Below, in pieces: positions 1 through 36,792 of a stretch of 36,792 nt of DNA. The DNA comes from Desulfobulbus sp. Its GTDB lineage: Bacteria > Desulfobacterota > Desulfobulbia > Desulfobulbales > Desulfobulbaceae. The DNA is taken from contig JAQUEZ010000048.1 of the NCBI GenBank assembly GCA_028684915.1, positions 1 to 36,792 on the forward strand, in the 5' to 3' direction. Position 1 is the stretch's first letter. Every line of letters starts with the position of its first letter. A program made the translations under genes and the position numbers. Under the pieces are notes generated by a model. The model ran no database searches and had not been told where the DNA came from. It was given only the letters and a program-made list of their open reading frames with translations.

Positions 1-166
1 AAAAACACCGTAAATCGAAACAAAACAGCATGATTTCACCCCAAAATTCACCGCAACAAACATTCCAGAGGCATCTTCCGGCTCCCTACCACCCCACCGC
101 CTGATTCAATCCCTCGGCACCAAAAAGATCTTTTCTATAGAGAACCACCGGGCTTGTCCAACAAAC

Positions 167-205
167 GGTTCAGATTTTGGTTCGCTGCGCTCTCAAAATC
201 TAACC
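167..205. repeat. Imperfect hairpin
   Basis: The left arm GGTTCAGATTTTG (167-179) pairs with CAAAATCTAACC (194-205) around a 14-base loop, with one unpaired base. No T-run follows on either strand, so it is not an obvious intrinsic terminator. Function is unknown. Confidence 0.5.
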
Positions 206-261
206 TTATTCGTTAGATATGGAGGTTTTGGCAAAATTAGGTTGGTGTCTCGATGAACCAA

Positions 262-360
262 GAGATTTCTCCCGGAGGTCGAAATGACATCCGGATGGTG
301 CGATTTTATGGTCATGTTGGCCCGGCCTCGATGTCATCCCGAGCGAACGTGAGGGATCTC
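262..360. repeat. Imperfect extragenic palindromic repeat
   Basis: The left arm at 262-290 starts GAGATTTCTC and ends ATGACAT. The right arm at 331-360 starts ATGTCATCCCGAGC and ends GGGATCTC. The arms are imperfect reverse complements. The arm sequence resembles the GAGAT..CTC/ATGACAT intergenic palindromes that are abundant in many bacterial genomes, but that resemblance is from memory. Confidence 0.5.
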
Positions 361-861
361 GTCGTTTAGTCTCCCTTTATAAAAAACGGTCAATGACCTC
401 TTTTGTATGGCTGCCGGTATTGTGATGCCATTCCGAGATAATGCCAGTAAAATAGGTTATTTATTGATCGGCCTTAATAGCAGATTCTTCATCTTGTCAC
501 TTTGTGAAAAGCTCGCTTGTTTAATTAATGATCTTCAGTGCTTGACAGGGGAAGGGAATCACACAACAATTGTAAAAAAGCGGCTGATTCTAGACCGGTA
601 GGATGAATTCATTTATCGAGTTGCTGTATATGGCCTTGGGGTTTCGATAGGCCTAAATAGATTTTTTTTGATGTGAAATTTGTCTTTTCCTCTGCTAGGG
701 AAGGACTCGTGGAAAATCAAAAACCGACAAGTTACGTGGCGTAAAGACAGCATGTTAACGATATCGGAACATCGTTCTCGAGGTTTATCAGGAGAACGAC
801 AAATTTACTTTGGACAACTGCCGAAACCCTCTTTTCAACTTCAATACGGAGAAACTGTCTT

Positions 862-1698
862 ATGCCTATTGTCACCATATCTCGGGGATCATATAGCCGC
901 GGCAAATGCGTTGCTGAAAAATTAGCTCAACGGTTGCAATACGATTGTGTTTCACGGGAAATACTCCTTGAGGCCTCCGAGGAATTTAATATCCCGGAAA
1001 TTAGTCTAGTTCGTGCTATTCATGATTCACCCTCCATCCTGGAGCGATTCCGCCACGGAAAAGAACGGTATATTAGCTATTATCAGTATGCCCTTTTGAA
1101 GCATGTGCAAAGCGATAATGTCGTTTATCACGGTTTGGCTGGGCAGTACTTTCTGCGCCATATTCCGCATGTACTCAAGGTCCGTATCCTGGCGAGCATG
1201 GAGGATAGAGTTAACGAAATTATGCGGCGCGATAATGTACCCCAGAGAGACGCAGAGCATGTCCTGAACAAGGATGACGAAGAGCGACGACGTTGGGGGC
1301 TGAAACTCTACGGGATCGATACCTGGGATAGTCGCCTGTATGATATGGTTATCCTGATTGATAAGCTCACGGTTGACGATGCCGTCGATCTCATTATGGA
1401 AACTCTCAAAAAACCAGTGTTTCAGACGACACCTGAATCACAGAAAATCATGGATAACCATGTGCTTTGTTCCAGGATAAACGCCAATCTGGTGAATTAT
1501 TCGCTCATGCTGGAAGTAAGTGTCAAAGATGGTATTGTCACTTTGAGCAATATTGGTGACGTGTTGCGCTCGGACTCCAATCTGTTGGTCAAAGTCGAGG
1601 CCATGATCAGGGATCTTGATGGTGTGAAAGAGGTCGTTGTTACCGATAAGGCACGTGGTCAAAGTCATCACGTGAACCCGTTTCATAATATTGGGTAG
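862..1698 (+). CDS. Cytidylate-kinase-like protein with BON-like C-terminal domain
   Basis: The 278-aa product begins MPIVTISRGSYSRGK, a P-loop-like N-terminus typical of the cytidylate kinase-like family (Cytidylate_kin2 type). An Arg-rich segment follows around residues 105-150 (RVNEIMRRDNV, DDEERRRWG), matching the family's lid/helical region. Residues of about 195-265 look like a BON domain: a small alpha/beta unit with DGIVTLSNIGDV and VEAMIRDLDGVKEVVV. Nucleotide or phosphoryl transfer is the family expectation; the substrate is unknown. It is a soluble protein with no signal peptide or membrane segment. The start has GGAG upstream at slightly long spacing (10 nt). It stands alone, about 290 bp upstream of two glycosyltransferase genes on the same strand. 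Confidence 0.8.
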   Translation: MPIVTISRGSYSRGKCVAEKLAQRLQYDCVSREILLEASEEFNIPEISLVRAIHDSPSILERFRHGKERYISYYQYALLKHVQSDNVVYHGLAGQYFLRHIPHVLKVRILASMEDRVNEIMRRDNVPQRDAEHVLNKDDEERRRWGLKLYGIDTWDSRLYDMVILIDKLTVDDAVDLIMETLKKPVFQTTPESQKIMDNHVLCSRINANLVNYSLMLEVSVKDGIVTLSNIGDVLRSDSNLLVKVEAMIRDLDGVKEVVVTDKARGQSHHVNPFHNIG

Positions 1699-1989
1699 GA
1701 TTTGCAACTGATCAATCCGAGATTGTTTACACGGTGATAACGATGAATTGGTAGTGTTGTCCTTCTCGTAACAACTTTCGATAACGACGTCCTGAACTTC
1801 GTAACGCACTATATTGACGATACGTAACTTCACGGGTTTTGACTTTAGACCAGGCCATCAGTATTGAGCGGTAGAAAAGGTTTTTTGTTTATGGGTGGTA
1901 TTGTGTGCCCTAAGGGCTGAAACCCTTTGCTATTATTGGTTATTCTGCTCTAATCCTTCTACAGGATTATGGTGAATAGGAGTGAGGTT

Positions 1990-2856
1990 GTGGAGCAGAA
2001 AAAAAAATATGAAGTGACAGTGTTGTTGCCAGCCTATAACGAAGAAGGGGTTATCGGCAGCACCGTAGAGAAAATTCGGGCCTTACACCCGGATTTTGAA
2101 ATTTTGGTGGTGGATGACGGCTCGACCGACAACACGCTGCAGGAGGCCATGGCCGCCGGGGCCAATGTCTGGCCGCATCCGTATAATATAGGCAATGGTG
2201 CCGCTGTAAAGACTGGTCTCCGCTGTGCCCAAGGTGAATGGGTGGTGATGATGGATGCCGATGGCCAACATCAACCCGAAGACATTGCTCGTTTGCTGGA
2301 ACTTAAAGATCAGTTCGATATGGTTGTCGGTGCACGCACCAGCCAGTCGGAAACCAGCATCCACCGTGACCTGGCCAACTGGGTTTATAATAAGTTTGCC
2401 TCTTACGTCACCCGGTTTAAGGTGCAGGATCTGACCTCCGGCTTTCGCCTGGTTCGGCTCTCCGTGGCGAAGCAGTTTATTTACCTCCTACCCAACACCT
2501 TTTCCTATCCTTCTACCTTGACTCTTGGCTACCTTCGCAGCGGCCGCAGCGTGAAATACATCCCCATTCAAACCAAAGTTAGAACCGGGAAAAGCAAAAT
2601 TAAGCTGCTCCGGGATGGGGCCCGTTTTTTCCTGATTATCACTAAGATTTCGACCCTCTTTTCGCCGTTCCGGGTGTTTCTGCCGATGAGTTTTTTTTTC
2701 TTTGTGACAGGAATTTGCTATTACGCCTACACCTTTATAACCCAAGGGCGCTTTACAAACATGTCTGCCTTACTTTTTAACAGCGCAATCATTGTCTTCA
2801 TGATTGGGCTTGTTGCTGAACAGATCAGCCAGATGCGCTATGACCGGGTGGAGTAA
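1990..2856 (+). CDS. GT2 family polyprenyl-phosphate-type glycosyltransferase
   Basis: This is a GT-A fold glycosyltransferase of family 2, similar to dolichol/undecaprenyl-phosphate sugar transferases (DPM1/GtrB type). Visible motifs are VTVLLPAYNEE near the N-terminus, the nucleotide-binding VVDDGSTDNT, and the metal-binding MDADGQHQPED. Two hydrophobic helices near the C-terminus (FRVFLPMSFFFFVTGICYYAY and SALLFNSAIIVFMIGLVAEQI) anchor it in the inner membrane. It probably moves a sugar from a nucleotide donor to a lipid carrier. I prefer the GTG at 1990 because AGGAG lies 7-8 bases upstream; the in-frame ATG at 1969 has its AGGA only 2 bases away. The next gene starts 2 bases after its stop, so the two are co-transcribed. 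Confidence 0.9.
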   Translation: MEQKKKYEVTVLLPAYNEEGVIGSTVEKIRALHPDFEILVVDDGSTDNTLQEAMAAGANVWPHPYNIGNGAAVKTGLRCAQGEWVVMMDADGQHQPEDIARLLELKDQFDMVVGARTSQSETSIHRDLANWVYNKFASYVTRFKVQDLTSGFRLVRLSVAKQFIYLLPNTFSYPSTLTLGYLRSGRSVKYIPIQTKVRTGKSKIKLLRDGARFFLIITKISTLFSPFRVFLPMSFFFFVTGICYYAYTFITQGRFTNMSALLFNSAIIVFMIGLVAEQISQMRYDRVE

Positions 2857-2858
2857 TC

Positions 2859-4076
2859 GTGGGTGAGGGAAAACCTAAACTCCTTGTTGTCACGTCCACC
2901 TTTCCCCGCTGGGAAAATGATACCGACCCGCCGTTTGTTTATGAACTTTCCAGAAGGCTGACCCGTACCTTTGATGTCACGGTGCATACACCACACTACC
3001 CTGGCGCTTTGGAAAATGAGCAGATGGGTGGGGTGCATATCCATCGTTTTCGCTATTTTTTCACCGCATTTGAGCGGTTAGCCGGCGGACAGGGGATTGT
3101 TCCCAAGCTTCGGCGTAACAAACTGTATTACTTCTTGCTTCCTTTTTTCCTTTTTGCCCAATTCCTCTCCCTGCTACTGCTCATTGCCAAAATTTGCCCT
3201 GATGTGATTCATGCTCACTGGCTGATCCCGCAGGGGTTTTGGGCTGTTGCCGTCAAGAAAATGTTCAAAATTCCGGTGATCATCACAGCCCACGGCGCCG
3301 ACGTGTTCAGTTTTCGGAGCCAGGTCCTCAACGTGGTAAAAAAATGGATCGTCAATAATGCTGATCGGATGGTTACGGTCAGTTCAGCGCTGGCTCGTGT
3401 GCTCTGCGATGATACCCACAGTGACCGGCAAGCGGATATTATCCCTATGGGGGTGGACGCCTCACTTTTTTCTCCGGAGAAAAAGAACCAAGCGATCAGG
3501 AATCAATTTGGAATTTATGGCCCATTTCTGTTTTTTGTCGGCCGTTTGACCGAGAAAAAGGGGGTGCAGTATCTCATTGATGCCATGCCTGAGGTTATAA
3601 AACAAATTCCAGAAGCCAAACTTCTGATCGTCGGACATGGAGAGATGGAACAAGAACTGCGCGCAAAGGTTCGACTGTACGGCATTGAAGAGATTGTTCT
3701 GTTCGCCGGAGGCATTCCAAATACGCAGCTTCCTGCCTACTATGCAACCGCCGATATATTCATCGGTCCATCCATACAGGTGGAAGGGGGCGATACAGAA
3801 GGATTTGGGCTAACCTTTGTTGAAGCGGCAATGAGTGGTTGCCTAGTAATCGGGACAAAAGTGGGAGGGGTTGAGGATATTATTGAAGATGGTCAGAACG
3901 GTTATTTAGTTCCGCCTGGAGATTCGAACGCTTTGTCCTCAAAGATTGTGGAGGTCCTTTCGGCTTTCAACCATCACGAGAAGATGAGGATACAAGCGAG
4001 GAATGTGGTTGTAGAGCAATTTGACTGGAACCGCATAGCTGCGAGATATAAAGATGCGTATCTATCCCATCTGTAA
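2859..4076 (+). CDS. GT4 family glycosyltransferase (GT-B fold)
   Basis: A 405-aa GT-B glycosyltransferase. The N-terminal Rossmann half has LLVVTSTFPRWENDTDPPFVYELSRRL and an ITAHGADVFSF loop. The C-terminal half has FFVGRLTEKKGVQYLIDAM and the donor-binding EX7E-type segment EGFGLTFVEAAMSG around residues 315-330. A hydrophobic stretch (YYFLLPFFLFAQFLSLLLLIAKI, about residues 88-110) suggests membrane association. The start codon is GTG, two bases after the stop of the GT2 gene, with GGAG inside the end of that gene; translational coupling is likely. The sugar and acceptor cannot be predicted. It ends facing the minus-strand polysaccharide operon. Confidence 0.9.
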   Translation: MGEGKPKLLVVTSTFPRWENDTDPPFVYELSRRLTRTFDVTVHTPHYPGALENEQMGGVHIHRFRYFFTAFERLAGGQGIVPKLRRNKLYYFLLPFFLFAQFLSLLLLIAKICPDVIHAHWLIPQGFWAVAVKKMFKIPVIITAHGADVFSFRSQVLNVVKKWIVNNADRMVTVSSALARVLCDDTHSDRQADIIPMGVDASLFSPEKKNQAIRNQFGIYGPFLFFVGRLTEKKGVQYLIDAMPEVIKQIPEAKLLIVGHGEMEQELRAKVRLYGIEEIVLFAGGIPNTQLPAYYATADIFIGPSIQVEGGDTEGFGLTFVEAAMSGCLVIGTKVGGVEDIIEDGQNGYLVPPGDSNALSSKIVEVLSAFNHHEKMRIQARNVVVEQFDWNRIAARYKDAYLSHL

Positions 4077-4224
4077 ACGGTACTACACGAATAAAGAATG
4101 AATCAGCCATTTCATAAAAGATCGATTTGGGCGCCTCTATCATTTGCCCTGTGAAAAACAAAGTCTGAAGAACGGGATTCACTCTACCGCGTGCGGGTTC
4201 CTCAAAGCTGAGTATTAACACCTG

Positions 4225-5334
4225 TCACAGGTTGCCAAAAATAAACCGTTCCAGTTTTTTCGCCTGATCCGCCCAGCTTGGAATTGGAAAAAACTGATGA
4301 ATGGGATGGTCAGCAATGTGGTCGGTAATCGTTTTTTTCAAATTTTCAACATCTCCAGGTCGGTAAAGAAAGGTCCTATTCGCAGCAAATAGTTCCTCCA
4401 ACGCACCGACCTTGGCCGCAACTACAGGGGTTCCGCAAGCGATTATTTCATACGCCTTTTGCGGGAAAGCATAACGACCGAACTGGTCATCATTCATGCA
4501 GATCACTGCCAAATCCAGGGCGCTGAAGAGTTTGGGCACCTGTTGATGCGGCAATTCTCCCAAATACACTATCCCCGGATGCGGCGGAGGCGGGTTGCCG
4601 TGGGTGGGACCGGCGAGGACCAACCGTGTTTGCGGCATGGTTGCGTGGAGTCGTTTGAACGCCTCGTACAGGGTCCCAGTGTCGCGGTTTGCGGACAAAG
4701 ACCCGGCCGTACCGACAAGAATGGCATCAAGAGGAAGATTGAAGAAGACTCTGGATTCGGCTTTGGGATACGGCTTGAACTGGTCCGGTGCAATGGTGCT
4801 TTCCAGCACCTGGGTCGGTTTGTGCGGATAGACTGCACTTATGTGCCGTTCAAGTGCTTTGCTCACTGTCGAGACACCACGGGCATCGCGCAGGGCTGCG
4901 GAATACCCCTGGGCAATACCCGGCAGCCTGTACAATCCGAAACTCTCGAAGTTGTCGTACAGATCGATGAAATAAGGGATTCCGGTTCTACGGGAAACGA
5001 GGCGAGCGAAAATTACGTGCAAGGCATCTGATTCGCCGATGATCGCATCGGGCCGAAGCGTGGCAATCAGTTGCGAGACGTTGTGGAGAAAGGCAGGGAT
5101 TTTGGTGCCGAGCAGCCCGGCCGGCCATGCGTACCAGCGAAAGGTCCCGGCATTTTGTGAGGGGCTCTGATGCTCCTCAACCAGATACGGCGCATTCTGA
5201 TAGCTCAGGCAAGTACAGTAGCAGTCATGCCCACGCGCAGATACTTCGCGTGGCAGGTGATACAGCCGACCGTATCGGTCCGCAATGACATCATGGTTCA
5301 TGTACCGTCGTTTTGAGAGGAAAAACAGTTTCAC
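4225..5334 (-). CDS. GT4-like glycosyltransferase (last gene of operon)
   Basis: A GT-B glycosyltransferase of about 369 aa. The N-terminus is VKLFFLSKRRYMNHDVIADRYGRLYHLPREV, followed by IGESDALHVIFARLVSRRTGIPYFIDLYDN. The C-terminal donor domain has ILVGTAGSLSANRDTGTLYEAF and FGRYAFPQKAYEIIACGTPVVAAKVGALEELF, with the catalytic Glu-type region near residues 300-320. The GTG at 5334 is preferred because AGGAG sits 7 bases upstream; an upstream TTG at 5358 would add eight poorly fitting residues. It is the last gene of the minus-strand glycan operon, about 45 bp after glf, and probably adds a late sugar of the repeat or side branch. Confidence 0.88.
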   Translation of the reverse strand: MKLFFLSKRRYMNHDVIADRYGRLYHLPREVSARGHDCYCTCLSYQNAPYLVEEHQSPSQNAGTFRWYAWPAGLLGTKIPAFLHNVSQLIATLRPDAIIGESDALHVIFARLVSRRTGIPYFIDLYDNFESFGLYRLPGIAQGYSAALRDARGVSTVSKALERHISAVYPHKPTQVLESTIAPDQFKPYPKAESRVFFNLPLDAILVGTAGSLSANRDTGTLYEAFKRLHATMPQTRLVLAGPTHGNPPPPHPGIVYLGELPHQQVPKLFSALDLAVICMNDDQFGRYAFPQKAYEIIACGTPVVAAKVGALEELFAANRTFLYRPGDVENLKKTITDHIADHPIHQFFPIPSWADQAKKLERFIFGNL

Positions 5335-5379
5335 CGCGTGTCTCCTGGAGCAGAACAAAAATCAGACAAGCCCAACGCG

Positions 5380-6486
5380 TCACCGTGCAAAACGCTCAAT
5401 AACTTCTTTGGCGGCACGAAGCGCGGCCTCGACTACCTGATCCATGTTGTAATAGCGGTACTGCGCCAGGCGTCCGACAAAGGTAACCTGCTGTTCTTTT
5501 TGGGCAAGTAGCTCGTATCGGTGGTACAGTGCTTCATTGTCATCGCTGGGAATGGGGTAATAGGGATCGCCGGTGGCTTGCGGATATTCACGGACAATGG
5601 ATGTACCGCTGTGGTCTTGGCCGGTCAGATGCTTGAACTCGGTGATGCGGGTGAAGGCATGATCATTGGGATAGTTGATCGTACCCACCTCCTGGAAGCG
5701 GCGAGTCTTGGGCAGATGCTCGTGGGCAAAGGACAGTGAACGATAGGGAAGAGCGCCGTAACAGGCGTTGAAATAGGTATCGATCGGGCCGGTGTATATG
5801 GTGTGGAGCGGGGTCAGCAACTCCTGGGCCTGGGTGTACTCCATCCCCAGTTCCACGGTAATGTTCGGATGGTCGAGCATTCGTTCGAACAGCCGTGTAT
5901 AGCCCTCTTCCGGCATCATCTGAAAGGTATCGGTGAAGTAGCGGTCATCGGTGTTGGTGCGCACCGGAATGCGGGCTGCCACCCCTGCCTTGAGCTGCGA
6001 TGGCTCCATGCCCCACTGTTTGCGGGTATAGTTGAGAAAGAATTTCTCGTACAGGTCCCGGCCAACGCTATTGAGCACCACATCTTCGCTGGTCCGGACC
6101 GGATCACGGGGTTCGCGCACCCGGTTGAAATACCCGGCAGCACCGGCTTCATCCAGCGACAGTCCGTAAAGGGTGTTGAGGGTGTCGCGGTTGATGGGAA
6201 AGGGATACAGCGTGTTGTTGGCCATACAGCGAACCCGATGCTCGTAGGGCCGCCACTCGGTGAAGCGCGAAAGAAAGCGTACCACCGCCTCGTTGTTGGT
6301 GTGAAAGATATGCGGCCCATAGCTGTGGATCAGTACTCCGGCAGCATCGTAATTGTCATGCGCATTGCCGCCGAGGTGTTGACGGCGATCGATGAGCAGC
6401 ACCTTTCTCCCGGCATCGGCCAGGGTTCGTGCGGCTGCACTGCCGGCAAATCCAGCTCCGACCACCAATAAGGTGTTTCCGGTCAT
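5380..6486 (-). CDS. glf: UDP-galactopyranose mutase
   Basis: This flavoenzyme interconverts UDP-galactopyranose and UDP-galactofuranose, supplying Galf for cell-surface glycans. The 368-aa length is normal for bacterial Glf. The FAD-binding motif VVGAGFAGSAAARTLADAG is at residues 8-26, the HSYGPHIFHT motif at 54-63, and YTRKQWG with the conserved active-site Arg at about 155. The C-terminal EYPQ...DPYYPIP and FVGRLAQYRYYNMDQVV segments are family hallmarks. It is a cytoplasmic protein. The GT2 gene just upstream (6556-7506) resembles galactofuranosyl/rhamnosyl transferases, so the exported glycan very likely contains Galf. Confidence 0.97.
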   Translation of the reverse strand: MTGNTLLVVGAGFAGSAAARTLADAGRKVLLIDRRQHLGGNAHDNYDAAGVLIHSYGPHIFHTNNEAVVRFLSRFTEWRPYEHRVRCMANNTLYPFPINRDTLNTLYGLSLDEAGAAGYFNRVREPRDPVRTSEDVVLNSVGRDLYEKFFLNYTRKQWGMEPSQLKAGVAARIPVRTNTDDRYFTDTFQMMPEEGYTRLFERMLDHPNITVELGMEYTQAQELLTPLHTIYTGPIDTYFNACYGALPYRSLSFAHEHLPKTRRFQEVGTINYPNDHAFTRITEFKHLTGQDHSGTSIVREYPQATGDPYYPIPSDDNEALYHRYELLAQKEQQVTFVGRLAQYRYYNMDQVVEAALRAAKEVIERFAR

Positions 6487-6555
6487 TTCCTAATCCCCAG
6501 TGTTTATGACGACGTCCTTTATATTCATCTCAACCGATCCATGGCACTCACTCAA

Positions 6556-7506
6556 TCAAGAGCCGGGCGGCGGCCATCTCATGCCCATGCGGCCGGCCAG
6601 GGCATCAAAGATTCCGCGTGCAAAAGCCGCCGATTGCGCCAAACGGTCCGGCTGCACCACCAGCGTTACCAACCAGCGCAACAGGGTGCCGGGTAATGCC
6701 TCGGTCCACAGCCGGTGGCCGTAATGACGTTTGGCGATCACCAGCCGGTTGCGCGTATCGTAATAACGCCGCCAAGGCGCCAGGACGATCACGTTGATCT
6801 GCCAGCCAACGAGGTTGAAGCATCGCCGTTCGATGCGCGGATGGCGGACCACGGCCGAGGGCACCAAACGCACCCCCCTGGCCTGAGCCCAGGCGCGCGC
6901 ACACATCTCACCATCTTCAAAGCTGACAAAGAAATCCTTGTCCGGCAGGCCAATCCTCTCTATCAAACTGCGATGGAACAGCATGCCAATGAAGGGTGCA
7001 TTCAAGACCGGTACCACCGGCCCCTCCAGTTCATCCACCCGCATCAGCACCTTGCCCCTGCTTGCGCCTTCCATCGGCGCCACAGGCCAAACCAGCTCAC
7101 GTCCATCCCCGGAATCAGCCAAGGCCGCAGCCGCATGAATTGCCATCGGGTCAGGATCGATTCCCATCATGCATTCCAAGGTGGTGGGCTCGGTAAAGCC
7201 GTCATCATCCATCACCCAGATCCAGTCGCACCCCAACTCCATCGCGCGGGCAATACCGGTGTGAAACCCACCCGCCCCACCCGTATTGCTCTCAATCCGC
7301 ACATAGTGGATTCGGGAATCGCCTGCATAGCACCCCTGTTGAAACAGTGAGGGCGTTTCATCTGTTGATCCGTTATCGATGACAATCAGGGTGTTTGGGG
7401 GAGAGGTTTGATTAAGTAAGCTGTTGAGGCAGCGTTGTAAGAGTTCATGGCGGTTGCGGGTGACAACAACACAACCGAATTTTTCTGGATAACCATTCGA
7501 AATCAT
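6556..7506 (-). CDS. GT2 glycosyltransferase, probable galactofuranosyltransferase
   Basis: A 316-aa GT2 enzyme resembling the rhamnosyl/galactofuranosyl transferase branch (GlfT1-like). Motifs are VVVTRNRHELLQRCLNSLLNQ, DNGSTDET, the branch-specific NTGGAGGF, and the metal-binding WVMDDDG. No signal peptide is seen. C-terminal hydrophobic segments are weak, so peripheral membrane association is likely. It lies directly upstream of glf in the operon (69-bp gap) and 7 bp after the HAD-type gene. The glf neighbour makes UDP-Galf the most economical donor guess, but that is inference; rhamnose is the main alternative. Confidence 0.88.
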   Translation of the reverse strand: MISNGYPEKFGCVVVTRNRHELLQRCLNSLLNQTSPPNTLIVIDNGSTDETPSLFQQGCYAGDSRIHYVRIESNTGGAGGFHTGIARAMELGCDWIWVMDDDGFTEPTTLECMMGIDPDPMAIHAAAALADSGDGRELVWPVAPMEGASRGKVLMRVDELEGPVVPVLNAPFIGMLFHRSLIERIGLPDKDFFVSFEDGEMCARAWAQARGVRLVPSAVVRHPRIERRCFNLVGWQINVIVLAPWRRYYDTRNRLVIAKRHYGHRLWTEALPGTLLRWLVTLVVQPDRLAQSAAFARGIFDALAGRMGMRWPPPGS

Positions 7507-7513
7507 AATGCAT

Positions 7514-9532
7514 CTATTTAAAAAAACGCTTGGTGAAGAAACGGAGCGAATCCAGGGACCTGCTTAAAGTACTTCCTGCTATGAGGATAATCCGGACAGG
7601 CCAACTCGAAATTGCCGCCGAGCCTGCAAGCCAGAAAAAGGTAGGATGTGAGTTGTGGGTAGTTTTACGATGGAAGTGTTTCAATAGAAGATGCATCAAC
7701 GATTGCATTGAAATCCTACTTGCCAAGGTTTCCCAATGGTCCTTTCCATGCGTCTGATCTGAGTTGACGGAAAGAAGAGCAATAGACCGAACCTCTCCTG
7801 CGCGTGGATAGAGACAAAATCGCTTCATTCCTGATAAGGCAAATTTCATGAATTTTGGAGATGTGGGGTCAATGACACTGTTTTTGGTTAAAGATTTCGC
7901 ATATATTTGGACCGCAGATTGAATAGTCTTTGCGAGCTCAACTCGCCATTCCTTATTCGTCTCATTTACATATATCGGCTCAATCTGCTGTTCCTTCTTA
8001 TGGTAACTGCAAACAGAATCGTGATCTGAAACAACGAAAAAATGATCAACAATTACACGTGTCGGCTTTCTAAAGAGCCAATCGGCGCTGCACGGACTAC
8101 TCAGAGCAGCACATGTATGAGCAATGAAAGGATACACGGTGCCGACCTTGCATAATAACATATGCCGGTGCGAGACGCCGAAATAATAGCCGGTTAACGT
8201 GTGAGGAAGATCAATGCTTTTTAACAGTTGGTTCAGTGCCCGTTGACAATTCAACTCCCAGCCAATATCCACCAATGCCCAATTTTTGCCGTCAAGGCAG
8301 CCTTCCTGTTTTAAATACTCCAACAGGAGCTTCCGCCTGACCCTTGCCTTCTCCAACAGGATCGACGCGATAGGTCCTGCCCGTATGAGTTGCTGGATGC
8401 GTTGAAGTTCAACATCATCAAGTTGACGGCTAAGGCTAACCTCATCAAAACCTGCCTGAGCAAGGATAGTCAGGACTGGCTCATCGAAAATTTCCAAACG
8501 CCGTAAGATATCTCGACCAGTCAGCGACATTCCTGGCATCCAGGCCCAGCTCAGTGAATCCTCATCAAGGTCCTGTACCGACGGCAGGAACCACGCCTGC
8601 CTGGAGCCGTAGAGGTAGCGGCATTCCGGAGCACCGTCACTGCGTAACGCAGCGGCGATGAGAAGGAGGATTTGCCCATCCCTAGAGACAAAGTAAAGTC
8701 GCTCGATTTTTCGTTCGCGGGCATCGCGCAACACCCAGGCCACAAAAGCAGTCAGCACCGGTGCTATAACACTGGTTGCAATCGAAGCCACTCTCGTCAT
8801 TTGTTCGTTGGGACGTGTTTGCAACCGTGCTGCTCTTGCAGTGCCACGCATTGCAGAAAGTTCCAACGGCGCATAACGGCGTGGCCTTGGCAAACGTTCA
8901 TGATGGGTTGGTTGGACGCCGTGGTAGAGCTCAGCGGGTATTCCCAGCCGAGTTGGCACTTCAACATCGGTGTAAGAGTTATCGCCCAAATGCCGCAACT
9001 GAGATGGTGTAATTCCGTAGCGTTCGATTACGTGCGTATACAGGCGCCCAGAGTGTTTGGATAATCCCAACTCACCGGAAACAAACACGTCTTCCTTAAC
9101 ACAGTTGATGCCATGTGAACGGATCAACTCCCAGATGAAATTCGTTGGTAAATACATGTCAGAGAGAAAAAGAACCTTTTCGCCGGCCTTTAACAACCTC
9201 CGAACTTTTTCAACATTTTCGGCAATGGGTGAGCAAGAGCATCGTTCTGCGTCCAGCTCGAATTGCATTGCCTCGGCAGTCGGCACCCCCCAGTAAGTAA
9301 GCTCTGGGAAACGATGAAAGATCTCGTGCCAACGGCAATCGTCCCTTGGTCGACTTGCCGCTATGGCGCGGCGCTCTGCATTTGCTCGTGCATCGCGATA
9401 CGCTTGAGGGGCAATCTTAACATAACCCTTTGAGATCAGCGTGTTGCCGACTGTGACGAAAACATCAACCGGCCGCATAAACGGTCGAGTGATCAGGGTG
9501 TCGAAGACATCGAAGGAATAAATCTGCACCAT
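7514..9532 (-). CDS. COG5610-type HAD-superfamily protein
   Basis: A 672-aa protein of the predicted HAD-hydrolase type found in polysaccharide loci. The N-terminal HAD domain shows motif I SFDVFDTLI (residues about 6-14), motif II LFLSDMYLP, the Lys of motif III in GLSKHSG, and motif IV HLGDNSYTDVEVP. A second region from about residue 275 has KIERLYFVSRDGQILLLIA and WALVDIGWELNCQRALNQLL, a conserved but uncharacterised module. The substrate is unknown; a phosphatase or phosphotransferase acting on a glycan intermediate is possible. The ATG at 9532, right after the upstream stop, is chosen because it places the HAD Asp near the N-terminus. An open frame to 9628 would overlap the GT4 gene by 95 bp. 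Confidence 0.82.
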   Translation of the reverse strand: MVQIYSFDVFDTLITRPFMRPVDVFVTVGNTLISKGYVKIAPQAYRDARANAERRAIAASRPRDDCRWHEIFHRFPELTYWGVPTAEAMQFELDAERCSCSPIAENVEKVRRLLKAGEKVLFLSDMYLPTNFIWELIRSHGINCVKEDVFVSGELGLSKHSGRLYTHVIERYGITPSQLRHLGDNSYTDVEVPTRLGIPAELYHGVQPTHHERLPRPRRYAPLELSAMRGTARAARLQTRPNEQMTRVASIATSVIAPVLTAFVAWVLRDARERKIERLYFVSRDGQILLLIAAALRSDGAPECRYLYGSRQAWFLPSVQDLDEDSLSWAWMPGMSLTGRDILRRLEIFDEPVLTILAQAGFDEVSLSRQLDDVELQRIQQLIRAGPIASILLEKARVRRKLLLEYLKQEGCLDGKNWALVDIGWELNCQRALNQLLKSIDLPHTLTGYYFGVSHRHMLLCKVGTVYPFIAHTCAALSSPCSADWLFRKPTRVIVDHFFVVSDHDSVCSYHKKEQQIEPIYVNETNKEWRVELAKTIQSAVQIYAKSLTKNSVIDPTSPKFMKFALSGMKRFCLYPRAGEVRSIALLSVNSDQTHGKDHWETLASRISMQSLMHLLLKHFHRKTTHNSHPTFFWLAGSAAISSWPVRIILIAGSTLSRSLDSLRFFTKRFFK

Positions 9533-9533
9533 A

Positions 9534-10787
9534 TCAAAAGGTGTTACACGCAGTGTTGCGCGTTTTATCAAGCAAGGACTGATAAAGCGCAACATGGGCA
9601 GCCAAGCATTTCTCCCATCCAAATTCACCAGCGGCCTTCATGGCCGCTGCTTCTGACCATCGCTGTAAGCGCTTACGGTCACTCAGGATATCGACGATCT
9701 GCTGAGCTAGAGCCGCAACGTCTCCCGTTGGGGCCAGCCAGCCGTTCACGTTATGATCGACCAACTCAGGAATACCTCCGGTTGCAAAACCAACAACTGG
9801 TGTGCCGCAAGCCATCGACTCCATCACTGTTAGAGGTTGATTGTCGGCAAGTGAACAGAACAGCATGAGGTCAGCGGCGCTGTACCAAAAAGCCAAATCC
9901 GTGCGACTCGACAGATATCCACTGGAGAGGATCTCTAATTCAGGGAATTCCTGAAGAAGTTCTAAAATTTGACGGCCGATCATCAGCACTATTGGTTTTA
10001 GCCCATTGGCCACTCTTGCTATCTCTAAGGCGCTACGCACTCCTTTGCGGATATCGTTTAAATCGTTTGAGCAGATTGCGATTATGAGGCGATCCTCTGG
10101 AAGCGCGAGACGCTGTCGCGCCTTCTCTTTGGTCACGGGCTGAAAAATGTTAAGGTCGATCCCATTTGAGATAACCTGTGGGCGAGGGAAAAAAACGCTG
10201 GAGACTGCCATGTTGGCCATCCAGTGCGAGGGAGCCAGGGCCGTAAACCGTGCGGTGGTAGCAAAGCGGTGTTTACGCGCAAGCAGTGGCTCGGTTAAAT
10301 CGAATATGCCCTTCAAGGGCCAAATACCCTGAAGCGGGCAATGGTTGCAGTGATCGCGAAAGCGTTCACAGTCCATTGGATATAAGCAGCCTCCGGTAAA
10401 CGGCGAGCAATCATGCAGTGTCCAGACCAATGGCCGGAATCGGGCCAACCACGCCAAGGTCTGCACAGCCAAGGCATTGGAAATATCATGCACATGCAGG
10501 ATGTCATAGTTTTGTAGTGCTAAAAGTGCCGGGTTGAGGCGCTCAATTGGCCACAACTCCGGTGCGCCGGCTTTGCGCAGCAATGCGTGACCAAACCGTA
10601 TCGCGACGTTCATGGCAGCTTGATCACCGTACAGGGGGCGCAGCGGATGATTAGCGGACGAATACTGCCGGGCTGTCCAATGGTCCGTAAGGTAACCGGC
10701 TGCCAACAACTGATCGACCAACTCCGTCGCAATCCGCGAAGCGCCCCCGCCGGATGCGTCGGACTTAGAAATGATGGCAATTTTCAA
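9534..10787 (-). CDS. GT4 glycosyltransferase, WcaC-like
   Basis: A 417-aa GT-B enzyme of the GT4 subgroup that carries a Cys-containing loop, as in colanic-acid WcaC-type proteins: WTLHDCSPFTGGCLYP followed by CERF, HCNHCPLQ. The N-terminus has IISKSDASGGGASRIATELV (glycine-rich acceptor loop). The donor domain has ICSNDLNDIRKGV and DNQPLTVMESMACGTPVVGFATGGIPELV. The start codon is TTG with no clear Shine-Dalgarno; it fits the family's KIAIISK first beta strand and no better start is visible. It overlaps the HAD gene start region in a packed operon. Confidence 0.88.
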   Translation of the reverse strand: MKIAIISKSDASGGGASRIATELVDQLLAAGYLTDHWTARQYSSANHPLRPLYGDQAAMNVAIRFGHALLRKAGAPELWPIERLNPALLALQNYDILHVHDISNALAVQTLAWLARFRPLVWTLHDCSPFTGGCLYPMDCERFRDHCNHCPLQGIWPLKGIFDLTEPLLARKHRFATTARFTALAPSHWMANMAVSSVFFPRPQVISNGIDLNIFQPVTKEKARQRLALPEDRLIIAICSNDLNDIRKGVRSALEIARVANGLKPIVLMIGRQILELLQEFPELEILSSGYLSSRTDLAFWYSAADLMLFCSLADNQPLTVMESMACGTPVVGFATGGIPELVDHNVNGWLAPTGDVAALAQQIVDILSDRKRLQRWSEAAAMKAAGEFGWEKCLAAHVALYQSLLDKTRNTACNTF

Positions 10788-10878
10788 AAGTTCAAGAATA
10801 CGTGGAATTTCTGTTGATTTGGCCTGGTGCTATATTCGTTAACCAAGCATCCCCCGGAAAAGCCGCGGGCAAGGAAAA

Positions 10879-11832
10879 TTATATGTTTTTATTTATCATT
10901 TTTTTCCATAGCTTAAGTAGGGGACCAAAAAAAATGTGATTTCTTATATGGTTAATCCTCGTCTCTTCTTGGTCTATCAGTTGCATCACTAATTCTCTTT
11001 TGGCGTCAGTCGCTGCTTTTCTCACGGGGATAGGGCCGAATTTTTCTAGCTCACAAAAAAAATCATAATCACTAATAATCTGCTTCTTTAGGCTAAGTGA
11101 ACTCCATATTCCATCATTGTGTATTCTGTAAACTCCCAACACTTTATCGATAAAAAAAGCATATCCGTCTTGACATGCCCTGATCCATCTTGGCCAATCG
11201 TTCATTGGCAAGTTGTAATACCAATGGGGAGTTTCGATTACTGCATCACGTACTGCAACGACGGAGCAAGTTGGGATAATATTTTTTTTAACGAGTTCCT
11301 CGCAAGAATAGAGGCTCTTTGTCAACCCAGTGGGTATAAAATTAATTTTTCTGTCGCCGCTATTATTTTTCATGACATAAACGTCATGAAAACATAATTT
11401 AATATGTTGATTTTTTTCTAAAATTTCAATTTGTTGTTGGAGCTTTGTTTTATCTGTCCAGTAGTCGTCACCTTCACAGAAAGCAATATATTTTCCTCGA
11501 GAACGTGGAAAGTTAAATTTCGGGTTTGGTCGAATTCCTTTGGACCATTGATTTTCTTCTTGGTAGATAGCCTTAATTAGCTTTGGATATTTTTGCTCGT
11601 ATTCTTGAATGATTGAGGCAGATTGATCTTTTGATGCGTCATCGTGGATCAAAATTTCTATAGGGAATGACGTTTCTTGCATAAGAAAACCATCGAGGCA
11701 ATCCCGAATGAAATTTTCATGATTGTAGGAAACGCAGCATATGCTGACAATCGGCAATGTTCCTTCCAACCATTCTTGTTCGCTTATAGGGGCTGAAGCT
11801 TGCTGTATCTGTATAACATTTTTATCTTTCAT
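10879..11832 (-). CDS. GT2 glycosyltransferase
   Basis: A 317-aa GT2 enzyme with VSICCVSYNHENFIRDCLDGFL, ILIHDDASKDQS and the metal-binding region FCEGDDYWTD. The later PMNDWPRW segment matches the ED/D-type acceptor region. This subgroup (DD-W-T-D) is common in O-antigen clusters. It has about 25 extra residues before the catalytic domain. The gene is visibly more AT-rich than neighbours such as glf (many AAA/ATT codons), and it is flanked by gaps of about 90-130 bp, unlike most of the operon. It may have been acquired separately. The sugar specificity is unknown. Confidence 0.88.
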   Translation of the reverse strand: MKDKNVIQIQQASAPISEQEWLEGTLPIVSICCVSYNHENFIRDCLDGFLMQETSFPIEILIHDDASKDQSASIIQEYEQKYPKLIKAIYQEENQWSKGIRPNPKFNFPRSRGKYIAFCEGDDYWTDKTKLQQQIEILEKNQHIKLCFHDVYVMKNNSGDRKINFIPTGLTKSLYSCEELVKKNIIPTCSVVAVRDAVIETPHWYYNLPMNDWPRWIRACQDGYAFFIDKVLGVYRIHNDGIWSSLSLKKQIISDYDFFCELEKFGPIPVRKAATDAKRELVMQLIDQEETRINHIRNHIFFGPLLKLWKKMINKNI

Positions 11833-11940
11833 AATATTTGCATATCAGAGAATTGATTGTGATCTATTCCGTGAATAGCGTCTGATACTTAGGCCAACCC
11901 TTTTCCTTCCCCCAAATGATGACTGTGCATATTTGGCATG

Positions 11941-12750
11941 TCAGGTATTCTCAAGAATATCCTGTATTGAACTTTTTAGTAAAAATATTGGCCTATTTAA
12001 AAATTCTCCTTCATCGTCAAAACGTTGCAATAGTAAATCACATGCCGGCTTGTAGCAGTCTGTCGCCGGTTCATAAATGGCTATGTCCTCAACCAACCAG
12101 GCATTCGCACAGTTCTCGCAAACAAACTCTATCATTTCGGTTTTGTTGCCTGTTTTGAATAAAGGTTGGTGCCGGTCACCTTTCCAGTTGAATCCCATTT
12201 GGAACCAGCAGTATTGTGATTTTTTTGCAAGTAAGCGCAGTCTTTGGCCCATTTGTTGTTTGGCTGCAGCAAGCGTTGTTTCTTGGGAGCCGAAATCATC
12301 TCCGAGATGGTGAAGTACATTCAGGCATAAAGTGATATCGACTTTCGGAGTCTCCTTGTAATCGAAGTCGAAGTAGCTACTGTAAACAGTCAAACGATCA
12401 GAACGTTGAAGGAGAAAGGCGGCTTCACGGAGGAATTCCGCATGGGATGAATTGCCTTCGAAGGCATAGACACCTCTTGCCCCTTGTTCCATAGCTGCTA
12501 GGCTAAAATAGCCCGTATTCGCCCCTATATCTAACATCAACCGGCTGGCAAAATCAAAACGTGTCGCCATGTAAGCCCACCGCAGAGTTTCGTGTTTCCC
12601 GCTAGGTGAATGTTGAAACCCTAAGATACTTTGAACCAGTGGATGTAGTTCTTGGTAAGTACTATGCTTGCTTCGGGTGGACAAAAGCTCAGCCAGCCGT
12701 CGTTTTTTTGTCTCAGAAGTACCAGGAGGTGCAGTTATTTCATTTTTCAT
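11941..12750 (-). CDS. Class I SAM-dependent methyltransferase
   Basis: A protein of about 269 aa with the SAM-binding motif I LMLDIGANTGYFSLAAMEQGA, the acidic end of strand beta-2 in VYAFEGN, and the motif IV/post-I region DITLCLNVLHHLGDDFG. It probably O- or N-methylates a sugar of the glycan or caps the chain. The ATG at 12750 (MKNEITAPPG) follows the upstream stop by 7 bp and is preferred; an open frame to 12834 would overlap the ATP-grasp gene by 77 bp. The C-terminal half (WFQMGFNWKGD, CENCANAW) is not one I recognise from a named family. Confidence 0.8.
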   Translation of the reverse strand: MKNEITAPPGTSETKKRRLAELLSTRSKHSTYQELHPLVQSILGFQHSPSGKHETLRWAYMATRFDFASRLMLDIGANTGYFSLAAMEQGARGVYAFEGNSSHAEFLREAAFLLQRSDRLTVYSSYFDFDYKETPKVDITLCLNVLHHLGDDFGSQETTLAAAKQQMGQRLRLLAKKSQYCWFQMGFNWKGDRHQPLFKTGNKTEMIEFVCENCANAWLVEDIAIYEPATDCYKPACDLLLQRFDDEGEFLNRPIFLLKSSIQDILENT

Positions 12751-12757
12751 TTGATAC

Positions 12758-13846
12758 TCAGTGGATGCCGGAAAGCGGCTGTGTGTCTTGCGCTGCATAG
12801 ACATCATGTTGTAGCAGTAATAGCTTGATTTCATCGTTGGTGAAGGTTTCTACAGCCGGGTATCGTCGGCAATGACCATGGAACGCGCCAAAGGCCCAGG
12901 CATACCAACAGTCAGTGCTTTCTTTGCAGGCCAATGTCCGCGCTGGTGCGAGCCCCTGATCCATTGCAAAGCGATCAAGCAGGCTCGGGCAAACTGTAAG
13001 CGACAAATTCAATGGCCCCCAGAAGCGCGGGTTGACTTCAATGAAAAACAATTGCCCAGATCTGTCGCGCATTATTTCCATCATGAATGGTCCGAAGTAC
13101 CCTTTGCCATGGAGCCCGGCCATGAGTGCCGCTACATCAATGCCGGGGTTAGAGGTGGTACGCGCCAGGACAATGGACTTGCCGCCTGGCTGCTGCAGTA
13201 GGTTCTCCTGCCAATAGCAATCGAAATTTCCAAACTTGTCTAAATAGGCGCATAGATAAAAACTTTGACCGTCCACCCATTCCTGCGAGAACCAATCCCC
13301 TCTCTCGATTTTCTCCAGTGCCATTTCCAATTCATGCGGGGTTTGGCAGAGAATGGGGTATAAGGTTATGTTGTTGATTACATTGCGTTTCGGTTTCAGA
13401 ATACAAGAAGCTTTCCAATGGTTAGGAGGCTGAACGGTTGGCGGTATCAGCCCCGTCAAATTTTGGATGATGCTCCCACTACTTTCTTTGTCGGAAAGGC
13501 TCCAGTATAGGGCAGGTTCAGGCAGGGCGTAATTCCATCCGCTGGCCTTCAAAGTCAGATGGTTTTCCAATGCGAAGCAGTTGAGAAACTCGCTGGTCGG
13601 GCACAAAAACGGCGATAGCCGCAGTGCTCGCAAGCTCGATGCGATACTCTTCAGTAATTGCACATTCAGTGTGGCATTTTCCCGCTGCAAAAGGACATGA
13701 TCGCGCCATTGAGTATTAAGGATGGCATCTTTTCCATGACAAGCAATAAGGCGGAAAGGTATATCAACCGCGTAAAAATAGCGGCAGAGTGCAACCACGG
13801 CACGATCATTGTAACCTGAAAATATAATGGGGCATCGGGTCGGCAT
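12758..13846 (-). CDS. ATP-grasp superfamily ligase
   Basis: A 362-aa ATP-grasp protein resembling the carbamoyl-phosphate-synthetase-like ATP-binding fold. The N-terminal Rossmann part is IIFSGYNDRAVVALCRYF. The ATP-grasp core has CILKPKRNVINNIT, DWFSQEWVDGQSFYLCAYLD, GYFGPFMMEIMRDRSGQLFFIEVNPRFWGPLNLSL. The FIEVNPRFWG metal-binding segment is diagnostic. Such ligases join a carboxylate to an amine. Beside a sugar aminotransferase and a methyltransferase, a plausible role is attaching an amino acid or acyl group to an amino sugar. That is inference. The start is 8 bp after the aminotransferase stop. Confidence 0.85.
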   Translation of the reverse strand: MPTRCPIIFSGYNDRAVVALCRYFYAVDIPFRLIACHGKDAILNTQWRDHVLLQRENATLNVQLLKSIASSLRALRLSPFLCPTSEFLNCFALENHLTLKASGWNYALPEPALYWSLSDKESSGSIIQNLTGLIPPTVQPPNHWKASCILKPKRNVINNITLYPILCQTPHELEMALEKIERGDWFSQEWVDGQSFYLCAYLDKFGNFDCYWQENLLQQPGGKSIVLARTTSNPGIDVAALMAGLHGKGYFGPFMMEIMRDRSGQLFFIEVNPRFWGPLNLSLTVCPSLLDRFAMDQGLAPARTLACKESTDCWYAWAFGAFHGHCRRYPAVETFTNDEIKLLLLQHDVYAAQDTQPLSGIH

Positions 13847-13854
13847 GTGAGATG

Positions 13855-15000
13855 TTATTTACGGTTATCGCTTACAGCGTTCTCTCTTTGACCTGCTGCT
13901 ATCAGTTCACATATCCGGCTCTGGTCCGATTCGACTAAATTCGGATAAATAGGTAAGCAAATAACTTGTTCGGCAATACCCGCCGCCACCAACAAATTGG
14001 CACGGTTAGCTGATTGAAGACCACGGTACATTGGGAAATCTGAGATTAATGGGTAGAAGTAGCGACGTCCGTAAATGCCGTGTGTGCGTAGGCGATCATA
14101 TAGCGCATCGCGGCTGAAAGGATAGTCCGGATTCACCAAAATTGGGAAATAAGCATGGTTGTCAAGGGTTTGGCCACCACGTTCAAGGCATTGAATACCC
14201 ATTACATCCTTAAGGTATACACGGTATCTAAGATCGATCTCGCGACGACGAGCGAGAACCTGGTCAATGTGTTGAAGCTGAAGCAGCCCCAGTGCCGCGC
14301 CAAACTCGTTCATCTTGCCATTGATGCCAGCAGCCACCACGGTAGTTTCGTTGACAAAACCGAAATTCTTGAGGTTGTCGATATGCTGCTTGGTCTTGGC
14401 ATCGGGGCACACAATAGCCCCGCCCTCGAAGGTGTTGAAAACTTTGGTGGCATGAAAACTAAGAACGGACAGGTCCCCGTGTTTGAGGATACTGTGGTTG
14501 GCAACTTGCACACCGAAGGCATGGGCTGCATCGAAGATCACTTTGAGGTTGTAATTGTCAGCAATCGTTTGAATGGCATCCACATCACAGGGATTGCCAT
14601 AGCAGTGTACCGGAAGGATGGCTGTGGTCTCAGGCGTGATGGCTGCCTCAATCTTCGACGGGTCCAGGTTGAGCGTCACCGGGTCGATGTCGACGAAAAC
14701 CGGCTTGATGCCGTTCCAGAGCAATGCATGTGCTGTGGCGACGAATGAATAAGGCGTAGTGATAACCTCACCTCTGATCCGTAGGGCTTGCAGTGCCGTT
14801 ACCAGAGCTAGGGTACCGTTGGCAAAGAGGGCAAGGTGTTCGACGCCCAGATAGTCGCACAGCGCCTGCTCGAACACCTGGTGAAAGGGGCCTTTATTGG
14901 TAAGCACCTTGCTGTCCCAAATCTTCTCCAGGTAGGGAAGGAACTCCTCCAGGGGTGGGAGATGGGGCTGGGTTACATAAATGGGCTTTGTAGATAGCAC
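13855..15000 (-). CDS. DegT/DnrJ/EryC1/StrS sugar aminotransferase
   Basis: A PLP-dependent aminotransferase, 381 aa, that converts a nucleotide-linked ketosugar into an amino sugar. It carries LALFANGTLALVTAL (PLP phosphate loop), TTPYSFVATAHALLWNGIKPVFVDID, FDAAHAFGV (PLP ring Asp), and SFHATKVFNTFEGGA with the Schiff-base Lys. The closest functional class is dTDP-4-keto-6-deoxyglucose-type aminotransferases (VioA/FdtB-like); the exact sugar cannot be told. The start codon is GTG with GGGA upstream. It follows wzt by 24 bp. No dTDP-sugar synthesis genes (rmlAB) are in the window, so the substrate must come from elsewhere. Confidence 0.93.
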   Translation of the reverse strand: MLSTKPIYVTQPHLPPLEEFLPYLEKIWDSKVLTNKGPFHQVFEQALCDYLGVEHLALFANGTLALVTALQALRIRGEVITTPYSFVATAHALLWNGIKPVFVDIDPVTLNLDPSKIEAAITPETTAILPVHCYGNPCDVDAIQTIADNYNLKVIFDAAHAFGVQVANHSILKHGDLSVLSFHATKVFNTFEGGAIVCPDAKTKQHIDNLKNFGFVNETTVVAAGINGKMNEFGAALGLLQLQHIDQVLARRREIDLRYRVYLKDVMGIQCLERGGQTLDNHAYFPILVNPDYPFSRDALYDRLRTHGIYGRRYFYPLISDFPMYRGLQSANRANLLVAAGIAEQVICLPIYPNLVESDQSRICELIAAGQRENAVSDNRK

Positions 15001-15024
15001 TTGTTATCCCACAATTGGTTTTGT

Positions 15025-16290
15025 TTATACGCTTGCGTCTTGGTGCATGATTGCTGATTGCGTTTGCGTGCCTAGAAATACAGGTCTCACGATCTTTGCC
15101 CAGTAGCTCGTCTCCGCGAAAACCCGGAATGGCGTCAACCCTTGCACTCTCAGAAGAAGCTCTTTGGTGCTGGCGTCAGTGACTGCAAGCATTAAACTGT
15201 ATTTTCCGCTATTCAACTCGATAACTCCTATATGTATATCAAGGTTGATATTTGGTCCGACGAGCTGCGCAAGCGTTCCATCATCCGCACAGATAGGAAA
15301 ACCAATGACAGGTGTCATGGCTTCGTCCATGATGCAAAGGTTAATAAGAACCCGCGCATCCAGCCTTCCGACTTTAATGTGCAGTCGAATGCCTGCTTCT
15401 GCACCCCGTGGAATGATCAGTTCGGAAAATTGTTCCAAATTGGCTGAGGATTTTGAGCGATCATCAGTCGTGAGGTCGATAGCAACAATTTCAGCTTCAC
15501 CGGTCCCGCTCAGATTGAAAGCATGTTCTAATTTGCTGTAATAGCAATCGATACCATCACCTGGTGCTTGGGTATCGCGAAGCAACTGCCCGTGTTCTAG
15601 TACCATGACCCGCGTACAGAATGCCGAAATATATTGCATGTTATGGGAAACGAAGACGACTGCAGAATGCTGGGTAAGGCCACGAACGGCATTGAGGCAC
15701 TTGATGGTAAAGCCGATATCTCCCACTGCCAGAACTTCATCAAGAAATAGGACATCTGGTTCAATAAGGATTGCAGCCACCGAGAAGCCCAGGCGGACAC
15801 TCATTCCGGAACTGTAGCTTTGGACAGGCATGTCGATGAATTCGCCGAGTTCGGCAAAGTCAATGATCTTATTCAGCTTGCTGTCAACGCAGCTCTTGGC
15901 TAGTCCCAAAACTGCAGCATTCACATAAATATTCTCCCGACCAGTCAAAATCGGATTAAACCCGGCCCCCAAAGCAATCAAAGCTCCTAGCCGCCCTCGC
16001 ATCGTAATTTGCCCCGTGTCCGGCTTGATCAACCCATTCAACATCCGCAGCAGGGTGGTTTTTCCGGCACCATTACGCCCGATCAGGCCCAAACATTCCC
16101 CCCGCTTCAGCTCAAAGCTGACATCCTTGACTGCCCAGAATTCATCTGGGCGCAAATCGCCCTTGCCGCCGTGGGGGCGGCCGAGAACCTCGCTTCCCAA
16201 ATCCTGCATCCCGTACCAGAGAGATTTCTTCAGGTCGCGGCAAAATTTTTTGGAAACGCCTTCCACTGTGATCAAGGTTTCAGCACTCAT
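15025..16290 (-). CDS. wzt: Polysaccharide ABC exporter ATPase (Wzt) with C-terminal domain
   Basis: The ATPase of a Wzm/Wzt exporter for O-antigen or similar glycan, 421 aa. The N-terminal nucleotide-binding domain has Walker A LIGRNGAGKTTLLRML, signature YSSGMSVRLGFSV, Walker B VLFLDEVLAVGD and the H-loop VFVSHNM. Residues of about 255-410 form an added beta-rich domain, as in Wzt proteins that recognise the modified end of their own glycan (E. coli O9a-type Wzt C-terminal domain). This fits the methyltransferase in the operon, which could provide a capping mark. It lies 5 bp after wzm. Confidence 0.93.
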   Translation of the reverse strand: MSAETLITVEGVSKKFCRDLKKSLWYGMQDLGSEVLGRPHGGKGDLRPDEFWAVKDVSFELKRGECLGLIGRNGAGKTTLLRMLNGLIKPDTGQITMRGRLGALIALGAGFNPILTGRENIYVNAAVLGLAKSCVDSKLNKIIDFAELGEFIDMPVQSYSSGMSVRLGFSVAAILIEPDVLFLDEVLAVGDIGFTIKCLNAVRGLTQHSAVVFVSHNMQYISAFCTRVMVLEHGQLLRDTQAPGDGIDCYYSKLEHAFNLSGTGEAEIVAIDLTTDDRSKSSANLEQFSELIIPRGAEAGIRLHIKVGRLDARVLINLCIMDEAMTPVIGFPICADDGTLAQLVGPNINLDIHIGVIELNSGKYSLMLAVTDASTKELLLRVQGLTPFRVFAETSYWAKIVRPVFLGTQTQSAIMHQDASV

Positions 16291-16295
16291 GGCAA

Positions 16296-17165
16296 TTAGG
16301 AACTCATCCGCTCAATAAGAATTGGCATGGCTAGTCGGAACACCACCCACACGGCTGCCAACAGCACCAATGCAAGGAAATTGACGAGCAAAAATCCGGG
16401 CACGGCCTCGCTCGGCAGGCCGGTGAGCCAGTCGCGGGTCGTGAGGATAAGCGGGGTCAGAGGGTTGAGGTTGTAGATGGTGGCGGCAAGCCCTACCTTG
16501 GGCATGGGAAAGACCACCGGGGTCAGGTACATCAAAAATTGCATCAAGAGCGGCAACCCCTTGCCGATATCGGTGTAAAGAACACCCACCGGGGTCAGCA
16601 GCAGTCCGATGGCGGTGCCGACCAGCACCAGCGAGAGCAATCCCAGAGGAAAGAGCAGCAGGTGCCATCCGGGAACAATACCGAGGAAAGGGAGTACGGC
16701 CAACAGCAGGATGATCTTAATCCCGGCATTGAACAGGGTCTGGTAGATGCCCGAGATAACCAGGGCCTCGCGTGGGAAATTCAGTTTTGCCAGCATGGCT
16801 TTGGCAGCGATGGTCTGCTGCAGCGGGGCATTGACCGCATCCATGAGCACGGCCCAGAGCATGCTGCCGGAAAAGACGTAGACCGGGTAGGGCAGGGTGG
16901 TTTCCCTGATTGCGACAATGCCAGCGCTGCTCAGGAAAATCCAGGTGAGGGTATTGGCCAACGGCAGGATAAAGGCCCAGAGCAGGCCGAGAAAGGCTTG
17001 GCGGTACTGGGCTGAAATATCGCGCACCGCAAGGCGCCACGCCAGCTCGCGCCCGGCCCATAGGTCGTTGAACATGTCGCGCAGCATTTTGCGAGGGCTA
17101 GCCAAGGACGATTCCGGGCTATAGACCGTTTCTTTTAGGTGAAGAGATTGCTCAGTCGTCATCAT
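16296..17165 (-). CDS. wzm: Polysaccharide ABC exporter permease (Wzm)
   Basis: An ABC-2 type inner-membrane permease of about 289 aa with six predicted membrane segments. The conserved N-terminal RDISAQYRQAFLGLLWAFILPL and the LYTDIGKGLPLLMQFLMYLTPVVFPM segment are typical of O-antigen/teichoic-acid exporters. It pairs with the Wzt ATPase directly downstream. The ATG at 17165 lies inside the last codons of the regulator gene (which ends at 17152), so translation is probably coupled. The upstream in-frame ATG at 17183 is less likely. Confidence 0.93.
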   Translation of the reverse strand: MMTTEQSLHLKETVYSPESSLASPRKMLRDMFNDLWAGRELAWRLAVRDISAQYRQAFLGLLWAFILPLANTLTWIFLSSAGIVAIRETTLPYPVYVFSGSMLWAVLMDAVNAPLQQTIAAKAMLAKLNFPREALVISGIYQTLFNAGIKIILLLAVLPFLGIVPGWHLLLFPLGLLSLVLVGTAIGLLLTPVGVLYTDIGKGLPLLMQFLMYLTPVVFPMPKVGLAATIYNLNPLTPLILTTRDWLTGLPSEAVPGFLLVNFLALVLLAAVWVVFRLAMPILIERMSS

Positions 17166-17703
17166 TTCTGTTCCACAAAACAAACTGGGGCCGTTTATTC
17201 AGGATAGCCCCGTGTTTTTGGTATTCTTCTAACGTCATGGTGAGGGGTCTAATCTTCCTCTCGATATAACGTTCTGTTTTGGTGGTAAGGTCCAACAGGT
17301 TGGTGGTGTCGATATCGCCGATGAGAACCAGGTCGATAATGCCGGTATCCTTGCCTACAGCATAGTCGTCGATGAGCAGGGCCTGTTGCAGATTGCCCAG
17401 CCGTTTGATGATGGATTCCAAAATTTGATCCATGCCTAGGGCTTTTTTGACCATGGACTGCAACTCGTTGAACAGAGGGTGTTCTTTGTTGGCAGAGAAA
17501 AGAACTTGCCTTCCCTCCTTGTTGCTGACCAGGAGTTTGGCTTTGCGCAATTGATCAAGCTCATCCTTGACCTGGCTGGGCGCGGCCTGAAAATCGTTGG
17601 CCAGTTCGCGCAGGTAGGCTGCCCCATTGGGGTTGAGGAAGAGACGCAGCAAAATTTTGATGCGCATCTTGGAAGTTATCAGGCCAGAGAAGAGAGAAAT
17701 CAT
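17152..17703 (-). CDS. Winged-helix regulator with degenerate nucleotidyltransferase-like domain
   Basis: A 183-aa protein heading the glycan operon. Residues of about 10-75 form a winged helix (MRIKILLRLFLNP, YLRELANDFQAAPSQVKDELDQLRKAKLLVSNKEGRQVLFSANKEHPLF). Residues of about 90-175 resemble a nucleotidyltransferase (MNT-like) fold: ALLIDDYAVGKDTGIIDLVLIGDID. The catalytic GS..RG..SDxD pattern is not intact, so a sensory or inactive role is likely. ArsR-like wHTH/NTase proteins are known at the head of some deltaproteobacterial polysaccharide loci. A perfect GTTCTA-N5-TAGAAC dyad lies 15 bp upstream of the start, suggesting autoregulation. Confidence 0.82.
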   Translation of the reverse strand: MISLFSGLITSKMRIKILLRLFLNPNGAAYLRELANDFQAAPSQVKDELDQLRKAKLLVSNKEGRQVLFSANKEHPLFNELQSMVKKALGMDQILESIIKRLGNLQQALLIDDYAVGKDTGIIDLVLIGDIDTTNLLDLTTKTERYIERKIRPLTMTLEEYQKHGAILNKRPQFVLWNRNDDD

Positions 17704-17717
17704 GCGTATGTTTTTTT

Positions 17718-17734
17718 GTTCTATTTTTTAGAAC
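17718..17734. promoter_or_regulatory. Putative operator dyad upstream of glycan operon
   Basis: A perfect inverted repeat, GTTCTA (17718-17723), 5-base spacer of T, TAGAAC (17729-17734). It lies 15 bp upstream of the regulator start codon at 17703 and immediately downstream of the candidate -10. Repressor binding here would block transcription start. Assignment to the adjacent winged-helix protein is inference. Confidence 0.5.
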
Positions 17735-17763
17735 AGTGTGCCTTGTGACGAAAGCTTTGTCAA
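17735..17763 (-). promoter_or_regulatory. Putative sigma-70 type promoter of glycan operon
   Basis: On the minus strand there is a consensus -35 TTGACA (17763-17758). After 17 bases comes a weak -10 CACACT (17740-17735), three of six matching TATAAT. The dyad operator abuts it downstream. The -35 is strong and the -10 poor. Confidence 0.35.
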
Positions 17764-17807
17764 TGGGGTGTGGCTGAATAAAAATAGGGGAATGCTTGTC
17801 ATATTGC

Positions 17808-18217
17808 TAAGAAAGGTTCTATCCTGGCGACTATCAAATACATTGGACACCAGATTCTGCGTTGAGGCTTTGAAAGAGGCTCTCTTTAAATACGGTGCAC
17901 CCGAGATCTTCAACACCGATCAGGGGTGCCAGTTCACCAGCGAGGCCTTCACCTCAGTCCTTAAGACTTGGAACGTCAAAATCAGCATGGATGGCAAAGG
18001 CCGGTTCAAGGACAACATTTTTATCGAGCGACTCTGGCGCACACTGAAATACGAAAGAATCTACCTGAAGTCCTACGAAACAGGAACTGAGCTTTCCGGG
18101 GACCTGACTTCCTGGTTCAACTGGTATAACCAAAAAAGAAAGCATTCGTCACTTGACAAGCAGACTCCAAATGAGGCTTATTCGAAGCGGCTGGAACTAT
18201 TGAGCAAGGCTGCCTAA
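17808..18217 (+). pseudogene. IS3-family transposase (OrfB) C-terminal remnant
   Basis: Only the C-terminal part of an rve-type (DDE integrase core) IS3-family transposase survives. Homology begins near 17808 (RKVLSWRLSNTLDTRFC) and continues through ALFKYGAPEIFNTDQGCQFTS, with the second catalytic Asp in NTDQG, then DGKGRFKDNIFIERLWRTLKYE with the catalytic Glu, and WFNWYNQKRKHSSLDKQTPNEAY. The N-terminal half, the first Asp, OrfA and the left IS end are all missing. Upstream it abuts the glycan-operon promoter region directly. The IS right end may be near 18285 (CCCCGACCA), but no left inverted repeat remains to confirm it. Confidence 0.85.
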
Positions 18218-18305
18218 GGCCTGTAACTGTATAAAAAAAAGAACATTGCTTATTTTACATTTCAGGATGTCTCACTAACCCCGACCACTTTAGTGCCCTC
18301 CCCCT

Positions 18306-18374
18306 CACCTCCGGCGGGGCTCAGGTTCTGGGGCTTATTTTCAAAGAACTACCCACAAATTCTGCGGACGAGGC
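18306..18374 (+). repeat. 69-bp dispersed repeat, copy A
   Basis: A 69-bp sequence that recurs as its reverse complement at 35687-35755 with 67 of 69 positions identical and no gaps. It begins CACCTCCGGC and ends TGCGGACGAGGC. The two copies lie just outside the type IV pilus region. Similarity stops abruptly on both sides. Confidence 0.9.
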
Positions 18375-18432
18375 TATTAAGAATCGAACATGTATTTTTA
18401 CGGAAACGTCACTAATCGATATTCGGTAAAAT

Positions 18433-20625
18433 ATGGAAAATATTAAAGCAAAATGGTGGGTTGTTACCCTGTTTCTCCTCATCGGCAGTGTTATTTATTC
18501 GAATACTTTCAATGTTCCTTTTCATTTTGATGATGAGAACAACATTAAAAGTCCAGCCTTGCGAATAGAATCATTTAACCTTGAAAATGTATCCAGAGTT
18601 TTTTCCAGTGGAACCCTCACTACCAGGCCAATCAGTAATTTTACCTTTGCCCTGAATTACTATTTCGGAGGGTACAGGGTCCAAGGCTATCATCTGGTAA
18701 ATTTACTTGTGCATGTTGGGGCCGGTGTTGCACTCTATTTTTTATTCTTGGTAACCCTTAACTTAGATGTCAATAAACAGAAGTATCGAAATACTTCCCT
18801 TATTTCACTACTGGCTGCGCTCCTGTGGCTAGTCCATCCCCTGGGGACACAATCGGTCACGTATATTGTTCAGCGGATGAACAGCCTGTCGGCATTATTT
18901 TATATCCTTTCCATGTTTTGTTATGCGCAGGGCCGAATCCGAAAAATATCAGCCGGTGACATGCAATCCGCCACAAAGGGGTGGGCTTGGTTTACCGCTT
19001 GCGGGTGCGCAGGTTTCCTTGCGGTTGGCTCTAAAGAAATTGCCGCAACCTTGCCTTTCTTTATTTTTCTGTATGAATGGTTTTTTTTTCAGGATGGGCA
19101 GTGGAACTGGTTAGGGAAAAAGCTGTTCTGGCTGGTCGGCATTTTTCTCCTTTTTTTGACAATTGCTATTTTTTATACAGATGGTCATTTAATTGATCGG
19201 ATATTCGGTAATAATTGTAGCGGGCGTGATTTTACTACTATCGAGAGGGTACTTACCCAATTCCGGGTGGTTATTTATTACATCACTCTGGTTTTTTACC
19301 CCGCCCCTAGTCGGTTGGCGCTTGACTACGACTTTCCTGTTTCCACCTCGCTCCTTTTGCCGTTGACTACCTTGTATTCTCTGGTTGGTATTCTCGCCTT
19401 GCTGGTGTTTGCGCTGATCCTGTTTCGTCGTGAACGGCTGTTGTCTTTCTGCATTCTCTGGTTTTTCGGTAATCTTGTTATTGAATCGTCGGTTATTTGT
19501 TTGGAGATTATTTTTGAACATCGGACCTACCTGCCGTCCATGTTCCTTATCCTGTTTGTCGTTGCTCTTGTGTGCAGATTTTCGCGGGGGCGCATGATTT
19601 CGATAGTTTCTCTGGTGCTTGTCATTGGTCTCTTCGCCTATTGGGCCCATGAACGGAATAAAGTTTGGCGAACAGCCCGTGCACTTTGGGCTGATTCTGT
19701 GTGCAAATATCCTGATAAAGCAAGGACACATGTGAATCTCGGACGTACGTTTGTTGAGGAAGAAAATTGGCCCTCTGCGGAACAAGAATTAAGAAAGGGG
19801 CTTTTGCTCGATCCCGGGGCGGAAATTGGTCACAATAACTTAGCTGCTCTCCTGCTGCGTCAGGGGAGGGTAGGTGAAGCCGAATTGCATTATCAGGAGG
19901 CCGTGCGCATCAAACCAGATTATGTTTTGGCTCGAGTAGGGTTTGGGGGAATTTTGCGAGATCGAGGACTGTATTTAGGCGCTGCGGACCAGTTTCGTAA
20001 GGCTTTTAATGCCGTGCCTGAAGACGTCGTGGTCAATAAAAATCTTGGCAACGCCTTGTTGCGCGCAGGCAAACCAATGGAAGCTTTACCTTACCTCCGT
20101 ACTGCCGCTGCAGGGGCATCCAAGGATATGGAAATTTTGCTTGATATTGGTGAGGCTTTAACCCGCCTCGATAAGTCAGGTGAGGCGATTGAGACCTACA
20201 GAAAAATTTTACGGCAGGATAGGTCGCAGGGCTCAGCCCATTATCAGCTGGCAATACTCCTAAAAGAAAAAGGGCAGATACAGGAGGCGCTGTCCCATTA
20301 TCGGGAAGCGGATCGGCTTTTGCGCTACCCCACGGATCTTAAATATGACTATGCAAACCTTCTGTTCAGGTCAGGTCACCTTGCCGAAGCAGATAATGAA
20401 TATTTGCAGTTCCTGGCCGTGGCGCCAACGTTGGCTATGGCGCATAACAACAGGGGGCTAGTTCTTGTCAATCAGGGAAAGTTAGAGGAGGCCGTGCGGG
20501 AGTTCCAAGCCGCTCTGAAGATTGAGCCTTCCTTTGTGCTTGCCGCCAATAATTTAAGGTTGGCAACCGAACAGTTACAGCAAGCTGCTCAGAGTGGTGC
20601 TCCGAAGGAGCCTTCTACCCCTTGA
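18433..20625 (+). CDS. TMTC-like membrane protein with TPR tail (putative protein O-glycosyltransferase)
   Basis: A 730-aa protein. Residues 1 to about 410 contain many hydrophobic helices (roughly nine or ten membrane segments). The first extracytoplasmic loop has the acidic motif FHFDDENNI, then RPISNFTFALNYYFGGYRVQGYHLVNLLVH, the pattern of the TMTC/DUF1736-type protein O-mannosyltransferase family (GT-C fold). From about residue 429 eight or so TPR repeats follow (ARTHVNLGRTFVEEENWPSAEQELRKG, AHNNRGLVLVNQGKLEEAVREFQAAL). The TPRs would lie on the periplasmic side and bind the protein acceptor. Its place beside pilA suggests a pilin or secreted pilus protein as target; this is inference. 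Confidence 0.82.
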   Translation: MENIKAKWWVVTLFLLIGSVIYSNTFNVPFHFDDENNIKSPALRIESFNLENVSRVFSSGTLTTRPISNFTFALNYYFGGYRVQGYHLVNLLVHVGAGVALYFLFLVTLNLDVNKQKYRNTSLISLLAALLWLVHPLGTQSVTYIVQRMNSLSALFYILSMFCYAQGRIRKISAGDMQSATKGWAWFTACGCAGFLAVGSKEIAATLPFFIFLYEWFFFQDGQWNWLGKKLFWLVGIFLLFLTIAIFYTDGHLIDRIFGNNCSGRDFTTIERVLTQFRVVIYYITLVFYPAPSRLALDYDFPVSTSLLLPLTTLYSLVGILALLVFALILFRRERLLSFCILWFFGNLVIESSVICLEIIFEHRTYLPSMFLILFVVALVCRFSRGRMISIVSLVLVIGLFAYWAHERNKVWRTARALWADSVCKYPDKARTHVNLGRTFVEEENWPSAEQELRKGLLLDPGAEIGHNNLAALLLRQGRVGEAELHYQEAVRIKPDYVLARVGFGGILRDRGLYLGAADQFRKAFNAVPEDVVVNKNLGNALLRAGKPMEALPYLRTAAAGASKDMEILLDIGEALTRLDKSGEAIETYRKILRQDRSQGSAHYQLAILLKEKGQIQEALSHYREADRLLRYPTDLKYDYANLLFRSGHLAEADNEYLQFLAVAPTLAMAHNNRGLVLVNQGKLEEAVREFQAALKIEPSFVLAANNLRLATEQLQQAAQSGAPKEPSTP

Positions 20626-20707
20626 AGTGCATGTGAGCAGGGAAAATGATCTTGGTGCGGCCACAATAAAAGCAAGTGGGGAAGACGTTGGTTTATAAAA
20701 ACGCTGT

Positions 20708-21568
20708 TTAATTTTTCTTTGTTTGCGGCGTGACAAGTTTCGAGGTTGTGTATACCCTGCCATTTTCCATAATGTAAAATTCACCTCCATACGGGTCTGG
20801 GGGTATTTTTGTGATTATGGCACTATCGATCAGGTCCTGAAGTTTGGTTGGTTTTTTATTGAAACGTCTTTTGTATTCCTGAATTTTGTATTCGAGAAAG
20901 CCAATGCGTTTCAGCGCGTCAAGACGTTTCGTAAAAAAAATGCGCATTGCCGGGTCGCTGGTTTCTTTCAGTGTTTCCTCAAGAAAGATAACCGCTGCAT
21001 AAATTTTTCCGGCATAAAGGTCCATGCGGGCGGCCAATGTGGTGAAATAGTTGGGCGCTCCCGGCATGTGTGCAGCTATTTGCAGGTGCTTGCCGGCGGT
21101 ATCGGGGTCGTTTAGATAATAGAAGTAATTATACCACAAAAAAAAATGCGGTCGATAATCATCAGTGAGTAGCTGAGCTGCTTTTTCCAAAAGAACATTT
21201 GTTTCTCGAACCATGCCCGCATCACTGGGCAGCGTCATCTGTGCGAGCACGTACGGGTCGAGAAATCGAGGGTCGAGGTTGGTGCATTGTTTTAAAGTGC
21301 GGTAGATCGCTTCCCATTCCTCCTTAGTGGTGGGGGTATCGCTAATAATTTTCTGTCCCAGATAGGTAAGTGCCTTAAGCATCAGGTGGTCGGATGCTAT
21401 TCCGGAGTATTCAAGCGTCATTGCTTGAGCAAGGGGAGCGGGAAGGTCAGCAAGGAAGCTCAACGTTTCCGCGCCTTTTTCTTCGTGCAGGGTGTACAAG
21501 GAGGTAACGCAATAGGAACTTACTGCCACCATTATAAAAAAAAGGAAAGTATTACGTGCTTTGCTCAT
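20708..21568 (-). CDS. Membrane-anchored TPR-like protein with pseudopilin-like tail
   Basis: A 286-aa protein with one N-terminal membrane anchor (TFLFFIMVAVSSYCVTSLYTL). An alpha-helical, TPR-like middle follows (WEAIYRTLKQCTNLDPRFLDPYVLAQMTL, FLWYNYFYYLNDPDTAGKHLQIAA). The C-terminal 45 residues (KKPTKLQDLIDSAIITKI, PPDPYGGEFYIMENGRVYTTSKL) resemble the end of GspG-type major pseudopilins, where the PPDPYGG loop binds calcium. Its start overlaps the permease stop by 4 bp (ATGA), so it is the last gene of the ABC operon downstream of pilA. It may link the ABC exporter to the pilus; the function is not established. Confidence 0.75.
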   Translation of the reverse strand: MSKARNTFLFFIMVAVSSYCVTSLYTLHEEKGAETLSFLADLPAPLAQAMTLEYSGIASDHLMLKALTYLGQKIISDTPTTKEEWEAIYRTLKQCTNLDPRFLDPYVLAQMTLPSDAGMVRETNVLLEKAAQLLTDDYRPHFFLWYNYFYYLNDPDTAGKHLQIAAHMPGAPNYFTTLAARMDLYAGKIYAAVIFLEETLKETSDPAMRIFFTKRLDALKRIGFLEYKIQEYKRRFNKKPTKLQDLIDSAIITKIPPDPYGGEFYIMENGRVYTTSKLVTPQTKKN

Positions 21569-22380
21569 GGCAGGTCGCGACGGCGGAGAAAGAAGGCTGC
21601 CAGTATCAACATCAAAGTGCTATAAGCCACGCCGTAGACGACAAGAATCCAGGTTTCCTGGAGGGAGATAGGCAGGCTGTGCGCTGCCTGTTGTTTCAGG
21701 TCAAAGGCAGCCAGATTGGGAAAAGCGTAGAGAGCAAAGCGGGCGGTCAGTTCGGTTGTCAGGGCAATTTCCACGCCTTTGACTTCTAAGCTGATAAAGC
21801 GAACTACGTCTTCAACACTGTGACCGATGATGTAGGTGCTCATGGTTAGCAGGGTTGCAAGGAAGGAACTGGTAGTGACGCTGCACCAAAGAAACACCGC
21901 GCTGTTGAGGACCTGAATACCTAAAAAGGCCAAACAGGAGGAAATCAGGATTGGTAGCGCGGAAAAATGAGCAAAAACATGCGCTGGGTAGATGAACGAA
22001 GCCAGTAGAACCGCCAATAAGGTGGCTGCGGTCAGAAGCGCCATGATGATACCAGTGAGCAAAGCCAACCCCAAAAATTTGCCAATGATGTACTGGTTCC
22101 TTGAAATATTTCGCGACAAAAGAGTGTAGATGGTGCGCTTTTCGATATCTCCGGCGAGCAGATTGATGGAGAGGAAAAAGGGAACAAGCAACCCGCCGAT
22201 GCTAACTGCGGAGAGGCAGATATCGAGAAGGATTTTGAGTGTATCGCGCATGAACAATCCGCTGATAAGCACGCCAAACAGAATCAGCAACAGGGACACA
22301 ATCAACACGCCGTACAGAATTCTTTGTCGCAGCCCCTCTTTTAGGGTGATAATGGCCAATGGCCAGGTGACCTGCATCAT
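21565..22380 (-). CDS. ABC-2 type transporter permease
   Basis: A 271-aa integral membrane protein with about six membrane segments. The N-terminal WPLAIITLKEGLRQRILYGVLIVSLLLILFGVL is typical of the ABC-2 permease family. A short loop, LAGDIEKRTIYTLLSRNISRNQYIIGKFLGLALL, matches the conserved coupling region. It overlaps the ATPase gene by 4 bp at its start (ATGATG) and the TPR-like gene by 4 bp at its end, so the three make one transport complex. The substrate is unknown; ABC genes next to pilA in Geobacter-type bacteria have been linked to pilus production. Confidence 0.88.
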   Translation of the reverse strand: MMQVTWPLAIITLKEGLRQRILYGVLIVSLLLILFGVLISGLFMRDTLKILLDICLSAVSIGGLLVPFFLSINLLAGDIEKRTIYTLLSRNISRNQYIIGKFLGLALLTGIIMALLTAATLLAVLLASFIYPAHVFAHFSALPILISSCLAFLGIQVLNSAVFLWCSVTTSSFLATLLTMSTYIIGHSVEDVVRFISLEVKGVEIALTTELTARFALYAFPNLAAFDLKQQAAHSLPISLQETWILVVYGVAYSTLMLILAAFFLRRRDLP

Positions 22381-23141
22381 GGTTCTTGCCTCTGTACAGT
22401 GTCGAGAAATAAGGCTTCAAGGCGTGTTTTTCCGTTTTCGGAAACTAGGGGAGGCTTATGTTCGGATTTATCGAGTGGTGTACTGATAATGGTAACCAAA
22501 TTTCCTTGGTGCATGATGCCGATACGATCACAAATGCGTTCAACATCGGTGAGGATATGTGAGCAAAATAGGATGGTGCTTCCTTTGTCCTGATATTCAT
22601 GAATGATATCAATGACTAGCTGGCGGCCAAGGGGATCCAAGCCAGACATCGGCTCATCAAGGATGAGGATTTCGGGGGCAAGAAGAATGGAATAGGCCAA
22701 GGCGGCCCGTTGGGTCATCCCCTTGGAAAAACGTTTAATCGGTATTTGTGCCACCTCTGTCAATCCAACTCGTTTCAGCACTTCTCGGATCCGGGTTGTG
22801 GCTTCCTGGTTGCCTAACCCACCACACCTGCAACCAAAATAAAGGTGCTCGTTCACTGAAAGATTGGGATAGAGGCTGGGGTGTTCGGGGAGATACCCGA
22901 TACGCGTTCGGTTGGAGATTGCGCTGGCAGGGTTCCCTGCAATCAATGCAGCACCGCTGTCAGGGTGAATAAACCCCATGAGGATTTTAAGGATAGAGGA
23001 TTTTCCAGCTCCATTGAGACCAATTATGCCGAAAACTTCATTATGTCTTACATTGAAGTTAATATTATGGATAGCTTGCTTTCTGCGGCGACGTAGCAAA
23101 TTGATCGGATACGATTTGAAAATATGGTTACATTGGATCAT
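22377..23141 (-). CDS. ABC transporter ATP-binding protein
   Basis: A 254-aa ATPase with Walker A GIIGLNGAGKSSILKIL, the Q-loop region IGYLPEHPSLYPNLSVNEHL, signature RFSKGMTQRAALAYSIL, Walker B ILILDEPMSGLDP and the H-loop LFCSHIL. The YLPE...LY pattern is that of ABC-2 type (NatA/CcmA-like) exporters. It pairs with the permease immediately downstream. No Shine-Dalgarno is visible: the start codon lies 3 bases after the T-run of the pilA-C terminator hairpin. Expression may therefore depend on terminator read-through and be far below that of pilA. Confidence 0.93.
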   Translation of the reverse strand: MIQCNHIFKSYPINLLRRRRKQAIHNINFNVRHNEVFGIIGLNGAGKSSILKILMGFIHPDSGAALIAGNPASAISNRTRIGYLPEHPSLYPNLSVNEHLYFGCRCGGLGNQEATTRIREVLKRVGLTEVAQIPIKRFSKGMTQRAALAYSILLAPEILILDEPMSGLDPLGRQLVIDIIHEYQDKGSTILFCSHILTDVERICDRIGIMHQGNLVTIISTPLDKSEHKPPLVSENGKTRLEALFLDTVQRQEP

Positions 23142-23144
23142 GGG

Positions 23145-23184
23145 AAATAAAAACGACTCTTCCTGCTGGATTGTAGGAAGAGTC
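23145..23184 (-). terminator. Rho-independent terminator after pilA-C
   Basis: A perfect 10-bp stem GACTCTTCCT (23155-23164) / AGGAAGAGTC (23175-23184) with a 10-base loop. On the minus strand it is followed by GTTTTTATTT (23154-23145). It lies 26 bp after the pilA-C stop and its T-run ends 3 bp before the ABC ATPase start codon. It would end the abundant pilin transcript and attenuate the ABC operon. Confidence 0.8.
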
Positions 23185-23210
23185 TTTTGTGTTTGAAAAC
23201 TATTGCTGAA

Positions 23211-23576
23211 TCACAATGTGTTCCAGGACGAAAAAGCGGCCTCATTGGTACCTGTGAATGAGGTAGGGGCAGCCGTAGAACTAATATCCAAAAAGTGCAT
23301 TTTATTGGAATCTGAGGTCATCCCATAGGCTTGTCCCGCCTTTTTTTGATTTGCCTGATCATGGTAAGCGATCGCTGCAAATGAAGTTGATACACTTGTT
23401 CCATAAATATTGACATTTGTAGACGGTGTGAATGTAATATTTGTGGCGCCAGAAACATTGCTAGCTGAAACTGTAACGTCTGCTCCCGATACACCTGAAA
23501 AGGCTGCGGCGAAAATATTTTGTGCTGAGAAGGTGCAAAGCAAAAGACCTGTAGCCATGCATAGGATTTTTTTCAT
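23211..23576 (-). CDS. PilA-C-like secreted pilin partner
   Basis: A 121-aa protein with a Sec signal peptide (MKKILCMATGLLLCTFSAQNIFAAA, cleavage near residue 24) and a mature beta-rich domain of about 97 aa rich in Ser/Thr/Ala (GVSGADVTVSASNVSGATNITFTPSTNVNIYG, YHDQANQKKAGQAYGMTSDSNKMHFLD). It resembles the separate PilA-C subunit of Geobacter-type bacteria, where PilA-N and PilA-C together make up what is one pilin elsewhere. The gene starts 45 bp after pilA-N stops, with GAGGTG upstream of the ATG, and is followed by a terminator. The many Ser/Thr make it a candidate target for the TMTC-like enzyme (inference). Confidence 0.82.
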   Translation of the reverse strand: MKKILCMATGLLLCTFSAQNIFAAAFSGVSGADVTVSASNVSGATNITFTPSTNVNIYGTSVSTSFAAIAYHDQANQKKAGQAYGMTSDSNKMHFLDISSTAAPTSFTGTNEAAFSSWNTL

Positions 23577-23620
23577 AATTCACCTCGTTGTGATGAAAAT
23601 AGTAAAATATTTTTTCGTCC

Positions 23621-23854
23621 TTAATTCGGATACTGCTGAAAATCTGCATGAAATGCAGCCATTTCCGTCGACAGATTGCGCACGTCACTCTGCGCCGCCT
23701 TGTTCTGTGCCCGCACGCGATAAGCAGCAAACTGCGGAATGGCGATGGCTGCCAGAATACCGATGATGGCCACGACGATCATTAGCTCGATGAGGGTGAA
23801 ACCTTTCTGACCGTTTTTCTTGCTGAGTAACTGTTTGTTGAAAAATCGATTCAT
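23621..23854 (-). CDS. pilA: Short type IVa pilin PilA-N
   Basis: A 77-aa prepilin: an 18-aa leader (MNRFFNKQLLSKKNGQKG) then a mature 59-residue protein starting FTLIELMIVVAIIGILAAIA, with the Glu5 needed for methylation and assembly. It lacks the usual C-terminal globular domain and so matches the short Geobacter-type PilA-N. Mature aromatics are F1, F24, Y27, F50, F54 and Y57 (6 of 59). The ATG at 23854 has GGAGG 5 bases upstream; a longer frame to 23899 is not preferred. Partner PilA-C is encoded directly downstream. A sigma-54 promoter lies 66 bp upstream. Confidence 0.93.
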   Translation of the reverse strand: MNRFFNKQLLSKKNGQKGFTLIELMIVVAIIGILAAIAIPQFAAYRVRAQNKAAQSDVRNLSTEMAAFHADFQQYPN

Positions 23855-23919
23855 ACATGCCTCCAGTTGGTGAATGTTGGTTGTGCGGTGACGCGTCAAG
23901 AGATCAATGATTAAGGTTA

Positions 23920-23935
23920 AGCATTTACAATGCCA
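23920..23935 (-). promoter_or_regulatory. Sigma-54 promoter of pilA
   Basis: On the minus strand TGGCATTGTAAATGCT has the -24 GG and -12 GC separated by exactly 10 bases, close to the consensus TGGCAC-N5-TTGC. Transcription would start near 23910, giving a 5' leader of about 55 nt. PilR-type sigma-54 activators drive pilA in Pseudomonas and Geobacter, and such an activator is encoded just across the divergent region. Confidence 0.75.
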
Positions 23936-24018
23936 GAATATTGATCTCGATTTTTTGTTTGTTTTTCAGGTGGTTCAATCAAATTGTGGAGTATGGATCA
24001 CCACACCGATGTTTATGG

Positions 24019-24169
24019 AGTGACAAATTTTGGTGGAAACCCGGCGGGAGGTGCCATTTTTTGTCACTTAACGGCCGTCAGGGAAGGCCTGATGCCTTGC
24101 CCAGTGTGTTCGGCCTTGTAAAGAAAGGCTGTTCCCTATCGTGCATTCGAGAGGAAAAGGCTTGTCACT
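24019..24169. promoter_or_regulatory. Putative PilR upstream activating sites
   Basis: AGTGACAAA (24019-24027) and TTTGTCACT (24060-24068) form a 9-bp perfect inverted repeat. A third copy of the half-site, TTGTCACT, is at 24162-24169. They lie about 85-235 bp upstream of the pilA sigma-54 promoter, the usual range for enhancer-binding activators. The TGTC core matches the core reported for Pseudomonas PilR sites. Binding is inferred. Confidence 0.45.
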
Positions 24170-24249
24170 ATTCGGAAAGATCGGTAATCCCTCAAGACGC
24201 TGCTGTTTTTTCACCAGTTCCCTTTCCTGATCATAGATGCAGGCTGCTA

Positions 24250-25827
24250 GTGAAACAGATTAAACTTTCCCTCTCTCTTAACTTGCTGCTGCTGACCGGC
24301 ATAGGCATGGCAGTCACCAACGCTGTCGTTGGACTCTTCTGGGCAGGCGATGTGTTGCAGCGCGAGGCAGGCCACCTGCGACAGAAACTGTCCCTTGCTG
24401 TTCAGGTCGCTGCCTCTTCCCCCGCCTTTTTGCCTTCTCCGCTGTCCGATTTTCTTGCCCAAGAACCCGGCGCCTGCCTGTTCTGGTGCAGCACTTATTA
24501 TGCAGGAGAACGTTCCGATGATCTCTGTCGGCAAGGGCTGGCCGCAGCCGTGAACAACGCCGTGTCCATTGGCACGCTGACCACCGCGGCCATGCCGTCG
24601 TTGAGCGAACCGGCGGCTTTCCGCTATCTGCGGGTAGTGAATCAGTTTTCTACGGAAGCGGGAGTGTCAACGGCCGCCGCTGCCGTGCCGTTCACCTCGG
24701 TGCTGCGTTCGCTCTGGGAGAGGGAACGTATCATTGCTGTTTACCTGCTGTTCAATGCCCTGATACTGACGGCGTTGGCTTTCTTCCGTTTGCTGAAACG
24801 GTACGTGCTGCCGGTTGACCGGATGGTCCAGGCGGCAGAGACCTACAGCGGCGAGGGGTTTCAGGCCGCATTGTTCGATCGGTCCACCAACGAACTGGGG
24901 CAACTGGCCATTTCTATCCAGCTCATGGTACGTCGGATTGAAGCGGACAAAGACAACCTGAATGCCACGGTACGCGAGTTAGCGGAAAAGAACGACCTGC
25001 TGCAGAAGAATCAGCAGGAGATGATCCGCACGGAAAAATTGGCGGCGGCCGGTCGTATGGCAGCAGGGCTTGCCCACGAGATCGGCAATCCGCTGGGAGT
25101 GGTGCAGGGGTATGTGCAGATGATGGGCATGGTTGATTGCCGCGAAGAGGAACGGATCGACTATGCCGGCAAGGCTCTGGATGAACTGCAACGGATGGAT
25201 CGGCTGATTCGTCGTCTGCTGGATCACACCCACGCCTACGCAGGGAAGGCGGCGCCTTGTAATATCGGACAACTGCTCGTCTTTGTGGTCCAGTCGCTGG
25301 AGATCCAGGCGTTGTGCGCTGGGATTAGGTTTACAGTGTGTTGTGAACCTGCGGAGCAGGTTGTGTGGCTCGAAGAGGATACCTTGCGTCAGGTTCTTGT
25401 CAATGCGCTGCTCAACGCAGTTGATGCGGTCAGGTCACGTCACGGAAACAGTGGCGGCTGTATTTATCTTAATGCCACGATGCAGGCTAAGGGCTCGGCC
25501 GCTCAGTGCGGACAGCGTTTGTTGGAGATTTGCATCCGTGATAATGGTATTGGCATTCCTCCGGAATTGTTCGATACGGTGTTTGAACCGTTTTTTACGA
25601 CAAAAGAACCTGGCAAGGGTACCGGCCTGGGCTTATCGGTATCGTTAGCCCTGATCAAATCCATGGGCGGTCGCATGAGCTTGCACAGTGAACCGGACCA
25701 GGGTACCACCCTGTGTATTTTTCTTCCTCTCGCGGAAGACGACACTGCCGAACATCTGGAAATAATGGCTATGAACGAGATAGCCGATACTCAGCAGGGA
25801 GCGGCCGCATGCACAAAAGCGTGTTGA
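24250..25827 (+). CDS. Membrane sensor histidine kinase, PilS/NtrB-like
   Basis: A kinase of about 525 aa from the GTG at 24250 (VKQIKLSLSLNLLLLTGIG). TM1 is at residues of about 7-30, then a periplasmic region of about 130 aa, TM2 near 165-185 (YLLFNALILTALAFFRLL), and a HAMP-like linker. The HisKA box AAGRMAAGLAHEIGNPLG has the phospho-accepting His at 276. The ATPase domain has the N-box LVNALLNAVDAV, DNGIGIPPELF, FEPFFTTK and GTGLGLSV. An open frame runs back to 23941, but that stretch holds the pilA promoter and enhancer sites and has no protein-like pattern. It overlaps pilR by 19 bp. It is called PilS-like from context; canonical PilS has six membrane helices, this one only two. Confidence 0.88.
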   Translation: MKQIKLSLSLNLLLLTGIGMAVTNAVVGLFWAGDVLQREAGHLRQKLSLAVQVAASSPAFLPSPLSDFLAQEPGACLFWCSTYYAGERSDDLCRQGLAAAVNNAVSIGTLTTAAMPSLSEPAAFRYLRVVNQFSTEAGVSTAAAAVPFTSVLRSLWERERIIAVYLLFNALILTALAFFRLLKRYVLPVDRMVQAAETYSGEGFQAALFDRSTNELGQLAISIQLMVRRIEADKDNLNATVRELAEKNDLLQKNQQEMIRTEKLAAAGRMAAGLAHEIGNPLGVVQGYVQMMGMVDCREEERIDYAGKALDELQRMDRLIRRLLDHTHAYAGKAAPCNIGQLLVFVVQSLEIQALCAGIRFTVCCEPAEQVVWLEEDTLRQVLVNALLNAVDAVRSRHGNSGGCIYLNATMQAKGSAAQCGQRLLEICIRDNGIGIPPELFDTVFEPFFTTKEPGKGTGLGLSVSLALIKSMGGRMSLHSEPDQGTTLCIFLPLAEDDTAEHLEIMAMNEIADTQQGAAACTKAC

Positions 25828-27224
25828 TTATCGATGACGAAGCCAATATGCGGCACATGCTCAGCGCGCTGCTCACCAAACAGGGCTATAGGGCAGATGG
25901 TGCAGGTAATGGGGCGGAGGGGTTGGCAGCTATCAAGTGCCAGCAGTACGATTTCATCCTGTGCGATCTGAAAATGCCGGTGATGGATGGTATGAGCTTT
26001 CTCCAGCAGATGCAGGCGCAGCAGTGCACCGCCACCATCATCATGATGTCTGCCTACGGCACCGTGGACCAAGCCATTGAAACGATGAAAAGAGGCGCCT
26101 ACGATTACATCTCCAAACCGTTCAAGCTGGATGAGGTCCTGCTGGTATTGCGGAAGGCGGAGGAACGCGAACGGCTTCGGCAAGAAAATAAGGAACTTCG
26201 GGCACATCTGGACGCAATCGACGGTCTGCGTTCCTTTGGCGGCATGGTGGGCAAGAGCAAGGCGATGCAGGAGGTGTTTTACCTATCCGAGAAGGTTGCG
26301 CCATATGCCACCACGGTGTTGATTACCGGCGAGTCGGGGACCGGCAAGGAACTGGTGGCCCGGGGCATTCACCTGGCCGGCAAGGGTAAGGCCGCACCGT
26401 TTGTGGCTGTGAACTGCGGCGGCATCCCTGCAGGTCTGCTTGAAAGCGAGTTTTTTGGGTATGTCCGTGGGGCCTTCACCGGCGCGGATCGTGAAAAAAA
26501 AGGCCTGTTTGAGGCAGCAGAAGGCGGTACGCTGTTTCTTGATGAAATTAGCGAATTACCGATCGAACTACAGGTGAACCTGTTGCGGGTACTGCAGGAG
26601 CGGGAGGTGCGGCGGTTGGGCGCGGTCCGTGGACAGAAGGTGGATGTGCGTGTGCTGGCGGCAACTAACAAGGATCTCGGCGATCTGGTCGAGCAGGGGA
26701 CCTTCCGCGAAGACCTATTTTTCCGCTTGCATGTGCTGAACGTGGGGCTGCCCCCGCTTCGACGGCACGCAGAAGATATCCCCTTATTGTGCCATGCCTT
26801 GCTCGATAAGTTGAGTCTGCGTTTGGGGCTTGAGGTGCCGGGCATTGCTCCGTCGACCATGGAACTGTTGATGCGCCATGATTGGCCGGGGAATGTGCGC
26901 GAGTTGGAAAATGTGCTGGAGCGGGCGCTCATCCTCACGGATAAAAAGATTATCCTCCCCGAACACCTGCCAGGGCACTTTGGTGCCAAGGCCGAAAGCC
27001 GTCGCATTGATGATGTCCTGGGTACCTACTCCCTGAAAGAGGCCAAGGTGATCATGGAAAAACGGCTGATCGGCAGAGCAATGGAGGCCACTGGTGGCAA
27101 CAAAAGTAAGGCGGCACAGTTGCTGGAGCTCAGCTACCCCGCCTTGTTGAGTAAATTGAAGGAGTATGAGATTGGGATTGCTCGCGAAAAAACATCGGAC
27201 AAAACCTTTGAAGAGCAAGCTTAG
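25809..27224 (+). CDS. pilR: Sigma-54-dependent response regulator, PilR-like
   Basis: A 471-aa NtrC-family activator. The receiver domain (residues 1 to about 120) has phospho-acceptor Asp53 in [10 protein letters not shown], acidic DDE at 9-11, and the Lys of SKPFK. The AAA+ domain has Walker A GESGTGKE (about 174), the sigma-54-contacting GAFTGA loop (about 221), Walker [14 protein letters not shown], and the R-finger region REDLFFRL. The C-terminal Fis-type helix-turn-helix ends the protein ([27 protein letters not shown]). ATG 25809 has GGAG upstream; a frame open from 25713 overlaps the kinase gene further and is rejected. It probably activates the divergent pilA promoter. Confidence 0.93.
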
Positions 27225-27309
27225 CATAAGGGGGGATTTGAAATCGATGCATCAGCTAAGGAGTTGTCAAAAAATAACTTGGCCTGGAAATTGTTTTAAA
27301 CAGCTATAT

Positions 27310-27356
27310 AGCCGTAACGACATGGTGATAAATGACCATGTTATTTCGTAACGGCT
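27310..27356. repeat. Bulged inverted repeat
   Basis: AGCCGTAACG...CATGGT (27310-27326) pairs with ACCATG...CGTAACGGCT (27335-27356) with one mismatch and a small bulge. No T-run follows, so its role after pilR (terminator or RNA-end stabiliser) is uncertain. Confidence 0.45.
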
Positions 27357-27377
27357 CCTAAGTCTCAGATTTTGGTT

Positions 27378-27426
27378 GAAAATATAATAATATGGCCTCT
27401 TTAGCTAAATTGACTGAAGAGGCCAT
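27378..27426 (-). terminator. Probable terminator of the pilY1 operon
   Basis: A perfect 10-bp stem, ATGGCCTCTT (27392-27401) / AAGAGGCCAT (27417-27426), with a 15-base loop. On the minus strand it is followed by ATTATTATATTTTC, an AU-rich but not uniform tail. It lies 35 bp after the last gene of the minus-strand operon. Confidence 0.6.
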
Positions 27427-27460
27427 TGCCGTTACTTATTTGTTCGCAAAGACATAAGGA

Positions 27461-27808
27461 TCACAGCGGCCGTTTATCGCGCTGTTGTAGTGTGGGTGAC
27501 TGTTCTTTATAGGCGTTCAGGCCCTGGGTACACTCAAAAAAAACGTTTTGTTTATTTCGATCAACAACGTAACGCAAAGATACGGTTTGCCCAGGCTTAA
27601 GCGTTGATGCTAATTCCGGTCGGGAAGGAAGGTAATAATTTCCGTCGTTCAATTGCACAACATGATTTGGGCGTATCTGGATGATGGTTCCGGACGCCGT
27701 TTTTGTTGAGATGGAAACAGCTGCATTTAAAGGTGTTGTCCATGCAGAAACAAGGAAAAGACTACAAAAAATTAGGAGGGAAAAGGTTGCTTTATTCAAT
27801 GCATACAT
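27461..27808 (-). CDS. Small secreted protein, last gene of pilY1 operon
   Basis: A 115-aa protein with a hydrophobic signal peptide (ATFSLLIFCSLFLVSAWTTPLNA, cleavage near 29). A short beta-rich mature part follows: ASGTIIQIRPNHVVQLNDGNYYLPS, LKPGQTVSLRYVVDRNKQNVFFECTQG. The GTI..I....V.L.DG..Y pattern is that of small OB/SH3-like barrels, but I do not recognise a named family. The ATG has GAGG six bases upstream. It follows pilY1 by 78 bp and precedes the terminator, so it probably belongs to the pilus-tip operon. The function is unknown. Confidence 0.75.
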   Translation of the reverse strand: MYALNKATFSLLIFCSLFLVSAWTTPLNAAVSISTKTASGTIIQIRPNHVVQLNDGNYYLPSRPELASTLKPGQTVSLRYVVDRNKQNVFFECTQGLNAYKEQSPTLQQRDKRPL

Positions 27809-27886
27809 GGTTGACCTCGCTGCAAAGAGCGCAAAGTTGATGAATAAAAGAGTTTTACCGAATTTTTAATGCTGCCTGCAACACCG

Positions 27887-30800
27887 TTAATTTTTCTGTT
27901 GGCTGTTGCTGTCGCGCCAATAATACAGTTCTAGGCCTAACCCAGGTGTGTCGATTTCATACGGGTTATTGATATCCGGACCTGGGCCGATGATGGCTCC
28001 GCCCATACTTGCCATAGCCGCAGCACGCCCATCGCGAAGAACGATAGTAAATCCAGATGGAATACCGTAAATGCCAGTGAATTTTTTGTATCGATCTGTA
28101 ACGTCAATTGTATCTGTATTAGTGGCCGAGTTTAAATCATAGGTGGCACTGCCATCCAGGTAATTCAGAGCATACGAAAACCCATTACCTTGCGGGTTAC
28201 AGGGATCGCTGATGGAGGCCTGATAAGTGGTAAAATACAAAGTCCCGTAATACAAAATGGCCTGGCTTAAAACCTGTTCTCCTTCATGATAGTCATGGGC
28301 GGTGCTACTGCTTGCATCGATAGTAGTCGGATAGGTGACATGGCTGCAGACAGAAGTTTTTCCCTGGTCGGCAAGCACGATGTACCATCCTTTGGCATCG
28401 TTTTCCTTGGTTGCTCCATTTTCTAGCTGCGCTGGATCATCGTAGATGGCATCATCCTTGAGTACCGACCTGAGGTAGCTTTTCATGGTACTGGAAATTT
28501 CAGCCGCTGTGCCGCCGTTGCACAAACCACCCAGCAGGCCCAGATAACAAGAATTGATCACTGTGTCCCGCCCTAGTTCATCACAGGTCAGGTTGAGCAG
28601 GTTTTTTTCCGTATAAGGGGCGGAGGAAACCTGAATCGGCGTTGGCGTTGAACTTGTCGGATTAAGGGTGGCTGAGACCGAGGAATCATCATAGACGGCA
28701 TAGAATCGGTTGCGAATCATCGTGTATTTAGGATGTTCCCGATCGCCGGTGCCGAAAAAGAGTGAGGCCATGGTGTCGGTATGCTCAAAGGTCGTGTCAG
28801 TGAAGGAATAGTTATTTGCCTGGAAGTACCCTTTTGAACCGCCAAAAGAGATGGCTGGCGGATAAAAAGCCTTTCGTCCAACATCACCGGTGTCTGTGCC
28901 GCCAATCCAGCCGCTCCCACTGCTACTGCCAGGGTTGGCTGAAAAAATTTTCTTCACCGTCCAGCCCGCTTTGTCTACCGACCAGTGAGGGGTGGACGTT
29001 GTGCTACTGTTAGTTACGTCAAAGGTAAAGTACGTTTTGAAGAGGTTAGCATACACGTCGACCGAATAAAACGAACGCAGAACATTTTCCTCGTAATCTG
29101 CTTTGACATCTGTTCCCGAGACGTAACGGTAGCTGTCCGTGTCAGTGAGCACGCTGGGGGCGGCAGGAAAGCAGTAGTGCATGGTCGGTAGAGTTTGCTG
29201 GAAGCCGCTAGTGGTGGCTGTCGCTCCATACATAGCCGAGAAGGGGAGAAGCTGGTCTTTACTGGAATCACCGTTGACGTATTTAGCGCTCGATGGGTTG
29301 TCGATATCGACAACGAAAACACCTCGTCCATAGAGGTTATTACCGGGGTTATAGGCGTCATAAACACCGTTATTGTTGATATCTTGACCGGCGGTATTCT
29401 TCGACCATTCTTTGCTATCTATGGTGGAGTCGCTCTTGTACGGTGTTCCGTTGGAATCCTCATCGTTAAAGGGTTCCGGGAAATTGTCTTCATCTGGGTC
29501 GTATCCGCCGGTGAAGATCGCCACATCCGTATAAGATCTCTCGCCGTTGGTGGTGATGCCCGTTGGTAGGCTCGCGACCTTGACCTCAGACCAGGACTGC
29601 GCTATCTCTGCATTCGTGTAGGACCATTGAACCGTCCATTTTGTTGGATCTTGGTCGGCAATGTTGAGATTCCAAAAGTATTTTCCGCCACGTCGTTCTC
29701 CAAAAAATAGATATTTCGGATTTTTATCTCTGCGGTAAAGAGTGACGAGTCCATCAACAGTATCATACATGTTGTTGGCCTGAACGAACTGGAGTTTTGT
29801 GAGAATATCTTCAGGGATAAAGGCAAAAACTTCACGCCCATTAGTGTCGTCGAGCACATGGAGCATGCCATCGTTGCTTCCAACTGCAATGAGTCGTTTT
29901 TGCAGCGGAAGCGATGTCTTGGATGTGTCAAAATAATCAACAACTACCGGACGGGAGTGAATGATTGGGCCCATGATCCACTCGCGTACTGCCAGTGGCG
30001 CACCTGTGGTGGCATCGGCATTGTAGGTGTAGCCGTGGATGAAGTTGATCAATTTGTCGCGGGTGGCATCATCTGCCACACCGAGCATATCCTTGGTGAT
30101 ATGTGTTCTGTCGAATTTGACCATCTCTTTGTTGCCATCACTATCACTATCGGTCCACGTATAGATTGGGCGACTCCAGAAGGTACCGGCAGAAAAATAC
30201 CCTTGAACATCTTCAAGCAATACTTCGCCCGCACCGTCTTCCTTGATATCGGCTGCTCCATAACTGTCCGTATCGTTAGGATCAAGATCATCCCCCCAAA
30301 TGGCCGCCGTATTATCAAGGAAATTACCGCTCGAATCTATTGCTTCATTATTCTTGCCGTCATAGACCATAAAGAGGTTTGGGCGATCTGTGGTGCCGTC
30401 CCCCATTTTGAATTTTTTAACGTTTCCGGTCCAATAGGTGCTGTCCATGGGGAGAAATAAGCCCATATACAAATCGTCACCACTTTGGATCTTGTTGACG
30501 GCATCAACCGAAACAACCGGAGCTGTGAAAGAAACAGCTTCGGACATTAAGAGGGCTAAGGAGTAGAAGGCTGAGACTAATTGTTCTTTGTTATACGCAA
30601 TGATGTATTGCCCACCCGATTCTTTTGCCGCATTCTCGAGGAGTGGTTGTTTGGCTCCAAAAGCTATGTGATGCGTGGTCACATTGACGTAGGAGTTCGC
30701 AGGATCGGCAACCTCGGTTTTATCCATCCAACTGTGGGTATAGATCCAGTGGGCGACGTCATCGTAAAAATTGGGGTTGGTCGGAGGTTGATACGGGTCG

Positions 30801-32431
30801 GAAGTCCACCCATCGCCATCTTCATCGGAGAAGGTCTTGCCGCTAATTCTTTGATTATCGGTATCCAACGAGGGAAACCCGTCGGTCATGGAAATAATAT
30901 AGTTTTTTCTGCAGAGTAACTTCTCCAGCACGTTTTTTCGACCGAAGTAGCCATCGTCCCAGACATCTTGCAGGGCTTCCATGAGTGGTGTCCCGCCCTC
31001 AGCTATTACATTCTCAATTTGCTGAACAATGGCGGCCCGGTTGGCATCGTCAGTTTCAGTAGGATTGAGCGCTTGAAGGACTTGTGCCCCATCACCGTTT
31101 TTAAAAGAGGCAAAACCCCAGTTCATTTTGCCGCGGAATTTGTCCACCACGTAGGTCATGGCGTCCTTGGCCACATCCAGGCGACTTTGCATGAGATAAG
31201 AGCCGCCCGATGTTGCGTCATAATTGACCCGTATTTTATCTATGGTATATCCCTGGCCAGTTACATTATTGTCTGACTGGAGTTTGATTACAGCAGTGTC
31301 GCCAGTAATCGTTGGTGTCCATCCATCTCCGTTGGTTGGCTTGTTGTCGTTGTCATACTGAGCAACCTTATTGCCTGATGCATCGTAGACTGTTACAGAA
31401 TCGTATTGAAATTTTGACTGGTTGCTGTCGCCTTCTACATCAAAGAAGGAAAAATGGATTTGCAGTTGTTGGGCTCCTGCTGAAACGATTGTTTGTGCTG
31501 TATCCGTTTCTTTAACCCTATCCGCATAATTCCCAGAGCCATTTGGATAATCAAGGGAGTAGGAGAGTTGAGACCAGGATAATGTGGATGAAAGGGGAAA
31601 TTTTTCGAATGGCCAAGCCGCATCTCCTTTGCTGGCTCCCTGGGGTGTAGGATTGAAGGTTGTATAGTGGAGGTTATACATTGCCTGCATATTGGCCCAA
31701 TTTCCTGTGATAAAAAAATAAACATCTTTATCGCCGGTCTCGACCGGGTCGAGAGTAGTTCCGACCCCCTCATACCCACTGAAATAGTACCCCGGAGCAT
31801 TCAGCAAACCTGCAAAACCGTTATCAACGCTCGTGCCGTCGTAAAGAGTAGCCGTATCATGTTCTTTTATATTGAGACCGAGAGGGAGCTGTTTTCCGTC
31901 AAAGAGGATGTAACCAGATGAATCGACAGTGATTCGCCTATTCCCCGTTCCGTCATCGGATAGGTTGCCGTTGTCGTCAATCAGGGTGTGTGTATCAACC
32001 AAATCATCACTGTGCCAGAGATAATCTGGGTCGGCAGCATCTCCTGAAAAAGCGACCTTCTCATTATTTATAGTTGCTATGGTTGCTCCAATCTCCCCTT
32101 TCCAAAGGAAAATCTTATGGCGCTCTTCGTGATTCTTGTAAAAAGTAGCACTGTTATTGATTGTGTCGTAAATGTAATCATTGTAACTGCCACTGTCGTT
32201 GAGGGTAAACAGATAGTCAAACATTGCACCGTAATCAATGGTATGTTGGTATACACCGAAATTCATTGATCCGGAGCTGTCCATCAATACATAGCAATTT
32301 TGTTTGGTGTTAATGGCGTAAATGTCAGTGTCCTTTGCGAAAGCCGGTGACGCTGGGCACAGTTGCAGGGCCGCTAAAAAAAGCGAAATCCCGGCTGTCA
32401 GCCTTTGGTATGTGGTGGTCGCTGTTTTCAT
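27887..32431 (-). CDS. pilY1: PilY1-type pilus tip/biogenesis protein
   Basis: A 1514-aa secreted protein, long for the family (about 1,160 aa in Pseudomonas). The signal peptide ends near FAKDTD (residue 33). A von Willebrand A-type domain follows with an intact MIDAS DSSGS at residue 51 and the later YIISMTDGFPSLD. The C-terminal half has the PilY beta-propeller (LIAVGSNDGMLHVLDDTNGREVFAFIPEDIL, YLFFGERRGGKYFWNLNI) with Asp/Asn-rich calcium-binding-like stretches (DPDEDNFPEPFNDEDSNG, DINNNGVYDAYNPGNN). An insertion of about 250 aa splits the vWA domain with DGTGNRR and lectin-like beta regions. It acts at the pilus tip in adhesion and extension. It lies in the fimT-pilW-pilV-pilX-pilY1 operon; GGAG is 8 bases before the ATG. 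Confidence 0.93.
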   Translation of the reverse strand: MKTATTTYQRLTAGISLFLAALQLCPASPAFAKDTDIYAINTKQNCYVLMDSSGSMNFGVYQHTIDYGAMFDYLFTLNDSGSYNDYIYDTINNSATFYKNHEERHKIFLWKGEIGATIATINNEKVAFSGDAADPDYLWHSDDLVDTHTLIDDNGNLSDDGTGNRRITVDSSGYILFDGKQLPLGLNIKEHDTATLYDGTSVDNGFAGLLNAPGYYFSGYEGVGTTLDPVETGDKDVYFFITGNWANMQAMYNLHYTTFNPTPQGASKGDAAWPFEKFPLSSTLSWSQLSYSLDYPNGSGNYADRVKETDTAQTIVSAGAQQLQIHFSFFDVEGDSNQSKFQYDSVTVYDASGNKVAQYDNDNKPTNGDGWTPTITGDTAVIKLQSDNNVTGQGYTIDKIRVNYDATSGGSYLMQSRLDVAKDAMTYVVDKFRGKMNWGFASFKNGDGAQVLQALNPTETDDANRAAIVQQIENVIAEGGTPLMEALQDVWDDGYFGRKNVLEKLLCRKNYIISMTDGFPSLDTDNQRISGKTFSDEDGDGWTSDPYQPPTNPNFYDDVAHWIYTHSWMDKTEVADPANSYVNVTTHHIAFGAKQPLLENAAKESGGQYIIAYNKEQLVSAFYSLALLMSEAVSFTAPVVSVDAVNKIQSGDDLYMGLFLPMDSTYWTGNVKKFKMGDGTTDRPNLFMVYDGKNNEAIDSSGNFLDNTAAIWGDDLDPNDTDSYGAADIKEDGAGEVLLEDVQGYFSAGTFWSRPIYTWTDSDSDGNKEMVKFDRTHITKDMLGVADDATRDKLINFIHGYTYNADATTGAPLAVREWIMGPIIHSRPVVVDYFDTSKTSLPLQKRLIAVGSNDGMLHVLDDTNGREVFAFIPEDILTKLQFVQANNMYDTVDGLVTLYRRDKNPKYLFFGERRGGKYFWNLNIADQDPTKWTVQWSYTNAEIAQSWSEVKVASLPTGITTNGERSYTDVAIFTGGYDPDEDNFPEPFNDEDSNGTPYKSDSTIDSKEWSKNTAGQDINNNGVYDAYNPGNNLYGRGVFVVDIDNPSSAKYVNGDSSKDQLLPFSAMYGATATTSGFQQTLPTMHYCFPAAPSVLTDTDSYRYVSGTDVKADYEENVLRSFYSVDVYANLFKTYFTFDVTNSSTTSTPHWSVDKAGWTVKKIFSANPGSSSGSGWIGGTDTGDVGRKAFYPPAISFGGSKGYFQANNYSFTDTTFEHTDTMASLFFGTGDREHPKYTMIRNRFYAVYDDSSVSATLNPTSSTPTPIQVSSAPYTEKNLLNLTCDELGRDTVINSCYLGLLGGLCNGGTAAEISSTMKSYLRSVLKDDAIYDDPAQLENGATKENDAKGWYIVLADQGKTSVCSHVTYPTTIDASSSTAHDYHEGEQVLSQAILYYGTLYFTTYQASISDPCNPQGNGFSYALNYLDGSATYDLNSATNTDTIDVTDRYKKFTGIYGIPSGFTIVLRDGRAAAMASMGGAIIGPGPDINNPYEIDTPGLGLELYYWRDSNSQQKN

Positions 32432-32543
32432 GGCAGGTGCTCCATTAGGAAAAAAGATAATCCCAGATGCCGGGCAGCAGGGGGGCTTGAGTGCTGTTGC
32501 GGCAATTTAGGTTGATCATTTGCTAAAACTGTACTCACATCAC

Positions 32544-33185
32544 TTAGAGAGCCATCTTTACCCCAACTTTGTTGCCGCCTAATTCGACAATAGTCATGGT
32601 GCGGGCTGTATTCCCTTGTATGCGGAATTTATATCCTGAAAAGGAAGTGGCGTCGTATCCCATGGGAGGATTGCTTGGATGGAGGTACGTGACCAGATAA
32701 CGGTAGTCGAGATCGTTATGTGCAGGCTGTTTTTTTTCAAGGGCCTCTGCAGTAAGCCACTTATCGTCATTATCTTCCACTGGCCAGAGATTGCGCCATG
32801 GCCAGTATCGCGGGTCGCTTTTTCTTAGGTCAACATTTGATTCATCCTTATCGCTTGCCGCGTCAGTGTTATCGCTTCCTGGATCAAAAGCAGCCAAGCT
32901 ATCAGGCGCAAGTATGATCCCGTAAAGTGTAGGATCGGAAATTTGGTAAAACGTGCGGCGATTGAATCCGAGATTAGCGGCCTCGGTATTTGCACCACCT
33001 TCGGTAACATTGAATTGCATCTCAACTTGCTGCAGTCCACCTGCCACATTCAGTTCAAAATTGGAGGTCTGTAAGGCCCAGGCCCCGAAGAGAGAGAGCA
33101 TAAGCAGGATAACTAGCGAGAGGACCAAGACAAATCCGGATTCTACTGTGTTATCATTTGAAATCGGTCGCAAAAAAAATTTCAT
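32544..33185 (-). CDS. pilX: PilX-like minor pilin
   Basis: A 213-aa protein with an N-terminal PilX-type anchor: SNDNTVESGFVLVLSLVILLMLSLFGAWALQTSNFELNVAGG. The ESGFVLV site replaces the usual GFTLIE, as in PilX/GspK-like proteins. The QTSNFELNVAGGLQ continuation is characteristic of the PilX N-terminal domain. The rest is a poorly conserved globular part ending in a beta-rich tail (MTIVELGGNKVGVKM). It sits between pilV and pilY1 and probably helps form the tip complex that carries PilY1. Confidence 0.88.
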   Translation of the reverse strand: MKFFLRPISNDNTVESGFVLVLSLVILLMLSLFGAWALQTSNFELNVAGGLQQVEMQFNVTEGGANTEAANLGFNRRTFYQISDPTLYGIILAPDSLAAFDPGSDNTDAASDKDESNVDLRKSDPRYWPWRNLWPVEDNDDKWLTAEALEKKQPAHNDLDYRYLVTYLHPSNPPMGYDATSFSGYKFRIQGNTARTMTIVELGGNKVGVKMAL

Positions 33186-33213
33186 GATTTCATACCTATG
33201 GGCATCATGGGGG

Positions 33214-33858
33214 TTATAGTGGCGTATTTTTATACTTGAGCGTGGTCGTTAATATCTTGTTCGGCCCCATGAGAGAATCCCAGTACATAAAGAGCCAAAT
33301 GGTTTTCCCTATCGATTTGGAATTCTCCGTGACATTATCGAGCACAGCCCATGCGAGTGTATATTGAATGCCGGATTTATCGACCACTGTGCCGTTAGTC
33401 GCTGTTGCCGGTTTGATGATAATCTCTTTCATTTGGGCAAAGTCACTTTCCTTGAAAGTATTGAGTTTGCCGGCGTCGATAAGATTTTGCAGTTGTTGGG
33501 CCGTGGTAATCGTCGTTAATTCAGCTCTTGTGGCGAGTGTTTTATTAAGAATATTGTCATCAAAGTTCAGGTCTTTCAGCGTTTCCATAAGAGCCAAGGT
33601 CACCGTATTGGCTTCGGTGCGGTTCATGGACGAAGAACTGGCTCGGATGGCCTGCGTTTGCATGACCATGACTGTCAAAATACCAACGGTGAGAATGGCA
33701 ATAGCGATCATTGCTTCAATAAGAGTCGAGCCTCGTTGATTTTGGGGCAATTTTTTATTATCGCAAAAAGTCTCGACAGCGACAGTCCAATTTCCGTACT
33801 TTTCTCTTTCCATGATGCTCAACCTGTTGCTTTCTGATTTTTCGCGAATTTGTCCCAT
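33214..33858 (-). CDS. pilV: PilV-like minor pilin (type IV pilus modification protein)
   Basis: A prepilin-like protein with the methylation motif QRGSTLIEAMIAIAILTVGILTVMVMQ and MNRTEANTVTLALMETLKDLNFDD after it, the PilV signature. Its leader is unusually long. The start is uncertain: ATG 33858 (AGG four bases upstream, 15 bp after the pilW stop) gives 214 aa; 33813 would give a shorter leader and 33894 would overlap pilW. It lies between pilW and pilX. Confidence 0.85.
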   Translation of the reverse strand: MGQIREKSESNRLSIMEREKYGNWTVAVETFCDNKKLPQNQRGSTLIEAMIAIAILTVGILTVMVMQTQAIRASSSSMNRTEANTVTLALMETLKDLNFDDNILNKTLATRAELTTITTAQQLQNLIDAGKLNTFKESDFAQMKEIIIKPATATNGTVVDKSGIQYTLAWAVLDNVTENSKSIGKTIWLFMYWDSLMGPNKILTTTLKYKNTPL

Positions 33859-33872
33859 ATTACCTAGTGCTA

Positions 33873-34652
33873 TTAGAGCCCTATATTGCGGCATTGAATG
33901 GTAGTGATGATCATTCGGCGACGGAAATGATCCTGTGGCGGTGTCCAGATTGCACCGGAACCTGTGGTGTAGGTAGCGGTGTGGAGGTAGTTCTCGGCCG
34001 GAGCTGAGGCCCGCGCGAGCATTGAGACCTGTACGGCTCGAATATCGTTGCGTTGTAGTGTGGATGGGTTAAGAGTAGGGGTGTTGTCACCTTTGAGTAG
34101 ATAACTAAACTCCAATGCTTCTATGTTGTCGGCTAATGGCTGCGCAATAATTGAATTACCGACCTGACGGCCAAGCGATGCAGTGCCACTCCAGTTCGTT
34201 CCACCATTGTCGACAATACCGTCATTGTTGCTATCTCCAGTAAGCGTGTAGGTGATATCTTCATCAACTCCCTTGGTGTCGATTTTCCCATTGGCAAGAT
34301 ATGGTTTCTTGCTATCGTCACAAGTGTTGCCTGTTGCACCATTATTACATCCTATATCACGGGTAAATTGGAATTTTGCCTTGGTGGCTGTTTCGATTTT
34401 AGCTTTTGCTTTTTCAGTAGGGTCACAGCCCGCAGTCCGAATTTCAAGGGTGAGCACGGTCAATGCCCCCCGTAAATTCTGTTGGATTCCGGCTATATCG
34501 TCATGTGTGGCGTACCGCCTTGTTTGTGCTGTGAAAACAGAGATAACGGTTGCCATCGTCAATCCTGAGATAAGCAAAGATATCATCAATTCGACGAGGG
34601 TAAAGCCTTTGTTCTCCATGTAAACAGATTGTGTCTTCATTGTACTGAACAT
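33873..34652 (-). CDS. pilW: PilW-like minor pilin
   Basis: A 259-aa prepilin with a 16-aa leader (MFSTMKTQSVYMENKG) and the processed motif FTLVELMISLLISGLTMATVISVFTAQTRRYATHDD, followed by IQQNLRGALTVLTLEIRTAGCDP, the PilW pattern. A Cys/Asn/Asp-rich middle (RDIGCNNGATGNTCDD, DSNNDGIVDNGG) may bind calcium. The start has GATGAGG 7 bases upstream. It is second in the minor-pilin operon and a likely part of the priming complex for pilus assembly. Confidence 0.9.
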   Translation of the reverse strand: MFSTMKTQSVYMENKGFTLVELMISLLISGLTMATVISVFTAQTRRYATHDDIAGIQQNLRGALTVLTLEIRTAGCDPTEKAKAKIETATKAKFQFTRDIGCNNGATGNTCDDSKKPYLANGKIDTKGVDEDITYTLTGDSNNDGIVDNGGTNWSGTASLGRQVGNSIIAQPLADNIEALEFSYLLKGDNTPTLNPSTLQRNDIRAVQVSMLARASAPAENYLHTATYTTGSGAIWTPPQDHFRRRMIITTIQCRNIGL

Positions 34653-34667
34653 AACGAAACCTCATCT

Positions 34668-35246
34668 TCAATTCAGGTTAATCCGACCAGCAGTTGAAAC
34701 GGTAGCACTTCGTTTGCGTACGACATTTCCTGATGAGTCAACAGCACGGAGACCGACGGTTCCCATCATTAAACTGTTGTCGGATTTTCCTGGAATGCCT
34801 TTTGGGCTAAAAACTAAAGTGTTTAATGGAAAGGATATACCGTCTGCCTCATTGGTTTCTCCTGAGTCGGAATAATCACCGTCATTATTAAGGTCGACAG
34901 GGCCGAATTCGATGTTCTTTGGTAATTCCGTTGGTTGAATAAGGAAAATTTCGTTCAGGTCTTTTTGCCCATTGCCAGTGTCTGTACCGCCGCCGTTGTC
35001 GAGGAATACTTCAAACGTATTCTTTGTATCATCAAAATTCACCGCAACAAAAATGCCTCTTTTAATAGCTTCCGCTTTAGTGAGCATTATGGCTGAAAAA
35101 ATATCCCGACTTGCACTTTTCAAGCGCATGTTTGGTACAATATTGAGAAGAGTGGTTGTTCCGATACCGGCAATGATTCCGAGGATCGCGAGAACTATCA
35201 TTAACTCGATTAAGGTGAACCCTGTTCTGTCGTTTTTAACATTCAT
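34668..35246 (-). CDS. fimT: FimT/GspH-like minor pilin
   Basis: A prepilin of about 192 aa with a short leader and GFTLIELMIVLAILGIIAGIGTTTLLNIVPNMRLKSASRDIFSAIMLTKAEAIKRG, the GspH/FimT signature. The ending SATVSTAGRINLN is the usual GspH C-terminus. A DLNNDGDYSDSGETNEADG stretch resembles calcium loops. The ATG at 35246 (MNVKNDRTG) is chosen because it gives a normal 8-residue leader; an open frame to 35420 adds 58 residues with no prepilin sense. It is the first gene of the minor-pilin operon; its promoter is not obvious. Confidence 0.88.
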   Translation of the reverse strand: MNVKNDRTGFTLIELMIVLAILGIIAGIGTTTLLNIVPNMRLKSASRDIFSAIMLTKAEAIKRGIFVAVNFDDTKNTFEVFLDNGGGTDTGNGQKDLNEIFLIQPTELPKNIEFGPVDLNNDGDYSDSGETNEADGISFPLNTLVFSPKGIPGKSDNSLMMGTVGLRAVDSSGNVVRKRSATVSTAGRINLN

Positions 35247-35537
35247 AAGTTCTCTTACTGCGGTTTTATGGAAAATATAGAAAATAGGTTCGGAGCTTTT
35301 GGGTGGCCCAATGACTCTGTAAAATTGGGTCAAAGAAATCAAGGCGCTTTCATCTATAACAAGACCGCTATCAAGAGTGCTCGCTGAAAGACGATTTGCG
35401 TCCAAAAACACCTGGTTCATTGCAGAGCGGTACTTCCACGAAAGGGGAAAGGTATGTGAGATGCTGCAATGATTAATACTCGGTTTCCGGCTCGGCTTCG
35501 CTTATCCGTTTCTCCTGATTGTAAAAAGTAAGCAATG

Positions 35538-35563
35538 TTTACGCCCGTTATAAGGGGCGTAAA
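35538..35563. repeat. Perfect hairpin upstream of the minor-pilin operon
   Basis: TTTACGCCC (35538-35546) pairs perfectly with GGGCGTAAA (35555-35563) around an 8-base loop. No T-run follows on either strand. It could be an operator-like dyad or an RNA structure. Confidence 0.5.
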
Positions 35564-35686
35564 GAAGAGTGGAGGCTTTTGGGGGAATTTCTTGAATAAT
35601 TGGATCTGGAAAATGTAATTATTCCCGCAGTGTTAAAGGTGTAAAAAACATTCATTTTGAATGATAAACAATGGGCAACAAATATT

Positions 35687-35755
35687 GCCTCGTCCGCAGA
35701 ATTTGTGGGTAGCTCTTTGAAAATAAGCCCCAGAACCTGAGCCCGGCCGGAGGTG
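35687..35755 (-). repeat. 69-bp dispersed repeat, copy B
   Basis: The inverted partner of 18306-18374, with 67 of 69 positions identical. A degenerate piece (ACCCACAGATTCTGCGGA) recurs in plus orientation at about 36016, matching 19 of 21 bases of the same core. Together copies A and B bracket the pilus region. Confidence 0.9.
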
Positions 35756-36228
35756 TAGGTGTGGGGCGCCTGCCGCCCCGTCACCCTTGCCACCTTCAGG
35801 TGGAGCGTGGGGGCTCGACTATGTCAAGGCTGGGCGCACAGCGCACACCCGCAGGGCTTGGCCTTGATAGAGTCGGGGCTCCATGCTACCGACCGCACCA
35901 TACTGAAAAACAGTGCATGGGGTTGAGCCAACGACCGATCCCAATACACCTGCTCGGATTGGATGATGTGAAATACGTTAAAACAGTACTTTGTGTTGCA
36001 GAATGTTACCGGTCAACCCACAGATTCTGCGGAGGAACCCAAATATTATACCATAAAGGGGCAATGCTTGTTCAACTGTGCTCCCTCCTAAAAAATATTC
36101 TTTATAAAATCAATATATTCCTGCTTTATCCTGCTTTAAATAAAAGTGTTGAAACGGCCATTCTTTTATCGCTGAAAATCAGCATGATAACTGTAAAATC
36201 CGCTTTTCCGTCTTTTTGTTGTTGATGG

Positions 36229-36345
36229 CTAGGTAAAAACTTCGATCTACTGCGTCGCAGCGTTTTTCCCGACGCTCGACATACCTTATGTATGCCTTCG
36301 AGCCGGAAAAAACACTGCTCCTTGTATATCTGTGTTTTTGCCTAG
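36229..36345. repeat. Palindromic repeat element with CTAG ends
   Basis: A 117-bp element. The left end CTAGGTAAAAAC (36229-36240) is the inverted match of GTTTTTGCCTAG (36334-36345) with one mismatch. Internally GCTCGA...TCGAGC flanks an inner CATAC..GTATG hairpin. CTAG occurs at both ends, as in IS5-type YTAR target duplications. It has no coding capacity. Confidence 0.6.
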
Positions 36346-36489
36346 GAGCCTGTCGGAGTATAGTGCAAGTTTTGTTTTAACTCGCTGTTTTGTCGTATTT
36401 TATGCTTTTGTCGAATTTTCAGCGGATAAAAGAAAAAAACGAAATATCAGCATGTTATATCGTTGGCGATTTGATACTCCGACAGGCTG
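36346..36489. mobile_element. MITE-like element with 15-bp inverted repeats
   Basis: A perfect 15-bp terminal inverted repeat, AGCCTGTCGGAGTAT (36347-36361) and ATACTCCGACAGGCT (36474-36488), bounds 142 bp of AT-rich non-coding DNA. CTAG lies at both flanks (36342-36345 and 36490-36493). Structure and size fit a non-autonomous IS derivative. Confidence 0.7.
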
Positions 36490-36669
36490 CTAGCCATCCT
36501 TTAGAGTGTGATGGACTTTTTACGAGTTATTTTTAGTTAACTATCTGTTTTTACAATATTTTTTACAAATACTTTTCAACGCTATTTAATTTCCATTTCA
36601 ATTAAAGGAAAAATTGGAAAGTTAATTAATAGTAATTGAATTATTGTCATTATTTTTAACAATAAAGGT

Positions 36670-36792
36670 GTAGAGTAGAGCGCTGATGAGAGCACCAAGA
36701 ACCAACGATTATGTTTTGCCGCACGCGGCTATTCCATATCAGAAGATTTCCTGGTGGCATCAGCGCCCCCTCGTCGAACCGGACGTGCGGGT
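36670..36792 (-). mobile_element. Group II intron, 3' end (partial)
   Basis: Read on the minus strand, the window edge begins with the 3' half of a domain V hairpin (CCCGCACGTCCGGTTC), followed by ACGAGGGGGCGCTGATG. A long domain VI-like stem (GCGCTGATG/CATCAGCGC) comes next, and then the typical 3' end CTCTACTCTAC near 36670. The reverse transcriptase and 5' part lie beyond the right edge. The exact splice boundary is uncertain by a few bases. Confidence 0.7.

Follow-up and report, generated by a model that had tools for sequence, protein, structure and literature searches.

A two-protein type IVa pilin of the Geobacter kind in a Desulfobulbales-like bacterium, and signs that its cassette was exchanged beside pilS/pilR

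The stretch of DNA analysed here (36,792 nucleotides, called the window below) carries two adjacent genes, pilA-N and pilA-C, which very probably encode, as two separate proteins, the major type IVa pilus subunit, within a cassette that, together with its ABC transporter genes, probably replaced a one-gene pilin cassette next to pilS/pilR. We base this on both genes and the homologues they have, on the fold predicted for PilA-C, on the conserved adjacency of the pair, on loci where a one-gene pilin has these same neighbours, and on a phylogenetic conflict. The features concerned are collected in Table 1.

Table 1. Features of the pilin cassette and of its neighbourhood in the window
Feature	Coordinates	Strand	Basis
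Protein with C-terminal TPR repeats	18433..20625	+	TPR_2 1.3e-29; syntenic with the cassette in L127-L130; N-terminal part multi-TM by inspection
Third conserved cassette protein	20708..21568	-	Synteny; 0 Pfam families
ABC-2 permease of cassette	21565..22380	-	ABC2_membrane_2 1.7e-10
ABC transporter ATPase of cassette	22377..23141	-	ABC_tran 5.1e-31
Terminator-like hairpin, then T-rich stretch, between pilA-C and ABC genes	23155..23184	-	Fold energy of 23135-23215 -17.9 kcal/mol (single value, without shuffle control)
pilA-C, secreted head-domain partner, 121 aa	23211..23576	-	Signal peptide by inspection
pilA-N, class III leader (18 aa) and 59-aa mature stem pilin	23621..23854	-	
Sigma-54-type -24/-12 motif TGGCATTGTAAATGC upstream of pilA-N	23921..23935	-	
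pilS sensor kinase	24250..25827	+	HATPase_c 3.3e-23; GTG start inferred from relatives' alignment, ORF opens at 23941
pilR sigma-54 response regulator	25809..27224	+	Sigma54_activat 1.3e-67; start inferred, ORF opens at 25713
PilY1-like protein	27887..32431	-	Inspection and position only; 0 Pfam families
PilX-like minor pilin	32544..33185	-	PilX_N 8.5e-4, under gathering score
PilV-like minor pilin	33214..33894	-	TIGR02523 2.4e-10, under cut-off; N_methyl
PilW minor pilin	33873..34652	-	PilW 2.2e-10
FimT/GspH-type minor pilin	34668..35420	-	GspH 1e-5

Translation of pilA-N gives a 77-aa prepilin, in which KG closes the leader and the mature 59-mer (FTLIELM...QQYPN) is all stem, without a head; this bears out what the preliminary description had read from the letters, a leader and a short mature pilin with no globular domain, and the observation of a split pilin is confirmed. 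A class III leader followed by some 60 mature residues and no head is the Geobacter pattern, and the best matches of PilA-N among solved structures are Geobacter 'geopilin domain 1' chains. The N-methylation motif (Pfam N_methyl, E 2.1e-11, 43 bits) and the nearby type IVa pilus genes (PilS/PilR, PilW, FimT/GspH) mark it as a type IVa major pilin; pilB, pilC and pilT were not seen in the window. At E 0.001, 7982 of 7994 scored candidates were relatives of PilA-N. By inspection, Shine-Dalgarno-like sequences precede both genes (GGAGG and GAGGTG).

The start of pilA-C lies 44 bp past the stop of pilA-N, so the separate secreted partner claimed earlier does adjoin the pilin gene, at a spacing to be corrected from 45 bp. 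Its N-terminus resembles a Sec signal by inspection, and both its predicted fold and its sequence profile match the PilA-C chains of solved Geobacter filaments. Relatives of PilA-C were reached through profile and fold comparison, single-sequence queries having been insufficient: used alone, PilA-C matched no Pfam family and no plasmid, had no relative among the genome contigs searched, and met nothing better than E 0.22 in the PDB. The eight genomes found by scanning genome contigs with PilA-N, a scan swamped by other pilins, yielded no PilA-C match, and Foldseek placed no pilin among the best 50 matches listed.

The pair resembles the Geobacter PilA-N/PilA-C pili (6vk9 and 7tgg of G. sulfurreducens, 9egp of G. 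metallireducens) in its short stem pilin and in a separate secreted head gene, directly downstream and with the same predicted head fold. With the Geobacteraceae locus L010 it shares ABC-type genes downstream of the pilins, although the order is ATPase, permease, third gene in the window and permease, third gene, ATPase in L010, and pilR is divergent here and co-directional there. Unlike Geobacter, the host is Desulfobulbales-like and the pilin has Gln at mature position 32. The third cassette protein had been considered as a TPR protein, a candidate that we rejected as Pfam finds no domain in it.

The distribution of split and one-gene pilins was surveyed in 257 genomes, the order of genome G006. 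The PilA-C profile matched 16 of them and the PilA-N profile 157 (E <= 1e-14, ordinary pilins included). All listed PilA-N matches at E <= 2.8e-28 were taken as 60 regions, which, with the window and six loci from outside the order set, gave 36 distinct short pilins (59-66 mature residues) and 29 distinct full-length ones (182-205); this count omits identical copies, pilins of 90 bits or less, one fragment from G244 and four loci that belong to other groups (L012, L018, L064, L077). At least 27 of the 257 genomes carry short pilins, leaving aside G047, whose short copy (L164) is truncated by a contig end, and 30 carry full-length ones; in the regions examined, both kinds of this family stand together in 2 of the 27 split-pilin genomes (G261, G209). 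A secreted partner adjoins 34 of the 35 complete short pilins. Our script had counted 32 of 36, its misses being L132 and L138 (partner present, charge filter), L164 (contig end) and the second copy of L145, a short pilin in G182 (5909-6130) that has no partner and lies upstream of a complete PilA-N/PilA-C pair. The partners at L024 and L033 match none of the profiles used.

One-gene loci of the same order (for instance L027, L177) share with the window the stem and the downstream ABC module, though there the pilin is a single gene. Of the 29 full-length loci, 26 have the ABC ATPase, permease and third gene, and the remaining L152, L167 and L182 run into the end of their contig; of the 35 short-pilin loci, 28 have the three genes. 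In G133 (L277) the pilin pair lies about 10 kb from the ABC genes, with an ORF between that looks transposase-like on inspection. PilS/PilR stand divergently upstream of pilA-N in the window, with the ABC genes downstream on the pilA strand, and such divergent regulators occur at 9 of 29 full-length loci and at five short ones (the window, L129, L130, L135 and L165; L164 not counted).

It is between these neighbours and the cassette that the phylogenetic signals disagree. In the tree of the ABC ATPase (61 rows, 56 of them different; bootstrap not settled) the window groups with G116 (100/96) and then G133 (99/86), all 31 full-length rows but L186, which lies elsewhere, make up a single clade (100/100), and the class II split loci of the order (for example L149, L169, L181), which also share the L010 gene order, join L010 (100/97). 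In the PilR tree (31 rows) the window falls, at a distance from G116 and G133, within a clade of eight (100/99) with four full-length genomes (G043, G048, G006, G045), the class II split genome G058, G047 as a contig-end fragment, and G053, whose pilin was not seen. AU tests on the ATPase data reject a grouping of the window with either G043/G006/G048 (9.3e-46) or G058 (5.9e-10), and on the PilR data they reject it with G116 and G133 (1.0e-31) or with G116 (2.2e-4). Labels change 10 times on the PilR tree for three states and 6 times for split against full-length; they were assigned by genome (in G116 and G227 the two genes pilR and pilA sit on different contigs, and in G133 they are far apart), with G053, G072 and L280 unlabelled and G047 (cut by the contig end) counted as full-length. 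A single clade of all split ATPases is not rejected by the ATPase data (p 0.17), so that the split may have one or several origins.

Pairwise comparisons follow the same division. The window permease is 69% identical to that of G116 and 31% to that of G058, and has no match at E 1e-20 in G006, G043, G047, G048 or G053. PilS is 48-52% identical to its counterparts in G006, G043, G047, G048, G053 and G058, the next by score being at 39%, while some partial C-terminal matches in other genomes reach 47%. The simplest account appears to be that the pilin cassette was exchanged at the pilS-pilA junction. Just left of the cassette the window has a 159-aa ORF (17738-18217) with integrase-core domains (rve_3 8.4e-15), which is probably an insertion-sequence remnant.

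The direction of the swap might also be the reverse, with pilS/pilR and the genes to their right foreign and the split cassette native. Synteny with G116 does continue left of the cassette, where a small gene in the same place is 73% identical; for the pair of ABC export genes that follows, identity between the window and G116 is only 30-43%. PilR (75%), PilS (49%), the PilY1-like protein (69% over residues 584-1512) and a cytidylate-kinase-like gene at the far left of the window (72%) are all close to G053 (PilS was searched in the 257 genomes, the other three in 25 chosen ones), and since these relatives lie at the right and at the far left, both window ends point to one lineage. We therefore consider the reverse direction unlikely. 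A search for the pilin of G053, which is overall the nearest relative, in the last 1.5 kb of its contig, where the contig breaks off, did not find one. Named relatives of PilA-N and PilA-C belong to Desulfosediminicola (a member of Desulfobulbales), Desulfopila and Desulfobulbaceae, and we infer a Desulfobulbales-like host.

Several observations elsewhere in the window may be recorded here. At 27461-27808, after pilR and before the gene for the PilY1-like protein, a small secreted-looking protein is encoded for which no Pfam family reached its cut-off; G053 has a relative of it (34%) in the same place. A polysaccharide cluster (862-17183) comprises glycosyltransferases, UDP-galactopyranose mutase, a DegT aminotransferase and an ABC exporter that matches Wzt_C weakly; one gene in this stretch (10879-11832) has 36.5% GC against 44% and 53% in its neighbours and was perhaps recently acquired.

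Returning to an exchanged cassette with a two-protein pilin, we asked what PilA-C is. Fission was proposed for the Geobacter pilin by Shu et al. 2016 (PMC5174107), whose main text does not contain the string 'desulfobulb'; a 2018 review, in its treatment of Geobacter, takes PilA-C as a hypothetical protein and doubts that it shares an ancestor with pilins (PMC6201914), which would suit a protein that assists the short pilin from the periplasm rather than a filament subunit. The match of PilA-C to chains of solved filaments speaks against such a helper, as does its family's homology to one-gene pilin heads. In profile-profile comparison (hhalign) class I partners scored 97% against class II, whose PilA-C is thus homologous to that of the window, and 98% against a second class I subset, and class II scored 96% against full-length heads and 93% against L010/L013, which themselves scored 83% against full-length heads and 74% against class I. 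The direct comparison of class I with full-length heads gave 33% (E 4.5e-4), and the second class I subset 42% against class II and 7% against full-length heads, so it is class II that links the window's family to the full-length heads; none of twelve controls, made by shuffling or reversal and run with class I and class II, exceeded 0.25%. L010 and L013 were removed from the class II profile because both rows are Geobacter-type, and hits ranked in unchanged order. We regard the helper as very unlikely. An order that holds both split and one-gene states with the same neighbours supports PilA-C as a former pilin head, and the head homology supports the fission of Shu et al. in another order.

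Identity to the window is higher in the stem than in the head (85% against 47% for L127, 86% against 51% for L128, 83% against 34% for L129), as expected of a conserved stem and a variable head that would face outwards. A close relative, P0011 (a 91-kb contig), has a PilA-N 97% identical and, among the matches listed, no PilA-C above 56% identity; head turnover may be faster than that of the stem, or the search may have missed PilA-C.

Aromatic richness had been taken as a hint of conduction. The aromatics of the mature pilin stand, as counted before, at positions 1, 24, 27, 50, 54 and 57 (6 of 59, 10.2%, longest gap 22 residues), and Gln at 32 likewise agrees. This density, and an opinion paper that in its account of Geobacter holds PilA alone to build e-pili (PMC9207759), would favour thin, conductive filaments for extracellular electron transfer made of PilA-N alone, with PilA-C an accessory. 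However, the first 59 mature residues contain on average 7.0 aromatics (5-9) in the 36 short pilins and 7.1 (6-8) in the 29 full-length ones (p 0.48; 7.0 against 7.1, p 0.39, for the 35 complete short pilins without L164; 6.8 against 7.1, p 0.08, for 29 against 29 without seven rows that come from other sets or are cut), p values that are only descriptive because the sequences are related. The stems of full-length pilins being equally aromatic, the density noted earlier is what such a stem has, and the window does not go beyond an ordinary pilin stem, our own wording of an e-pilin criterion; only one of the 36 short pilins has fewer aromatics. Over the whole mature protein the share is 11.9% in short and 7.5% in full-length pilins, the lower value arising from heads, which hold 5.4%. 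At position 32 all 29 full-length pilins have F or Y, as do 18 of 36 short ones, and 13 of the 36, the window included, have Gln; the lack of an aromatic there speaks against e-pili too. The near-universal adjoining partner, and both chains in the solved Geobacter pili (judged from structure titles), also weigh against PilA-N alone, and a 2026 review states in its discussion of these filaments that those of 3 nm are B-DNA and that the PilA-N/PilA-C pilus, with both proteins in equal parts, is poorly conductive (PMC12954529). The suggested look for cytochromes near the pil genes, run over window ORFs of at least 60 aa, met CXXCH in a single one of 67 aa, opposite the PilY1-like gene. E-pili thus seem highly improbable to us, and the sequence gives the conduction inference no support. 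Cable bacteria are placed in the family Desulfobulbaceae (PMC6976610), and we take the surveyed order to be their group; a conductive PilA was once hypothesised for them and is described, where the matter is raised, as now thought unlikely (PMC10580974).

A pair of type II secretion pseudopilins is hardly credible, for PilA-N does match GspG models but under their cut-offs (TIGR01710 51 bits against 88.85, T2SSG 15.5 against 21), the solved structures closest to it are Geobacter pilins, the neighbours are pilS/pilR and PilW/PilV/PilX/FimT-type minor pilins, and no T2SS machinery gene was recognised in 26 window proteins compared with Pfam/NCBIfam (a set leaving out four glycosyltransferase-like ORFs). 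Of the two-subunit 'pilus or pseudopilus' of the preliminary description we thus retain the pilus, as a Geobacter-type pair forming one pilus subunit by homology and adjacency, and set the pseudopilus aside as unlikely.

For the two-protein pilin we propose, by analogy with Geobacter in most steps, that the class III leader would take PilA-N into the inner membrane, where prepilin peptidase would cleave it, that PilA-C would be exported via Sec with its ordinary signal peptide and dock against the stem's exposed half, and that the 1:1 heterodimers would polymerise into a filament. With a sigma-54-type motif ahead of pilA-N and PilS/PilR divergent to it, the pair may be under two-component control; a relaxed -24/-12 motif stands upstream of pilA in 18 of 63 cases (short pilins 12 of 34, full-length 6 of 29), where shuffled sequences would give 0.27. 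The pair would move as one cassette with the ABC ATPase, permease and third protein, and the ABC module may, as a guess, serve pilus-linked export or modification.

The split pilin itself extends the Geobacter PilA-N/PilA-C kind to another order, a 2023 review naming a two-protein pilin, in its passage on the subject, only for Geobacter species (PMC10191384). The evidence for a swappable cassette goes beyond what is known; we found no earlier report of one in the literature searched, several key papers being outside its reach. Aromatic density drops out as a criterion once short and full-length pilins are compared. On balance, we favour the view that the pilA site by pilS/pilR in Desulfobulbales may be a site of cassette exchange, where one-gene pilins and at least two split lineages, each with its own ABC module, would take one another's place through recombination, and that the split would represent a transferable architecture rather than an adaptation to extracellular electron transfer.
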